Assembly (NCBI RefSeq): GCF_025175675.1 | Contig: NZ_JANIOA010000002.1 | Location: forward strand, 124,001 to 188,000 | Reading direction: 5' to 3' | DNA: 64,000 nucleotides | Source: Sedimenticola hydrogenitrophicus | GTDB lineage: Bacteria; Pseudomonadota; Gammaproteobacteria; Chromatiales; Chromatiaceae | Part shown: positions 1 to 64,000 of the stretch, piece after piece | Numbering within the stretch: the first letter of the stretch is position 1 | How the letters are laid out: every line of letters begins with the position of its first letter | Position numbers and translations under genes: made by a program | The notes under the pieces: model-generated | Told to the model about the DNA's origin: nothing | The model's database searches: none | The model's input: the letters and a program-made list of their open reading frames with translations, nothing else

Positions 1-5
1 ATTCT

Positions 6-96
6 GGAGAGATGGCAGAGCGGTTGAATGCACTGGTCTTGAAAACCAGCGAGGGTTTGTAGCCCTCCCAGGGTTCGAATCCCTGTCTCTCCGCCA
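6..96 (+). tRNA. tRNA-Ser(UGA)
   Basis: Complete class II tRNA with a long variable arm and an encoded CCA. The acceptor arms GGAGAGA and TCTCTCC pair, the anticodon loop CTTGAAA gives anticodon UGA, and the T-loop is GTTCGAATC. It decodes UCA and related serine codons. Confidence 0.96.
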
Positions 97-451
97 AAAT
101 ATTTTCTTAATTTACAGGTAGTTAAGGAAGCGTAATTAAGAAGAGGGACTGTTTGGGGACCACATTGGGACCCAGTGCGACCAGGGAGGGTCGATGCACC
201 CCCGCCACTCGCTTGATTTCCCTTGTTAGCGAATTCCTGTCTATCCGGCCCTTCTCCTGGACGCAACGATCCCCTCCCAGGCGGCCACGCCTGCATACCG
301 GTACTTCATATTCAATGTGTACAATATGCCTGCATCAAATATGAACGCTTACCGGACGTGAGTCCATTGGCAATATTAATGCTATAGATGGTTAAGTCAT
401 GATATTTATCGATATTATTCTCGGACCAGAAACGCAGCAGAGGTGGCGCTC
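97..451. other. Intergenic region after tRNA-Ser
   Basis: No convincing gene is seen in these roughly 350 bases. The stretch just after the tRNA is AT-rich, then becomes GC-rich. A 63-codon open frame on the plus strand starts at 153 but resembles nothing known and has no ribosome binding site. The 3' flank of a tRNA-Ser gene is a common integration site, but no repeated tRNA end is visible here. Confidence 0.5.
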
Positions 452-1411
452 ATGACCACAATCGATGTCTTCAACGGGGACGCCGACGGTATCTGCGCAC
501 TGCTGCAGCTGCGATTGGCGGATCCGCTTGAGACGATCCTGGTCACGGGGGTCAAGCGCGATATCAATCTGTTGCGCCGGGTGAATGCAGGCGCCGGCGA
601 CCGGGTGAATGTCCTGGATGTCTCGCTGGCGCAGAACAGGGACGATGTGCTCCGCCTGCTTGACAGTGGCGCGGAACTTTTCTATGTGGACCATCACATG
701 GCGGGGGAGATTCCCGATCATCCCGGTCTGAATACCATTATCGATACCGGTCCGGATGTCTGTACCAGCATCTTGATCGACCGCTATCTGAAGGGCCGCT
801 TCACCCCCTGGGCGGTGACGGCGGCCTTTGGTGACAACATGCTGAACGCCGCGGAGATCCTCGGTCGACGGGCCGGTCTGGCGCTGGCACAGCTGGAACG
901 CCTGAAGGTGCTGGGCACCTGCATTAACTACAACGGTTATGGCGCGGTCGTGGATGATCTGCATGTGGCCCCGGATGAACTGTTCAGGGCGCTGCTGGCT
1001 TACCCGGATCCAGAGAATTTTATCTCCGATTCCAGCTCGTGTTACCAACAACTGCACGCGGGTTATCGCGGTGATATCGCCCGGGCCGATGCGGTCAGGC
1101 CGGACTATGCGACGGATGCGGTGGCTGTCTACATACTGCCTGATGAGGCCTGGGCGCGCCGGGTCAGCGGGGTATTCGGCAATGCACTGGCCAACGCCCA
1201 TCCGCAACGGGCGCACGCGGTGGTCACACCCGATCGTTTGGGCGGATATCAGGTCAGTGTACGTGCCCCGCTGGAGAATAAGGCAGGGGCCGATGAACTC
1301 TGCAGCCAGTTTCCGTCCGGCGGGGGCCGGCGTGGTGCGGCCGGAATCAATCATCTTCCACTGGATCGGTACGCCGATTTTGTCGCTGCTTTTCAGGCAC
1401 GGTATGCGTAG
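452..1411 (+). CDS. DHH-family phosphoesterase
   Basis: A 319-residue protein of the DHH superfamily, metal-dependent phosphoesterases that act on nucleotides, oligoribonucleotides or related phosphodiesters. The N-terminal motif FNGDADGI matches the Asp-x-Asp metal site, DVSL is the second motif, and FYVDHHMAGE is the signature DHH motif. Near the C-terminus SGGGRRGAAGI matches the DHHA1 GGGH-x-x-AAG substrate loop, with Arg at the usual His position. The ATG at 452 was chosen because AGAGGTGG lies five bases upstream; a GTG at 443 would overlap that site. It stands alone on the strand between tRNA-Ser and uvrY. The exact substrate (nanoRNA, cyclic dinucleotide product, or other) cannot be told from the sequence. 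Confidence 0.82.
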   Translation: MTTIDVFNGDADGICALLQLRLADPLETILVTGVKRDINLLRRVNAGAGDRVNVLDVSLAQNRDDVLRLLDSGAELFYVDHHMAGEIPDHPGLNTIIDTGPDVCTSILIDRYLKGRFTPWAVTAAFGDNMLNAAEILGRRAGLALAQLERLKVLGTCINYNGYGAVVDDLHVAPDELFRALLAYPDPENFISDSSSCYQQLHAGYRGDIARADAVRPDYATDAVAVYILPDEAWARRVSGVFGNALANAHPQRAHAVVTPDRLGGYQVSVRAPLENKAGADELCSQFPSGGGRRGAAGINHLPLDRYADFVAAFQARYA

Positions 1412-1639
1412 GGTGGCTGGGTTGCAGGGGGAACGGGGTCGCAGTTCAGCAGGCGATTTGTCTATATATTGCGGAATGTCACAGATACAGGGTTCATCGG
1501 GCTCGACGATTCAATGAACTCAGTCTTGACAGCCGGGTGTGTTACAGTTAGCTTTGCCGCTTGAATAAATAGTTATTAATTTCCTACTCGTGCAGTGCGG
1601 TGCGGTTCGGTGGATGTCTGGCCTAGTTGGGGTGGTTGA

Positions 1640-2284
1640 GTGATCAATGTACTGCTTGTTGATGATCATGAACTCGTGCGAACGGGGTTTCGTCATATCC
1701 TCCAGGACTCCCCCGGCATTGAGGTGGTGGGAGAGGCGGAGAGCGGTGAGGACGCCGTTATCAAGGCCAAGCAGTTGAAGCCCGACCTGGTACTGATGGA
1801 TATCAATATGCCGGGAATCGGCGGTATCGAGGCTACCCGGCGTATTCGCCGCCAGAATCCCGCCACCCAGGTGATCGCGGTGACGGTGCTTTCCGATGCA
1901 CCGTTTCCGGAACAGTTGCACGAGGCCGGAGCGCTTGGATACCTCACCAAAGGCTGCCCGGCCGAGGAGTTGTTCCGGGCCATCAAGATGGTTGCATCCG
2001 GGCGGCCCTTCATATCGAATGAAGTCTCCCAGAAACTGACCCTGGCCATGTTGACCGGCAGTAATCCCGATTCCCCCTTCGACCGGCTCTCGCAGCGGGA
2101 GATGCAGGTTCTGCTGATGATCACCCAGGGACAGAAAACCCAGTTCATATCGGATTCCCTCTGCCTCAGTCCCAAGACCGTCAGCACCTATCGGCATCGG
2201 TTGTTTGAAAAGCTGGATGTCGAGACCGACGTGGAACTGACGCTGCTGGCGATCCGTCACGGCCTGATTTCAACGGGCAGTTAG
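1640..2284 (+). CDS. uvrY: Two-component response regulator UvrY/GacA
   Basis: A 214-residue NarL-family regulator. Residues 1-120 are a receiver domain with the acidic pocket VDDHE, the phospho-acceptor Asp in [10 protein letters not shown] and the conserved Lys in YLTKGC. Residues about 145-210 are a LuxR-type helix-turn-helix ([27 protein letters not shown]). In gammaproteobacteria this protein pairs with BarA/GacS and turns on CsrB/RsmZ small RNAs that titrate CsrA. The start is GTG. The linkage to uvrC downstream is the hallmark of uvrY/gacA, here interrupted by one DNA-glycosylase gene. A TTGACA at 1526 may be a -35 element, but no convincing -10 follows it. Confidence 0.93.
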
Positions 2285-2286
2285 CC

Positions 2287-2916
2287 GTGTTCGATCCCAC
2301 ATGCCGTCAATGTCCGCGCCTGGCGGAGTTTCTGGACCAGGTGAAAGCGGACCATCCGGACTACTATGCCCGGCCGGTCCCGCCCTTCGGCGACACGGCG
2401 GCACGACTGCTGGTGGTGGGGTTGGCACCGGGTATGCACGGCGCCAACGCTACCGGGCGCCCCTTTACCGGGGACTATGCCGGCATCCTGTTATATGAAA
2501 CATTGCATCGATTCGGTTTTGGCAGCAAACCCGACTCGCTATCGGTTGAGGATGACCTGCGGCTCAGTGATTGCCGGATCACCAATGCGGTAAAGTGCCT
2601 GCCGCCCCAGAACAAGCCGGTTGGCAGTGAGATCAATACCTGTAATCGCTATCTTGCGGAGGAGCTGAAAACGCTGCCGTCGTCGGGGGTTGTGGTGGCG
2701 TTGGGGCTGGTTGCCCATAACGCGGTACTCAAGGCCTCGGGCCTGAAGCAGGGCGCCTATAAGTTTGCCCACGCCGCGCACCACCTGCTGCCGAACGGTC
2801 TGCAATTGATCGACTCCTATCACTGCAGCCGTTACAACACCCAGACACGACGCTTGACGCCTGAGATGTTCCATAGCGTATTTGCCCATGCCAGAACGGT
2901 GCTGAACGCTCTATAA
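2287..2916 (+). CDS. Uracil-DNA glycosylase, family 5 (UDGb-like)
   Basis: A 209-residue base-excision repair enzyme that removes uracil and other deaminated bases from DNA. Motif 1 is GLAPGMHGANATGRPFTGD (residues about 45-63), the family 5 form with Ala where family 1 has a catalytic Asp. The C-terminal motif SYHCSRYNTQTRRLT is the second active-site signature. Cys6 and Cys9, with later cysteines in NAVKCLPP and INTCNRYL, fit the [4Fe-4S] cluster of families 4 and 5. It begins with GTG two bases after the uvrY stop and ends seven bases before uvrC, so the three are probably one transcript. It places a deaminated-base repair enzyme next to nucleotide excision repair. Confidence 0.88.
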   Translation: MFDPTCRQCPRLAEFLDQVKADHPDYYARPVPPFGDTAARLLVVGLAPGMHGANATGRPFTGDYAGILLYETLHRFGFGSKPDSLSVEDDLRLSDCRITNAVKCLPPQNKPVGSEINTCNRYLAEELKTLPSSGVVVALGLVAHNAVLKASGLKQGAYKFAHAAHHLLPNGLQLIDSYHCSRYNTQTRRLTPEMFHSVFAHARTVLNAL

Positions 2917-2923
2917 TCGCCCT

Positions 2924-4753
2924 ATGGCGGCAGAACTTCCCATACCAGCTTTCGATCACAAGAGTTTTCTCAACCATCTGACCAGACTGCCCGGCGTCTA
3001 TCGCATGCTCGATGCCGATGGCGCCGTGCTCTACGTGGGCAAGGCCAAAGACCTGAAAAGGCGGGTCAGCAGCTATTTCTCCCGGGCGCAGAACCGGCGC
3101 ATTCAATTGATGGTCTCCAGGATCCACGCCATCGAGGTGACCGTTACCCATACGGAGGCCGAGGCGCTGATCCTGGAAAATAACCTGATCAAGAGCCTCA
3201 AGCCCAAATACAACATCCTGCTGCGGGATGATAAAGGTTACCCCTATATCTATCTGTCGGCTGACCCCTTCCCGCGACTGGCATACCACCGTGGAAAACG
3301 CCGGGCGAAAGGGCGCTTTTTCGGACCTTATCCGAATGCCGGTTCGATGCGTGAAACCCTGCAGTTGCTACAGAAGCTGTTTCCCGTCCGGCAGTGTGAC
3401 GATACCTTTTACAACAATCGCTCCAGGCCCTGCCTGCAGTATCAGATCAAGCGCTGCAGCGCCCCCTGTGTCGGACTGGTCTCCCAAGCCGATTATGCGG
3501 AGGATGTAAAGGATGCGGTACTGTTTCTCGAGGGCAAGGCCAACCAGGTGATCGATGGCCTGGTGAAGCGTATGGAGAAGGCCGCGGCGGCGCTGGAGTT
3601 TGAACAGGCGGCCCGCCTGCGCGACCAGATCGCTGCCTTGAGCCGGGTGCAGGAGAGGCAGTACATTACCGGTGAGCGGGGCGATATGGACATCATCGCC
3701 TGCTGCGCCAAGGGCGGTGCCGCCTGTATCCAGCTGTTTGTCATTCGCAACGGCCGCAACCTCGGCAACAAGAGTTTCTTCCCCAATACCGCCGGTGTCG
3801 AGCAGGAGGGGGCGATCCTCGCCGCCTTTATCGCCCAATATTACATCGGCAAGCAGATTCCCCAGGAGATCCTGCTCAGCCACGTGCCCGATGACAAACC
3901 GCTGCTGGAACAGGTCCTGACCCAGGAGAGTGGCCACCAGGTGAAACTGCGTCGGGAGGTGCGGGGTAGCCGGGCGCAGGGTCTGCGCATGGCGCTGCAC
4001 AATGCTCAGCTCGCACTGGATGCAAGGCTCGCCAGCCGGGCGGGGATGCAGCGGCGAGTCGAGGCGTTGCAGCAGAGTCTCTCTCTGGATGAGTCGCCCA
4101 ACCGGATGGAGTGCTTCGATATCAGCCATACCGGTGGTGAACTGACCGTTGCCTCCTGCGTGGTGTTCGATGCCACGGGGCCGCTCAAGGCGGATTACCG
4201 GCGCTTCAACATCGAGGGTATCCAGGGCGGGGACGATTACGCGGCGATGGCCCAGGCACTGACCCGGCGCTATACCCGCATCCAGACCGGGGAGGGCGTG
4301 CTGCCCGACATCCTGTTCATCGATGGCGGCAAGGGGCAACTGCGGGCGGCGGCCAATGTGCTTGAGGAGCTGGCGGTTGTGGGCGTGCAGCTGGTGGGGG
4401 TCGCGAAAGGGCCGGATCGGCGCCCGGGCATGGAGCAACTGTTCTTGTTCGGTGCAGATAGCCCCATTATACTGCCAACAGATTCGCCCGCCTTGCACCT
4501 GATCCAGCAGATTCGGGATGAGGCGCACCGGTTCGCCATTACTGGCCATCGTCAGCGGCGGGAGAAGAGCAGGAAAACATCAGTGCTGGAACAGATTCCA
4601 GGGATCGGAGCGAAGCGGCGGCAACGCCTGCTGAAGCAGTTTGGCGGATTACAGGGCATCGCCCGTGCGGGCATTGTCGATCTGGAACGGGTAGAGGGGA
4701 TCAGTCGCAAACTGGCTGAGCAGATCTACGCCGCCTTTCATGAAGATAAATAG
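2924..4753 (+). CDS. uvrC: Excinuclease ABC subunit C
   Basis: A 609-residue UvrC, the endonuclease that cuts on both sides of a lesion in nucleotide excision repair after UvrA and UvrB have recognised it. Domains in order: GIY-YIG nuclease at about residues 20-95 (GVYRMLDADGAVLYVGKAKD), a cysteine-rich segment (CLQYQIKRCSAPCVG), the UvrB-binding UVR helix pair at about 205-240, an RNase H-like second nuclease starting at MECFDISHTGGE, and tandem helix-hairpin-helix motifs at the C-terminus (LEQIPGIGAKRRQRLL). All parts are present and the length is normal. It is followed by pgsA six bases later, the gammaproteobacterial order. Confidence 0.97.
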   Translation: MAAELPIPAFDHKSFLNHLTRLPGVYRMLDADGAVLYVGKAKDLKRRVSSYFSRAQNRRIQLMVSRIHAIEVTVTHTEAEALILENNLIKSLKPKYNILLRDDKGYPYIYLSADPFPRLAYHRGKRRAKGRFFGPYPNAGSMRETLQLLQKLFPVRQCDDTFYNNRSRPCLQYQIKRCSAPCVGLVSQADYAEDVKDAVLFLEGKANQVIDGLVKRMEKAAAALEFEQAARLRDQIAALSRVQERQYITGERGDMDIIACCAKGGAACIQLFVIRNGRNLGNKSFFPNTAGVEQEGAILAAFIAQYYIGKQIPQEILLSHVPDDKPLLEQVLTQESGHQVKLRREVRGSRAQGLRMALHNAQLALDARLASRAGMQRRVEALQQSLSLDESPNRMECFDISHTGGELTVASCVVFDATGPLKADYRRFNIEGIQGGDDYAAMAQALTRRYTRIQTGEGVLPDILFIDGGKGQLRAAANVLEELAVVGVQLVGVAKGPDRRPGMEQLFLFGADSPIILPTDSPALHLIQQIRDEAHRFAITGHRQRREKSRKTSVLEQIPGIGAKRRQRLLKQFGGLQGIARAGIVDLERVEGISRKLAEQIYAAFHEDK

Positions 4754-4759
4754 AGAAGC

Positions 4760-5356
4760 ATGTTTCAGAATATACCCAATGTACTGACACTCCTGCGGAT
4801 GCTCCTGATCCCGGTTTTTGTGGTGCTGTTCTATCTGCCGTGGCAGTACGCCGCGCAGGCCTGCGCCATCGTCTTTGCCCTGGCGGCGGTGACCGACTGG
4901 TTTGACGGCTATCTCGCCCGAAGATTGGAACAGGTATCCGCGCTCGGCGCATTCCTCGATCCGGTGGCGGACAAGCTGATGGTCGCCGCGGCACTGATCC
5001 TGCTGGTGCAACAGGACCCGATCCCCGGGCTGGCCATTCCGGTACTGGTAATTATCGGGCGGGAGATCACCATTTCCGCCCTGCGTGAGTGGATGGCGGA
5101 GATCGGCGCGCGGGCGCAGATTGCGGTCTCGGCCATCGGCAAGGTGAAGACGGGCTTCCAGATGACCGCCATTTTCCTGATGATCTACCGCGATGATTTG
5201 TATGGCCTGCCGCTGTACACCATCGGCTTCGTGCTGCTGTACGTGGCGGTCATCCTGACCCTCTGGTCGATGTTTATGTACCTGCGGGCCGCCTGGCCCA
5301 GCCTCAATGATACGGCGGAGCAGCAGGCGGAGGAAAACGGCCGATCTTCGGCTTGA
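4760..5356 (+). CDS. pgsA: CDP-diacylglycerol-glycerol-3-phosphate 3-phosphatidyltransferase
   Basis: A 198-residue integral membrane enzyme making phosphatidylglycerolphosphate, the committed step to phosphatidylglycerol and cardiolipin. The CDP-alcohol phosphotransferase signature D-x2-DG-x2-AR-x8-G-x3-D-x3-D is intact in DWFDGYLARRLEQVSALG followed by AFLDPVADK. Several hydrophobic helices fit the family topology. It follows uvrC by six bases. Its stop codon lies inside the -35 box of the promoter for the tRNA cluster that follows. Confidence 0.95.
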   Translation: MFQNIPNVLTLLRMLLIPVFVVLFYLPWQYAAQACAIVFALAAVTDWFDGYLARRLEQVSALGAFLDPVADKLMVAAALILLVQQDPIPGLAIPVLVIIGREITISALREWMAEIGARAQIAVSAIGKVKTGFQMTAIFLMIYRDDLYGLPLYTIGFVLLYVAVILTLWSMFMYLRAAWPSLNDTAEQQAEENGRSSA

Positions 5357-5380
5357 CACTTTCGGCGGGGAGACTACAAT
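5353..5380 (+). promoter_or_regulatory. Sigma-70 promoter for the tRNA-Gly/Cys/Leu cluster
   Basis: A perfect -35 TTGACA at 5353-5358 is followed after 16 bases by -10 TACAAT at 5375-5380. The next bases, AGCCCGCGC, form a GC-rich discriminator of the kind found at stringently controlled stable-RNA promoters. The -35 overlaps the pgsA stop codon. The first tRNA starts about 20 bases downstream of the -10. Confidence 0.8.
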
Positions 5381-5399
5381 AGCCCGCGCATCAGGAGAC

Positions 5400-5475
5400 G
5401 CGGGAATAGCTCAGCTGGTAGAGCACAACCTTGCCAAGGTTGGGGTCGCGAGTTCGAATCTCGTTTCCCGCTCCA
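5400..5475 (+). tRNA. glyW: tRNA-Gly(GCC)
   Basis: Complete tRNA with encoded CCA. Acceptor arms GCGGGAA and TTCCCGC pair, and the anticodon loop TTGCCAA gives GCC. It is first in a three-tRNA cluster after pgsA, the same order as pgsA-glyW-cysT-leuZ in enterobacteria. Confidence 0.97.
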
Positions 5476-5574
5476 AGTTACGGAATACCCCGGGCAATGA
5501 CTCGGGGTTTTCTTCTTCAGGTGGTGGAAAACTTGCTAAAAATGCCGGATACTTCCGCCCCTGTACAGATATAT

Positions 5575-5648
5575 GGCTGAGTAGCAAAGTGGTTATGCAG
5601 CGGTTTGCAAAACCGTCCACCTCGGTTCGACTCCGGGCTCAGCCTCCA
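5575..5648 (+). tRNA. cysT: tRNA-Cys(GCA)
   Basis: Complete tRNA with encoded CCA. Acceptor arms GGCTGAG and CTCAGCC pair, the anticodon loop TTGCAAA gives GCA, and the T-loop is GTTCGACTC. Second in the cluster, 99 bases after tRNA-Gly. Confidence 0.97.
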
Positions 5649-5671
5649 TTTTATCCGCTTTAAACTCCGCT

Positions 5672-5759
5672 GCCCGGGTGGCGAAATTGGTAGACGCAGC
5701 GGACTTAAAATCCGCCGGCCATTGCGGCCGTGCCGGTTCAAGTCCGGCCCCGGGCACCA
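5672..5759 (+). tRNA. leuZ: tRNA-Leu(UAA)
   Basis: Complete class II tRNA with long variable arm and encoded CCA. Acceptor arms GCCCGGG and CCCGGGC pair, and the anticodon loop CTTAAAA gives UAA. Third in the cluster. A decayed copy of this same tRNA family lies at 16933-17020. Confidence 0.97.
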
Positions 5760-5771
5760 TCCATCAATAAC

Positions 5772-6647
5772 TTACTTTAACGCCTTGATCAACGCGCTGT
5801 GATCGAGATTGCCCTGGCCCTGGTCGATCAGGGATTTGTAGAGTTGCATATTGAGTTTGGTTGCCGGTAAATCCAGGCCGCACAGGGCGGCCAGCTCAAG
5901 CGCCTGCACGAGGTCTTTGTATTGCGTTGTAATTTTCCCGCCCGGTTTAAAATTTTCCTCAATCATCCGCTGACCATGCACTTCAAGTATCCGTGAGCCG
6001 GCAAAGCCACCCATAAGCGCCTCACGAACCTTGGCCGGGTCTGCACCGGCACGCTTCGCCAGCGCCAGCGCTTCGGCAACTGCACCGATGTTTAGTCCGA
6101 CGATGATCTGATTTGCCGCTTTGGCGATTTGACCGGCCCCGACATCACCGACATGGGTAAACTTGGATCCAAGCACACCGAAGAGGGGGAGGGCACGCTG
6201 TATGGATTCGATATCTCCACCCGCCATGATGGTCAGGGTGCCGTTGATGGCGCCGATCTCGCCGCCTGACACCGGGGCGTCGATGTAACCGGCGCCGGCC
6301 TCATTCAAGCGTCTGGCGAACTCCCGAGTGGGAACGACCGCTGTCGTCCCCATATCAATGACCAAGGCGTTCTTCCGCAGACCCTCTATCAGTCCCGATT
6401 TTCCGAACAGGACCTGCTCCACCGCGGGGGTGTCGGCGACCATTAACAGGATGATTTCTGCGGAGCGGGCGACCTCTGCCGGTGATGGGACGGCGCCGAT
6501 GTCCGGCCTTTCAAGTTGTCTTGCGGCTTCCCGGCTGCGGTTATGAATGATCAGACGGGCGCCGGCCTTATGCAGATTCAGGCACATGGGTCGTCCCATC
6601 AGGCCCAGACCGATAAAACCCAGAGTGTAATCTTTCAGTGTGTTCAT
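5772..6647 (-). CDS. Tartronate-semialdehyde reductase-like (3-hydroxyisobutyrate dehydrogenase family)
   Basis: A 291-residue beta-hydroxyacid dehydrogenase that reduces a short semialdehyde such as tartronate semialdehyde, or the reverse oxidation, using NAD(P)H. The N-terminal Rossmann motif is GFIGLGLMGRP (residues 10-20). The substrate motif DAPVSGGEIGA and the catalytic Lys176 in GAGQIAKAANQ are present. The C-terminal block GGFAGSRILEVHG is characteristic of the GarR/GlxR branch. It is transcribed towards the tRNA cluster and ends 12 bases from it. A close paralog lies at 14268-15140. The preferred substrate (tartronate semialdehyde or 3-hydroxyisobutyrate) is not settled by sequence. 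Confidence 0.87.
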   Translation of the reverse strand: MNTLKDYTLGFIGLGLMGRPMCLNLHKAGARLIIHNRSREAARQLERPDIGAVPSPAEVARSAEIILLMVADTPAVEQVLFGKSGLIEGLRKNALVIDMGTTAVVPTREFARRLNEAGAGYIDAPVSGGEIGAINGTLTIMAGGDIESIQRALPLFGVLGSKFTHVGDVGAGQIAKAANQIIVGLNIGAVAEALALAKRAGADPAKVREALMGGFAGSRILEVHGQRMIEENFKPGGKITTQYKDLVQALELAALCGLDLPATKLNMQLYKSLIDQGQGNLDHSALIKALK

Positions 6648-7219
6648 GGTTCGGTCAGTCGCCTACTCATGGGGGCTCCGATCGTTATCATCAGAGAGTA
6701 TGGCATAGCCTGGCGGGAATTCTCTCAGGGCAGGGGTCTGTGATGCCTTCTCCATAATGCAGAGGGGTTCATCTGAAAGGCGTTGTGTCAGGCTAACCTA
6801 ACGCAAGTAGTTCCTTACGGTTATATTTTATTACTCAAGTATAGGAGTTAATTTCACAAAGCCCGAATCGCTGAATTCGTAGGGTGAGGAGTGGTACATG
6901 GATGTACCGTTTACGGACCTGAGGATGGCATAAGCTTGCGCATCCACCGCCATCCGATTCATGGTGGATGCGCTGATGCTTATCCACCCTACAAGTACTG
7001 CGAACCCCGACACTTTAGATATTAGAGAGAATTTGGATCTCTATTTGTCGGTTGGGAAAACGTCGCCTACACTGTAATCGATTAGTTACGCATTGCGGTA
7101 TAAAAAGCCATTGGTACTGGTAACGCCGGCTTGAATAGGAATTTATAGATAGTTTTAGCCGCCGCATTGGTAGGGTGAACTATGGGTGTTAACGCGACTG
7201 AGTGACAGATTAAAATAAA
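6648..7219. other. Divergent intergenic region, mostly non-coding
   Basis: No gene is supported in this 572-base gap between divergently transcribed genes. It holds one copy of a dispersed hairpin repeat (6879-6992). The last 200 bases before the dehydrogenase at 7220 are AT-rich and are the likely promoter region for it. Confidence 0.6.
6879..6992. repeat. Dispersed intergenic repeat, copy 1
   Basis: Begins GTAGGGTG and ends with its complement in CTTATCCACCCTAC, so the ends pair. The inside carries GTACCGTTTACGGACCTGAG and GGTGGATGCGCTG. The same blocks, in opposite internal orientation, recur at 14044-14197. Elements with ends of this type are common in gammaproteobacterial intergenic DNA. 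Confidence 0.75.
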
Positions 7220-8185
7220 ATGAGCAAAAAAGCCGTTGTACTAGTGACACGAAAACTTCCAGTTGCGGTCGAGGCGCGTCTGGAGCGTGATTACGATGCC
7301 CGTTTCAACAGCGAAGACAAGCTCTATACCAGTGACGAGCTCGTGCGATTGGCTGCCGGTGCTGACGCAATCCTTCCCTGCCACACAGAGAAGCTAACCG
7401 CGGAAGTTATTGAGCGCCTGCCGGACAGCGTGCGATCGATCTGCAGCTTCTCGGTGGGATTTGATCACATCGACCTCAATGCCGCGAAAGCTCGTGGAAT
7501 CACCGTCACCAACACACCGGATGTGCTCAGCGATGCCACGGCGGAGATTGCCATGCTGTTGCTGCTCGGAGCGGCCCGACGGGCCTACGAGGGGGAGCAG
7601 GAGATCCGCCTCGGGAGCTGGGGTGACTGGAGTCCGACCTACAGGCTTGGCGTGCAAGTCACCGGTAAACGCCTGGGTATCCTGGGCATGGGCAGGGTGG
7701 GCCAGATCATGGCTAAACGCGCCCGCGGCTTCGACATGGAGATCCACTACTACAATCGCAGCAGACTCCCCACCGACCTCGAGGCGGGTGCTGTCTACCA
7801 TGAGCACCTGGAACAACTGCTGCCCCAGTGCGATTTTCTCTCGATTCATTGCCCGGCCACTCCTGAAACACACCATCTGATGAATGCTGAACGCATCGGC
7901 TTGCTCCCGGACGGGGCGATACTGGTGAATACCGCACGGGGTGCCATCGTGGATGACGACGCCCTGATCGCGGCCCTGTGCTCCGGCAAGCTATTCGCCG
8001 CCGGACTCGATGTGTTCAACAATGAACCGAATATCGACCCCCGCTACAAGGCGTTGGAAAACATATTCATGCTGCCCCATATCGGTAGCGCCACGCGGGA
8101 AACCCGGGATGCCATGGGCTTCAGGGCACTGGATAATCTTGATGCCATTGTCTGCGGAGATGCGCCCCTTGACAGGTTGGTCTAG
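7220..8185 (+). CDS. D-2-hydroxyacid dehydrogenase (glyoxylate/hydroxypyruvate reductase-like)
   Basis: A 321-residue NAD(P)-dependent enzyme that interconverts 2-oxoacids and D-2-hydroxyacids, most likely glyoxylate/glycolate or hydroxypyruvate/glycerate. The nucleotide-binding motif is GILGMGRVGQ in the middle of the chain. The catalytic residues sit in NTARGAIVDDDAL (Arg), DVFNNEP (Glu) and LPHIGSAT (His). Length is normal. The start is an ATG after an AT-rich stretch without a strong ribosome binding site. It lies 165 bases before a TRAP transporter operon and near two tartronate-semialdehyde reductase paralogs, so a role in two- or three-carbon hydroxyacid use is reasonable inference. 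Confidence 0.88.
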   Translation: MSKKAVVLVTRKLPVAVEARLERDYDARFNSEDKLYTSDELVRLAAGADAILPCHTEKLTAEVIERLPDSVRSICSFSVGFDHIDLNAAKARGITVTNTPDVLSDATAEIAMLLLLGAARRAYEGEQEIRLGSWGDWSPTYRLGVQVTGKRLGILGMGRVGQIMAKRARGFDMEIHYYNRSRLPTDLEAGAVYHEHLEQLLPQCDFLSIHCPATPETHHLMNAERIGLLPDGAILVNTARGAIVDDDALIAALCSGKLFAAGLDVFNNEPNIDPRYKALENIFMLPHIGSATRETRDAMGFRALDNLDAIVCGDAPLDRLV

Positions 8186-8349
8186 GCCGAGGGGCGTGTA
8201 TTTCACCGGTTATACGGATGAAGCGAAGTCGATTGCCTATACTGTTTTGATAATTCAGTAGAAGTCGGTAAGCGAAGGAGGACAGTTATATCTTTATATG
8301 ACTGATTTAAAGGCGTAGGTGGTAATACCCACTTGAGGAGGATAACAAC

Positions 8350-9513
8350 ATGCAACACAAAAAAAACAGTTGTGACATGGTGGCCGGCGTGGAAGTGAAA
8401 AAGGCAGCAACCAGCCGGCGCACGTTTCTGAAAAGCGGGCTTGCCGTGGCAGCTGGTTCCGTTGCGGCTGGTTTCCCGATGATATCCGTGGCGGCCCCGA
8501 AGGTCATCAAGATGCAGACCTCCTGGCCATCATCCGATATCTGGATGGATTTTGCCCGCCAGTATACAGATCGTGTGGAGCGCATGTCGGGCGGCCGCCT
8601 GAAGGTGGACCTGCTGCCCGCAGGCGCTGTTGTCAAGGCGTTCCAGGTCATGGACGCGGTTAGTGACGGCGTACTCGATGCGGCACATACCGTACCGGTC
8701 TACTGGTACGGCAAGCACAAGGCGGCCTCGCTGTTCGGCACCGGCCCGGTGTTCGGCGGCAGTGCCACCACCATGCTTGCCTGGTTCAATGCCGGCGGTG
8801 GCAAGGACCTCTACCGCGAGCTGACCCAGGATATCATGGGCCTCAATGTTTACGGTTTCCTGGGGTTCCCGATGCCGGCGCAGCCGTTCGGCTGGTTTAA
8901 AACTCCGATAACCAAGGCATCGGAAGTGAAGGGTTTCAAGTACCGTACCGTAGGCCTGGCAGCGGACCTGATGCAGAAGATGGGCATGAGCGTCGCCCAA
9001 CTACCGGGTGGCGAGATTGTGCCGGCGATGGAGCGCGGCGTGATCGACGCCTTCGAGTTCAACAACCCCTCGTCGGACCTGCGATTCGGCTCGCCGGACG
9101 TGGCCAAGCACTACTTCCTGTCGTCCTACCACCAGGCCAGCGAGAGCTTCGAGTTTCTGTTCAACAAGGACTTCTACGACGACCTGGACGACGATATGAA
9201 GGCGATCCTGGAGTACGGTGTGGAGTCGGCAAGCACGGCGAATACCGCGATTGCCCTGGACAACTACTCCAAGGATCTCATAGAGATACAGAAGAAGGGC
9301 GTCACGGTGCACCGCACCTCTCAGGAGATTCTGGATGCGGAGCTCAAGGCCTGGGATGAGATCATCCCCGACCTGGAGAAAGATCCCTATATGAAAAAGG
9401 TGCTCGACAGCCAGCGTGCCTGGGTCGACCGGGTCGTGTTCTATGAGTTGATGAACTCGCCGGACTACACCTTGGCATACAACCACTACTTCCCGGGCAA
9501 GCTGAAGCTCTGA
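8350..9513 (+). CDS. dctP: TRAP transporter substrate-binding protein, TakP/DctP type
   Basis: A 387-residue periplasmic binding protein that captures an organic acid for the DctQM membrane subunits. The N-terminus has a twin-arginine export signal (SRRTFLKSG followed by a hydrophobic run ending AAGFPMISVAAP). The mature part carries the family motif LPGGEIVPAMERGVIDAFEF, where the conserved Arg would contact the substrate carboxylate. TakP relatives bind 2-oxoacids such as pyruvate or 2-oxobutyrate; others in the group bind aromatic or sugar acids. GAGGAGG lies eight bases before the ATG. It is separated from dctQ by a 150-base hairpin element. Confidence 0.9.
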   Translation: MQHKKNSCDMVAGVEVKKAATSRRTFLKSGLAVAAGSVAAGFPMISVAAPKVIKMQTSWPSSDIWMDFARQYTDRVERMSGGRLKVDLLPAGAVVKAFQVMDAVSDGVLDAAHTVPVYWYGKHKAASLFGTGPVFGGSATTMLAWFNAGGGKDLYRELTQDIMGLNVYGFLGFPMPAQPFGWFKTPITKASEVKGFKYRTVGLAADLMQKMGMSVAQLPGGEIVPAMERGVIDAFEFNNPSSDLRFGSPDVAKHYFLSSYHQASESFEFLFNKDFYDDLDDDMKAILEYGVESASTANTAIALDNYSKDLIEIQKKGVTVHRTSQEILDAELKAWDEIIPDLEKDPYMKKVLDSQRAWVDRVVFYELMNSPDYTLAYNHYFPGKLKL

Positions 9514-9584
9514 CCGGCTGTGACCGTGCAACCCACCCTGCGGCGCTATCGGTGAGAGACCGGCGCAGGGTGGGGCGGGGAACT

Positions 9585-9734
9585 GAATGGCACTTACTTA
9601 TGCCAAGAACTACCGTCATCCCGGCGCAGGCCGGGATCCAGACTGCTCAAGGGTGGCGGTATTCCTGGATTCCGGCATGCGCCGGAATGACGAGCTCTGT
9701 AGTTTCGGGGCGGGTACTTAAGTAACTGCCATTC
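9585..9734. mobile_element. MITE-like element with 16-bp terminal inverted repeats
   Basis: Left end GAATGGCACTTACTTA (9585-9600) matches the complement of right end TAAGTAACTGCCATTC (9719-9734) at 15 of 16 positions. The inside is itself near-palindromic: GTCATCCCGGCG near the left and CGCCGGAATGACG near the right. It has no coding capacity. It sits between dctP and dctQ, and its RNA would form a long hairpin in the operon message. Confidence 0.75.
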
Positions 9735-9777
9735 GGGTCTGACCTTAACTCGCAGCCCTAAGGATAAAGGAAAAAGC

Positions 9778-10464
9778 ATGCTCGGCTACATACAGTTTGC
9801 CGACCGCCTGTCGGCGTGGTTCGGCAAGGCATTCGCCTGGCTGATCCTGGTCATGGCGATCGGCGTCGGTTACGAAGTCTTCGTTCGTTACGGCCTCAAC
9901 GCACCCACCAGCTGGGCGTTTGATCTGTCATATATTACCTACGGCACGCTGTTCATGATGGGCGGCGCCTATACGCTGTCGCGTGGCGGGCATGTGCGCG
10001 GCGACTTCATCTATCGGCTGTGGAAACCGCGGACCCAGGCGCGCGTCGAGCTGGTGCTCTATTTCCTGTTCTTCTTCCCGGGTGTCCTCGCGCTGATTAT
10101 CTCCGGTTGGAAGTATGCCGAGCGCTCCTGGCGCTATCTCGAGGTCAGCGTCAACAGCCCTGCCGGCATCCCGGTATTCCAGTTCAAGACCGTGATTGTC
10201 GCGGCGGGCATCCTGTTGTTCATCCAGGGTATCGCACAGGTCTTCCGCTGCGTCATCTGTATCCGCACCGGCGAATGGATCGTCGCCGCCGAGGATATCG
10301 AGGAGACGGAGGTGCAACTGGCGCGTGAGGGTGCCGCTGAGATCGGCAGTTTTGCATCACATGTGGCGCGTGAGGATGGACACGATCTGGAAGAGCAGCA
10401 ACACGAACTGGACGAAAGGCAGCAGCACACAAAAAGAAAACCCGATGACCAGGAGCGCAACTGA
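9778..10464 (+). CDS. dctQ: TRAP transporter small permease
   Basis: A 228-residue membrane protein with the four-helix DctQ fold, which helps the large DctM subunit receive substrate from the binding protein. Hydrophobic helices span about residues 15-35, 50-70, 90-115 and 138-162. After the last helix the chain continues about 60 residues as a charged cytoplasmic tail rich in Glu, Gln and His (LEEQQHELDERQQH), longer than usual. AAAGGAAAAAGC precedes the ATG. The dctM gene starts three bases after the stop. Confidence 0.88.
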   Translation: MLGYIQFADRLSAWFGKAFAWLILVMAIGVGYEVFVRYGLNAPTSWAFDLSYITYGTLFMMGGAYTLSRGGHVRGDFIYRLWKPRTQARVELVLYFLFFFPGVLALIISGWKYAERSWRYLEVSVNSPAGIPVFQFKTVIVAAGILLFIQGIAQVFRCVICIRTGEWIVAAEDIEETEVQLAREGAAEIGSFASHVAREDGHDLEEQQHELDERQQHTKRKPDDQERN

Positions 10465-10467
10465 GCC

Positions 10468-11892
10468 ATGTCTGATCCGATAATCGCACTGTCGATGCTG
10501 GCGATCTTCCTGTTCATCATCCTGCTTGGCTTTCCGGTCGCCTTCACGCTGATGGCGATGGGCATCATGTTTGGCTACTACGCCTATTTCGATGCGCACC
10601 GGATGTGGCGGACCTACAACCGGGCTATCGAAAGCGGCGATCCGGACCAGTGGACACAGATCGAGTTGTGGATTGACGGGCTGTTTAACAACCGGATCTT
10701 CGACCTGTTCGTCAACCAGACCTACTCGGTGATGGCCAACGACGTGCTCACCGCCGTCCCGCTGTTCCTGTTCATGGGCTACATCGTCGAGCGCGCCAAC
10801 ATCGTCGCGCGACTGTTCCATACCCTTAACATCGCCGCCCGCCACATACCCGGTTCGATGGCGGTGGCCGCATTGATCACCTGCACCCTGTTCGCCACCG
10901 CCACCGGCATCGTCGGTGCGGTTGTGACCCTGATGGGGTTGCTGGCCTTCCCGGCGATGCTCAAGGCGCGTTACGACACCAGCCTGGCTGCCGGGGTCAT
11001 CTGTGCCGGTGGCACACTCGGTATCCTGATTCCGCCGTCGATCATGCTGATCGTCTACGCGGCGGCGTCTGGTGTGTCTATCGTCAAACTGTATGCCGGT
11101 GCGCTGTTGCCCGGTCTGCTGCTGGCGGGCCTTTATGTTGTCTACGTGGTCGGCCGCTCGATGCTGCAGCCGCAGCTTGCGCCCAAGCCGACCCGCGAGG
11201 AGGTCGGTGAATTCACGGTCGGCCAGATTGTTGTGCGGCTGTTGACCTCGTTCTTTCCGCTCGCCTTTCTGATCCTGTCGGTGCTGGGCGCCATCCTGTT
11301 CGGCCTGGCCACGCCCTCGGAGGCGGCCGCGATCGGCGCCCTCGGCGGTCTGGCGCTCACCTTCGCCTACCGGGCGTTCACCTGGCAGCGGCTGCGGGAA
11401 TCGGTCTATCTGACCTTGCGCACAACAGCAATGGTGTGCTGGTTGTTCGTCGGCTCCTGGACCTTCTCCTCGGTGTTCTCCTATCTCGGCGGCGAGCAGA
11501 TCATCAGCGAATACGTCACCGGTCTGGACATCTCGCCCGTGGTTTTCCTGATCATGGCGCAGATCATTATCTTCCTGCTCGGTTGGCCGCTGGAGTGGTC
11601 CGAGATCATCATCATTTTCGTACCGATCTTTCTGCCGCTACTGCCGCATTTCGGTATCGATCCCCTGTTCTTTGGCATCCTGGTGGCACTCAATCTGCAG
11701 ACCTCGTTCCTGACACCGCCGATGGCGATGTCGGCCTATTATCTGAAGGGTATCGCGCCGCCGCACGTGCAGTTGAATCAGATCTTCAAGGGTAACTATC
11801 CCTATCTCGTCATGGTGTTGTTCGCCATGGTAATCCTGTACAACTTCCCCGGAATCACTTTCTGGCTGCCGGATCTGATCTATGGCCGTTGA
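10468..11892 (+). CDS. dctM: TRAP transporter large permease
   Basis: A 474-residue polytopic membrane protein of the DctM/ion-transporter superfamily that couples uptake of the bound organic acid to the sodium gradient. About 12 hydrophobic helices are visible. The two family repeats show as GTLGILIPPSIMLIVYAAAS and TSFLTPPMAMSAYY. An extra hydrophilic stretch after the second helix (about residues 40-75) is seen in the TakM-like branch. Its 3' end overlaps the amidase gene by 11 bases, so the two are translationally linked. Confidence 0.92.
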   Translation: MSDPIIALSMLAIFLFIILLGFPVAFTLMAMGIMFGYYAYFDAHRMWRTYNRAIESGDPDQWTQIELWIDGLFNNRIFDLFVNQTYSVMANDVLTAVPLFLFMGYIVERANIVARLFHTLNIAARHIPGSMAVAALITCTLFATATGIVGAVVTLMGLLAFPAMLKARYDTSLAAGVICAGGTLGILIPPSIMLIVYAAASGVSIVKLYAGALLPGLLLAGLYVVYVVGRSMLQPQLAPKPTREEVGEFTVGQIVVRLLTSFFPLAFLILSVLGAILFGLATPSEAAAIGALGGLALTFAYRAFTWQRLRESVYLTLRTTAMVCWLFVGSWTFSSVFSYLGGEQIISEYVTGLDISPVVFLIMAQIIIFLLGWPLEWSEIIIIFVPIFLPLLPHFGIDPLFFGILVALNLQTSFLTPPMAMSAYYLKGIAPPHVQLNQIFKGNYPYLVMVLFAMVILYNFPGITFWLPDLIYGR

Positions 11893-13243
11893 GCAACAAA
11901 AAATAGCAACAAATTCCCCCGATTTGGCCGACCTCAACGCATTGGCGGCACGCCAGCGGATCGCCGATGGAGCGCTGAGCGCTGTCGAGCTGACCGCCGC
12001 TTGCCTGCGCCGGATCGCTACTTGCGAAGAGTCAATCCAGGCCTGGTCCAGCCTGGACGAAGGCTATGCGATGAGTCAGGCGGAGCGGCTCGATGCCTAC
12101 CGCCAGACCGGACGGCCGCTCGGGCCGCTGCACGGCCTGCCGGTGGGCATCAAGGATATTATCGATACCCGTGACCTGCCGACCGAGAATGGCAACGCGT
12201 TCGATGCCGGTCGTCGTCCGGGCGAGGATGCCTGGCTGGTGGCACGCCTGCGTGCCGCCGGTGCCGTGATTCTCGGCAAGACAGTCACCACCGAATGTGC
12301 CTACCTTGCACCCGCCAAGACGCGCAATCCGCACAACCTGGAGCATACCCCGGGAGGCTCTTCGTCGGGCTCGGCGGCGGCGGTCGCAAGTGGCATGGTG
12401 CCGTTCGCGGTCGGTACCCAGACCGGCGGCTCCGTGATCCGACCCGCCTCGTATTGTGGCGTGGTCGGCTTCAAACCCACCTTCGGCCTGATCCCGCGTA
12501 ACGGTGTCCTGCGCACCTCGCGACAACTCGACACCGTGGGGACTTTTGGGCGGACGATCGAGGATGTGGCCCTGCTTGCCGATGTGCTTGCCGGTTACGA
12601 TGCGGCTGACCCGGACACGACGCCTGCGGCTGCGCCACGGATTCTCAACACCGCGCTGTCCGACCCACCGGTGACGCCACAGCTGGCATTCGTCAAGACA
12701 CCCGCCTGGAGCGGGATCGAGGTGGATTGCGCCGCGGGTTTCGCCGAACTGGTTGCGGCGCTCGGCGAGCGCTGCGACGAGGTTGAGTTGCCGAAGATAT
12801 TCAGTGAGGGGGCGGCGGCACATCGTCGCATCATGCTGGCCGAGATTGCACACAACCTGCGTCACTACTACCAACGCGGAGCCGACTGTCTGGCGGAGGA
12901 GACGCGTGGGGCGATCGAAGAGGGCCGCGGGATCAGCGCCGTCGATTATCTCGCCGCCCGCGACTGGCGCGAAACGCTCTACGCCGGGTTGGAGGAGGTT
13001 TTCGATCGCTATGACGCAATTGTCACACCGGCCGCGACCGGCGAGGCACCGGCCGGCTTCGGCAGTACCGGCAGTGCAGCATTCAATGTCCTGTGGTCTT
13101 TCCTTGGTGTGCCGGCCGTGACCCTGCCATTGCTGACCGGCGAAAACGGCATGCCGATCGGCGTGCAACTGGTGGGCCGCCGTCACGCCGACGGGCGGCT
13201 GCTACGCACCGCGCGTTGGCTGGTCAATACATTGGGAGCCTGA
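11882..13243 (+). CDS. Amidase signature family hydrolase
   Basis: A 453-residue amide hydrolase with the Ser-cisSer-Lys triad. The Lys is in GIKDIIDT, the glycine/serine-rich signature is TPGGSSSGSAAAVASG, and the nucleophile Ser is in GTQTGGSVIRPA. Length matches stand-alone amidases. It is not GatA of the tRNA amidotransferase, because no gatB or gatC is nearby and the C-terminal region differs. Overlap with dctM suggests that the TRAP substrate, or something taken up with it, is an amide or is processed next to one. The real substrate is unknown. Confidence 0.86.
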   Translation: MAVEQQKIATNSPDLADLNALAARQRIADGALSAVELTAACLRRIATCEESIQAWSSLDEGYAMSQAERLDAYRQTGRPLGPLHGLPVGIKDIIDTRDLPTENGNAFDAGRRPGEDAWLVARLRAAGAVILGKTVTTECAYLAPAKTRNPHNLEHTPGGSSSGSAAAVASGMVPFAVGTQTGGSVIRPASYCGVVGFKPTFGLIPRNGVLRTSRQLDTVGTFGRTIEDVALLADVLAGYDAADPDTTPAAAPRILNTALSDPPVTPQLAFVKTPAWSGIEVDCAAGFAELVAALGERCDEVELPKIFSEGAAAHRRIMLAEIAHNLRHYYQRGADCLAEETRGAIEEGRGISAVDYLAARDWRETLYAGLEEVFDRYDAIVTPAATGEAPAGFGSTGSAAFNVLWSFLGVPAVTLPLLTGENGMPIGVQLVGRRHADGRLLRTARWLVNTLGA

Positions 13244-13273
13244 ATTGGTCAGGTCCGGGAAAGGTCGAGTGAT

Positions 13274-13450
13274 ATGTTAGACAAGATCATGGCCATCATC
13301 GCATTGACGACAATGATCACTTTCCTGGCGGTGGTCGCCTGGTTCGTGCCGGACATCGATCTGATCATTGTTATCAGCCTGGTTTCGCTGCTGGCGATCT
13401 ACGATTTCTGGCGCACGCTACGCGAAAAAGGCAACAACAGTAACGGATAA
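13274..13450 (+). CDS. Small two-helix membrane protein (58 aa)
   Basis: A 58-codon frame from ATG 13274 to TAA 13450. It encodes two hydrophobic segments (about residues 5-22 and 26-43), split by a short polar turn containing PDID, with a basic tail (FWRTLREKGNNSNG). It starts 31 bases after the amidase stop in the same direction and fills most of the space to the next convergent gene. Ribosome binding sequence GGTCGAGTGAT is weak. No family is recognised; its position suggests an accessory to the TRAP transporter or amidase. Confidence 0.6.
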   Translation: MLDKIMAIIALTTMITFLAVVAWFVPDIDLIIVISLVSLLAIYDFWRTLREKGNNSNG

Positions 13451-13522
13451 CCGGCGGGCTGCCTGGCGGTATGAAGGCAGCCGTAAATCCAAGCCTGTCC
13501 GCCCACCCAACCGCCTGCCGGG

Positions 13523-13921
13523 CTATTCACATGAAATGGTCAGGTTGACCGCCTTGGCGAGGGTATTGGCAACGATACAGCCGCGCTCGGCAATGGTGAC
13601 CAGTTTTTTCAGTTCCGCCGGTGCGGAGCATTGCGCCGTGATGGTCATGTGAATATCGGTATAGCGGGCCGGGCTATCGGCAAGCTCTCCGGCGACGCTG
13701 GCCCTGGCGTTGTCGATCTCGACATTCCTCGCCTTGGCCGCCGCCAGCAGATTGCTCATGAAGCAACCCCCGAGACCCATTAACAGTGTCTCCCCACCCA
13801 TCGGGCCCTTGTTCTGTCCGCCCTTTGCTTCCGGACGGTCCATGATGTGCGAGTGATCACGGGCCTCTCCCCGGGATGATGAGTAATCCATTTGATCAAC
13901 GGTGACATGGACGGTTGGCAT
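13523..13921 (-). CDS. OsmC-family peroxide/thiol reductase
   Basis: A 132-residue OsmC/Ohr superfamily protein. These homodimers reduce organic hydroperoxides or respond to redox stress through two cysteines. One Cys is in LGGCFMSNLLAAA on the central helix and the other in AERGCIVANTL, the expected pair. The start at 13921 (MPTVHVTVDQ) has GAGGAATT five bases upstream; a longer frame exists but its extra 23 residues look non-coding. It is convergent with the small membrane protein. Confidence 0.86.
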   Translation of the reverse strand: MPTVHVTVDQMDYSSSRGEARDHSHIMDRPEAKGGQNKGPMGGETLLMGLGGCFMSNLLAAAKARNVEIDNARASVAGELADSPARYTDIHMTITAQCSAPAELKKLVTIAERGCIVANTLAKAVNLTISCE

Positions 13922-14043
13922 GGTCGAATTCCTCGTATCGTCAGATCTCCTCTGGTGAGGAGAGGGTTGGTGATGTGCTGGTGGTGTCAATTCGATAACT
14001 TTGGATGAAACCGCCTCAGTTAGATGCGGGTATCTTCCGTTTC

Positions 14044-14197
14044 GTAGGGTGGATAAGCCGGTAGGCGCATGCCATCCTCAGGTCCGTAAACGGTACATTG
14101 CGTCCTCAGCTCCGTAAACGGTACATCCCTGTACCACTACTCATGTACCACTTCTCACCACGGCCATGGTGGATGCGCTGTCGCTTATCCACCCTAC
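14044..14197. repeat. Dispersed intergenic repeat, copy 2
   Basis: Starts GTAGGGTGGATAAGC and ends GCTTATCCACCCTAC, so the two 15-base ends are exact reverse complements. The inside has GTCCGTAAACGGTACATTG followed by a second near copy, CTCCGTAAACGGTACATCC. It shares both ends and these blocks with the element at 6879-6992. It occupies most of the gap (13922-14267) between the OsmC gene and the reductase; nothing else is seen in that gap. Confidence 0.8.
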
Positions 14198-14267
14198 AAA
14201 AGTACTTAATCAAATTGCAGAACCAGTAGTGAATTCCCGTTAGGAGGCCGCCCGCCGATGGTCTGCC

Positions 14268-15140
14268 TCACGCGATCTCGTGACCCGCCAGCGCCTCCAG
14301 CGCCTTGACCAGTGCGGAGTGATCGAGATCTCCGGAACAGGCGTTGAACAGCTCCTGGGTGGTGGCCGTATTCGGCAGGCTCAGGCCCAGTTCACGGGCG
14401 CCCGTGAGTGCCAGGTTAAGGTCTTTCTGATGCAGGGCGATACGGAATCCCGGGTCGAAGGTGCGTTTGATCATGCGTTCGCCGTGCACCTCAAGGATCT
14501 TTGATCCGGCAAAACCACCCATCAGCGCCTGTCTCACCCCTGCCGGGTCGACACCCGCCCGGGATGCGAACAGCAGCGCTTCGCCCACCGCCTCAATGGT
14601 GAGGGCGACAATTATCTGATTCGCCACCTTGCAGGTCTGGCCGGCGCCGTTAGCACCGACCAGGGTGATGTGCTTGCCCATTAGCTCGAACAGCGGTTTG
14701 GCCTTTACAAATGCGCCGTCCGGTCCACCTACCATGATGGTAAGTGCGGCGGCCTTGGCGCCCACTTCACCACCGGATACCGGGGCATCCAGATAATCGC
14801 AGCCAAGCTGATTGATCCTGGATGCAAAGGCCTTGGTTTCGATCGGCGAGATGGAACTCATGTCGATCAGCAGTTTACCGGGGCTCAATCCTGCAGCCAC
14901 CCCATTCTCCCCAAACAGCACCTGATCCACATGGGGTGTGTCGGGCACCATGGTGATAACGATATCGGCCTGCTCTGCGACCTCTTTGGCGGAGTCACAC
15001 GCCACCGCACCGCTGTCGAGCAGCTCCCGGGGAAGGGGAGTGCGGTGTCGTACCAGGTAGAGCTGGTGGCCCCCTGCCTGCAGGTGTCCGGCCATGGGCT
15101 TGCCCATGATGCCCACGCCGATGAATCCGATTTTGCTCAT
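14268..15140 (-). CDS. Tartronate-semialdehyde reductase / 3-hydroxyisobutyrate dehydrogenase
   Basis: A 290-residue member of the same family as the gene at 5772-6647. Rossmann motif GFIGVGIMGKPM at the N-terminus, substrate loop DAPVSGGEVGA, catalytic Lys in GAGQTCKVANQ, and the GarR/GlxR block GGFAGSKILEVHG. GGAGGT lies five bases before the ATG. It lies 118 bases downstream of the methylmalonate-semialdehyde dehydrogenase gene on the same strand. That pairing is the mmsA-mmsB arrangement of valine catabolism, so 3-hydroxyisobutyrate is a real alternative substrate to tartronate semialdehyde. Confidence 0.88.
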   Translation of the reverse strand: MSKIGFIGVGIMGKPMAGHLQAGGHQLYLVRHRTPLPRELLDSGAVACDSAKEVAEQADIVITMVPDTPHVDQVLFGENGVAAGLSPGKLLIDMSSISPIETKAFASRINQLGCDYLDAPVSGGEVGAKAAALTIMVGGPDGAFVKAKPLFELMGKHITLVGANGAGQTCKVANQIIVALTIEAVGEALLFASRAGVDPAGVRQALMGGFAGSKILEVHGERMIKRTFDPGFRIALHQKDLNLALTGARELGLSLPNTATTQELFNACSGDLDHSALVKALEALAGHEIA

Positions 15141-15258
15141 ATCTACCTCCGTTCCATCGTTTATGTAAGGTGGATTCCGCCTGTTTCGGCGAACACATCC
15201 GCGGCAATCCCCGGGTGGCCTTGGCCGGGCGGTTGCCGATCGGTGGATAATGAGTCGT

Positions 15259-16758
15259 CTATTTCATGATCGGCATATGAAAATCCGCGCCGGAACGGAT
15301 ACCCTCGGGCCAGCGTGAAGTGATGGTCTTCAGCTTGGTATAGAAGTGGATGCCCTCCATGCCGTGCACATGTATGTCCCCGAACAGGGAGCGTTTCCAT
15401 CCACCAAAGCTATGGAACGCCATGGGTACCGGAATCGGCACGTTGATGCCCACCATGCCCACCTGTACCCGCGATGCATAGGTGCGTGCGGTATCGCCAT
15501 CGCGGGTAAATATGGCGGTGCCGTTGCCAAGCTCATGGTCGTTGACCATCCTGAGGGCGGTCTCGAAATCGGCTGTGCGCAGCACGCACAGCACCGGGCC
15601 GAAGATCTCCTCCTGGTAGATGCGCATATCGGTCGACACCCGGTCGAACAGGCAGCCGCCGAGAAAAAAACCGTTTTCATGGTCAGCAATCGTCCGGTTG
15701 CGACCATCCACCAGTAGTTGTGCCCCCTCGGCAACGCCCAGGTCCACATAGTCCTTGACCCGGTCCCGGTGTTCACCGGTGACCAGTGGTCCCATCTCTG
15801 CGGCGGGGTCGGTGCCGGGGCCAATCCTCAGGTTTTCCACTCGCGGTGCCAGTCTCTCGACCAGGGCATCGGCGGTCTGATCACCGACGGCCACCGCCAC
15901 GGAGATTGCCATGCAGCGTTCACCGGCGGAGCCGTAGGCGGCCCCTATCAGGGCATCGGCGGCCTGATCCATATCGGCATCCGGCATGACGACCATGTGG
16001 TTCTTGGCGCCACCCAGGGCCTGGACCCGCTTGCCGTGGCTGGAAGCCGTCTGATAGATGTGCTCGGCAATCGGCGTGGAACCGACAAAGCTGACACCGG
16101 CCACCCCGGGGTGGGTGAGCAGCGTGTCGACCGCCTCCCGGTCACCGTTCAAAACATTCAACACACCGTCCGGCAGGCCCGCTTCGCTCAGCAACTCGGC
16201 TAGCCGCAAGGCGGTGGAGGGTACTTTCTCGGATGTCTTCAGGATAAAGGTGTTGCCGCAGACGATCGAGAGCGGAAACATCCACATGGGCACCATGGCC
16301 GGAAAATTGAAGGGGGTAATGCCCACACAGACGCCCAGTGGCTGGCGTACCGAGTGGCTGTCAACATTGGTGCCGACATTTTCGGAGAAGCCACCCTTCA
16401 GCAAATGGGGGGCGCCACAGGCAAACTCCACCACCTCCATGCCCCGAATCACTGAACCCCGGGCATCGCTGATCACTTTGCCATGTTCCGCGGATACCAG
16501 TTTGGCGAGTTCCTCCAGGTGTTGGTCGAGCAGCGCCTTAAACCGGAAAAGTACCCTGGCGCGGTGCAGTGGAGGGGTATCCCGCCAGGCGGCGAACGCC
16601 TTGCCCGCGACCGCTACCACCCGGCTTGCCTCATCTGCCGATGCCAGCGGCACCCGCGCGCTGAGCTCGCCGGTCGCGGGATTGAACACGTCACCATAGC
16701 GGCCGCTGGTACCCTCGACCCGTTGTCCGCCTATATAGTGGTGCAGCGTCTTGATCAT
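15259..16758 (-). CDS. mmsA: CoA-acylating methylmalonate-semialdehyde dehydrogenase
   Basis: A 499-residue aldehyde dehydrogenase that converts methylmalonate semialdehyde or malonate semialdehyde plus CoA and NAD+ to propionyl- or acetyl-CoA. The family-specific cofactor block is [17 protein letters not shown], the active-site Cys is in [11 protein letters not shown], and [10 protein letters not shown] is a conserved C-terminal block. The start at 16758 ([11 protein letters not shown]) is preferred because GAGAGG lies eight bases upstream; an ATG at 16764 is too close to that site. Upstream of the reductase gene, it could feed valine, beta-alanine or inositol breakdown. Confidence 0.92.
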
Positions 16759-16932
16759 CTCCATATCCTCTCAATTGCCATCAGCGCTTCTATTAAGTTA
16801 GTCCAAAATTTCCGCTATGGTGAACAAAGCCGCTGCAGCGTGTGGTTGTCGTTACCGAGGCGACCGGGAATATCATTACTGGTGTATTCGGGGTGTGTGG
16901 GTGGCTTTTCGGGCTACACGAATCTTGTGCAT

Positions 16933-17020
16933 GACGGGTTGGCTAGATCGCCCGTTAAGCCAGACTTGAAATCCGCAACTGGTGGTGAACCTGCCGCTTC
17001 AACTCCGGCCCCAGGTACCT
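16933..17020 (+). pseudogene. Decayed tRNA-Leu(UAA)-like gene
   Basis: The 3' two thirds line up without gaps to tRNA-Leu(UAA) at 5672-5759. The anticodon segment is ACTTGAAATCCGC against ACTTAAAATCCGC, followed by a 16-base variable arm, a T-arm GCCGCTTCAACTCCGGC matching at 15 of 17 bases, CCCAGGT against CCCGGGC, and ACCT in place of ACCA. The D-arm side is poorly conserved and the acceptor no longer pairs. It is unlikely to be a working tRNA. Confidence 0.72.
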
Positions 17021-17287
17021 TATAAACCCGATCATTGTAATAATCGACCTGTAGGTGCGGCGCCTCGCCGCGATATCGGCCCGGGGGCGGGCCTCCTAGT
17101 GCAATGCCGGACTTCACGACCCCTCTCCTGAAGCGCACGGTGAACAGGTTTTATGCTTCGCGCTCTTGGTCTACTTTGCGGTTATCTTGATAACCTGAAT
17201 CCGTGACTTGACCACCAACCCTAAGCATTCGCCGGCCTATCCCGGACGTCACGGATTCGGGTCAGATCCAGAAATTGCCCCAAATAA

Positions 17288-17318
17288 CAAAAGGCCCGCG
17301 CAATATACGGGCCTTTTG
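17288..17318 (-). terminator. Rho-independent terminator of nrdJa-nrdJb
   Basis: Perfect 11-base arms CAAAAGGCCCG and CGGGCCTTTTG around a 9-base loop, with T-rich ends in both directions. It lies 25 bases beyond the nrdJb stop, so it can end that operon and may work both ways. Confidence 0.85.
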
Positions 17319-17342
17319 TGGGTTTCTGTTACCTGGTGCAGG

Positions 17343-18032
17343 TCATCCGCATTTGGAATCGCCGCAGTTCAGGCAAGTCAGGCAGCCGTCCATCATAATG
17401 GCCGCCTTGGTGTTGCACTTCTTGCACAGCTGCGCGCCTTCCGGAAAGTCACTGTCGTGCTCCTTGTCGCGCAGGTTGATCGACTCTTCGTACTGGGCGC
17501 GTTTTTTATCGATCAACTTCTGCTGGTGCTCATCGGGACCCTCTTCCTTGAGCAGGCCGATCATCACCAAGTGGCAGTGGATGGCATCGCCGATCTCGGC
17601 CACCAGCGAGGGCATGTACTTGCCGCCTTTCTTGAAATAACCACCGCTGGGATCGAAAACCGAACGCAGCTCTTCCACCAGGAAGGTGACGTCGCCACCC
17701 TTGCGGAACACCGCCGAGATGATCCGGGTCAGGGCCACGATCCACTGGAAGTGGTCCATGTTCTTGGAGTTGATGAACACCTCATAGGGACGGCGTACCT
17801 CATGCTCGGTGCCATGATTGAGGATGATGTCGTTGATGGTGACGTAGAGCGCATGCTCGGAGAGCGGGGTGCTGATCTTATAGGTCGAGCCGAACAGCAT
17901 CTCCGGGCGCGCGACCTTCTCATGCATGTGGATGATATTGCTTTCCGGGGTCTTGGCCTCGACGGGCGCCGCGGCCTCTTCCTCTTTGGCGACGCTGAAG
18001 CCTACGATTTTACTGTCAATCTTGATTGCCAT
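17343..18032 (-). CDS. nrdJb: Ribonucleotide reductase class II, NrdJb subunit
   Basis: A 229-residue protein matching the separate C-terminal part of split class II ribonucleotide reductases. The C-terminus has a cysteine cluster, LCKKCNTKAAIMMDGCLTC then LNCGDSKCG, which binds zinc and supplies the redox thiols that re-reduce the active site of NrdJa after each turnover. It follows nrdJa on the same strand by 100 bases. In pseudomonads nrdJa and nrdJb are transcribed together. On its own the protein is not catalytic. Confidence 0.9.
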   Translation of the reverse strand: MAIKIDSKIVGFSVAKEEEAAAPVEAKTPESNIIHMHEKVARPEMLFGSTYKISTPLSEHALYVTINDIILNHGTEHEVRRPYEVFINSKNMDHFQWIVALTRIISAVFRKGGDVTFLVEELRSVFDPSGGYFKKGGKYMPSLVAEIGDAIHCHLVMIGLLKEEGPDEHQQKLIDKKRAQYEESINLRDKEHDSDFPEGAQLCKKCNTKAAIMMDGCLTCLNCGDSKCG

Positions 18033-18132
18033 ATTGCTTAACCTTGTCAGTTGGGACTGAGCGGTTGAATCTTCTTGGTCAGACGCGGGGTCAGACGCGG
18101 GTCTGATGTTTTTTTATCGGTTGTTACGCGGG

Positions 18133-20289
18133 CTAGAACTTGCCGTAGTAACCCTCTTTCATGGCGTCGAACAGGTTGGCGGCGGTGTGCATCTCGCCAT
18201 CATATTCGATCTCCTCATTACCCTTGGCCTCGATCACCGTGCCGTCTTCCAGGGTGAACTTGTAGGTGGTGTTGGCCAGATCCGCCTCCTTGACCAGCAC
18301 GCCCTGGAACGCCTCCGGATTGAAACGGAAGGTGGTACAGCCCTTCAGACCCTGTTCGTAGGCATAGAGATAGATATCCTTGAACGCCTCGTAATCGAAA
18401 TCGGTGGGCACGTTGGCCGTCTTGGAGATGGAGGAGTCGATCCATTTCTGCGCCGCCGCTTGTACATCCACGTGCTGCTTTGGCGAGACCTGATCCGCGG
18501 TGATGAAGTAGTCCGGCAACTGTTTGTCGGTCTCCTCGGAGTAGGGCATCGCCTCCTTGTTGATCAGCTCGCGATAGGCCAGCAACTCGAAGCTGAACAC
18601 GTCCACCTTCTCCTTGCTCTTCTTGCCTTCGCGGATGATGTTGCGCGCATAGTGATGGGCGAAACTGGGCTCGATACCATTGCTGGCGTTGTTGGCCAGG
18701 GAGAGGGAGATGGTGCCGGTGGGCGCGATGGAGCTGTGGTGGGTGAAGCGGCAACCATCCTCGGCGATCTGCTCGACCAACGTGGGGTTTTCGGCGGCGA
18801 TCTGCTGCATGTAGCGGCTGTATTTCGCATGCAGGATCTTGCCCTTCACCTTGTCGCCGATCTTCCAGTTGTCGACCGCCATTTCCGGACGCAGGGTGAG
18901 CATCTCCTTGGTGACGCTGAACTCCTGCTCCATGATCGGGGCCGGGCCTTTTTCCCGGGCCAGTTCGAGGCCGGTCTGCCAGCCGACCATCGCCAACTCC
19001 TTGGTCACCTTTTCGGTGAAGCGCAGCGAGGCGGCGTCGCCATACTGCATGCCCAGCATGGTCATGGAGGATCCCAGGCCCAGATAGCCCATGCCATGAC
19101 GGCGCTTGTGCTCGATCTCTTTGCGCTGCTCCTCCAGTGGCAGACCATTGATCTCCACCACGTTATCCAGCATGCGGGTGAACACGGCCACAACTTCGCG
19201 GAACTCCGCCCAGTCGAAGGTTGCCTCCTTGGTGAAGGCGTTGCGGACAAACGTGGTCAGATTGACCGAGCCCAGCAGGCAGGCGCCGTAAGGGGGCAGG
19301 GGCTGTTCGCCGCAGGGGTTGGTGGCGCGCACGTTCTCGCAGAACCAGTTGTTGTTCATCTCGTTGACCTTGTCGATCAGGATGAAGCCCGGTTCGGCAT
19401 AATCGTAGGTGGAGGACATGATAACGTCCCACAGCCGCTGTGCGCGGATGGTCTTGTAGATCTTGCAGGCGATCTTGGTGCCGGTCTCATCGGCGATGAA
19501 GCCCTCCTTGTAAGGCCATTCGCGCCAGATGATCTGTTTGCCGTCGGTCAGGTCGATCTTATCATCCTGCAGCTCCTTCTCCGAGATGGGGAAGGCGAGA
19601 TCCCACTGCGCGTCCTGTTTTACCGCCTCCATGAACTCTTCAGTAATCAGCAGGGAGAGGTTGAACTGGCGCAGACGACCGGCCTCGCGCTTGGCGCGGA
19701 TAAAGTCCATGACGTCGGGATGGCCCACGTCGAACGTGGCCATCTGGGCGCCTCGCCGTCCCCCGGCGGAGGAGACGGTGAAGCACATCTTGTCGTAGAT
19801 ATCCATGAAGGAGAGGGGACCGGAGGTGTAGGCCCCGGCGCCGCTCACATAGGCGCCCCGGGGGCGCAGGGTAGAGAACTCATAACCGATGCCGCAGCCG
19901 GCCTTGAGGGTCAGCCCCGCCTCGTGCACCTTGCCTAGGATCTCGTCCATGGAGTCATAGATAGTGCCGGAGACGGTACAATTGATGGTGGAGGTGGCCG
20001 GTTTGTGTTCCAGGGCGCCGGCATTGGAGGTGATGCGGCCGGCCGGGATGGCGCCGCGCCGCAGGGCCCAGAGGAAACGCTCGCCCCACTGCTGCTGCAG
20101 ATCGGGGGTGACCTCGATCTCGGCCAGTGCCTTGGCGACACGCTGGTAGGTGCCGTCAATGTCCTGGTCGACAGGCGTACCGTCTTTCGCTTTCAGCCGG
20201 TACTTGGTGTTCCAGATATCGAGTGAGGCGGGTTGCAAGGGGATCTCCACGGCAGCGGTGGCTACAGCTTTAAGGTGGGCGCTTTTCAT
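18133..20289 (-). CDS. nrdJa: Adenosylcobalamin-dependent ribonucleotide reductase, NrdJa subunit
   Basis: A 718-residue catalytic subunit that makes deoxynucleotides with a B12-derived radical, so it works with or without oxygen. The ten-stranded barrel carries the active-site triad in NPCGEQPLPPYG (Asn-x-Cys-x-Glu), with a redox Cys in TINCTVSG. It ends without the C-terminal Cys pair, which is supplied by NrdJb. The ATG at 20289 is preferred over a TTG at 20298 because AAGGAT sits at workable spacing only for the ATG. Two NrdR-box-like sites lie upstream, pointing to repression when deoxynucleotide pools are full. Confidence 0.94.
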   Translation of the reverse strand: MKSAHLKAVATAAVEIPLQPASLDIWNTKYRLKAKDGTPVDQDIDGTYQRVAKALAEIEVTPDLQQQWGERFLWALRRGAIPAGRITSNAGALEHKPATSTINCTVSGTIYDSMDEILGKVHEAGLTLKAGCGIGYEFSTLRPRGAYVSGAGAYTSGPLSFMDIYDKMCFTVSSAGGRRGAQMATFDVGHPDVMDFIRAKREAGRLRQFNLSLLITEEFMEAVKQDAQWDLAFPISEKELQDDKIDLTDGKQIIWREWPYKEGFIADETGTKIACKIYKTIRAQRLWDVIMSSTYDYAEPGFILIDKVNEMNNNWFCENVRATNPCGEQPLPPYGACLLGSVNLTTFVRNAFTKEATFDWAEFREVVAVFTRMLDNVVEINGLPLEEQRKEIEHKRRHGMGYLGLGSSMTMLGMQYGDAASLRFTEKVTKELAMVGWQTGLELAREKGPAPIMEQEFSVTKEMLTLRPEMAVDNWKIGDKVKGKILHAKYSRYMQQIAAENPTLVEQIAEDGCRFTHHSSIAPTGTISLSLANNASNGIEPSFAHHYARNIIREGKKSKEKVDVFSFELLAYRELINKEAMPYSEETDKQLPDYFITADQVSPKQHVDVQAAAQKWIDSSISKTANVPTDFDYEAFKDIYLYAYEQGLKGCTTFRFNPEAFQGVLVKEADLANTTYKFTLEDGTVIEAKGNEEIEYDGEMHTAANLFDAMKEGYYGKF

Positions 20290-20523
20290 GTCACACAAAT
20301 CCTTCGGCTCTTATATTTATATATGATTTTTGCGTTGTACGCCTGATTCCGGTCTCTCAATACCGGGGCGAACAATCACCTGCATTTAGTAAGTGTAATA
20401 CGTATCTGCTTGGGTATGGATGGTTGTGCCAATGCGGCGGCATGGGCGGATTGTCAATGGACCGTCTGTTCTCATGAATGGCTCCTATATCTTGTGGTTT
20501 TACTTTCCGTGTCTGGCATGAAA

Positions 20524-20539
20524 ACACAATATGTTGTGT
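20524..20539. promoter_or_regulatory. NrdR box 1
   Basis: ACACAATATGTTGTGT is an imperfect palindrome matching the 16-base NrdR box pattern ACAC-W-ATAT-W-GTGT. It lies 235 bases upstream of the nrdJa start. NrdR is the ATP/dATP-sensing repressor of ribonucleotide reductase genes. Confidence 0.72.
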
Positions 20540-20682
20540 TTGGATGTGTGAAGATTAGGATCCTTGGCGGTCCCTGTCAAGTCGCTTTATGGGGCATAAG
20601 AAAAAGCTGATAAATAGTAAAATCAATGACTTGGAGATGGCGCGGGGCCGGCGGATTATGATAAGTCACGGAAAAAAAAGGA

Positions 20683-20720
20683 TTTTCAACAAAACACAAC
20701 ATATTGTGCTTTGTTGAAAA
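20683..20720. promoter_or_regulatory. NrdR box 2 inside a 38-bp palindrome
   Basis: ACACAACATATTGTGC (20694-20709) resembles box 1. It forms the core of a longer inverted repeat with 17-base arms, TTTTCAACAAAACACAA and TTGTGCTTTGTTGAAAA, with one mismatch around CATA. The arms are AT-rich, so this is more likely an operator than a terminator. Box-to-box spacing is 170 bases, far more than the roughly 31 bases of paired boxes in E. coli nrd promoters. Confidence 0.65.
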
Positions 20721-20869
20721 ATTTCTCACAACTGGTGGTTGTCTGAAACAATTTATTCCAGCCGCGGAATAGCGGTTCAAGGTCGGGCAAATGTTGATTA
20801 AGGTCATATGATTAGAAACTAATAATATATTAATATTAGGCCAAGTAAAGTTTATCGGGATGAGCCCAC

Positions 20870-21355
20870 GTGAATGAGAAAAAAACGACACTGGTGTTGG
20901 GTATCGGCAATACCCTGTTGACGGATGAAGGGGTGGGCGTTCACGTCATCAACCGCCTGCAGGAGCGGTTTTCGCAACGGCAGGATGTGGCCTTTGTCGA
21001 TGGCGGTACCTTGAGTTTTTCCCTGGCGGGCCTGCTGGCGGAACATGCCCGGTTGATCGTGGTGGATGCGGCCCGGACGGGTGGCCGTCCGGGCAGTGTC
21101 GTCTGTTACGAGGCGAGTGAAATGGATCGCTACCTCACCGGCAATCGGCAAAGCGTCCATGAAGTAGGCCTTACCGACCTTCTGGATATCGCCCGTCTCT
21201 CTGAACATTATCCGGAGCATCGTGCGCTGGTGGGGATTGAACCCGAGAGCCTGGAGTGGGGCGAGCAGCCATCGGCGGCTGTGGCGCAGGCGATACCGCA
21301 GGCGGTGGGCAAGGTGATCGAGTTGCTTGATCGCTGGTCCGGCACTCCCCGCTGA
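20870..21355 (+). CDS. [NiFe]-hydrogenase maturation endopeptidase
   Basis: A 161-residue HyaD/HupD/HycI-type protease that clips the C-terminal tail of the hydrogenase large subunit once nickel is in place. The family motifs are GIGNTLLTDEGVGVHV at the N-terminus (nickel-sensing Glu), the Asp in IVVDAARTGG, and His in QSVHEVGLTDLL. The start is GTG with GGGATGAG upstream. It heads a rightward run of six hydrogenase genes, and its likely substrate is HynL at 25209-26930. Most hydrogenase operons place this gene after the structural genes. Confidence 0.9.
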   Translation: MNEKKTTLVLGIGNTLLTDEGVGVHVINRLQERFSQRQDVAFVDGGTLSFSLAGLLAEHARLIVVDAARTGGRPGSVVCYEASEMDRYLTGNRQSVHEVGLTDLLDIARLSEHYPEHRALVGIEPESLEWGEQPSAAVAQAIPQAVGKVIELLDRWSGTPR

Positions 21356-21529
21356 CCGGGTAGCGCAGCGGCCACTGGATCAAGTGGCGGCGCCACGGGT
21401 ACGGCGCGCCTAAGTTGCTGTTATTAAATGGGTAAAATATTTATTTAGAAAGTAAAAGGCAACATGACCTGGGTCATCATGGGGTCTTCGCAATCGGGAT
21501 AGTCTTGTGGCAAAGGATAATTTAAGAAT

Positions 21530-21961
21530 ATGAGCGTATTCGAACAAAAGGGTTCCGAGGCGGTTTCCAATCGCGCAATGCCGGGGATGACACACAACAC
21601 GCTGCCCTTGCTGCATGAGGTGCGGCATGCGCTGGAACGGCTGCTACGCACCGGCGAGTCCACCATTATCGATCTGCGGGCGATCCCCTTTGGTCCGGGT
21701 GACGAAGAGCGCCTGCTCTCCCTGTTGGGGGAGGGCGAGGTGGCGGCGACGCTGGATGCCCTGGGCAGGACCACCGTCCGGGAGTCCCGCTTCAGCGGTG
21801 TCTGGATCGTGGACCACTACAACAGCGAGGCGGAGCGGATCGCGTTTCAGCTTGAGGTGATCGAGATTCCAGCACTGCTGCGCGCCCAGACAGAAGATAT
21901 GTACCAGAGCCTCGGTGCCCTCGATTCGGTATTGAATGCCGAGATGCACGGGCCTGAGTGA
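21530..21961 (+). CDS. HupH/HyaF-type hydrogenase accessory protein, single domain
   Basis: A 143-residue protein matching the HupH/HyaF family needed for assembly of uptake hydrogenases. The motif LLSLLGEGEVAATLD and the later SGVWIVDHYN segment are typical of this domain. HyaF in E. coli has two such regions (about 285 residues), so this is a short single-domain form. AAGGATAA precedes the ATG. It sits between the maturation protease and the hydrogenase small subunit. In relatives it acts on iron-sulfur cluster loading of the small subunit. Confidence 0.78.
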   Translation: MSVFEQKGSEAVSNRAMPGMTHNTLPLLHEVRHALERLLRTGESTIIDLRAIPFGPGDEERLLSLLGEGEVAATLDALGRTTVRESRFSGVWIVDHYNSEAERIAFQLEVIEIPALLRAQTEDMYQSLGALDSVLNAEMHGPE

Positions 21962-22059
21962 GCGGGTTGCAAATCCGGTGATCCGGTTTTCCGTCTCTGC
22001 ACTCAACGAGAACAACGACACAGAGTCAACAGCGATTCAGTAATAGAAAGGGAGGTAAC

Positions 22060-23151
22060 ATGGCTGAAAATAACACCCTGGGTGACAGCCTGAGGCGTCA
22101 CGGGGTTTCGCGACGCGGTTTTCTGAAGTTCTGTACGGCAACCGCCTCACTCATGGCACTGCCGCCCAGCATGGTCCCGGCAATTGCCGCGGCGCTGGAG
22201 AAGGCCAGACGTCCCTCGGTCATCTGGCTCTCGTTTCAGGAGTGCACCGGTTGTACCGAATCCCTTACCCGCAGCCACTCGCCATCGGTCGAGAGCCTCA
22301 TTTTTGATCATATCTCCCTGGATTATCACCACACCCTGCAGGCGGCGGCCGGTGAGGCGGCCGAGGCGGCCCGCGAGGCGGCCATGCACGAAAACAAAGG
22401 GAACTACATCCTGGTGGTGGATGGCTCGATTCCGCTGGGCAATCCCGGTTACTCCACTATCGCCGGTATCAGCAATCTGCAGATGCTGGAAGAGACGGCA
22501 AAGGACGCGGCGGCCATCGTCGCGGTGGGTACCTGCGCGGCTTTCGGCGGCCTGCCGCAGGCCAATCCCAATCCCACCGGTGCGGTCTCCGTCTCGGATA
22601 TCATCAAGAACAAGCCGATCATCAATGTCTCCGGCTGCCCGCCGATTCCCACCGTGATCACCGGTGTGCTGGCACATTTTCTCACCTTCGGCACGATCCC
22701 CGAACTGGATCAGTACAACCGGCCCAAGGTGTTCTATGGGCAGAGCATCCACGACCGCTGCTATCGCCGTCCGTTCTACGACAAGGGTCTGTTTGCCGAG
22801 ACCTTTGACGACGAGGGGGCCAAGGCCGGCTGGTGTCTCTACAAGCTCGGCTGCAAGGGGCCGATGACCTATAACGCCTGCGCCACCACCAAGTGGAATC
22901 AGGGGACCAGTTGGCCGGTCGAGTCGGGACACGGTTGTCTCGGTTGTTCCGAACCCCGCTTCTGGGATGCCGGCGGCTTCTACAACGCCCTCTCGGTGCC
23001 GATTAGCGACAACTCGCAGACCGTGGCCTTTGCCGCCGCGGCCGGCCTGGTATTGGGTGCGGCCGCCGCCGGGCTCAATTACAAGACCAAGGACGAGGCG
23101 CAAAAGGCACACGCCAACGTCACCGTCGATGATCTGGAGAAAACATCATGA
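22060..23151 (+). CDS. hynS: [NiFe]-hydrogenase small subunit, HynS/Isp type
   Basis: A 363-residue iron-sulfur subunit that passes electrons from the nickel-iron site towards the membrane partners. A twin-arginine signal is at residues 17-25 (SRRGFLKFC), so the folded heterodimer is exported to the periplasm. Proximal cluster Cys62 and Cys65 are in ECTGCTES, with later ligands in VGTCAAFGG and SGCPP. Medial and distal cluster ligands lie in HDRCYRR, GWCLYKLGCKGP and CLGCSEPRFWD. A C-terminal hydrophobic segment (TVAFAAAAGLVLGAAAAGL) can anchor it in the membrane. GGGAGG precedes the start; the stop overlaps isp1. Confidence 0.95.
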   Translation: MAENNTLGDSLRRHGVSRRGFLKFCTATASLMALPPSMVPAIAAALEKARRPSVIWLSFQECTGCTESLTRSHSPSVESLIFDHISLDYHHTLQAAAGEAAEAAREAAMHENKGNYILVVDGSIPLGNPGYSTIAGISNLQMLEETAKDAAAIVAVGTCAAFGGLPQANPNPTGAVSVSDIIKNKPIINVSGCPPIPTVITGVLAHFLTFGTIPELDQYNRPKVFYGQSIHDRCYRRPFYDKGLFAETFDDEGAKAGWCLYKLGCKGPMTYNACATTKWNQGTSWPVESGHGCLGCSEPRFWDAGGFYNALSVPISDNSQTVAFAAAAGLVLGAAAAGLNYKTKDEAQKAHANVTVDDLEKTS

Positions 23152-23810
23152 ACGAACCGATGGACTTTCTCATCTGGACCCGGGGCACCGCATTCGACAT
23201 CGCCGTCACCATCTTCGTCATCGGCGTCATCCTGCGGCTGTTCGAGATCATTTCACTGGGTCGCAAGCAGAACCTGGCGGAGCCCAAGGGTACGGAGTTC
23301 GGTCCGGGGATGCGGACGATTTTCACCCGCTCCATACCCGATCCGGGGACCTTCCGGCGGCAGCCGCTCACGGTGGTGACCGGCTACCTGTTCCATATCG
23401 GCCTGTTTGTCGGTCTGTTCCTGTTCGTGCCGCACATCGAACTGTTCCGTGCCACCTTCGGATTCGGCTGGCCCGGACTGCCGAATCCGATCGTGGATGC
23501 GGCGACGGTGCTGGCCATCATCGGCCTGCTGGCCGGGCTCTGGCACCGGCTGATGAACCCGGTGATGCGCAAGATCAGCAGCGGGGAGGACTGGCTGGTG
23601 TGGACCCTGACCTTCCTGCCCATACTGACCGGCTACCTGGCCTATCACCGCATGGTCAATCCCTATCCGCTGATTCTCGGTCTGCATGTTCTGAGTGTGG
23701 AGGCGTTGTTGATCGCCTTCCCGTTCACCAAGCTGATGCACACCTTCACCGTTTTCCTTTCGCGCTGGTACAACGGCGCCATGAGCGGCCGTCGGGGGGT
23801 TGAGTCATGA
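23148..23810 (+). CDS. isp1: Isp1, membrane cytochrome b-like hydrogenase partner
   Basis: A 220-residue integral membrane protein with about five helices, similar to the gamma subunit of nitrate reductase and DsrM-like cytochromes b. Histidines in helices (YLFHIGLFVG, LHVLSVEALL) could hold haems. In Thiocapsa and Allochromatium, Isp1 and Isp2 lie between HynS and HynL and connect the periplasmic hydrogenase to the quinone pool or a cytoplasmic acceptor. It overlaps hynS by four bases and isp2 by four bases. Confidence 0.9.
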   Translation: MNEPMDFLIWTRGTAFDIAVTIFVIGVILRLFEIISLGRKQNLAEPKGTEFGPGMRTIFTRSIPDPGTFRRQPLTVVTGYLFHIGLFVGLFLFVPHIELFRATFGFGWPGLPNPIVDAATVLAIIGLLAGLWHRLMNPVMRKISSGEDWLVWTLTFLPILTGYLAYHRMVNPYPLILGLHVLSVEALLIAFPFTKLMHTFTVFLSRWYNGAMSGRRGVES

Positions 23811-25093
23811 GTCAAGCCACACTTGAGCGGGGTATCAACGCCCTCAAAGAACAGATCGATGCGCCCGTCGCCGCCTTCTTTTCCAGTTGCGTCAGTTGCG
23901 GCATGTGTGCCGAGGCGTGCCTTTTCTATACCGAGACCGGAGACCCGAAATATACCCCGATCTACAAGCTGGAACCGCTGCGCCGGGTCTGGGAGTCCGA
24001 ATACACCCTGTTCGGCAAGCTAAAAAAGGCATTGGGTCTGCACAAACCGGTGACCGACCAGATGCTGGCCGAATGGCAGGAGTTGCTCTACGACAGCTGT
24101 ACGATGTGCGCCCGCTGCTCCATGGTCTGTCCGGTCGGCAATGACATCGCCTACATGGTGCGCAAGACCCGTGAGGGCATGGTCGCCTCGGGCAACTCGC
24201 CGGAAGGCGTCAAGGGGGCAGCCACCCGGGCGGTCACCATCGGCAGTCCCATGGGGGTCAAGCTCAGCGCCCTGGAGGCGCAGATCCGGCATATCGAGGC
24301 CGACAGTGGGCTGAAGATCCCGATGGATGTGGAGGGCGCCGACTACCTGGCACTGCTTTCGTCCATGGAGATCATGAACTTTCCCGAGTATCTGCAGGCC
24401 CTGGCCAAGATATTCAAGCAGGCCGGGGTCAGTTGGACCCTCTGCTCCAGCGCGTTCGAGGCCACCAACTCCGGTATCCAGATCGGCTCCAGCGATATCG
24501 CCCGCACCTTGGTGCAGCGCATCGTCGATGGGGCGGAACGGCTGAAGGTGAAGCATGTCATCAGCCCGGAGTGCGGCCACGCCTATACCGCCATTCGCTG
24601 GGACGGACCCAACCTGATCGGCCGGCCATTCCCGTTCCGGGTGGTGCATATCCTGGAACTGCTGGATGAGCTGCGTGCCGCCGGCCGGATCAAGACCCGG
24701 GATCTGGAGAGCGACCGTCACACCTTCCACGATCCCTGCTCGATCGCCAGGAAGGGCGGCGTGATCGATGGCCCGCGACGCCTGATGAACATGGTCACCA
24801 GCGATTTCGTCGACATGAAGGAGCACGGCAAGATGGCCTGGTGCTGCGGCGGGGGCGGCGGCGTCTCCAGTAACGAGGATGCCGATGAGTTGCGAATCAG
24901 GGCCTTCAAGAAGAAACGGGATCAGATTGCGGAGACCGGGGCCGAGGTGCTGGTCACCGCCTGCGCCAACTGCCGGCTGGTGATCGAGGAGGGGCTCGAG
25001 GAGTACAAGGTCGAATTGCCGGTGGTTGGGCTCTCCGAACTGATCGCCGATCACCTGGTGGTGGATGAAGAGCCGCCGGAGACGCCGGAATAA
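23807..25093 (+). CDS. isp2: Isp2, HdrD/DsrK-like iron-sulfur protein
   Basis: A 428-residue cytoplasmic protein resembling the catalytic subunit of heterodisulfide reductase. Two [4Fe-4S] motifs are near the N-terminus (CVSCGMCAEAC and CTMCARCSMVCPVG). The C-terminal half has cysteine-rich CCG-type motifs (SPECGHAYTAIRW, HDPCSIARK, AWCCGGGGGVSSN and VTACANCRLV). With Isp1 it forms a transmembrane redox module, so hydrogen oxidised outside could reduce a thiol/disulfide or other acceptor inside. Overlaps isp1 by four bases; hynL follows after 115 bases. Confidence 0.9.
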   Translation: MSQATLERGINALKEQIDAPVAAFFSSCVSCGMCAEACLFYTETGDPKYTPIYKLEPLRRVWESEYTLFGKLKKALGLHKPVTDQMLAEWQELLYDSCTMCARCSMVCPVGNDIAYMVRKTREGMVASGNSPEGVKGAATRAVTIGSPMGVKLSALEAQIRHIEADSGLKIPMDVEGADYLALLSSMEIMNFPEYLQALAKIFKQAGVSWTLCSSAFEATNSGIQIGSSDIARTLVQRIVDGAERLKVKHVISPECGHAYTAIRWDGPNLIGRPFPFRVVHILELLDELRAAGRIKTRDLESDRHTFHDPCSIARKGGVIDGPRRLMNMVTSDFVDMKEHGKMAWCCGGGGGVSSNEDADELRIRAFKKKRDQIAETGAEVLVTACANCRLVIEEGLEEYKVELPVVGLSELIADHLVVDEEPPETPE

Positions 25094-25208
25094 TGACGGA
25101 CCTGCCGCACGCAATCGAACGGCAGGTTCATAACAACAGATCGCAGGAGCGCCATTGGCGCGAATCGCCGTCCGGCATGAAGCGGGGCGGTAATGGGAGA
25201 ACAGAGCT

Positions 25209-26930
25209 ATGAGCGAACGCATTGTCGTTGATCCGATCACACGTATTGAGGGCCACCTGCGCATCGAGGCGCAGATGGATGGCGACAAGATCGGCCAGGC
25301 CTACTCATCCGGTACCATGGTGCGCGGTATCGAAACCATCCTGAAGGGGCGTGACCCGCGCGATGCCTGGGCCTACGTGCAGCGCATCTGCGGTGTCTGC
25401 ACCCTGGTGCACGGCATGGCCTCCATCCGTGCCGTCGAGGATGCCCTGAACTATGAGATCCCCAAGAATGCCCAGCTGATCCGCAACCTGATGATCGGGG
25501 CCCAGTATATCCACGACCATGTGATGCACTTCTATCACCTGCATGCCCTGGACTGGGTGGATGTGGTCTCGGCCCTGAGCGCCGATCCCAAGGCGACCTC
25601 CGAACTGGCCCAGTCTCTGAGCAGCTGGTCCAAGTCGTCACCCGGTTATTTCGCGGACATGAAGAAGAAGCTGAAGGGCTTCGTCGATGGCGGTCAGCTG
25701 GGGATATTTTCCAAGGCCTACTGGGGCCACCCGGCCTACAAACTGCCGCCCGAGGCCAATCTGATGGCGGTGGCGCACTACCTGGAAGCCCTCACCTGGC
25801 AGCGCGACGTGGCCAAGCTGCACGCCATCTTCGGCGGCAAGAATCCGCACCCCAACTTCCTGGTGGGCGGGGTGGCATCGCCCATCGACCTCAACTCCGA
25901 CTCCGCCATCAATGCCAAGAAGCTCTCCCAGGTGCAGGACATCATCAACCAGATGCGGCAGTTCGTGGATCAGGTCTATCTGCCCGATACCCTGGCCGTC
26001 GCCTCGTTCTACAAGGACTGGTTCAAGCGCGGCGAGGGACTGGGCAACTTCATGTGTTATGGCGACCTGCCGGCCACCAGCATGAACGATCCGTCCGGTT
26101 TTCTGTTCCCGGCCGGCGTCATACTCAATCGCGACCTGAGTACCGTTCATGAGGTCGACGTGCACGATGCCTCGCAGATTCAGGAGTACGTTAAACACTC
26201 CTGGTACGACTATGAAGAGGGCAAGGAGAAGGGGCTGCACCCCTACGACGGCGAGACAACCCTCAACTACACCGGTCCCAAACCGCCCTATAAACAGCTG
26301 GACGTGGAGCAGGCCTACTCCTGGCTCAAATCGCCGCGCTGGAAGAACCACGCCATGGAGGTGGGGCCGCTGGCGCGGGTGTTGCTGCTCTACGCCAAGG
26401 GACATGAGCCGACCAAAGAGTTGGCCGGCTTCGCCCTGAAAAAGCTCGATCTGCCGATCGAGGCACTCTTCTCCACCCTGGGGCGGACGGCGGCCCGTAC
26501 CCTGGAATCGAAGATTCTGGCCGATGGCATGCAGGGTTGGTATGACGATCTGATTGCCAATATCAAGGCCGGGGACAGCAAGACCTTCAACAACAAGCTG
26601 TGGGACCCCTCCACCTGGCCCAGCGAGTGCCAGGGGGCGGGTTACATGGAGGCGCCGCGTGGCGCGTTGGGTCACTGGATCGTGATCAAGGATACCAAGA
26701 TCAAGAACTATCAGGCGGTGGTGCCCTCCACCTGGAATGCCGGTCCGCGGGACACCGAAGGCAAGGCGGGCGCCTACGAGGCGGCGTTGCAGGACAATCA
26801 TCAGTTGCACGACCCGAAACAGCCGCTGGAGATCCTGCGTACCATCCACAGCTTCGATCCCTGCATCGCCTGCGCGGTGCATCTCTCCGACGAGGAGGGC
26901 GAGGAGATGGTGCGGGTGAAGGTGACCTGA
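25209..26930 (+). CDS. hynL: [NiFe]-hydrogenase large subunit, HynL
   Basis: A 573-residue catalytic subunit that splits hydrogen. The N-terminal nickel ligands are Cys61 and Cys64 in RICGVCTLVH, and the C-terminal pair is Cys552 and Cys555 in DPCIACAVH. Maturation should cut after His558, removing the 15-residue tail LSDEEGEEMVRVKVT; the likely protease is encoded at 20870. It has no export signal and would travel with HynS. No hyp genes for the metal centre are present in this window, so those must lie elsewhere. Confidence 0.96.
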   Translation: MSERIVVDPITRIEGHLRIEAQMDGDKIGQAYSSGTMVRGIETILKGRDPRDAWAYVQRICGVCTLVHGMASIRAVEDALNYEIPKNAQLIRNLMIGAQYIHDHVMHFYHLHALDWVDVVSALSADPKATSELAQSLSSWSKSSPGYFADMKKKLKGFVDGGQLGIFSKAYWGHPAYKLPPEANLMAVAHYLEALTWQRDVAKLHAIFGGKNPHPNFLVGGVASPIDLNSDSAINAKKLSQVQDIINQMRQFVDQVYLPDTLAVASFYKDWFKRGEGLGNFMCYGDLPATSMNDPSGFLFPAGVILNRDLSTVHEVDVHDASQIQEYVKHSWYDYEEGKEKGLHPYDGETTLNYTGPKPPYKQLDVEQAYSWLKSPRWKNHAMEVGPLARVLLLYAKGHEPTKELAGFALKKLDLPIEALFSTLGRTAARTLESKILADGMQGWYDDLIANIKAGDSKTFNNKLWDPSTWPSECQGAGYMEAPRGALGHWIVIKDTKIKNYQAVVPSTWNAGPRDTEGKAGAYEAALQDNHQLHDPKQPLEILRTIHSFDPCIACAVHLSDEEGEEMVRVKVT

Positions 26931-27369
26931 CGCCGGCGGCCAACGCGGCCTACCTGTGGATTCAGGCATACGCCGGGATGACGGGGTAGCACCGTAGGTT
27001 GCATTGGCGCAGCGTAATCCGACGCATACATCAGGTCTGTCGGGTTACGCCTTCGGCTAACGCGACCGACAACTGGATTCCGGCATGCGCCGGAATGACG
27101 GGGTAGAACCGTAGGTTGCGTTGGCGTAGCGTAATCCGACGCATACATCCGGTCTGTCGGGTTACGTCGGCGAGTCGGCCGCACGGCAGAAGGGCGGAGT
27201 AGGCCCGCGCCCGCTAACGCGTTGTGTTGACCTGGATCAGCTGATGGGCGAGGGGCGTGAACTCTTGACCGCTTTGATGGTCCATCAATTCGACCTTCAG
27301 TTCAGACTGGGCGGACCCCTGAATCGTCCGCTTCAGTGAACTGTATCGAGCAAACTAACCGGATCACCC
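26931..27369. other. Repeat-rich intergenic region after hynL
   Basis: No gene seen. Contains two tandem composite repeat units (26954-27170) and then about 200 bases of unique sequence. No clear terminator for the hydrogenase operon apart from the hairpins of the repeats. Confidence 0.6.
26954..27170. repeat. Tandem composite intergenic repeat, two units of about 118 bp
   Basis: Each unit has a GCATACGCCGGGATGACGG or GCATGCGCCGGAATGACGG block, then CCGTAGGTTGCATTGGCGCA or a close copy, then GCGTAATCCGACGCATACAT, then GGTCTGTCGGGTTACG. The second unit starts near 27073. The first block also occurs in the element at 9585-9734, and the middle block recurs at 33295-33336. Confidence 0.8.
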
Positions 27370-27795
27370 ATGCCGTCATCCCGCCACACCCCAGTCAGTA
27401 GTGCCCGACGCCCCTACGGCGTGCCGACGCTGCTGTTCCTGTTGCTGTGGTTGTGGTCCGGCCTGCTCTCCGCCGCCTGGTGTGTGAACGACATCGATCA
27501 CCCGTTCGACAGGACGGGCGACCCGGGTGTGCTGCAGACGCGGGACAAGCCCGGACACCACACGGTGGTCTGTCAACGCGCTTCGAGCAATCCACTCAGC
27601 GTGGTTGGCGGCAACACCTTCCAGCGTAACAAGGATTCCGGATCGGCGGACCTGATCACGGCCCCGCAGGCGCCACTGCCGCTGTCGCCGGGGGCGACCA
27701 AAGCCGCGCCGCCGCGGTTCCACGAAGTTTCCGCTTTCACCTCTCCTCCACTCTACCTGCTGTTTCAGAAACTGCTGCTTCCCTTCACCGTCTAG
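27370..27795 (+). CDS. Hypothetical secreted or membrane-anchored protein
   Basis: A 141-residue frame with a hydrophobic segment at about residues 19-38 (PTLLFLLLWLWSGLLSAAWC) that looks like a signal peptide or anchor. A polar middle follows, and the C-terminus is hydrophobic (SPPLYLLFQKLLLPFTV). No clear ribosome binding site precedes the ATG. It points towards the beta-propeller and ccm genes. The plan of signal peptide, variable middle and short Pro-rich end resembles the small protein at 33972-34310. No known family is recognised, and it may not be a real gene. Confidence 0.4.
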   Translation: MPSSRHTPVSSARRPYGVPTLLFLLLWLWSGLLSAAWCVNDIDHPFDRTGDPGVLQTRDKPGHHTVVCQRASSNPLSVVGGNTFQRNKDSGSADLITAPQAPLPLSPGATKAAPPRFHEVSAFTSPPLYLLFQKLLLPFTV

Positions 27796-27960
27796 GAGTC
27801 GGTAACTGTTGTCGCCTGGTGCGCCCGCTATCGGCACCAGGTCATTGGCACGACCGGCTCCCGCCCAACCCCGCAATATGATTCGCGACGCGGCACCCGC
27901 TGTGCCGGTCGCCACGGTTAACCGGAGCGCGCTCGCTCCACCGTTATGAAGGAAAGCAAT

Positions 27961-29091
27961 ATGATCCGTTGTATCTTGCACCGCAGCTGCATGAAGGCTG
28001 CCGCCACACTTACTTTAGCCCTGGTTCCGCTGGGTCTCTCCGCCGCGCCCTATGTCGCCGTACCGACCGGTGAAGCGCATCGGGTACTCATTATCGACAG
28101 CGCCATCGATCGGATCGTCGGCGAGATCGAGGGCATAAACAACAGCCATGGGCTGGCCGCCGCGCCCGATGGCGACCATCTCTATGCCGGTAGCCTGGAG
28201 ATGCGTGCCGCGGCCGCGGCGCCGCCCAAACCCGTCGGAATGTCCGAGGACGAACACCTCTCCCATCACGCGCCCGCGAACGCGACGGCAGCGCCGCCGG
28301 CGGGTAGCGGCGACCTGCGCGGCACCGCTTACCAGATCGACTCCGGTGAGCGCCGTATCCTGCGCCAGATCGAGCTGCCGGGCGCGGTGCACCACGCGTT
28401 GATCACACGGGACGGGCGCTACGGGGTCTCCACCCACCCGGGCAGCGGCAACATCAGCGTGGTCAATCTCGACAGCGGCGAACTGACCGCCGTTGTGGCA
28501 ACCGGCCCGGTCGCCAACTATATGGTATCCAACAGCGACGGCAGCCGGCTCTGGGTGAGCAATACCGGCAATGGCACGGTCAGCGAAATCGACACCAGCC
28601 GCTGGATCGTGCGCCGCAATCTGCTGGTCGACTCGGCACCGGAGCACATGGTGCTGGCGCCGGATGAGTCGAGCCTGTTCGTGGTGGCCAACGGTGTCGG
28701 TCAGGTGGTCGAGCTGGACATCGACAGTGGCGAGGTGGTGCGTCGTCACCCGGTGGGGCGGGACCCGCACGGGCTGGATATCTCCGATGACGGCAGCCAA
28801 CTTTACGTGGCGGTGAAGGGCGAGAACCGGCTGGCGGCCATTCAGCTGGCCACGGGCGTGATTCGCAGTCTGCCGCTGGCACCGGAGCCCTATCACCTGG
28901 TCACGGTGAAGGATACCGGCAAGCTCTATATCTCCAGTCGCAAGGAGTCCAAACTGTGGGTCGTTAGTCAGCGTGATCTGCAACTGGTCGGCGAGATCCC
29001 GATCACCGGCATCGGCCATCAGATGGCGCTGCTCGGCGGGAGCTCCACAGCGGCAGCGGAGGCGAACCGGGGGCAGGGTGGCAAGCCATGA
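27961..29091 (+). CDS. Secreted YVTN-type beta-propeller protein
   Basis: A 376-residue protein with an N-terminal signal peptide (TLTLALVPLGLSAAPYVAVP). Repeated propeller blades follow, with repeats such as VLIIDSAIDRIVGEIEG, ISVVNLDSGELTAVV and VVELDIDSGEVVRRHPVG. The fold is that of YncE and the nitrous-oxide/cytochrome cd1 propellers, which act as scaffolds or carry metals. A His-rich insertion (DEHLSHHAPANATAAPP) lies between early blades. ATG 27961 was chosen for the AAGGAAAG five bases upstream. Its stop overlaps the ccmF start, so it is the first gene of the cytochrome c maturation operon. Function is unknown. Confidence 0.78.
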   Translation: MIRCILHRSCMKAAATLTLALVPLGLSAAPYVAVPTGEAHRVLIIDSAIDRIVGEIEGINNSHGLAAAPDGDHLYAGSLEMRAAAAAPPKPVGMSEDEHLSHHAPANATAAPPAGSGDLRGTAYQIDSGERRILRQIELPGAVHHALITRDGRYGVSTHPGSGNISVVNLDSGELTAVVATGPVANYMVSNSDGSRLWVSNTGNGTVSEIDTSRWIVRRNLLVDSAPEHMVLAPDESSLFVVANGVGQVVELDIDSGEVVRRHPVGRDPHGLDISDDGSQLYVAVKGENRLAAIQLATGVIRSLPLAPEPYHLVTVKDTGKLYISSRKESKLWVVSQRDLQLVGEIPITGIGHQMALLGGSSTAAAEANRGQGGKP

Positions 29092-31082
29092 TTCCGGAGA
29101 CCGGTCTGTTTGCGCTACTGCTGGCCCTGGTCCTGGCCCTGCTGCAGGGCACCCTGCCGTTGGCGGGTGCCCGAACCGGCCACCCCGGCTGGATCGCCCT
29201 GGCACGGCCGGCGGCCTGGGGACAATGCCTGTTCCTGAGCCTCGCGCTGGCCGTGCTGGCCCAGTCGTTCATCGCCAACGATTTCTCGGTCGCCTACGTG
29301 GCCGCCAACTCCAACTCGCAACTGCCGTTGATCTACCGGATCACCGCAGTGTGGGGCGGTCATGAGGGGTCGCTGCTGCTTTGGGTCTGGATACTGTCGG
29401 CCTGGGGCGTCGCGGTCAGTCATTTCAGCCACGGCCTGCCGCGTGACATGCTGGCCAGGGTGCTGGGGGTGATGGGGCTGGTGGGGGTCGGTTTCCTGCT
29501 GTTTCTGGTGTTCACCTCCAATCCGTTCGAGCGGCTTCCGGTGCCGCCCGTTAACGGGCGCGATCTGAACCCCTTGTTGCAGGATCCCGGCCTGATCCTC
29601 CATCCGCCCCTGCTCTACATGGGCTATGTCGGTTTCTCGGTGGCCTTTGCCTTCGCCCTGGCGGCGCTCCTGGGCGGCCAGCTGGATGCGGTGTGGGCGC
29701 GCTGGTCGCGACCCTGGACCACGCTGGCCTGGGTGTTCCTGACCGCCGGCATCATGATCGGCAGTTGGTGGGCCTACTATGAGCTGGGATGGGGCGGCTG
29801 GTGGTTCTGGGATCCGGTGGAGAACTCCTCGTTCATGCCCTGGCTGGCGGGGATCGCCCTGATCCACTCGCTGGCGGTCACGGAAAAGCGTGGCGTGTTC
29901 AAGAGCTGGACGGTGTTGCTGGCGATCCTCACTTTTTCGCTCAGCCTGCTGGGCACCTTTCTGGTGCGTTCCGGCGTACTCACCTCGGTGCACGCCTTCG
30001 CCAGCGATCCGGCGCGGGGCATCTTCATCCTGGTGTTGCTGAGCCTGGCGGTGGGCGGCTCCCTGACACTCTACGCCTGGCGCGCGCCGAAGATCCAGGG
30101 AGGCGGCAAGTTCCAGCTCTTTTCCCGGGAGACCTTGCTGCTGGCCAACAACCTGGTGCTGGTGGTGGCGACCGCCACCGTGTTGCTCGGCACTCTCTAT
30201 CCATTGGCTCTGGACGCGCTGGGCGTCGGCAAGATCTCGGTCGGTCCGCCCTATTTCAACAGCGTATTCGTTCCGCTGATGGTGCCGCTGATATTCATTA
30301 CCGGCATCGGTCCGATGGTGCGCTGGAAGCAGGACCGGCCGGGCCGTCTCCTGCGGCGACTGTGGCTGCCGCTGCTGGTCGCCATCCCGCTTGGTGGGGT
30401 ATTCACCTTCCTGGCAACCGACGGTCTGCGCGCGGAGACCGCCCTCGGCCTGATGCTGGCCCTGTGGCTGACATTGACCACCGCCCGGGAACTGTATCAG
30501 TGTGCGGCCGCGAAGAGCGGCTTTTGGCGGGGCCTGCGGGCGCTGCCAAGCCATCGCTACGGCATGCTGTTGGCCCACCTGGGGCTGGCAGTTACTGTCG
30601 TGGGCATCACCCTGGCCAGCGGCTACAGTGTCGAGCGTGACGTACGGGTGGCGCCGGGCGGGCTTATCCCGGTGGCCGGGTACCTGTTCGAATTCGGCCA
30701 GTTGGAGGAGCGCCAGGGGCCGAACTACAGCGCGGTGGTGTTCCCGGTGCGCGTCACCCGGGACGGGCATGAGATAGGACGACTTCGAGCGGAAAAACGC
30801 AACTATGGCGGCGGCAGGCAGCCGATGTCGGAGGCGGCCATATTGCCCGGCCTGTTTCGCGACCTCTATGTCGCCATGGGTGAACCGCTGGAGGGCGGCG
30901 CCTGGTCGGTGCGTGTCTATTACAAACCGTTCGTACGCTGGATCTGGCTCGGTGCCCTGCTGATGATGGCGGGCGGGTTCCTGGCGGCCTTCGACCGGCG
31001 CTACCGGCTGGTCCGGCGCCGCGTGCCGGACGACCAGCCAGCGATCCCGGGCGGCGTATTGGCCGGGGAGGCACGCTCATGA
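29088..31082 (+). CDS. ccmF: Cytochrome c haem lyase subunit CcmF
   Basis: A 664-residue polytopic membrane protein of system I cytochrome c biogenesis, which takes haem from CcmE and attaches it to apocytochromes in the periplasm. The tryptophan-rich haem-handling motif is WGGWWFWDPVENSSFMPWL (near residue 230), preceded by WGGHEGSLLLWVWIL. Length is normal. It overlaps the propeller gene by four bases and ccmH by four bases. ccmA-ccmE are absent here and must be elsewhere. Confidence 0.95.
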   Translation: MIPETGLFALLLALVLALLQGTLPLAGARTGHPGWIALARPAAWGQCLFLSLALAVLAQSFIANDFSVAYVAANSNSQLPLIYRITAVWGGHEGSLLLWVWILSAWGVAVSHFSHGLPRDMLARVLGVMGLVGVGFLLFLVFTSNPFERLPVPPVNGRDLNPLLQDPGLILHPPLLYMGYVGFSVAFAFALAALLGGQLDAVWARWSRPWTTLAWVFLTAGIMIGSWWAYYELGWGGWWFWDPVENSSFMPWLAGIALIHSLAVTEKRGVFKSWTVLLAILTFSLSLLGTFLVRSGVLTSVHAFASDPARGIFILVLLSLAVGGSLTLYAWRAPKIQGGGKFQLFSRETLLLANNLVLVVATATVLLGTLYPLALDALGVGKISVGPPYFNSVFVPLMVPLIFITGIGPMVRWKQDRPGRLLRRLWLPLLVAIPLGGVFTFLATDGLRAETALGLMLALWLTLTTARELYQCAAAKSGFWRGLRALPSHRYGMLLAHLGLAVTVVGITLASGYSVERDVRVAPGGLIPVAGYLFEFGQLEERQGPNYSAVVFPVRVTRDGHEIGRLRAEKRNYGGGRQPMSEAAILPGLFRDLYVAMGEPLEGGAWSVRVYYKPFVRWIWLGALLMMAGGFLAAFDRRYRLVRRRVPDDQPAIPGGVLAGEARS

Positions 31083-31582
31083 CCCGGGTACTCAACCTCA
31101 GGCGGTGCCGGACGCTCCTGTTGCTGTGGTTGCTGTCGGCGTCCGCCCTCACTCCGGCAGCGAATCATCCTGCCGATCTTTATCCGTTCGATGATTCAGC
31201 TCGGGCGGCGCGATTCTGGCAGCTGACCACCCAGTTGAGGTGTCTGGTCTGCCAGAACCAGAATATCGCCGAGTCCAACGCCGATCTGGCCAAGGACATG
31301 CGCGACGCCCTGTACCGGCAACTGCTTGCCGGCGCGTCGGATGACGAGATCATCGACTTCATGGTGTCACGCTACGGTGATTTCGTGCTCTTCAAGCCGC
31401 CGTTCAAGGGCTCCACGCTGTTGCTGTGGGTGGGGCCATTTTTGCTGGGCGCGTTGGGCGTCGGCGCCTTGTGGTGGATGGTGGCCGGGATCGCCCGCCG
31501 CCCGGAGGACGGGGAGTTGACCGACGAAGAGCAGGTGCGCCTCAAGCGTTTGATAAATGAAACCCACGGGGGGACTTCCTGA
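31079..31582 (+). CDS. ccmH: Cytochrome c maturation protein CcmH (CcmL-type)
   Basis: A 167-residue thioredoxin-like membrane protein that reduces the haem-binding cysteines of apocytochrome c. A signal peptide is followed by the active motif LRCLVCQNQNIAESNADLA and, later, a transmembrane helix (LLLWVGPFLLGALGVGALWW). This is the short form; the TPR part is the separate CcmI downstream. Start and stop overlap both neighbours. Confidence 0.94.
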   Translation: MTRVLNLRRCRTLLLLWLLSASALTPAANHPADLYPFDDSARAARFWQLTTQLRCLVCQNQNIAESNADLAKDMRDALYRQLLAGASDDEIIDFMVSRYGDFVLFKPPFKGSTLLLWVGPFLLGALGVGALWWMVAGIARRPEDGELTDEEQVRLKRLINETHGGTS

Positions 31583-32454
31583 TGATCGGATTTTGGCTGA
31601 CGGCCGCGGCGATGGTCTCCATCGCCCTGGCATTTGTGGTGACACCGCTGTTGCGATCACGGGCAACCGCCACGGCACCGCGGGGGATGCTGACTATTGC
31701 CGTGCATGATGACCGGCTCAGGGAACTGGGCCTCGATCTGGCGGAGGGGCGTATCGACCAATCCCTCTACCAGACAGCGAAACAGGAACTGGAGCGCGAG
31801 CTGCTGCATGACCTCGATGAACGTGCCCCGAAAACACCTGGCTGCGACCGGCAGCCGCGATGGAGCGGTGTCGTTGCCGTGGCGCTGGTGGTGCCGCTAC
31901 TGGCGACGCTGGGGTACTGGCGGTTGGGGGAGTACGGGTTGATCGATGAAGCCCGGGCGGCCCAGCGGCTAGCGCTGCCGACACCGGAGGAGATGGTGCG
32001 GCAACTGAGCCAACGGCTGGATCAGCAACCGGATGACGTGCGTGCCTGGCAGTTGCTTGCACAGGGCTATCTGGCCATGGGGCGTTACCCGGAGGCGGTG
32101 GACGCCTATGAACGCGCCCTCGCGGTGGCGGGAGATACGGCCGAACTGCTGGCCGGCTATGGCGAGGCCCTGTCGATGATCGACGGGGAGGCGATCAGCG
32201 GTCGTTCCCTGGACTTCATCGAGCGGGCGCTGGCCCTGGATCCGCAACAGCCGAAGGCGCTGTGGCTCTCCGGAATCGGCGCCTATCAGCGCGGTGAACT
32301 GGCACGGGCGGTCGGCGCCTGGGAACGCCTGATCGGCCTGCTCCCGCCCGACAGCGCCAACGCGGAAACGGTCAACAAGGCCATCGTGGAGACGCGCCGG
32401 GAACTGGGCGAATCGTCACAACCGACGCCGGTCGTCAGCGAGGCTGGGAAATGA
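31582..32454 (+). CDS. ccmI: Cytochrome c maturation protein CcmI (TPR apocytochrome chaperone)
   Basis: A 290-residue protein with two transmembrane helices (residues about 3-22 and 94-112) around a cytoplasmic loop, then a periplasmic TPR domain (from about residue 130). The TPRs hold the C-terminus of apocytochromes for haem attachment. The repeat pattern is visible in DDVRAWQLLAQGYLAMGRYP and LWLSGIGAYQRGELARAVGA. Its start overlaps the ccmH stop and its stop overlaps the next gene. Confidence 0.9.
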   Translation: MIGFWLTAAAMVSIALAFVVTPLLRSRATATAPRGMLTIAVHDDRLRELGLDLAEGRIDQSLYQTAKQELERELLHDLDERAPKTPGCDRQPRWSGVVAVALVVPLLATLGYWRLGEYGLIDEARAAQRLALPTPEEMVRQLSQRLDQQPDDVRAWQLLAQGYLAMGRYPEAVDAYERALAVAGDTAELLAGYGEALSMIDGEAISGRSLDFIERALALDPQQPKALWLSGIGAYQRGELARAVGAWERLIGLLPPDSANAETVNKAIVETRRELGESSQPTPVVSEAGK

Positions 32455-32864
32455 AAGATAGCCACATCAAACCGGAGCGTTTCGAAAATCACCCCGCGGG
32501 TACATCCACCGATCCCGCGACGCAAACCGATAGTCAGCCAATGGAGAGAACCGCCGTGAATGATCCCGTAGTAAATCAGAGTCAGGAACGTCCCCTCAGT
32601 CGCGATCTGTTCCTGTTGTTGCGTCACTGGCTGTCGCAGCGGCGGGTGCAATTGGTCCTGGGGGCGCTGCTGCTGGGGCTGGGGGGCTGGTTCAACTGGG
32701 ATTGGCTGGTGGCGGCCGGCCTGGCCCCGCTGATCCTGGCCATCGCCCCCTGCGCGGTGATGTGTCTGATGGGGATGTGCATGCACAAGGGGCACGGCAA
32801 GTCGGGTTGTCACGGTAAGGGTAGTGACGACAAAGGGGGGAATTCCCCCGATCACGAGGGTTGA
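32451..32864 (+). CDS. Hypothetical membrane protein with Cys/His/Met-rich tail
   Basis: A 137-residue protein overlapping ccmI by four bases. The first 45 residues are polar. Two hydrophobic segments follow (VQLVLGALLLGLGGWFNW and WLVAAGLAPLILAIAPCAVM), then a tail rich in metal-binding residues, CLMGMCMHKGHGKSGCHGKG. The tail suggests copper, haem or another soft metal. An internal GTG at 32556 has GGAGAG upstream, so a shorter product of about 100 residues is possible. It is somewhat like small DUF2933-type proteins but I cannot assign a family with confidence. Confidence 0.68.
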   Translation: MKDSHIKPERFENHPAGTSTDPATQTDSQPMERTAVNDPVVNQSQERPLSRDLFLLLRHWLSQRRVQLVLGALLLGLGGWFNWDWLVAAGLAPLILAIAPCAVMCLMGMCMHKGHGKSGCHGKGSDDKGGNSPDHEG

Positions 32865-32933
32865 CGCCGACCGCTCGGGACGGATTGACCGGCTACCGGT
32901 GGCTCGGGAGCATTCCACGTTTGTCCGGAGGGG

Positions 32934-33026
32934 CTGGCACCTTCTGTCGAGGGAGGCCGTTCACCCATCAATTGGGGCTCACTGCCGCCATGCCTGGCGG
33001 CAGGCGCCCTCGGCAGAAGGCACCAG
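32934..33026. repeat. Inverted repeat with 20-bp arms
   Basis: CTGGCACCTTCTGTCGAGGG (32934-32953) pairs with CCCTCGGCAGAAGGCACCAG (33007-33026) at 18 of 20 positions across a 53-base loop. The loop contains a smaller hairpin, TGCCGCCATGCCTGGCGGCA. It could end transcription of the ccm operon or be a decayed mobile element. Confidence 0.65.
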
Positions 33027-33107
33027 TCCCTCTACCGCAAATTCAGTTGGGTAGGGACCATCTCTCCCTTACCTCCGCCAGTGGCCGCCAGGCCAACAAC
33101 GGAGTTC

Positions 33108-33199
33108 CGTAGGATGTGGTGAGTAAAACGAACCGCATCAAGGCGGTGGCCGTTTCCAACGAGGCCTGGTGCGGTTCGCGGGCTCACCGGCACCCTACG
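33108..33199. repeat. Palindromic intergenic element
   Basis: Begins CGTAGGATGTGGTGAG and ends CTCACCGGCACCCTACG, with inner arms CGAACCGCA and TGCGGTTCG. The ends resemble the GTAGGGTG ends of the repeats at 6879 and 14044 but the interior differs. Confidence 0.7.
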
Positions 33200-33294
33200 T
33201 CAAGGTCAGGATATCGATGGTGGGCACGTAGTTTGTGCCCACCTTTTATTGACCCGTACCGCACCTTCTACGGACTGCCGCGGCAGGTTGGATG

Positions 33295-33336
33295 AACCGT
33301 AGGTCGCATTAGCGCAGCGTAATCCGACGCAAACAC
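33295..33336. repeat. Partial copy of the dispersed repeat near hynL
   Basis: CCGTAGGTCGCATTAGCGCA followed by GCGTAATCCGACGC matches the middle block of the units at 26954-27170. Confidence 0.7.
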
Positions 33337-33887
33337 TACCGTGCCTCTCCTGCCTCCGGTTCCTGCTCCAGGCGGGCGAGCAGGGGGCGTATCTTCTGTT
33401 CCAGGATCTCGCGGTTGATGGGGCCGATCTGCTTGTAGCGGATCTTGCCCCGTTTGTCGACAATGAAGGTCTCCGGTACTCCGTAAACGCCCCAGTCCAT
33501 GCCGCTGAGACCCGGAAAATCGTAGGCGATCTCCAGGTACGGGTCACCCAGTTCGGCCAGCCAGGCCAGCGCGTCCTCGCGCCGGTCCTTGTAGTTGAAG
33601 CCGTAGAGCGGATATTTACCCTCGCGGGCGAACTCCATCCACAGCGGATGCTCGTCGCGGCAGGCGGTGCACCAGCTGGCGAATACGTTGTAGAGCGCGA
33701 CCTGGCCCTGGAACATCTCCTGGGTAAAGCGTTTTTCGGGATCGCGCAGGGTCGGCAGATCGAACGTCGGCACCGGCTTGTCGATCAGGGCCGAGGGGAC
33801 CTCGCGTGGGTTCATAAACAGGCCGCGACCGAGCAATGCGGCCATCAGCAGGAACAGGCCGAGGGGAATCAGATAGCGATACTTCAC
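33336..33887 (-). CDS. ccmG: Thiol:disulfide interchange protein CcmG/DsbE
   Basis: A 183-residue membrane-anchored periplasmic thioredoxin that keeps the CcmH and apocytochrome cysteines reduced. An N-terminal anchor (YLIPLGLFLLMAALLGRGLF) is followed by the thioredoxin fold with the active site ASWCTACRDEHP, and the cis-Pro region is GVYGVPETFIVD. The start is the GTG at 33887 with GGAG seven bases upstream; the frame opens earlier with a TTG at 33908, but that site lacks a binding sequence. It faces the rest of the ccm operon from the opposite strand, an unusual arrangement. Confidence 0.92.
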   Translation of the reverse strand: MKYRYLIPLGLFLLMAALLGRGLFMNPREVPSALIDKPVPTFDLPTLRDPEKRFTQEMFQGQVALYNVFASWCTACRDEHPLWMEFAREGKYPLYGFNYKDRREDALAWLAELGDPYLEIAYDFPGLSGMDWGVYGVPETFIVDKRGKIRYKQIGPINREILEQKIRPLLARLEQEPEAGEAR

Positions 33888-33971
33888 AATGGATCTCCAG
33901 TATGACAATGGATCGACGAGGGCGGCGCCATCGTCGACGGACCCGGTAACCGGGGTGGCAGTGAGGGGAGA

Positions 33972-34310
33972 TCAGCCGGTGATGGGTGGACGCAGTGGCG
34001 GCACGGTGAAGCGCTGGATCGGATGACGGTCGAGCGGCTGGAAATCAGCACTTCGGGAGGGTGGCGGAAGCGTGTTCAAGCCCGGGGTTTGTGCAGCGGC
34101 AAGGCAGGTCACGCAGGCGGTCGGGGTGGACCCGTCGAGCCCGGGGCAGCAGTCCGTAGCCCCGGAAATGGCTGTCACCTGCATGCCGGGATGCAGCGGA
34201 GAGAGTGCACCACTCCAGGTGACGGGGCCGTGCAGCATGGCGATCGCCAGCACCAGCAGCAGTGCCAGATGACGGCAGCGGCGGCGGGTGCAGTAGTCGG
34301 TACATGCCAT
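33972..34310 (-). CDS. Small secreted protein, DUF2946-like
   Basis: A 112-residue protein. A basic N-terminus (CTRRRCRHLA) leads into a hydrophobic segment (LALLLVLAIAMLHGPVTW), then a short periplasmic part with four cysteines (DCCPGLDG, TACVTCLAA) and a Pro-rich end (RFTVPPLRPPITG). The start at 34310 has GGAGAG upstream; a longer frame exists. Proteins of this plan often sit next to copper or cytochrome genes, and ccmG lies 84 bases downstream on the same strand. The function is unknown. Confidence 0.62.
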   Translation of the reverse strand: MACTDYCTRRRCRHLALLLVLAIAMLHGPVTWSGALSPLHPGMQVTAISGATDCCPGLDGSTPTACVTCLAAAQTPGLNTLPPPSRSADFQPLDRHPIQRFTVPPLRPPITG

Positions 34311-34537
34311 GGGGTGGTTCTCTCCGGACCGGGGGACGCAACGCGGCAGATATGCCTGCCGCCCCTGGTGAGACCAGCCGAGCCGGCAATGGTTCACCCA
34401 TCGGCGTTCGCCTCGCGAAACTGATGCTCTGTCCAGCCGCGGTGGCTCGACCGGCCGGCTGGCGGATCTGCCCGTGGACTTAACCGAGAGGGGCGTTTAT
34501 TCTTTCCGTACATATTTTCAGTGAATTCGGCCCTGAC

Positions 34538-37150
34538 ATGAAAGGCAGCATAATAGGAACACTTCTGCTTCAGTTGGGCAGTGTCTTTGTACTCTCGACG
34601 CTGCTGATCGGCTATCTCTGGATTGACAGTGAATATGAAAACCTGGCGCGGGAGAACGCGCGCTATCGGGCGGAGTACCTGGAGAACCAGAAAACCATCC
34701 TGCGCTCCGAAGTTCTCAGGATGAAAGGCTTCCTGCTCTCGGAAAAGGCCCGAGCCGAACAACGGCTGGAGCAGCAGATCCGCCAGCGGGTGAATGAGGC
34801 GCATGCCATCGCCACCCACCTCTACACAATCAACCGCGGCCGCCTGGACGATCGGGAGATCCAGCAGGCGATCCTGGAAGCGCTCAGAAGCATCCGCTTC
34901 AATGCTGGCCGCGGCTACTACTTCATCACCTCCCTGAACGGCATCGAGCACCTGTTCCCGCCCAATCTGGCCCTGGAGGGCAAGCCGGCCGAGGCGATCT
35001 TCTCCGCTAAGGGGGTCAAGGTGGTAGCGGATATGATCGACATCGTCACCCGGGAAGGGGAGGGATTCCTGCGCTATGACTGGCCTCGTCCGGATGACCA
35101 GAGCCGGGAGTTCCGCAAGTACAGCTATGTCAAACTGTTTGCCCCCTATGGCTGGATTATCGGTACCGGCGACTATCTGTCGGAGATTGAAGCGAACATC
35201 CGGGAAGAGAGCTTTCGCAGCATCGCCAGGGTGAAGTACGGCTTGAATGATGAGGGCTATTTCTTCATCAACTCCTATGCCGGCGATCTCTACGTGACCA
35301 ACGGCGAATATTTCGGCGCGGAGAAGAACATCTGGGAGATCACCGATGTAAACGGCAAGAAGGTGGTGCAGGAGAACGCCGTCCTGGCCAGGTCGCGACC
35401 GGAGGGTGGATTCAGCGAGTATGTGTGGAAGAAGCCCGGGGGCGAGGAGGCAGCCAAGATCTCGTTTATCGTCGGCATGGATGAGTGGAATATCTTTATC
35501 GGTAGCGGTGCTTACACCGATACCCTGGAGCAGGAGATCAGGCGCCGCGAAAACGATCTGGCGTCCCGGCTCAGGCAGCGCATTGCCGGTACGCTCGGCG
35601 TCTACCTGGTGGCGGTCGTGCTGATCGCGGTGGCGGCCATTCTCATCGGCCGCAAGCTGTCGCTCAATTTCCGGCTGTTCCAGCGGGCTTTCGGCAGGGC
35701 CGCGGACAGCCGCGTGCGGATCGACACCGACCGGGTCCACTTCAAGGAGTTCAGGGCGCTGGCCAACAGTTGCAACGGCATGATCGACGCCCTGAATCAG
35801 CAGACGGAGCGACTCCGGCACCAGGCCTACCACGACCACCTGACCACCCTGCCTAACCGGGTGATGGGGATGGAGCACCTGGCGCGGATGATCGACTATG
35901 CGCGGCAGGAGGCGTCGACACTAGCCCTGCTCTATATCGATATCGACGATTTCAAGGAGATCAACGACACCCTCGGGCACTCCACTGGCGACCGACTGCT
36001 GCAGACCATCTCGGAGCGGCTCTCCCATGCGGTGCGTGAGGAGGATGAGGTCGCCCGGCTGGGCGGTGACGAGTTCATGGTGATCAGCGGTCTGTTGAAC
36101 GACCCGGATCACGCCACCGTGATTGCCGAGAAGCTGCTGCAGGTGCTGAAGGAGCCCTTCTCGGTCGAAGACAGCGCGTTCCATATCTCCGCCAGCATTG
36201 GTGTCTGTCTCTTTCCCGGAGACGGCGAGGATGCCGAAACCATGTTGAGAAATGCCGATTCGGCGATGTACCAGGCGAAGCGAACCGGCAAGAACGGCTA
36301 CATGTACTACCACGACCGGATGACGCAGGAGGCCGCCGAGCGTGCGGCGCTGCTGGATGATCTGCGGGTGGCGATCACGGAGTCGCAGTTTGAACTCTTC
36401 TTTCAGCCCCATGTCGATGTCGACAAGTCCGCCATTGTCGGTGTCGAGGCGTTGATCCGCTGGCGGCATCCGCACAAGGGTCTCATCGGTCCGGACCGGT
36501 TTATCCCGCTGGCCGAATCGAGTGGCCTGATCATGCCGATCGGCGAGTGGGTGTTGCGCCAGGCCTGCGCCTGTTTTGCCCAATGGCGGTCGGCGGGGTA
36601 TGCGCTCGACTATATCGCGGTGAACCTTTCGGCCAGGCAATTGCAGCGGGAGTCGCTGCCGCAATTGATTACCGAGGTGCTGACCGAAACCGGTCTGACA
36701 CCGGACGCCCTGGAACTGGAGATCACCGAGAGCCTGGTGATGGAGATATCAACGCCGGTGGCCGAGGCGCTCGCACGTCTGAAACAGCGGGGGCTGGGGC
36801 TGGTCATCGATGACTTCGGCACCGGCTACTCCTCGCTGACCAGTCTCAAGCAATTGCCCATCAACAAACTGAAGATCGATCGTTCCTTTGTCCGGGATCT
36901 TGAAGTGGACGAGAATGACAAGGCAATCGTCAAGGCGATCATCGGCATGGGCCGCAGCCTGGGATTGACCGTGGTGGCGGAGGGGGTGGAGGAACGGACC
37001 CAGGCGCAGCTGTTGCTGCAGGAGGGTTGCCATATCTTCCAGGGCTACTACTACAGCCGGCCCTTGCCGGAGCCGGCGTTTCTCGATTTTCTCACTCACT
37101 ATGCAGGTGAATGCGCCGGCGGCCGGTCATCCCCGAGTGACGTGCGCTGA
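34538..37150 (+). CDS. Cache-GGDEF-EAL c-di-GMP signalling protein
   Basis: An 870-residue membrane receptor with both c-di-GMP synthase and phosphodiesterase domains. A first helix (residues about 8-27) and a second (about 347-367) bracket a large periplasmic double-Cache sensor, whose repeated motif appears as GRGYYFITSLNG and NDEGYFFINSYAG. The GGDEF domain has an intact active site RLGGDEF. The EAL domain has EALIRWRHPH, the metal-binding Glu in LEITES and DDFGTGYSSL, so both look catalytic. No clear ribosome binding site precedes the ATG. It is one of three GGDEF/EAL proteins in the window and probably senses a small organic ligand outside the cell. Confidence 0.93.
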   Translation: MKGSIIGTLLLQLGSVFVLSTLLIGYLWIDSEYENLARENARYRAEYLENQKTILRSEVLRMKGFLLSEKARAEQRLEQQIRQRVNEAHAIATHLYTINRGRLDDREIQQAILEALRSIRFNAGRGYYFITSLNGIEHLFPPNLALEGKPAEAIFSAKGVKVVADMIDIVTREGEGFLRYDWPRPDDQSREFRKYSYVKLFAPYGWIIGTGDYLSEIEANIREESFRSIARVKYGLNDEGYFFINSYAGDLYVTNGEYFGAEKNIWEITDVNGKKVVQENAVLARSRPEGGFSEYVWKKPGGEEAAKISFIVGMDEWNIFIGSGAYTDTLEQEIRRRENDLASRLRQRIAGTLGVYLVAVVLIAVAAILIGRKLSLNFRLFQRAFGRAADSRVRIDTDRVHFKEFRALANSCNGMIDALNQQTERLRHQAYHDHLTTLPNRVMGMEHLARMIDYARQEASTLALLYIDIDDFKEINDTLGHSTGDRLLQTISERLSHAVREEDEVARLGGDEFMVISGLLNDPDHATVIAEKLLQVLKEPFSVEDSAFHISASIGVCLFPGDGEDAETMLRNADSAMYQAKRTGKNGYMYYHDRMTQEAAERAALLDDLRVAITESQFELFFQPHVDVDKSAIVGVEALIRWRHPHKGLIGPDRFIPLAESSGLIMPIGEWVLRQACACFAQWRSAGYALDYIAVNLSARQLQRESLPQLITEVLTETGLTPDALELEITESLVMEISTPVAEALARLKQRGLGLVIDDFGTGYSSLTSLKQLPINKLKIDRSFVRDLEVDENDKAIVKAIIGMGRSLGLTVVAEGVEERTQAQLLLQEGCHIFQGYYYSRPLPEPAFLDFLTHYAGECAGGRSSPSDVR

Positions 37151-37249
37151 TACAACGACTATCCTTTGGATTGCCTGCCTTGCCAGGAAGGGTAAACCGG
37201 TGGACGCGAGGCGGCTGCCTATAGCGCGCGCATCAAGGAGGCCCTGATC

Positions 37250-37561
37250 ATGCTAGTCACCTTTTCCTCTCCAGCCTACGCGGATATAACGATGTTCGGT
37301 GACGTGGCACTCCGCCTGCTCAAACTGATGGGGCACAGCGGTACGGTGCCCGGCGCACTGCTTGCAGAGGATGTCCCGGCGGCGCTGGCGCGTCTGCAGG
37401 CGGCGATCGCGGCAGAAAAGAGGTTGCCCGAAGTAAAAACGGCGGATGCAGAGGACGACGAACCAGCCGTCACTCTCCCGCACCGCGCCTTGCCTTTAAT
37501 CGAATTGCTCAAGGCGGCGGCAAAGGCGGAATGTGACGTGATGTGGGACAGTCGCAACTAA
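37250..37561 (+). CDS. DUF1840 domain protein
   Basis: A 103-residue cytoplasmic protein matching the DUF1840 family (start MLVTFSSPAYADITMFGD, then LLKLMGHSGTVPGALLAED). Function unknown; members are common in beta- and gammaproteobacteria. AAGGAGG lies upstream of the ATG. The middle is charged (KTADAEDDEPA) and the rest helical. Confidence 0.82.
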   Translation: MLVTFSSPAYADITMFGDVALRLLKLMGHSGTVPGALLAEDVPAALARLQAAIAAEKRLPEVKTADAEDDEPAVTLPHRALPLIELLKAAAKAECDVMWDSRN

Positions 37562-37587
37562 AATCCTGCAGCTGGCGGTGCACCCGC

Positions 37588-37680
37588 ATCGCGCTGCGGC
37601 TGCAACGCGCCCCCGGCGTCAACCTTGCCGGTGCCGCGCTGGCACTCGAACTGCTCGAACGCAGCGCGCAGCTCATGCCC
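37588..37680 (+). pseudogene. Relic of a CbpM-type chaperone modulator
   Basis: The translated segment IALRLQRAPGVNLAGAALAL then ELLERSAQLM matches the C-terminal half of CbpM/MerR-like chaperone modulators, where the GVNLAGAALALELL block is diagnostic. Neither flank continues the family: upstream the frame is unrelated and downstream it stops near 37743. No DnaJ/CbpA gene is adjacent. This is a leftover fragment, not a working gene. Confidence 0.65.
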
Positions 37681-37810
37681 GCTAGCGCGCCCTGTCACCC
37701 TAACCCATTATCCCGGGTGTGGCGCCCATTGTTGGCCGCGTAACAGCCGCGCGAAGCGGCCTCCAGGAATGCCCAGGGTCCATGGTGACCCCAGCACGCC
37801 AGCAACCGGG

Positions 37811-38530
37811 TCAGCGGCTGCCGACTTCCGGGAGCAGACGGTCGAATTCCTTCTTCACCACCGCATAGCACTCGCAGGCCCGCGCCTCCAGCCCCGCGCG
37901 GTCGAGCACTGTGATGTGGCCACGTTGATACCTAATCAGGCCGGACTTCTGCAGTTTGCCCGCCGCCTCTGTGACACCCTCGCGGCGCACGCCGAGCATA
38001 TTCGCGATCAACTCCTGGGTCATGGCCAATTCGTTGGAGGGCAGGCGGTCGATGCTCAGCAGTAACCAGCGGCAGAGTTGCTGGTCGAGCGAATGATGCC
38101 GGTTACACACCGCGGTCTGTGCCATCTGGGTCAACAAGGCCTGGGTGTAACGTAGTAACAGATGTTGTAGCTCGCCGGAGCGATTGAATTCCTGCTTGAG
38201 CAGTTGTCCCTTTAGACGATAGGCATGGCCGGCGCTCTGCACGACGGCCCTATTGGGCATGGTTTCGCCGCCCATGAACAGGGCGACCCCGATAATCCCC
38301 TCATTGCCGACCACGGCGATTTCGGCCGACGCGCCATCGAGCATGACGTAGAGCAGGGAGACGATGGCCGTGGTGGGAAAAAAGACATGGCGCAACTCGT
38401 TGCCAGACTCGTAGAGCACCATGCCGAGCGGCATCGGGACCAGTTCAAGATACGGGGTCAGGGGTGCGTACTCCTCCGGCGGGAGGGCGGCGATCAGGTG
38501 GTTCTGGTGGGGGTCGTGCGGGTCAGGCAT
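37811..38530 (-). CDS. Crp/Fnr-family transcription regulator
   Basis: A 239-residue regulator. Residues about 15-140 form a cyclic-nucleotide-binding-type beta roll (FFPTTAIVSLLYVMLDGASA, VVGNEGIIGVALFMGG). It lacks the phosphate-binding Arg-Ser pair of CRP and Fnr's N-terminal cysteines, so the ligand is unknown. The C-terminal helix-turn-helix is in MTQELIANMLGVRREGVTEA. The start at 38530 (MPDPHDPHQ) has GGAG eight bases upstream. A paralog with the same plan is at 40185-40892, on the other side of two small lipoprotein genes. Confidence 0.86.
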   Translation of the reverse strand: MPDPHDPHQNHLIAALPPEEYAPLTPYLELVPMPLGMVLYESGNELRHVFFPTTAIVSLLYVMLDGASAEIAVVGNEGIIGVALFMGGETMPNRAVVQSAGHAYRLKGQLLKQEFNRSGELQHLLLRYTQALLTQMAQTAVCNRHHSLDQQLCRWLLLSIDRLPSNELAMTQELIANMLGVRREGVTEAAGKLQKSGLIRYQRGHITVLDRAGLEARACECYAVVKKEFDRLLPEVGSR

Positions 38531-38868
38531 GGGCGAACTCCGTGTTTTGGCTACGATCAAGCTTCCTTACCAATGTGGCGGAACCGGGCACCGCAGATGA
38601 TACGACCAGTATATACCCTCAATTATGTGTGTGCGCGCGACAGCGCGCAGACGCAAATCGGGAGGTCGGTGTAGCTGGCACGTCGGGGCGTAGCCGCGTC
38701 CCGGGTATGTACGCCAGCAGACAGACGACGCGGTGCGCCCACGGTAGGCTGGGACTGTCGGAGCCAGCATGCGAGGTGTGTTCGCTGTAGCGGAGTGCGA
38801 TGCTTGCAAGCCGCACTTGATCCGTTACGACGCCACGCAACTGCAATGCTTCAGGAAAAGGTAATCCC
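38531..38868. other. Intergenic region, promoter of Crp-like gene and lipoprotein
   Basis: No gene seen in these 338 bases. It separates the leftward Crp-like gene from the rightward lipoprotein gene and must hold both promoters. A small hairpin TGCGCGCGACAGCGCGCA is at about 38632-38649. Confidence 0.5.
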
Positions 38869-39096
38869 ATGAAAACGATACAGAAATACGCGCTCAGTGC
38901 AGTTGCCGCAGCAATGCTGCTCGGTTTGGGGGGTTGTTCCGGTATGTCGACACAGGACAAAAACACCGCTATCGGCGCCGGTGTTGGTGCCGTGGGCGGG
39001 GCCATTCTTACCGGCGGCAGCACGGTAGGAACCGTCGGCGGTGCCGCTGTTGGTGGCATCATCGGTCACGAGGTCGACAAGGACGATGACAAATGA
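38869..39096 (+). CDS. OsmB-like glycine-zipper lipoprotein
   Basis: A 75-residue lipoprotein: signal peptide with lipobox LGGC at residues about 21-24, then a glycine-zipper membrane segment (GAGVGAVGGAILTGGSTVGT then VGGAAVGGIIGHEV). OsmB-type proteins are small outer-membrane or periplasmic lipoproteins induced by osmotic or envelope stress. A Lys/Asp-rich C-terminus (DKDDDK) ends it. Ribosome site AGGAAAAGG precedes the ATG. Confidence 0.85.
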   Translation: MKTIQKYALSAVAAAMLLGLGGCSGMSTQDKNTAIGAGVGAVGGAILTGGSTVGTVGGAAVGGIIGHEVDKDDDK

Positions 39097-39228
39097 TGAT
39101 CGATCTGCGATGCGCCAGCCCTGGCCGGCTGGTGCGTTGCAATCGCTCAGCATTCTGATCCCATAGTGAGAATGACCGGCATGGTTGCTCTCATTGCCAT
39201 CCAAGTCGTTCACCAAGAGGTATGAATC

Positions 39229-39420
39229 ATGAAACCTGTCCAGATCGTCAGTGCAGCCCTGGTGGTAAGTGCGTTGCTTGTAGCACTCCCCGGTTGCGAG
39301 AAACAGGGGCCGGCGGAGCAAGCCGGCGAGAGTATCGACAATGCGGCGGAGCGGGCCGGAGATCAGATCGAAAAAGCCGGTGAGGCCATCAAGGACACGG
39401 CACAGGGCGATAACAAGTAA
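39229..39420 (+). CDS. Small entericidin-like lipoprotein
   Basis: A 63-residue lipoprotein with lipobox LPGC (residues 20-23), then a short amphipathic helix of Glu/Lys/Ala repeats (ESIDNAAERAGDQIEKAGEA). Such proteins are typical of stress-induced clusters with Crp-like regulators, CsbD and glycine-zipper proteins. AAGAGGT lies before the ATG. Function unknown. Confidence 0.75.
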   Translation: MKPVQIVSAALVVSALLVALPGCEKQGPAEQAGESIDNAAERAGDQIEKAGEAIKDTAQGDNK

Positions 39421-39453
39421 TATTTGACGCTCAATACCGGAGCACGGTAGGTA

Positions 39454-39603
39454 ATGCAAATACTGAGCGGCACATGGCAGCAACCCTTCATGCGGGCCGC
39501 CGGGACAAAACGCGCAGTTGTAGTAAGCGGTGTGATTGTGCTGGCGGTTACAGCCATCGCGTTACTGTCGACCGGGCTCGACAGACGCAGGTTGCAGGGT
39601 TGA
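39454..39603 (+). CDS. Possible 49-aa single-pass membrane protein
   Basis: ATG at 39454 to TGA at 39601-39603 encodes 49 residues with one hydrophobic stretch (VVVSGVIVLAVTAIALLS) between basic ends (AAGTKR, DRRRLQG). GGTAGGT is three bases upstream of the ATG. It follows the lipoprotein gene by 33 bases. It could be real or a remnant. Confidence 0.35.
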   Translation: MQILSGTWQQPFMRAAGTKRAVVVSGVIVLAVTAIALLSTGLDRRRLQG

Positions 39604-40184
39604 CGGGGAGCTGCCTCCGTCACCTTGTTGGTTTACCGGTTGATTCGGGAGATCTTCGTGCCCGCGATCCCGACACCTGCCATCAACCCTTGCCGGCTGA
39701 AAGTACACGCATAGGCATCAACTTTTTATGTGCGGCATCGTACAGACGAGGGCCTTCGTCTGAGTGACATTAGCTATAAGGAAATGGACGATGACGCCCG
39801 CTATCAAGGCCGGTCGCCACCTGGTCTGGCCAGGCGACGCCACCTCGAAAAAGCAAACGGGTAAAACTGTCGGAACAAGGGCGCCGGTTTGCCGGGGCAC
39901 GTGGGCTTGTGTGTCGCCAGGGCATTTCCTGACACAGGTTCGCTTCACCTTACCTGGGAGATATGAAATGTCATTGGACCACGAGTGGTACCGACTTCAG
40001 CGCAAAGTTCAGTGCCCTCGCGTACACGGGCGGCGCCCGGCAGGTGACTTATGTGCGCTGGCGTCCGGACAGACGCCCGATTTCAGCCCATAGTATGGAA
40101 TACCCATCCTCGGGCGGCCTTCGCCCCCGGTCCGTATCGGCTATCGGTATTGCACTGCCAAGCCGACAAATCAGGATAGTTTGT
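39604..40184. other. Intergenic region before second Crp-like gene
   Basis: No gene is recognised in these 581 bases. A 41-codon frame at 39968-40093 has a good ribosome binding site (GGGAG) but no recognisable product. The rest has no consistent coding pattern. Confidence 0.45.
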
Positions 40185-40892
40185 ATGCCAAACAACAGGC
40201 CCGTCCCTGCTGTCAACCGTCTGCTCGCGGCCTTGCCGCGCAAACACCGCGAGCGTTTTCTGGCAGGCTGCGTACCGGTCGAGCTGGCGTTTGCCGACGT
40301 CCTGGCCGAACCCGGTGAACGTATTTGTCACGTCTACTTCCCCACCGAAAGTTTCATTTCCCTGGTAGCGCCGATCGACAGTCGCGCCAGCCTGGAAGTA
40401 GGGCTGGTCGGTGATGAAGGCATGCTGGGGATTTCCCTGCTGCTCGGGGTGGATGTGTCGCCGCTGCGCTCCGTCGTACTGGGTGCAGGCCAGACGCTGC
40501 GCATGGACACCGCGCTGTTTAGGCGCGAACTCGACCAGATCCCCGCACTGCAACGGGAATTGAAGCGTTACCTCTACGTGGTGCTGGGCCAACTCGCGCA
40601 GACCGCTGCCTGCACCCACTTTCATGTGGTGGAGGCGCGCCTCGCCCGCTGGCTGCTGATGACACAGGACCGCGCGCACTCCGACACGTTTCATATCACC
40701 CATGAATTCCTGGCCTACATGCTGGGGGTGCGGCGCGTCGGTGTCACCAAGGCCGCCACTTCGCTACAGAATCGCGAACTGATCCGCTATAGCCGCGGTG
40801 ATATCAGAATTCTCGACCGCCGCGGACTGGAGGCCGCTTCCTGCGGGTGTTACGCAGCCGACAAAGCCAGCTACGCCCGGATTCTGGGCTAG
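40185..40892 (+). CDS. Crp/Fnr-family transcription regulator, paralog
   Basis: A 235-residue regulator with the same layout as the gene at 37811-38530: beta roll ([36 protein letters not shown]), long dimer helix, and helix-turn-helix ([20 protein letters not shown]). It likewise lacks the cAMP-binding Arg-Ser pair. The start at 40185 ([10 protein letters not shown]) is where homology to the family begins; the frame continues upstream for 74 codons that look non-coding. It is convergent with the c-di-GMP pseudogene. Confidence 0.85.
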
Positions 40893-40943
40893 GAGCCTGT
40901 AGATTCCGGCGGCGGTAGAATTACGCTGAGAAATGCGGCTCAC

Positions 40944-43639
40944 TCACCAGCGTTGTCCGCTCTCAAGCAGCTGTGCGAAGGCCGCGGCGGGCACGGCGTG
41001 ACTGAAGTGAAAGCCCTGTCCCTCCTCGCACGCTTGATCGCGCAGGAATGCAAGCTGCTCGGGCGTCTCCACCCCCTCGGCAATGACCCGTTGCTTGAGG
41101 TTTTTGCCCAGGCCGATCACCGCGCTCACAATGGTTGCGCCATCCGTGCTGTTGACGATGTCGCGCACGAAGGACTGATCGATTTTCAGGGTGTCGATCG
41201 GAAATCGTTTCAGATAGCTGAGGCTCGAATAACCCGTACCGAAGTCATCGATGGCCAGGCGCACGCCTATGGCCTTGAGCGCGTTAAGCACAGTAGCCGA
41301 AGACTCGGCGTCGTGCATGAGGACAGTTTCGGTCAGTTCCAGCTCCAGCAGACCCGGCTCCAGGCCGGTCTCCCGCAGGATCTGCGCGACACCCTCGATG
41401 AACCCTTCGTGCCTGAACTCCATCGCGGAAACATTGACGGTCACGGGCACGACGGGCAGACCGGCAACCTGCCAGGCCCGCACCTGCCTGCAGGCTTCGC
41501 GCAGCGCCCAGCGGCCGATCGTCACGATGAGTCCGTATTCTTCGGCAATCGCCACGAATTGTGCGGGGTATACGAGCCCAAGTTCGGGATCCTGCCAGCG
41601 GATGAGCGCCTCGGCGCCGGTCATTGCGCCTGACGCGAGATTGACCTGCGGCTGGTAGTACAGCAGGAACTCGTGCTCCTTCAGGGCGCGGTGCAGGCGG
41701 CCCTGCACGGCCAGACGATGAGTCATCTCGATGTTCATGTCGGTGTTGAAGAAGCGGTAGGTGTTGCGGCCGCCCGCCTTGGCGTGAAACATCGCGGTAT
41801 CCGCGTTCTTTATCAACGCCTCCACGTAGTTGCCGTCGCCCGGAAACACACTGATGCCGATGCTCAGGGTGACATCGAGCTCCTGTCCGTCGATGACATG
41901 CGGCACGGCAAATGCGGCGATCAGGGTTTCCGCAACCAGGTCGGCACCCCGCGGATGCTCGATCTCGTCCAGCAGGATCACGAATTCGTCCCCGCCCTGG
42001 CGGCACACCATGTCTGTGCTGCGCACACTGGTCAGCAGGCGTCCCGCAACCGACTGCAGCAGCCGGTCGCCGACCGGATGCCCCAGCGAGTCGTTGATAC
42101 GTTTGAAATCATCCAGATCCAGAAACAGCAATGCGACCTGTTTGCCGTGCCTTTGGGCCAGCCCGATGGCCTGGGCGAGCCGTTCCGTCAACTGCGCGCG
42201 ATTGGGCAGGCCGGTGAGAATGTCGTGCGTGGCCAGATGGGCCATCTTCGACGCCATGGCCCGCGACTGGCTGACATCGTGGAAGACGATCACCGCACCG
42301 CTGACGTTACCGTTGCGGTCGTGGATGGGCGCGGCGGAGTCCTCGATGGCGGACTCGGACCCGTTGCGGCGGATCAGCACGCTATCCGCGGCGAGGCCCA
42401 CGGTCCTGTCCTCGTCGAGGGCGCGCTGCGCCGGATTCACGGCGGTCTGGCGGGTCTTGCCGTCGATGATCCTGAATACCTCCGCAAAGGGTCGCCCCAG
42501 CGCACCCTCGCTGGACCAACCGGTCATGGTCTCCGCCACCTGGTTCAAATAGGTGACGTTGCCGAGGAGGTCGGTGCACAGCACGGCGTCACCGATGGAG
42601 TTGAGCGTCACCTGGGCACGCTCCTTCTCCTCGAATAACGCCTCTTCCGCCTTCCGCAATCCGAACTCCGTCACCTTGCGCGCGGTGACATCCTCGACCG
42701 TCTGCACATGACGGCGCTGTTGACGCGCGTCCACACCACGCTCCCATCCTGCCGCTGAAAGCGGAACTCTGCCCGCAACGGCGCATTGCTGAGTGCCGCC
42801 GCGCGCCAATCGTCGATCACGCGCTGGCGGTCCTCCGGGTGAATCGCCATGCTCCAACGCGTGCCCAGCGTCTGTTCGAAACTCAGCCCGCTGATCCTTT
42901 GATAGGCCGCGTTGGTATAAACGCAACTCCCCTGGGCATCGGAGACGAAGATACCCAGCGGGGAAGCATCACTTATCGCGCGGAAGCGCGCCTCACTGCT
43001 CAATAGCGCTTCCCGGGTGGCCTTGTAGTTGAACACGTAACGCAGGGTGCGCGACAACCAGTGGCTGTCTACATGGCCTTTGAGGAAATAGTCGTGCGCG
43101 CCACGCTGCACGGCCTGGCGCGCCAGTTCTTCATCGCCGGCCGGAGTCAGGATAAAAACCAGGGCGTTTGGCGCGGCCTCGATCACCTGGTCAAACACCT
43201 CGAGACCCTGGCCATCGGGAAGTGCAAGGTCAAGCATGACCACCTCGATACCCCCCCTGGCCAGACGTTGTAGCGCGTCGGCGAGCCGCGTCACCCGTTC
43301 GACATGGAACGCGCTACCTTGGGCGCCGGCAAGTCCCGCCTGGATCAACCCGGAAACACCGGGCTCCTGTTCCACGAAAAGCACCGTAGTCGCGGCAGGG
43401 ACCGTGGCAGCCGGGGAGTTGCCGGACCCGATCCCGCCGGCGGCAACGCTGCCGGCACTCTGCCTGGTCCTGCTGCTGCTGCCAATGCGTTCGACCTGCC
43501 GGCCGATGCGGTCGCTAGTGGTGCCGTCAACACGCTTGGTAAAAAGCGCGTCGAGGTGCGTGTCGCTGAGATTGTTCAATAGCCGTTCCACCTTGCGCTT
43601 GAACGTCTTCCAGTTGCGTTCAATCACATCCCAATCCAT
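40944..43639 (-). pseudogene. CsbD-REC-PAS-PAS-GGDEF-EAL protein, broken by an out-of-frame deletion
   Basis: One gene in two frames. Part 1 (43639 to about 42700) encodes, in order, a CsbD-like N-terminus (MDWDVIERNWKTFKRKVERL), a receiver domain (VLFVEQE, VVMLDLALPDGQG, YFLKGH) and a PAS domain (FRAISDASPLGIFVSDAQGS). Part 2 (about 42715 to 40944) continues with the end of that PAS (HVQTVEDVTARK), a second PAS (NSIGDAVLCTDLLGNVTYLN), GGDEF (RQGGDEFVILLDE) and EAL (EALIRWQDPELG, IDDFGTGYSSLSYLKRFP). At the join, WTRVNSAVM and HVQTVEDVT nearly touch, whereas PAS domains normally have about eight to ten residues between them, so a short out-of-frame deletion fits better than a single-base slip. 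Start at 43639 has AAGGAT eight bases upstream. Confidence 0.82.
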
Positions 43640-43856
43640 ACCGAAATCCTTTTGAGACCCATATGAAAGCTTAGTTGCATAGTCGGGCCGGGTCTGTTTG
43701 ATGCCGCACATAGGAGTGCTGCGACCGCCCAGGCCGCCGGGCCCGGTCACGGCTGCACCCGGGGTGATACCGTCGCCGCCCTGGAGGCGCGCCATCCGCG
43801 CTCCATTTTTCGGCTATCATAGACAATGAGGGGCAACAGGATGAAATTACAGGCAC

Positions 43857-43884
43857 AAAAAAAGCCCTGTAAAAACAGGGCCTT
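43857..43884 (-). terminator. Terminator beyond the displaced tRNA-Leu 3' end
   Basis: Read leftward, GCCCTGT and ACAGGGC arms around a 4-base loop followed by a run of T (AAAAAAA on the plus strand at about 43857-43863). It lies 37 bases beyond the displaced tRNA 3' end, where the original tRNA-Leu terminator would be if the island were absent. Confidence 0.82.
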
Positions 43885-43920
43885 TCATCACTTTTTGTAG
43901 TCTGTGATGGTTTTTCAATA

Positions 43921-43949
43921 TGGTGCCGAGGAGAGGACTTGAACCTCCA
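43921..43949. repeat. Attachment site, distal copy (29-bp tRNA-Leu 3' end)
   Basis: TGGTGCCGAGGAGAGGACTT followed by GAACCTCCA, identical to the last 29 bases of the tRNA-Leu(CAG) gene (62042-62070). Only the 3' end of the tRNA is present. This is the far end of an element integrated in the tRNA. Confidence 0.92.
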
Positions 43950-44032
43950 AAAAATACATAAATTTAATATTTAAAACAATAGCTTATAGCTATAGATGGG
44001 TATTCGCGCGCCACATACGCTCCACACTGATG

Positions 44033-44941
44033 TTAGAGGCCCAGCACATGGCGTAGACGATCCAGCGCTGTCTTGTGAGCGTTCGCGCTCATCCTATGCA
44101 CATTGCGTAGTTTCCACTGGATTGCAGGCAGTTGCTGAATATGCTCGAAGGGCATCAAGCTCCAATCTGGCTTACCTTGCTTGACTGATAGTAGGAACTT
44201 GCGTTCGCTTTCTGAAAGTGCCGTGCGCACCCACGAAAACAATTGTTCCCGAGTGGCCTCAAGTTCGTCCAGTCCGATTGCGTGAGCGGTCATACCCGCA
44301 AAGTGGTGGGTATAGAGTTGTTCGATGGGTACCCGTTTCGGGGATAAAAACTCTGTCATGGGTCGGCGATGTCCAGCAAGGTAGACAACGAATGCCTGAC
44401 GGATGTTATCGGAGATTTCCCCGGCATTGAGCAACTGCTTGATGTCAAATAGGTCACGGGGATGCTGCCGATCGAGAGCCGCACATAACTTCCCCCCGTA
44501 AAGGTCTCCGGTGGCCAGTCGTTGAACGCGTACGAACAATTCATACTCGTCCTGCGCCGCCTGACACAAGTCACGCTCGACCGGTGGGAAAAGAGCACCC
44601 CGGGAAATTGGGCTTGGTTCCACCTTGATGCGTGCCTGGGGTGTGGCGATCTGCAGCTTGGGAGCATCGGTTCCGGTAGCCCGAATCTGTACCTGAGGAA
44701 TAGTGCGCTGGATCTCTTCTCCAATCGTTTCGAGCCCTTCAGTGATCGCGGTCAGAGCTGTGTCACGATCGGTGATCGGCAAGTATGTCAGGTCAATATC
44801 GACGGAGAGCCGCGGCATGTCGCAGTGAAACAAGTTGATGGCGGTTCCACCCTTCAAGGCAAAGGTACGGACTTTAGCCACTGCGGGTAAGCAGCGAATC
44901 AATAAGTCCACTTGGGCTCGATAGCGTTTGTTGGCAGGCAT
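44033..44941 (-). CDS. AbiEii-type nucleotidyltransferase toxin
   Basis: A 302-residue member of the AbiEii/AbiGii toxin family, type IV toxin-antitoxin enzymes. Related toxins transfer nucleotides onto tRNA and stop translation during phage infection. The nucleotidyltransferase signature is LKGGTAINLFHCDMPRLSVD followed by IDLTYLP, and a later conserved block is RDLFDIKQLL. It follows its antitoxin gene by nine bases on the same strand. It is the first gene inside the island and is a plausible phage-defence or island-maintenance module. Confidence 0.9.
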   Translation of the reverse strand: MPANKRYRAQVDLLIRCLPAVAKVRTFALKGGTAINLFHCDMPRLSVDIDLTYLPITDRDTALTAITEGLETIGEEIQRTIPQVQIRATGTDAPKLQIATPQARIKVEPSPISRGALFPPVERDLCQAAQDEYELFVRVQRLATGDLYGGKLCAALDRQHPRDLFDIKQLLNAGEISDNIRQAFVVYLAGHRRPMTEFLSPKRVPIEQLYTHHFAGMTAHAIGLDELEATREQLFSWVRTALSESERKFLLSVKQGKPDWSLMPFEHIQQLPAIQWKLRNVHRMSANAHKTALDRLRHVLGL

Positions 44942-44950
44942 GCTGATTCC

Positions 44951-45706
44951 TTATGGGTAATTCGTGTCTGCCACGACCAGATCATATTTTTTATCAAGAT
45001 GGCCACCGGGGTGGATCGTTCGTTTCCCGGTTCCAAAATCAACACGTGATAGGCTCAGATCATCGAGCCATGGATGGTTCAATCGTTCGGCGGCGTACAT
45101 GAACAGGCGTTTGGTCTTTACCGAGCGACAGGTTTCCAGTAATCGCTGTACAACGCGAGGGCGAAGGGACGTCAATGACTCCATCACCTGCAAGGCCTCT
45201 TCGAACGATTGTTGCTTCGGGACGAGGTACATCATCTCGAAAGCCGCTCGCTCAAGGGTTGCGACCGAGAGTTCAACATCCTCGACCTTGACCGTCGAGA
45301 CGGTGTTCTCGTCATCAGTAAAGATGCCGCTGGTCACCAAGCGCACGGGCTGTGACCACTGGTGGTTGCTGAACCAGGAGGGTAGTTTGGTCTTTGCCTT
45401 CGCAAACAACACGACTTCGCGGCCACCCAATGCCAGATAGTGGGCATAACCGCGGAGATCGAAGGCCGTGATAGCGCCAGGGTGTACATCCAAACCCAGT
45501 TGTTTTTGGAGTGCATGAACGGCGCCGGGCCAGTCAACGGTCGAACCTGCCCGGACATAGGCGCTATGGCCGAACCGATTCAGCCAGCCGGATCGAACAT
45601 ATTTATCGGCCAGCCGGAAGTCTATACCTTTGCTATTGAGCCAGCGCTGGGTACCAACGATATGTGGCGGCCAATCCTGGAGCAACAGGTTTATTTTTGA
45701 TCCCAT
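44951..45706 (-). CDS. AbiEi-type antitoxin regulator
   Basis: A 251-residue protein of the AbiEi family. The N-terminal winged helix is in LADKYVRSGWLNRFGHSAYV; the C-terminal domain neutralises the toxin. AbiEi proteins also repress their own promoter by binding inverted repeats. The start at 45706 (MGSKINLLLQDW) was chosen as the first Met of the family region; the frame is open for 20 more codons upstream. Three copies of TATAAACC lie upstream (45739-45826) as a candidate operator. Confidence 0.86.
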   Translation of the reverse strand: MGSKINLLLQDWPPHIVGTQRWLNSKGIDFRLADKYVRSGWLNRFGHSAYVRAGSTVDWPGAVHALQKQLGLDVHPGAITAFDLRGYAHYLALGGREVVLFAKAKTKLPSWFSNHQWSQPVRLVTSGIFTDDENTVSTVKVEDVELSVATLERAAFEMMYLVPKQQSFEEALQVMESLTSLRPRVVQRLLETCRSVKTKRLFMYAAERLNHPWLDDLSLSRVDFGTGKRTIHPGGHLDKKYDLVVADTNYP

Positions 45707-45738
45707 ATCACTACTCAAATGCGATAATAACGCATGAA

Positions 45739-45826
45739 TATAAACCACGTGAATGTAGAATAGCATAGGTTTATAAAAATACTAAATCATCCCGTGAAAG
45801 GCGATATAATGGAATTATTATAAACC
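45739..45826. promoter_or_regulatory. Candidate AbiEi operator with TATAAACC repeats
   Basis: TATAAACC at 45739-45746, its reverse complement GGTTTATA at 45768-45775, and TATAAACC again at 45819-45826. A further palindrome TATAATGGAATTATTATA is at 45805-45822. The region is AT-rich and lies upstream of the antitoxin gene, with the integrase gene ending just after it. Confidence 0.55.
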
Positions 45827-45850
45827 ATGGCCTGGGAAGCCGCTGGAAAA

Positions 45851-46921
45851 CTACTGGGTTGAGGTCTGTATGTTGGCTGGCGAAGCAGGCTGGCCAAAAC
45901 CAGATACAAAAACATGCCGGTGTTTTTCTTCCGCCTGCTCTACCCACCGACCATAATGGCGCATGATCATCTCGGTGGTTTTATGGCCCATCTGCTGGGC
46001 GACAAATAGGGGATTCTCACCACCCGACAGTAGTTGACTCGCGTAGGTGTGACGGGTTTGATACGGATTGCGATAGCGCACCTTCGCACGTTTGAGGATA
46101 TACCTCCAGGGCCGTTCCAGATGCTCGTAATCCACAAATGATCCACGTTCTCTGGGACGAACGAATACGAATTCACCGCCGATGAAGCTATATTGTTTTT
46201 GATTCTTCAAGGCATCCAAGGCAAACGGTATGAGAATGACATCCCGGGTCCCGGCCTTTGTCTTCGTCTCTTTGACTTTTCGCTCAACTACTGCACGCTG
46301 GACACGGATAACTCCATGACGCCAGTCTACGTCGCTCCACATCAAACCAAAGAGTTCAGAAGTGCGCAGGCCGGTGTAGAAGGCGAACTGAAGGAGATTT
46401 CGAATGCGGGGATCATATTCAAATGCGAGTTCAAGTACCGCTTTGATCTCGTCTTCCGTAAATGGATCCACCTCATAGTCCGTTCGTGCCTGCTGACGAC
46501 TAACCAGCTTGCTCACCTTGATCTTATCGAGTGGGTTCCGGTCGATAACATCATCATTCAGCGCGCGATCCAGTATAGCTCGAAGCGGTGTCAGGTCGTT
46601 GCGTATGCTTTTCAGCGTGCTTTTCCGACTACGTATCCACTCGCGGATCCGTTGAGGAGTAAGTTCCCGGGCGCGGATGCTGCCGAACTCGGGTAACAGG
46701 TGGGCATGGCAGCTTTTCCGATAGCAACGGTATGTGCTATGCGGGTGGGTTTGCTCGATATCCTTCAACCATTCTTCCAATAGCTCTTTAATCGTGACAG
46801 TCGAGACAGCATGGCCGAATAATCGTGCCCGTCTTGAATCGGGGAAGTAATCTGTGTAGCGGAAGGTCTGGCGCTCAATTGCGTTCTCGATTTCTGCTTT
46901 AAGGTTGATCGCGTAGCGCCG
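45851..46921 (-). pseudogene. int: Tyrosine recombinase/integrase, N-terminus lost
   Basis: The catalytic domain is complete: Arg in TGLRTSELFGLMW, the His-x-x-Arg box in YQTRHTYASQLLSGG, the following His in QQMGHKTTEMIM and the nucleophile Tyr in RHYGRW. The core-binding domain is present (TIKELLEEWLKDIEQTHPHS). Family members begin with an arm-binding domain, of which only RRYAINLKAEIENAIERQTF remains. At about 46918 the match ends abruptly and the sequence becomes that of a conjugation gene on the other strand. The frame stays open into that gene as an artefact. It was probably the enzyme that integrated the island, now likely inactive. Confidence 0.85.
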
Positions 46922-48124
46922 GTGACCCTGGCGGCGGTCAAACGGCTTTATGCCCGGCCGCCTTCCTTTACCGATCTCCTGCCCTGGGTCGATTACGACC
47001 CCAATAGCCGCACCTTTCTGCTGGAGGATGGCGTCAGCGTGAGCGCCTTGTTTGAAATCCTGCCCGCGGGCACCGAGGCCCGCACCCCCCAGTTCATGAC
47101 CCAACTGCGCGATGCCATCCAGACGGCACTGAGCGATGCCATCCCCGAGGAAGACGAGGCGCCCTGGATCCTGCAGGTCTATGTGCAGGATGAGCCGAGT
47201 CTGCAGGCGTTTCAGAAGGAGGTGGCGGCCTATGCGCAACCGGGTGTCCAGGCTACCCCCTTCACCCGGCACTTTCAGGCGACCTTTGCCCAGCATCTGG
47301 CGCGGATCACCCGTCCCGGTGGGTTGTTCGAGGATACCGCGGTAACCGGCACCCACTGGCGCGGACAACTGCGTCGGGTCCGCGCCACGCTCTATCGCCG
47401 GTTGAAGGTGAAGGGCAAGATGCCGCCGGCGATCGAGATGGGCGATGGCATGGCGCTGTTCTGCTCCGGTCTCGCCGGCCACTTCTTCAACCGCCCCGGC
47501 ACCCCCTGGCCGGAGGCCGATGTCACGCTGCTGGAGATGGGCATCCTGGCGCGTGAGGGCTACGAGGATCAGCTCACCGTGGCCTATATCTCCATGATGA
47601 GCCACATCAACGACCTGGTGGAACGTCACCAGCACGATGCCCGGCCCACCCTGGTGGTGACCGACGAGGGCCACATCATCACCACCAACCCCTTGCTGGC
47701 CCGTTACGTGGTCAAGATCACCAAGATGTGGCGCAAGCTCGGCGCCTGGTTCTGGATCGCCACCCAGAACCTGGAGGACTTCCCCGACGCCAGCCGCAAG
47801 ATGCTCAACATGATGGAGTGGTGGCTGTGCCTGGTCATGCCCAAGGAGGAGGTCGAGCAGATCGCCCGTTTCAAGGACCTGAGCGAGGTGCAGCGCAGCC
47901 TGCTACTGTCGGCCCGCAAGGAGCCCGGCAAGTACGTTGAGGGCGTGGTGCTCTCCGACAACCTCGAAGCCCTGTTCCGCAATGTACCACCACCATTGTC
48001 ACTCGCCCTTGCGATGACCGAGAAGCATGAGAAGGCGGAGCGCGCGGCTATCATGCGCGAGCGTGGATGCAGCGAGCTGGAGGCGGTGTATATCGTTGCT
48101 GAGCGGATTGCTGAACGCCGGTGA
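46922..48124 (+). pseudogene. TraC-like conjugative ATPase (PFL_4706 family), internally deleted
   Basis: A 400-residue frame whose first part (about residues 1-175, with LPWVDYDPNSRTFLLEDGVS and RITRPGGLFEDTAVTGTHWR) and last part (from about 195, with DVTLLEMGILAREGYEDQL and WIATQNLEDFPDASRKMLNM) match the two ends of a protein normally about twice this long. The middle, including the Walker A nucleotide-binding loop, is missing although the frame is kept. Walker B-like VVTDEGH remains. The N-terminal end also looks clipped, at the integrase junction. It marks the island as the remains of an integrative conjugative element of the ICEclc/PFGI-1 type. Confidence 0.8.
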
Positions 48125-48189
48125 GGTGCAAAAAACGGTAGGCCATGAGGGGGATGATATAATGTTACGCCGTAACCATGGAGAAATAA

Positions 48190-48849
48190 TTGCCCATGCC
48201 CTGTCCCTTATGCCGCCACGGACACACGGTTTTCTATCACCAGGACGAGCGCCGGCCCTACCGGCAATGCGGCCGTTGCCGGCTGGTGTTCGTGCCGCCC
48301 GCCTATCGCTTGTCACCGACGGTGGAGAAGGCGCATTACGACCTGCACGACAACGACCCGGGCGACCCGGGATACCGCCGGTTTCTGTCGCGGCTGTTCG
48401 AACCCATGCGAGAAAGGGTAGCCCCGCCGGCGCAGGGACTGGATTTCGGCAGCGGGCCGGGACCGACCCTGTCGCTGATGTTCGCCGAGGCGGGTTATGA
48501 TATGGCCATCTACGATCCCTTCTACGCCCCGGATGGCCGCGTCCTGCGGCGGACCTACGATTTTATCACTGCCAGCGAGGTGGCCGAGCATCTGTACGCG
48601 CCGGGCGAGGTGTTGACGCGGCTATGGAATCTGCTCCGGCCCGGCGGCTGGCTGGGATTGATGACCAAGCTGGTCAGCGATCAGGGCGCCTTCGCAAACT
48701 GGCATTATAAACTCGACCCGACCCACGTCTGTTTCTTCTCCCGCGAGACTTTCGCCTGGTGGGCCGGCCGGAACGGATGCGAGGTCGACTTTATCGGCAA
48801 GGATGTCATTCTGCTGCGCAAGCCGCCGCATTCGCCTTCTGCGGTATGA
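48190..48849 (+). CDS. Class I SAM-dependent methyltransferase with N-terminal zinc ribbon
   Basis: A 219-residue protein. The first 35 residues carry two CxxC pairs (CPLCRHGH and CGRCRLVF) that should bind zinc. The methyltransferase fold follows, with a SAM-binding motif GLDFGSGPGPTLSLMFAEAG and a later LLRPGGWLGLMTK segment. It is similar to stand-alone methyltransferases of unknown target. The TTG at 48190 has GGAG at six bases; an ATG at 48196 is the alternative. Its 3' end overlaps the convergent helicase gene by 44 bases. Confidence 0.8.
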   Translation: MPMPCPLCRHGHTVFYHQDERRPYRQCGRCRLVFVPPAYRLSPTVEKAHYDLHDNDPGDPGYRRFLSRLFEPMRERVAPPAQGLDFGSGPGPTLSLMFAEAGYDMAIYDPFYAPDGRVLRRTYDFITASEVAEHLYAPGEVLTRLWNLLRPGGWLGLMTKLVSDQGAFANWHYKLDPTHVCFFSRETFAWWAGRNGCEVDFIGKDVILLRKPPHSPSAV

Positions 48850-50893
48850 AACTTGCCGGTGCACCAACACAGGTCAGGGTCAACCGGTGCATGGCGCGGG
48901 TACAGGCCACGTACAGCAGGTTACGATCCATCTCTGTGTGGTAGTTGCTCGCACTCACGCCAGCGACGATGACGCGATCAAACTCCAGTCCCTTGGCCAG
49001 GTGTGCCGTGCAGACGATCACCCCGCTGGAAAAGCCGGTGCTGTCGGCAGCGAGAAGGCGCGCCTCGACGCCGGTGTCCACCAGTGACTTGTGCAGCCGG
49101 TTCGCCTGCTTCTGCGTCTTGGCGATGATCGCCAGGCTGTGGTGGTCGGATGCTCGGAATGCCTCGATCTCGTCGCGAATACGCTCGATCATCTGCGCGG
49201 GGCGTTTGCAACTCACCACCCGTGGTGCCTCACCGTACCGCTTCATGGCCTCCAGCTCCGGGTTTGGCGAGATCGCCAGCGCGAACTGCATGATCTCCCA
49301 TGTTGAGCGGAAACTCTTGGTGAGCTTGACGCCGGTGGCGGATTTCAGACTCCGGCCGATCTGTTCCGCGGTGGAGCTGCTGTAGGGATTGACCGACTGG
49401 GTCGCATCGCCGAGTACCGTCTTGCGGCAGGAGAACAGCCGGCCCAGAACGGCGTATTGCACGGGCGTATAATCCTGCATCTCGTCGATCAGCAGGTGCT
49501 TCACCGCTGAACGGGGATTTCGCACACCCTCCAGGCGCATCTTGAGGTGGATCAGTGGAAACACATCCGCGTATTCGAGCTTGCCGCCGGCGGGCTTGAA
49601 CAGCTCCGGCTGTCCCATCCATTCGTACAGGCCCTGGTAGGCTTGGCGCAAGGTCATCTTGCGCACCATGCCGCGGATGGTCTCGCGTAGCGATTGCCGC
49701 TCGTCGGTGCGCAGATCGTAGTTGTAGTGAATGCCGATCTGGCTCTCGGTTGCATTGACCATGCGGGCGATGCGTTCGGTGAGCCCCACTCCGCGATGCT
49801 TTTGCCAGGTCTCGGCGAAGAACCAGTCGGGCACGATTTTGCGGCCGGTGCGCCATTCGGCGGCCTGGAAAGAACGCTTCTCGATTTCTTCGGCATAGCG
49901 ATCGATCTGGCGCAGGAAATCCGGTGTTGCCTTGGCGGCGATGCGCGCCTTGAGCGCCTCATCGTTCTTCTCCAAAAGCTGCGTGGTCTGCTCAAAGAAG
50001 GTCTGAAAGCGATACTGGGAATCAAGCAGCTCATCGGCCAGGTCTTCCATCCCGATCTCGGCCACCTGTTCCTCGCCCAACTCCGGCAGCACGTTGCCGA
50101 TGTAGGCGGCGAACACGCGATTGGGCGAGATGATCAGGATGTCGTCGGAGCTGAGCGTGTCCTTGAAGCGGTAAAGCAGGTAGGCAATGCGGTGCAACGC
50201 GATTGATGTCTTACCGGAACCTGCCACCCCCTGGATGATCAGGGTATGCGCGTCGTCGTTGCGGATGATGGCGTTCTGGTCCCGTTGGATGGTGGCGACG
50301 ATGTTCTTCATGCCCTCGTCATTGCTGGCGCGGCTGAGTTCTTCCTGCAGCACGTCATCGACGATGTGGACGCCCGATTCGAGCACGAACTCCAGCTCGC
50401 CGTTACGAATGCGGAACTGGCGCTTGAGCGTCAGTTGGCCCTCGACCTCGCCCGCCGGGGCCTGGTAGCGCGCCGGGCCGGTCTCGTAGTCGTAGAACAT
50501 GGACGCAATCGGCGCGCGCCAATCGTAGACCAAGGTTTCGCGGGCGACCTCGTCACGGAAATGGTGCACGCCAATGTAGACCGGTTCACTATTCGCTTCG
50601 CCGCTTTTGTGGAAATCGAAGCGGCCGAAATAGGGCGAGCGCATCAGCTTGTGCAACTTCTGCTGCTGGGCCTTGAGCACCCCGGCGGAATCCAGGGTCT
50701 GTTCGATGGTTTGACGCACCGCGATCTTCTCGATGTGATCCATGTCACGCCGGGCCTCCCACAGGTACTCCTTGCGGGTCTGGATTTCCCGCGCGTAGTC
50801 GTTGAGCCGTGTGTCGATCTGCTCAAGCGCGTTGCGGATGCTCGTCTGACACGCTCCCAGACGGGCCCTTTCTTTGGTTTCAGCGGTAGTCAT
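48806..50893 (-). CDS. HelD/UvrD-like superfamily 1 helicase
   Basis: A 695-residue superfamily 1 ATPase of the HelD/helicase IV branch. An N-terminal coiled coil (LEQIDTRLNDYAREIQTRKE) precedes the Walker A loop GVAGSGKTSIALHR, with Walker B in HLLIDEMQDY, motif III in LGDATQSV and motif VI in LLYVACTRAMHRLTL. HelD-type proteins either unwind DNA or pull RNA polymerase off DNA and recycle it, and several protect against rifamycins. The coiled coil and overall length favour the HelD type; the acting substrate is not certain. Confidence 0.85.
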   Translation of the reverse strand: MTTAETKERARLGACQTSIRNALEQIDTRLNDYAREIQTRKEYLWEARRDMDHIEKIAVRQTIEQTLDSAGVLKAQQQKLHKLMRSPYFGRFDFHKSGEANSEPVYIGVHHFRDEVARETLVYDWRAPIASMFYDYETGPARYQAPAGEVEGQLTLKRQFRIRNGELEFVLESGVHIVDDVLQEELSRASNDEGMKNIVATIQRDQNAIIRNDDAHTLIIQGVAGSGKTSIALHRIAYLLYRFKDTLSSDDILIISPNRVFAAYIGNVLPELGEEQVAEIGMEDLADELLDSQYRFQTFFEQTTQLLEKNDEALKARIAAKATPDFLRQIDRYAEEIEKRSFQAAEWRTGRKIVPDWFFAETWQKHRGVGLTERIARMVNATESQIGIHYNYDLRTDERQSLRETIRGMVRKMTLRQAYQGLYEWMGQPELFKPAGGKLEYADVFPLIHLKMRLEGVRNPRSAVKHLLIDEMQDYTPVQYAVLGRLFSCRKTVLGDATQSVNPYSSSTAEQIGRSLKSATGVKLTKSFRSTWEIMQFALAISPNPELEAMKRYGEAPRVVSCKRPAQMIERIRDEIEAFRASDHHSLAIIAKTQKQANRLHKSLVDTGVEARLLAADSTGFSSGVIVCTAHLAKGLEFDRVIVAGVSASNYHTEMDRNLLYVACTRAMHRLTLTCVGAPASFIPQKANAAACAAE

Positions 50894-50928
50894 GCGGGAT
50901 TCGTTTTCTCCAGTCTCAGAGGGCGACG

Positions 50929-53117
<2,189 letters not shown>

Positions 53118-53421
53118 GACGATTTACCTCCCGGGCGCGAACCCGGTCCGCCGCGGCTGCGACGCGCGCGTCTTCTCGGGTCGCCGCCCGTTCGAGTTTT
53201 TCGAGTTCGGCCAGCACCGCCTCTGCGCTCAGGTCCAGCAGCCGTTCGCCATCCAGGCCGAGGACGTCTATGCGGTCCCTGAGCCCTGGTTCCAGGCTTG
53301 TTTCCAGCTGGGCCGCCGCTGTATCGCCGGACCCAACCCAGCGCGCGTGCACATAGGTCTGGATCAGTGCGCCAAGCCGCTTTGCTTCCTGTGCCGGTAT
53401 CTGTTCAATTTTGGAACACAC

Positions 53422-53848
53422 TAATCTTCACTTGTCTTTTAGTTGTCGACCTGTTTGCCGGTTGGTCGCACCCGGCATTCCGGCCAGGGGCATCCAGGCA
53501 CACATAAGGGCGGCAGGCGCGGCCTTTGAAATAACGAGGATCGGGATCCGCATCGGTGGCAAACTGGGTGTCGACCAGTGCATCCGCGGCGGCTCACTGC
53601 ATCCCGAGCCGAAAACCGGCTTGTTCGGCAACGCACTGTGCGCTCTGGAATGACCGGCCCGAACCCGAATCGCGGGTGAGGGCAGGGTGGCGGATTACAA
53701 TTACCGCCAGGCTGACAATACGGACTGTCAGGTTAGGAAAAATAGCACATTTGGCGCTGCGTTTGTAGTAACGCGGAGCGCCCTGTGAAAGGTCAGGCTT
53801 TACGGAGGCATTGCCGACGCAAAGAGAAAATGTCCGGTTGCGAATGAT
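53422..53848. other. Intergenic region between stress genes
   Basis: Open frames of up to 80 codons exist on both strands in these 427 bases, but none matches a known family or has a good start. It may hold the promoter for the hypothetical-macro-groEL run, and possibly decayed coding sequence. Confidence 0.4.
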
Positions 53849-54697
53849 TCAACGGAGCAATAATACGGGTATCTGAGCGTTGCGTATCATGGCCGTGGTG
53901 GTGCTGCCGACCAGGAAGCGGCGGATGACCGAATGGCCGTAGGCACCCATGACGAGGATGTCGATGGCGTGTTCGCGGCGGTAATCGCACAGTGTAGCCT
54001 CGACATCACCTTCCCGTAGCGTGGTGGTGACGTCAAAGCCGGATGCTTCCAGGGTCTGCCGGGCCCAGTCCAGTTGCTCTCGGTGCGCGGCAGCATCGGT
54101 GCCGACCATCACCACATGGCACGGCATACCGCGGAACAGCGGGCTGCCGGCGACCATGTCCACTGACTTGTGGGCCGTTTTACTACCGTCGAATGCGATC
54201 ATGACCTGCTCGGGCCTCTTGTAAGCCGCCGGACAGACCAGCATGGGCCGATGCAGACTGCGGACCAGGGTTTCGAGCCGGCTGCCCACGTGCGCACCCA
54301 GGTTCTCGTCATGTTTGCCCAATACCAACAGTCGAGTGTCCTGCTCGATAGATAACAGGGAATCGAGCAGATCGCCATGACGCTGATGCACGACAGGCTC
54401 GCTGACCCCATCGGCCAGTGCTTGCTGTCGCGCGGTTTCCAACATGACACGCCCCTGTTCCAATGCAAGCCTGCCGCGCTTTTCATCCAGCTCCGTCAGT
54501 TCTTGCAGCAGGGCCTCGCGGCTGCCCAATCCGATGTTCCCACTGAGGTTGCCCTTCACCGGGTAGGCTGACTTATCGAGTACGTGTAGCAGAATAAGCG
54601 GCGCGGCCAGTTGCAGACTGGCCCAGGCGGCGTAGTCACTGACGGCGGTGGAGACGTTGGTGCCGTCAATACAGGCGATTACATTGGTCTTGGTCAT
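53849..54697 (-). CDS. Tandem universal stress protein (UspA)
   Basis: A 282-residue protein with two Usp domains. The second has the ATP-binding signature GAYGHSVIRRFLVGSTT near the C-terminus; the first lacks a clear match at that place (LGKHDENLGAHVGSRLE). UspE-like tandem proteins help survival under starvation, oxidative and membrane stress. It follows the SulP gene by 16 bases on the same strand, and Usp domains are often paired or fused with SulP transporters. Confidence 0.9.
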   Translation of the reverse strand: MTKTNVIACIDGTNVSTAVSDYAAWASLQLAAPLILLHVLDKSAYPVKGNLSGNIGLGSREALLQELTELDEKRGRLALEQGRVMLETARQQALADGVSEPVVHQRHGDLLDSLLSIEQDTRLLVLGKHDENLGAHVGSRLETLVRSLHRPMLVCPAAYKRPEQVMIAFDGSKTAHKSVDMVAGSPLFRGMPCHVVMVGTDAAAHREQLDWARQTLEASGFDVTTTLREGDVEATLCDYRREHAIDILVMGAYGHSVIRRFLVGSTTTAMIRNAQIPVLLLR

Positions 54698-54713
54698 GGT
54701 AATTCCTTTCCGG

Positions 54714-56192
54714 TCAGTGACCCATTAATTTTTCCACCGCGTCCGGCTTGTCGTGCACGGCGAATTTATCCACGATGGTGGCGCTGGCCTCGTTGAGCCC
54801 TATGAGTTCAACCTCGGTGCCCTCTCGGCGGAATTTGAGGACTACTTTGTCCAACGCCGCCACGGCGGTGATATCCCAAAAGTGCGCCTGGATCAGGTCG
54901 ATAACGACCTTGTCCAGCGCTTCCTTGAAATCGAAAAACTCCAGGAACTTGTCCGCCGAAGCGAAGAATACCTGACCGACCACCAGATAGGAACGCACAG
55001 TACCCGTTTCGTTCAGTTGCGAGGTGACGTACTTGTACTGGGCTACCTTGTTGGCGAAGAACATCGCCGCCAGCAGTACGCCGACGAACACGCCCCAGGC
55101 CAGGTTGTGGGTGGCGACCACCACCACCACGGTGGTGATCATCACCAGGCTGGAGCTTTTCGGGTGTATTTTCAAGTTGCGCAAGGATCCCCAGCTGAAG
55201 GTGCCAATGGCCACCATGATCATCACCGCCACCAGTGCCGACATGGGGATGCGCGCCACCCACTCGCCAAGGAATACCACCATGATGAGCAGGAAGACGC
55301 CGGCGGCCAGCGCCGAGAGACGGGTACGCCCGCCGGATTTCACGTTAATCACCGACTGGCCGATCATGGCGCAGCCCGCCATGCCGCCCAGCAGGCCGGA
55401 GGCGATATTGGCCACGCCCTGGCCTTTGCACTCGCGGTTCTTGTCGCTGTCCGAATCGGTCAGGTCGTCGACGATGGTCGCCGTCATCAACGACTCCAGC
55501 AGGCCCACCATCGCCAGCGACACCGAATAAGGCAAGATAATCGCCAGGGTTTCGAAATTCAGCGGCACCTCGGGCCAGAGGAACACCGGCAGGGTGTCCG
55601 GCAGCTCGCCCATGTCGCCCACGGTGCGGATATCCAAATGCAGGAACATGGAGATGGCCGTCAGCACCACGATGGTGACCAGCGGCGATGGCACCGCCTT
55701 GGTGAGATAGGGAAAGAGGTAAATGATCGCCAGGCCGCCGGCGGTCATGGCGTAGACCTGCCAGGTCACGCCGGTAAGCTCTGGCAACTGCGCCATGAGG
55801 ATGAGGATCGCCAGCGCATTGACGAAGCCGGTGACCACCGAGCGCGACACGAAACGCATTAGCGAACCCAGCTTGAGATAACCCGCCAGAATTTGCAGCA
55901 CACCGGTGAGCAGCGTGGCGGCCAGCAGGTATTGCAGCCCGTGATCCTTGACCAGCGTCACCATCAGCAGCGCCATGGCGCCGGTGGCGGCGGAGATCAT
56001 GCCGGGCCGTCCGCCGACGAAGGCGATGACCACCGCGATGCAGAATGATGCGTACAGGCCCACTTTGGGGTCGACCCCGGCGATCACCGAGAAGGCGATC
56101 GCCTCGGGGATGAGGGCCAGTGCGACGACGATGCCGGCGAGCAGGTCGGCGCGAATGTTGCCGAACCACTGGGCACGGAGTGAATGAACCAT
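54714..56192 (-). CDS. SulP-family anion transporter with STAS domain
   Basis: A 492-residue transporter of the SLC26/SulP family. About 12-14 membrane helices carry the N-terminal [20 protein letters not shown] signature and the [13 protein letters not shown] region. A short C-terminal STAS domain follows ([20 protein letters not shown]). Family members move sulfate, bicarbonate, chloride or dicarboxylates; with a UspA partner, bicarbonate uptake is a reasonable guess. It is the upstream gene of the UspA pair. Confidence 0.9.
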
Positions 56193-56480
56193 ACTACTTT
56201 CCTATTGAACAAAACGACCCTGCCCGGCGTAGCGGACGGGTATGGAGGAATGGCGAATGCAAGGTGATGCGACTGGATGCGCCGGGGAAAGCGCTATGGC
56301 GGGGTGATCGATTGTTTGTATTGCGTCATTTTCAAGAGAGCTCTTTTAGTTCGAAAATCTGGAGTAATTAAGTATTCTGACATTTATCAGAAAACGAATC
56401 CACACTTCTTACTCTGAATTAAAGTAGTGGGACCAGTAGTTTGGCCCCCTGAGACCTTGTGTGTTTGGTGGGTTTACTGC

Positions 56481-56822
56481 TTATCTGCCGTGCATTTCAG
56501 CGCAGACGATGCACAAGGTAGCCGCCGGGTCGAACTCCAGGCGGCGCGGGTTGATAGGTTCATCGCAGTCGGTGCAGTAGCCGTAGCTGCCGTCGTCGCA
56601 GCGGTGCAGCGCCGTCTCGATGCGGCGCAGTTCCTGTTCCGCCCGCTGGCGGGTGTTCTGCGCCATGGCCTGCTGCTGCAGGGCATCCATCCGCGAGAGA
56701 CGGCCGACGCTGGTCTGATCCAGCACCACGGTGGCGGTGGAGGCTTTGCGGGCATCCGCCAGGCCCTGGATAGCATCACGGGCGGCGAGGAGTTTATCAC
56801 GAAAATGATCGATATCCGGCAT
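56481..56822 (-). CDS. DksA/TraR-family zinc-finger protein
   Basis: A 113-residue protein. An N-terminal helical hairpin with VVLDQTSVGRLSRMDALQQQ precedes a four-cysteine zinc finger (GYCTDCDEPINPRRLEFD then TLCIVC). DksA and TraR bind the RNA polymerase secondary channel and change stringent-response promoters. This is the short TraR-like type common on mobile elements. The start at 56822 (MPDIDHFRDK) was chosen by homology; the frame opens 48 codons earlier and no strong ribosome binding site is seen. Confidence 0.87.
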   Translation of the reverse strand: MPDIDHFRDKLLAARDAIQGLADARKASTATVVLDQTSVGRLSRMDALQQQAMAQNTRQRAEQELRRIETALHRCDDGSYGYCTDCDEPINPRRLEFDPAATLCIVCAEMHGR

Positions 56823-57133
56823 GTTGTTAATCAATGAACTCTGAATGCTTGGCCCAAACTCAGTATCTATGATAGCCTTCGCCGCATTCATTGACCAGGA
56901 GTGGCGCCCGCCGTTCCGGACCCCGACGTCTTCGTCGGTAAATACGGTCTCACGCTTCCCGGCCACGCTTTTGCCCAGGTCGGTTGAATAAGGGCACGTC
57001 TTTCCCGCTACGCGATGTCGGTTGTATCGCGCCGTAGGCAGGGGTGTGCGTTCTCTATCCCTCCCCGTACCGGCACGATCAGCCGGCCACGCAGCCAGAC
57101 GTTTGGTGCGCCGGCCGGCTGCCCAAATGACGG

Positions 57134-59182
57134 ATGCACGCGGACCGGCCCGATACCACTATTGATGATTCATGGCATGCGTTGCTGGAAAACCCGGCGG
57201 TGGGCCTTGCCTTGTGCGATTTGCAGTGCGTCATTCAGCAGGCCAATCCCGTCTTCGCTTCGCTGTTCGGTCTCGATGCCTGTACCGCCAGGGGGCAGGC
57301 CCTGCTGCGCCTGGCCTCGCCCCATGCGCTGGAAGGGACCCTGCACAACCTGCGCCGCGCCTGCTCCGGCGAGACCCGGGCCTTCATCTTTCACGGCCGC
57401 CACCCACACAACCTGCAACCCTTCGCGGTGATGATGGCGGCCTTGCCCCTGGCGAGTGCTGGCCGGCCAGAGGGCGTGGCCTGCCTCGCGTTCGCGCTGA
57501 CCGGGCCAGCCGGTGGCGGCGATGCCCTGACCCTGCTGGACAGCCTGGGCGAGGCGGCAGCGATCCTCGACGATGCTGGCCACATCCTGTGGACCAATCC
57601 GGCTTTCACCCGCATTACCGGCTACGACCTGAGCGGTTTGACACCGTCGCCGGTGCCTTTTCTTCCCGCCGGGACCAATCTGATGAACCGGGCGCGCCCC
57701 GAACTGACCCGCAACGGCTTTTGGCAGGGGGAAGTAGAGGGCCAGAAGCAGGATGGGACAAGGCTGGCGCTGCTCGCTTCCGTCAGTCCCTTGCCCGAGC
57801 AGCTACCCGAAGATGCTAGCTGGCTGCTGTTGTTATCGGATGTTTCGCACCATCGGAACTATGCGGAGCAGCTGGAGCGGATGGTCCACCATGACACGCT
57901 CACCGGGCTGCTGAACCGCGAGGCGTTTCGCGAACGTGTCGCCAACGCCCTCTATCGTTGCCGGGATGCCGGCTCGCGACTGGCGGTGCTGTTTCTCGAT
58001 CTGGACGGCTTCAAGGCCGTCAACGACAGCCACGGCCACAAGGCGGGCGACAGGCTGTTGGGCGATTTCAGCAAACGACTGCGCGCGCTGGCCCACGAGG
58101 CCGAAGGCGGCGTGGATGTCGCCCGGCTTGGCGGCGACGAGTTCGCCGTGCTGATCCCCCCGCAGACAGATCCGCTGCCGCAGGCCGAGGCCCTTTGCCG
58201 CGGCCTGCTGGCGCTCTTCGATGCGCCGTTCAGTGTGTCGGGTCAGCAGCACAGGCTCTCGGCGAGCATCGGTGCTTCCCTCGGTCCCAGAGGCCATGAG
58301 ACGGCCAGCGACCTGCTGCACTGTGCCGATCAGGCCATGTATCGCGCCAAACGGAAGGGCGGCCGCCGGTTTTTTATTCAACACTATCCAGCCGAAGGAG
58401 CAGACGACCTATCCATGCAAATAATTGATTTTGAACAGGCCATCCGTCACCAACAACTCGAGACCCATTTCCAGCCCATCGTCGATCTGGACAGCGGCGC
58501 GATCACCGCCATCGAGGCGCGGGTGCGCTGGAACGGCGGCATTGGCCAACAGCTCACCGCCGCCGACGTGCTGCGGGCCGCGCAGCAAGCCGAAGCGAAC
58601 TGGTTGCTTGACCATACCGTGCTCGAACAGGTCGTCGCGGCGATGGGGCGGCTGGCGACCGAGGCCGTGACCGCCCTGCCGGTGGCGGTGAACATCTCGG
58701 CGGCGACCTGCGCGAACGACACATCGGCCGCGCAGCTCGAGAAGTTCCTGTCCCGCAGCGGCCTCAAGCCGGAGCAGCTGCGCCTGGAGTTTCCGTGCGA
58801 GGCCTTGAGCAAGTCGCCTGGCACAGTGGTGCCGCTGCTGCAACGGCTTGCCGCCAAGGGCCATGCCATCGCCATCGACCACGTGGCCAGCGCCGATTTC
58901 AAGGCCACCCATCTCAACGAGGTTCCTGTCCAGGCGATCAAGCTTGACGAAGATCTGGTGAAACAGGCCCCGGGCGACGCGGCCAGCGCCGGGCGCATCC
59001 GCGACATCTGCCTGGCGGCGCAGAAGCAAAGCCTGCGAGTCGGCGCCGAAGGCGTAGTGCGGCTGGATCAGCTCGAGTTCCTGCGCCAGGCCGGTTGCCA
59101 CGAGGGCCAGGGGCCGCTGATCAGCCGGCCGAGCCCCCTTGATCATCTTCTGTTCCTGCTCAAGAAAGGCCGTTGCTGGTAG
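57134..59182 (+). CDS. PAS-PAS-GGDEF protein with degenerate EAL domain
   Basis: A 682-residue cytoplasmic protein: two PAS-like sensor domains (about residues 10-110 and 135-240), a GGDEF domain with intact RLGGDEFAVL, and a C-terminal EAL-like domain. In the EAL part the signature EAL is EAR (AITAIEARVRW), the DDFGTGYS loop has become IDHVASADF, and LEITES is LEFPCE, so phosphodiesterase activity is probably lost. The likely net activity is c-di-GMP synthesis, with the EAL part as a binding module. The prfC gene starts four bases after its stop. Confidence 0.88.
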   Translation: MHADRPDTTIDDSWHALLENPAVGLALCDLQCVIQQANPVFASLFGLDACTARGQALLRLASPHALEGTLHNLRRACSGETRAFIFHGRHPHNLQPFAVMMAALPLASAGRPEGVACLAFALTGPAGGGDALTLLDSLGEAAAILDDAGHILWTNPAFTRITGYDLSGLTPSPVPFLPAGTNLMNRARPELTRNGFWQGEVEGQKQDGTRLALLASVSPLPEQLPEDASWLLLLSDVSHHRNYAEQLERMVHHDTLTGLLNREAFRERVANALYRCRDAGSRLAVLFLDLDGFKAVNDSHGHKAGDRLLGDFSKRLRALAHEAEGGVDVARLGGDEFAVLIPPQTDPLPQAEALCRGLLALFDAPFSVSGQQHRLSASIGASLGPRGHETASDLLHCADQAMYRAKRKGGRRFFIQHYPAEGADDLSMQIIDFEQAIRHQQLETHFQPIVDLDSGAITAIEARVRWNGGIGQQLTAADVLRAAQQAEANWLLDHTVLEQVVAAMGRLATEAVTALPVAVNISAATCANDTSAAQLEKFLSRSGLKPEQLRLEFPCEALSKSPGTVVPLLQRLAAKGHAIAIDHVASADFKATHLNEVPVQAIKLDEDLVKQAPGDAASAGRIRDICLAAQKQSLRVGAEGVVRLDQLEFLRQAGCHEGQGPLISRPSPLDHLLFLLKKGRCW

Positions 59183-59186
59183 TTTT

Positions 59187-60817
<1,631 letters not shown>

Positions 60818-60821
<4 letters not shown>

Positions 60822-61612
60822 GCAAGCCGACCCTGAGCAGTTCCCTGAACCCGGAGAAGGCGGCATTCGTCGCTGCCCGGACGGTTGCGGCCCAGCGGGC
60901 GCTGGCGGAACTTTCCGACCGCTATTCGCCCGTGCCGCTCGACGAGGCGGAGGTGATCGTCGCGCTGGGCGGGGACGGTTTCCTGTTGCACGCCCTGCAC
61001 CGGTTTTTGCCGCGCCGCCTGCCGGTGTTCGGCATGAATCTCGGCACCGTCGGTTTTCTGATGAACGAGTATCGCGCGGAGGGACTGGACGATTGCCTGC
61101 GCCAGGCGGTGGCGATGACGCTTACGCCATTGCGCATGCGTGCCGAGACCGCCGAGGGCGAAATTGTCATCGCCTTGGCCATCAACGAGGTGTCGTTGCT
61201 GCGCGAGAGCCGCCAGGCGGCCTCCCTGCGCATCAAGGTTGATGGCGTGGTGCGTCTCGATCCGCTGGCCTGCGACGGCGCACTGGTGGCCACCCCGGCG
61301 GGCAGCACGGCCTACAACCTGTCCGCCCACGGCCCGATCCTGCCGATGGACGCGGGCGTGCTGGCGCTCACCCCGGTATCCCCCTTCCGGCCGCGCCGCT
61401 GGCGCGGCGCCTTGCTGCCACGCGCTGCGTGCATCGAGTTCGAGGTACTGGAGCCCTACAAGCGGCCGGTAAGCGCGGTGGCCGATTTTCACGAGGTGCG
61501 CGACGTGCGCCGGGTCACGGTCCAGGAGGCGGTCGACAGCCCGATCACCTTGCTGTTCGATCCCGAGCACCATCTGGAGGAGCGCATCCTGCGGGAGCAG
61601 TTCCTGGCGTAA
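60818..61612 (+). CDS. nadK: NAD kinase, alphaproteobacterial-type
   Basis: A 264-residue kinase that makes NADP+ from NAD+ and ATP. The catalytic GGDG is in [17 protein letters not shown]; the substrate loop is [14 protein letters not shown], then NEVSLLR and [16 protein letters not shown]. The GFLMNEY block is the form found in alphaproteobacterial NAD kinases, whereas gammaproteobacterial NadK usually has GNLGFLTD. It is likely a transferred gene. It overlaps prfC by four bases and is followed by a small HMA-like gene after six bases. Confidence 0.9.
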
Positions 61613-61618
61613 CGGCTA

Positions 61619-61873
61619 ATGGTTCATGAACAAACAATCAGGCGGGAATTCCGTGTCCACGGGCTGAAAAGCATCTATTGCGCCGAGCGCCTGCGCGGCG
61701 CTCTGAGCCGGCTGCCGGGTGTCCGATGCTACGTCTTGTACAAGCGCGCCTATGCGGAGGTGGAGGCGCCGGCGGATGTGTCTATCGAGGCATTGCAGGG
61801 CATTGCCAAACGGGAGGGTTACCGGTTGCAACCGATGACCGCAAAGACTCAAGGCGGTGAGCCCGCGCCATAA
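61619..61873 (+). CDS. HMA-fold small protein with a lost metal-site cysteine
   Basis: An 84-residue protein with the ferredoxin-like heavy-metal-associated fold. The helix after the first strand, VHGLKSIYCAERLRGALSRL, lines up with the GMTCxxCAxxIE pattern of copper and mercury chaperones, but the first Cys is Ser (GLKS) and only the second is kept (IYC). Normal Cu(I) binding through two thiols is not possible. It ends the GGDEF-prfC-nadK operon. Function is unknown; the remaining Cys could be a redox or haem/metal half-site. Confidence 0.68.
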   Translation: MVHEQTIRREFRVHGLKSIYCAERLRGALSRLPGVRCYVLYKRAYAEVEAPADVSIEALQGIAKREGYRLQPMTAKTQGGEPAP

Positions 61874-62041
61874 TGGAGCGGTTGCCGAATACCACTGCAA
61901 AGTAAAGTATCCCATCTCGCTTCGTTCTCGGCCTACTCATGGCGTTGTGCGAAAGGAACGGTCAGGTGCGAGGTGCGGAGCGTGTTTTGCGAGGGAAATA
62001 AAAAACCCCTGGCATATTAAAATGTCAGGGGTTTTCATATT
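61874..62041. other. Island end before tRNA-Leu
   Basis: No gene. It holds a short stretch after the HMA gene and the terminator at 62001-62036 that follows the reconstituted tRNA-Leu. Confidence 0.65.
62001..62036 (-). terminator. Terminator following tRNA-Leu(CAG)
   Basis: Arms AAAACCCCTG and CAGGGGTTTT around a 14-base loop. Read leftward from the tRNA it is followed by a T-rich run. It belongs to the island side of the junction and replaces the original terminator, which is now at 43857-43884. Confidence 0.85.
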
Positions 62042-62070
62042 TGGTGCCGAGGAGAGGACTTGAACCTCCA
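62042..62070. repeat. Attachment site, proximal copy within tRNA-Leu
   Basis: The last 29 bases of tRNA-Leu(CAG), identical to 43921-43949. The island brought this copy and restored a complete tRNA gene. Confidence 0.92.
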
Positions 62071-62128
62071 CGGGGTTTCCCCCACTAGCACCTGAAGCTA
62101 GCGTGTCTACCAATTTCACCACCTCGGC
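62042..62128 (-). tRNA. tRNA-Leu(CAG)
   Basis: Complete class II tRNA with encoded CCA on the minus strand. Acceptor arms GCCGAGG and CCTCGGC pair, the anticodon loop TTCAGGT gives CAG, and a long variable arm is present. It is the integration site of the island, and lies 122 bases from the divergent rnr gene. Confidence 0.96.
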
Positions 62129-62250
62129 TTTTCCGGTCTGGTCGCCGTTGAATGCGCTCACATTCCAGAGGCCGCGAACTTTACAGCGACATTTAACCCT
62201 TGTCAACGGTACAATAGCATTTCAATTAAACAAAATTTAGGGAATATCCT

Positions 62251-64000
62251 TTGAGCAGAAGTTCAGGTAACAAAACAGCAAAAAATGCGGATCCGCATCT
62301 TATCCGGGAGGCGAAAAAATACGCCAATCCGATACCCAGTCGCGAGTTCATCCTGCAGCACCTCGAGTCTGCCGGGGCGCCCATGGCTCAGCAGGAGCTG
62401 GCCGCGCAACTCGCGCTTCAGGGCGAGGAAGATCTGGAGGCGTTGCGCCGGCGGCTGAATGCCATGGAGCGCGACGGTCAGTTGGTCCGCAACCGCAACG
62501 GCGCGCTCTGCATCGTCAACAGTAAGGATCTGATCGCCGGTCGGGTGATCGGTCATCCCGATGGTTTCGGCTTTCTGCGTCCGGATGAGGGTGGCGACGA
62601 CCTGTTCGTATCGCCGCGCCAGATGCGCCAGCTGCTGCACAACGACCGGGCCGTGGTCCGGGTGGTGGGGCTGGACCGGCGCGGTCGCAAGGAGGCGGCA
62701 GTGGTCGAGGTGCTGGAGCGCGGCAACCAGTTGGTGGTCGGCCGCCTCTACATGGACCGGGGTGTGGGCTTTGTGGTACCGGACAGCAAGCGGCTGCACC
62801 AGGATATCGTGATACCCGAGGACGATTTCAACGGCGCCACCCACGGCCAGATGGTGGTGGCCGAGATCGTCCAGCAGCCGAACAAGCACGTGCAGCCCAT
62901 CGGCCGGATCAAGGATGTACTGGGCGAGCACATGGCCCCCGGCATGGAGACCGATGTGGCGATCTGGACCCATCAACTGCCGCTGGAGTGGCCGGACGAG
63001 GTGCAGCAGGAGATCGCCCATCTGGGGCGCGAGGTGGAGGAGGAGGCCAAGCAGGGGCGGGTCGATCTGCGCCATCTGCCGCTGGTCACCATCGATGGCG
63101 CGGATGCACGGGATTTCGACGACGCGGTCTATTGCGAGGCAAAGCCCAAGGGGTGGCGCCTGTTGGTCTGTATCGCCGATGTCTCCAGTTATGTGCAGCC
63201 GGGCAGCGCCCTCGACCGGGAGGCGAAATCCCGTGGCAACTCGGTCTATTTCCCCGAGCGGGTGATACCGATGCTCCCCGAGGTACTCTCCAACGGCCTC
63301 TGTTCCCTCAATCCGGCGGTCGATCGCCTGTGCATGACCTGCGAGCTCTATGTCAACCAGGAAGGGGTGGTGACCCGGTCACGCTTCTATGAGGCGGTGA
63401 TGCGTTCCCAGGCGCGCCTGACCTACGACCAGGTGGCGGATATGCTGATCGAGGGCGAGCCCGGGTTGTGTGCCACCCATGCCGATCTGCTCCCCCATCT
63501 GCATCAGCTGTACGCGCTGTTCCAGGTGTTGCGGGATGCCCGCAGTGCCCTCGGTGCCATCGACTTCGATACCACGGAGACCCGCATCCTGTTCAATGCG
63601 GAGCACAAGGTGGAGCGGATTATCCCGGTGCAGCGCAATGACGCCCACCGGCTGATCGAAGAGTGCATGCTGGCGGCCAATGTGGCGGCCGCGCGGTTTC
63701 TGCTGCGTAAGAAACTGCCTGCGCTGTATCGTAATCATGATGGTCCACAGGCGGAGAAACTGCTGGATCTGAAGGAGTTTCTCGGCGAACTCGGGCTGCG
63801 GCTGCCCGGCGGCGTGAAACCGCAAACCAGTGACTACGCGGATCTCCTGTCCGAGGTGCGTGGTCGCCCCGATTCGCACCTGATCCAGACCGTGCTGCTG
63901 CGCTCGCTGTCGCAGGCGGTCTACAGCGCGGAAAACCAGGGCCATTTCGGGCTCTCCTTCGCCGCCTATGCCCACTTCACCTCGCCCATCCGGCGCTACC
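62251..64000 (+). CDS. rnr: Ribonuclease R (partial, runs off window)
   Basis: The first 583 codons of a 3'-to-5' exoribonuclease that degrades structured RNA, rRNA and tmRNA-tagged messages. The N-terminal helix-turn-helix region is EAKKYANPIPSREFILQHLE, followed by cold-shock domains (AGRVIGHPDGFGFLRPDEGG). The RNB catalytic centre is IDGADARDFDDAVYCE, with four acidic residues, and TSPIRRY at the window end is a conserved RNB motif. The start is TTG at 62251 with AGGGA about eight bases upstream; no better start is near. The C-terminal S1 and basic tail are beyond the window. Confidence 0.94.
   Translation, partial: MSRSSGNKTAKNADPHLIREAKKYANPIPSREFILQHLESAGAPMAQQELAAQLALQGEEDLEALRRRLNAMERDGQLVRNRNGALCIVNSKDLIAGRVIGHPDGFGFLRPDEGGDDLFVSPRQMRQLLHNDRAVVRVVGLDRRGRKEAAVVEVLERGNQLVVGRLYMDRGVGFVVPDSKRLHQDIVIPEDDFNGATHGQMVVAEIVQQPNKHVQPIGRIKDVLGEHMAPGMETDVAIWTHQLPLEWPDEVQQEIAHLGREVEEEAKQGRVDLRHLPLVTIDGADARDFDDAVYCEAKPKGWRLLVCIADVSSYVQPGSALDREAKSRGNSVYFPERVIPMLPEVLSNGLCSLNPAVDRLCMTCELYVNQEGVVTRSRFYEAVMRSQARLTYDQVADMLIEGEPGLCATHADLLPHLHQLYALFQVLRDARSALGAIDFDTTETRILFNAEHKVERIIPVQRNDAHRLIEECMLAANVAAARFLLRKKLPALYRNHDGPQAEKLLDLKEFLGELGLRLPGGVKPQTSDYADLLSEVRGRPDSHLIQTVLLRSLSQAVYSAENQGHFGLSFAAYAHFTSPIRRY

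Follow-up and report, generated by a model that had tools for sequence, protein, structure and literature searches.

A gene on the minus strand of Sedimenticola hydrogenitrophicus (43639-40944 of the 64,000 nucleotides analyzed here, referred to as the window) appears to begin with a relative of the small stress protein CsbD and to continue as a response regulator with domains for cyclic di-GMP (c-di-GMP) turnover. This raises the questions of whether the N-terminus indeed derives from CsbD, how it became joined to such an enzyme, and whether it still serves a purpose there. In the window, the CsbD-derived segment, a receiver and a PAS domain share one frame, which then breaks. The first open frame extends from the ATG at 43639 to a stop at 42671-42673 and encodes the CsbD-like segment (residues 1-60, 43460-43639, with profile matches to residues 1-38), a linker that takes the place of an intergenic gap (43385-43459, delimited by sister alignment and start-codon scan), the receiver (43076-43384; PF00072, 8e-13, with an LDLALPDG phosphoacceptor segment whose aspartate was assigned by eye) and most of the first of two PAS domains recognized by Pfam (42710-42988). 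A second minus-strand frame carries the second PAS domain (42273-42614), a GGDEF domain (41763-42233; 3e-50) and an EAL domain (40998-41699; 1e-71), and closes with the stop codon at 40944-40946. The GGDEF motif, an RxxD five residues before it and the EALIRW motif were located by eye; c-di-GMP synthesis and cleavage by this protein are putative activities. The frame is also open 5' of the ATG at 43639, with an in-frame ATG at 43795; the start was nevertheless placed at 43639 because a ribosome-binding-like AAAAGGA, likewise recognized by eye, sits 7 nt before it (43647-43653). No sigma-70 promoter was found in 43500-44100, where 0.5 would be expected by chance.

An intact orthologue, as sought among related genomes, was found in S. 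hydrogenitrophicus SN1189 (L050), whose locus is 94.8% identical to the window at the DNA level. Here, a single open frame of 906 amino acids from the same ATG encodes the CsbD part, the receiver, two PAS domains, GGDEF and EAL, i.e. the same domain order that the window distributes over two frames. The preliminary description is correct in its coordinates and domain order; the single frame of CsbD, receiver, PAS, GGDEF and EAL to which it refers is uninterrupted in this relative, and is divided in two by the break in the window. Its proposal of an out-of-frame deletion at about 42700-42720 in the first PAS domain agrees with the assembly: compared with L050, 28 nt are missing from the window near 42712, within the first PAS (junction at 42710-42714 in the DNA alignment), after which the frame ends at 42671. 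Since the intact relative has the fused open frame, the fusion predates the break. Within the genus Sedimenticola, three of nine genomes gave a strong match (E of 1e-102 or better) and the other six only matches of 9e-12 or worse, two of these six being less than 80% complete. For the L050 protein, the best 25 of 111 NCBIfam matches include no equivalog above its cut-off.

Immediately 5' of the gene, 43921-62070 is likely a genomic island, with a 29-bp copy of the tRNA-Leu(CAG) 3' end at 43921-43949 that matches 62042-62070, a phage-type integrase (45854-47674) and an AbiEi/AbiEii pair (44036-45766). In L050 (at 3252-3820), homology to the window likewise stops some 180 bp ahead of the ATG, beside a fragment that looks transposase-like by eye and is presumably of the IS21 type. 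The adjoining region at 37811-40892 contains two Crp-type regulators and, between them, a glycine-zipper gene and another small gene, the latter lipoprotein-like by eye and without a Pfam match at E<=0.01.

The resemblance of the first 50 residues to CsbD, the starting point of the preliminary description, is not apparent from standard models. The Pfam CsbD family (PF05532) gave no match to the window segment at E<=1, which leaves it short of the curated cut-off of 40 bits. The best NCBIfam match, NF007748, which we take to be the YjbJ model, reached E=0.015, far below its cut-off, as compared with 5e-22 for the CsbD of the sister Sedimenticola sp. N3S-Bin_9 (L051). Pfam alone was regarded as too strict for this question, and CsbD profiles were therefore built from loci (15 seed sequences out of 26 loci, collected with a single phmmer query at 1e-3; two seed pairs represent the same genes in the overlapping loci L015 and L028). 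Three such profiles score the window segment at 21.5, 23.0 and 26.5 bits and that of L050 at 17.4-24.1 bits, whereas 2000 shuffles of the segment reach at best 9.0 bits over the three profiles, and 8.4 bits beside the score of 26.5. In 2799 six-frame open reading frames, taken from the window together with 26 control loci, none of the three profiles finds a match below E=4 other than the window gene, the control loci (89 kb in all) yielding none. A search with the single sequence in 274 genomes of the class returned 11 non-self places with E<=0.01, spread over 9 genomes and reaching 1e-7 at best, and by coordinate comparison all 11 overlap places matched by Pfam CsbD. A search of 96 family genomes, in which up to 24 candidates per genome were scored, gave at least 10 genomes with a match: that of the window and nine others, whose matches are weak (26-39% identity).

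The match is confined to approximately the first 38 residues. Aligned with 12 separate CsbDs, the window segment shows 26-39% identity, and W10, K11, F13, V17, L24 and L29 are common to all 14 rows, as are M1 and two further invariant columns. In the second half, both fused copies have lost nine alignment columns, match poorly in the remainder and lack the G(K/R)(I/L)QE.YG stretch of CsbD. With the single sequence, a search of PDB sequences ranked 1ryk (YjbJ; E=0.36) below a flagellin (E=0.024), and the structure model, with three helices at low confidence (pLDDT 67), had no Foldseek match; a model from the CsbD alignment likewise remained at low confidence (pLDDT 62). An alignment profile that includes the fused segment does find 1ryk and 1yww, as expected because CsbDs dominate that profile. 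Taken together, these sequence comparisons indicate a resemblance that exceeds chance, and sequence and genome position both support the descent of the N-terminus from CsbD. The profile search, a check on which the relationship could have failed, came out for CsbD and not for an unrelated segment; what has to be amended is the picture of the segment itself, which is degenerate, about nine residues short and invisible to Pfam.

The evidence from genome position comes from 40 loci encoding a relative of the regulator, obtained by a pattern scan of genome contigs (three pattern matches in viral contigs included no relative). Regulator starts in these loci are estimates. A separate csbD on the same strand, at most 600 bp upstream of the regulator, is present in 13 of them (L051, L057, L058, L059, L060, L064, L065, L072, L074, L077, L078, L083 and L084), although that of L058 is cut by a contig end and the regulator start in L057 may overlap csbD. 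In Dechloromonas denitrificans and D. hortensis, for example, csbD lies about 213 nt before the regulator. Two further loci contain remnants at this place, a 17-residue start in L061 and a 22-residue end in L086, with the regulator kept in both and no CsbD match by Pfam in the L086 genome. The gene is fused to the regulator in one locus (L050), lies about 3.6-3.8 kb upstream in three (L062, L067 and L070) and downstream in one (L088), and went undetected in 20, several of them with little sequence available upstream. A whole-genome search of 23 of these genomes, many of them metagenome bins of unstated completeness, revealed CsbD matches in 20, with 0 to 3 per genome; by matched coordinates, csbD is at the regulator in 11 of the 23 and is there the genome's sole CsbD match in six (L051, L060, L064, L065, L072 and L077). 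Elsewhere, none of the places listed in a 369-genome class sample has CsbD in an open frame of more than 198 codons, and CsbD-containing open frames in the family sample extend to 288 codons. The fusion of CsbD to a c-di-GMP enzyme first noted in the window is accordingly real, with the qualification that it joins two often-neighboring genes and was observed in no locus other than the window and L050; as far as sampled, it is not a widespread architecture.

Two side observations concern the same loci. The regulator frame comprises just 402-643 codons in L057, L058, L071, L077, L081 and L082, as compared with about 830-980 in most others; these short frames end before the DNA does, and may represent broken or shorter genes. 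Moreover, a pattern search indicated a small Cys-rich protein (CPxC...RRxxD...RYRC...CxWEG; 62-76 amino acids in eight aligned members) close to the regulator, on its upstream side, in 13 of the 40 loci (L053, L058, L059, L060, L061, L064, L065, L072, L074, L078, L083, L084 and L086), and far upstream of it in L067. Its gene lies between csbD, or the csbD remnant, and the regulator in 11 loci, before csbD in L059 and without csbD in L053. The pattern has no match in the window or in 69 other loci, and two members examined had no Pfam match above cut-off.

How the two genes became one can be read from the sister species. In L051, csbD (a full Pfam member at 76 bits) ends in TAG, and the regulator starts 42 nt further on in the same frame. 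A three-way alignment places this TAG opposite CAG (codon 60, 43460-43462) in both fused copies, a reading that depends on aligning diverged DNA with gaps, and the regulator ATG of L051 opposite ACG. Neither fused copy has an in-frame ATG, GTG or TTG in the linker, and in the window the first such codon after residue 21 is the GTG of residue 86, within the receiver. L051 groups with the window and L050 with support of 100/98 in a tree of the long protein (30 of the 40 loci plus the C-terminal piece of the window) and in one of receiver and first PAS (34 of the 40 plus the N-terminal piece), both midpoint-rooted. The fusion is derived and local. Because L051 keeps csbD, TAG and regulator in one frame and groups with the fused pair, a two-gene ancestor that fused through stop loss is probably the simplest account. 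In the common ancestor of the window lineage and L050, the csbD stop would have changed to a sense codon and the regulator would have lost the start of its own, so that translation would proceed from the csbD start.

Whether the fused part still acts as a CsbD was approached through the nonsynonymous/synonymous rate ratio between the window and L050, which amounts to 0.49 for residues 1-60 and 0.33 with the linker included, as compared with 0.04 for receiver and first PAS and 0.26 for the sequence that follows the break (a codon adjacent to a 3-nt gap was omitted, and the Fisher tests use rounded counts). CsbD part plus linker differs from receiver plus first PAS (p=0.012, Fisher), a contrast built on small numbers, 16 and 18 changes. 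The part after the break likewise differs from receiver plus first PAS (p=0.013); there, changes fall on both sides. No difference emerges between CsbD part plus linker and the remainder of the gene taken as a whole (p=0.41, or p=0.31 for residues 1-60 by themselves). Neutrality is not rejected for residues 1-60 (p=0.25) and is rejected when the linker is added (p=0.03), which suggests some constraint on CsbD part and linker and makes a kept function of the CsbD part possible. A canonical CsbD is retained elsewhere in both fused-copy genomes, that of the window genome at C76. On account of the rate ratios and the lost residues, the comparison favors, without proving, a decaying or drifting leader rather than a working CsbD.

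In sum, we consider it probable that a REC-PAS-PAS-GGDEF-EAL response-regulator gene lost its boundary with an upstream csbD, that the CsbD part is a degenerating leader and that the gene is broken in the window. In the intact relative, receiver phosphorylation and a PAS signal would then control the balance between making and degrading c-di-GMP, while the shortened, helical CsbD piece would serve mainly as a leader carrying the ribosome-binding site, its original role fading. Alternatively, the fused piece could be a working input or partner-binding module, with CsbD normally acting on the neighboring c-di-GMP regulator and the fusion representing a covalent link. We regard this as rather unlikely: the proximity of csbD to the regulator in 13 of 40 loci and in 11 of 23 genomes, six times as the only CsbD match, speaks for it, but half of the loci have no detected csbD, the regulator persists in L061 and L086 beside mere csbD fragments, and the fused piece is short of residues and fast-evolving. 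That the resemblance to CsbD is a coincidence in a helical, charged N-terminus is highly improbable and was already disfavored. The absence of a Pfam match, the better rank of flagellin over 1ryk and the lack of a Foldseek match to a low-confidence model would fit such a coincidence; a score far above those of the self-shuffles, the unique match among the open reading frames, the identity of all other single-sequence matches as CsbDs and the presence of csbD at the corresponding place in relatives, sister L051 included, would not.

The break itself may conceivably be an assembly error in an intact window gene, which we also consider doubtful. The region is GC-rich with short near-repeats, and both halves are still open frames close to L050. 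Window-side changes after the break are also without clear excess: polarized against 29 of the 40 loci (open reading frame above 800 amino acids; L052 and L087-L089 left out by name), the 29 changes between window and L050 comprise 16 derived in the window, 9 derived in L050 and 4 unclear, and the 10 before the break comprise 5, 2 and 3, respectively. The 16 versus 9 changes are hence not decisive for pseudogene decay of the C-terminal part. Against an assembly error, the gap is a clean 28 nt with no exact repeat at its bounds by eye, and the window's genome yielded no further close copy of the N-terminal part. If the gene is broken as the assembly has it, the window organism would make no full protein, only the receiver and part of a PAS domain, along with at most a PAS-GGDEF-EAL piece translated from a start of its own.

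CsbD/YjbJ proteins occur widely as stress proteins, and two papers give their function as unknown (PMC6561927, PMC6828939); one of these counts a CsbD-like gene as well as a GGDEF-EAL gene among the neighbors of a maltase gene cluster in Actinoplanes and kin (PMC6828939). In the open-licence literature, titles and abstract starts revealed no published fusion or gene pair of CsbD and a c-di-GMP enzyme. As a tentative proposal, CsbD could be a partner of the c-di-GMP response regulator, the cluster of csbD, the small Cys-rich protein and REC-PAS-PAS-GGDEF-EAL in Beta- and Gammaproteobacteria a stress-to-c-di-GMP module, and the Sedimenticola fusion its covalent form. The recurring cluster is of lasting interest, as it ties an unexplained stress protein to c-di-GMP signaling, and together with one fusion it provides a concrete, testable partner for CsbD. 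The locus is also a likely example of gene fusion via stop-codon loss, with the two-gene state preserved in a sister species. The fused protein in itself is a curiosity; what merits a test is its value as evidence that CsbD belongs with the c-di-GMP regulator.

With regard to known systems, the gene combines features of two families. With CsbD/UPF0337 proteins (PF05532; E. coli YjbJ, 1ryk, and P. aeruginosa PA4738, 1yww), it shares an alignable stretch of 38 residues, the start and the position upstream of the regulator; it differs in scoring below the Pfam and NCBIfam cut-offs, in the nine-residue gap of its second half and in its fusion to a large enzyme. With hybrid REC/PAS/GGDEF/EAL response regulators, it has the domain set and order in common, including full-length GGDEF and EAL matches, whereas the CsbD-derived N-terminus sets the window and L050 apart from them, and the window gene is in addition split by a frameshift.
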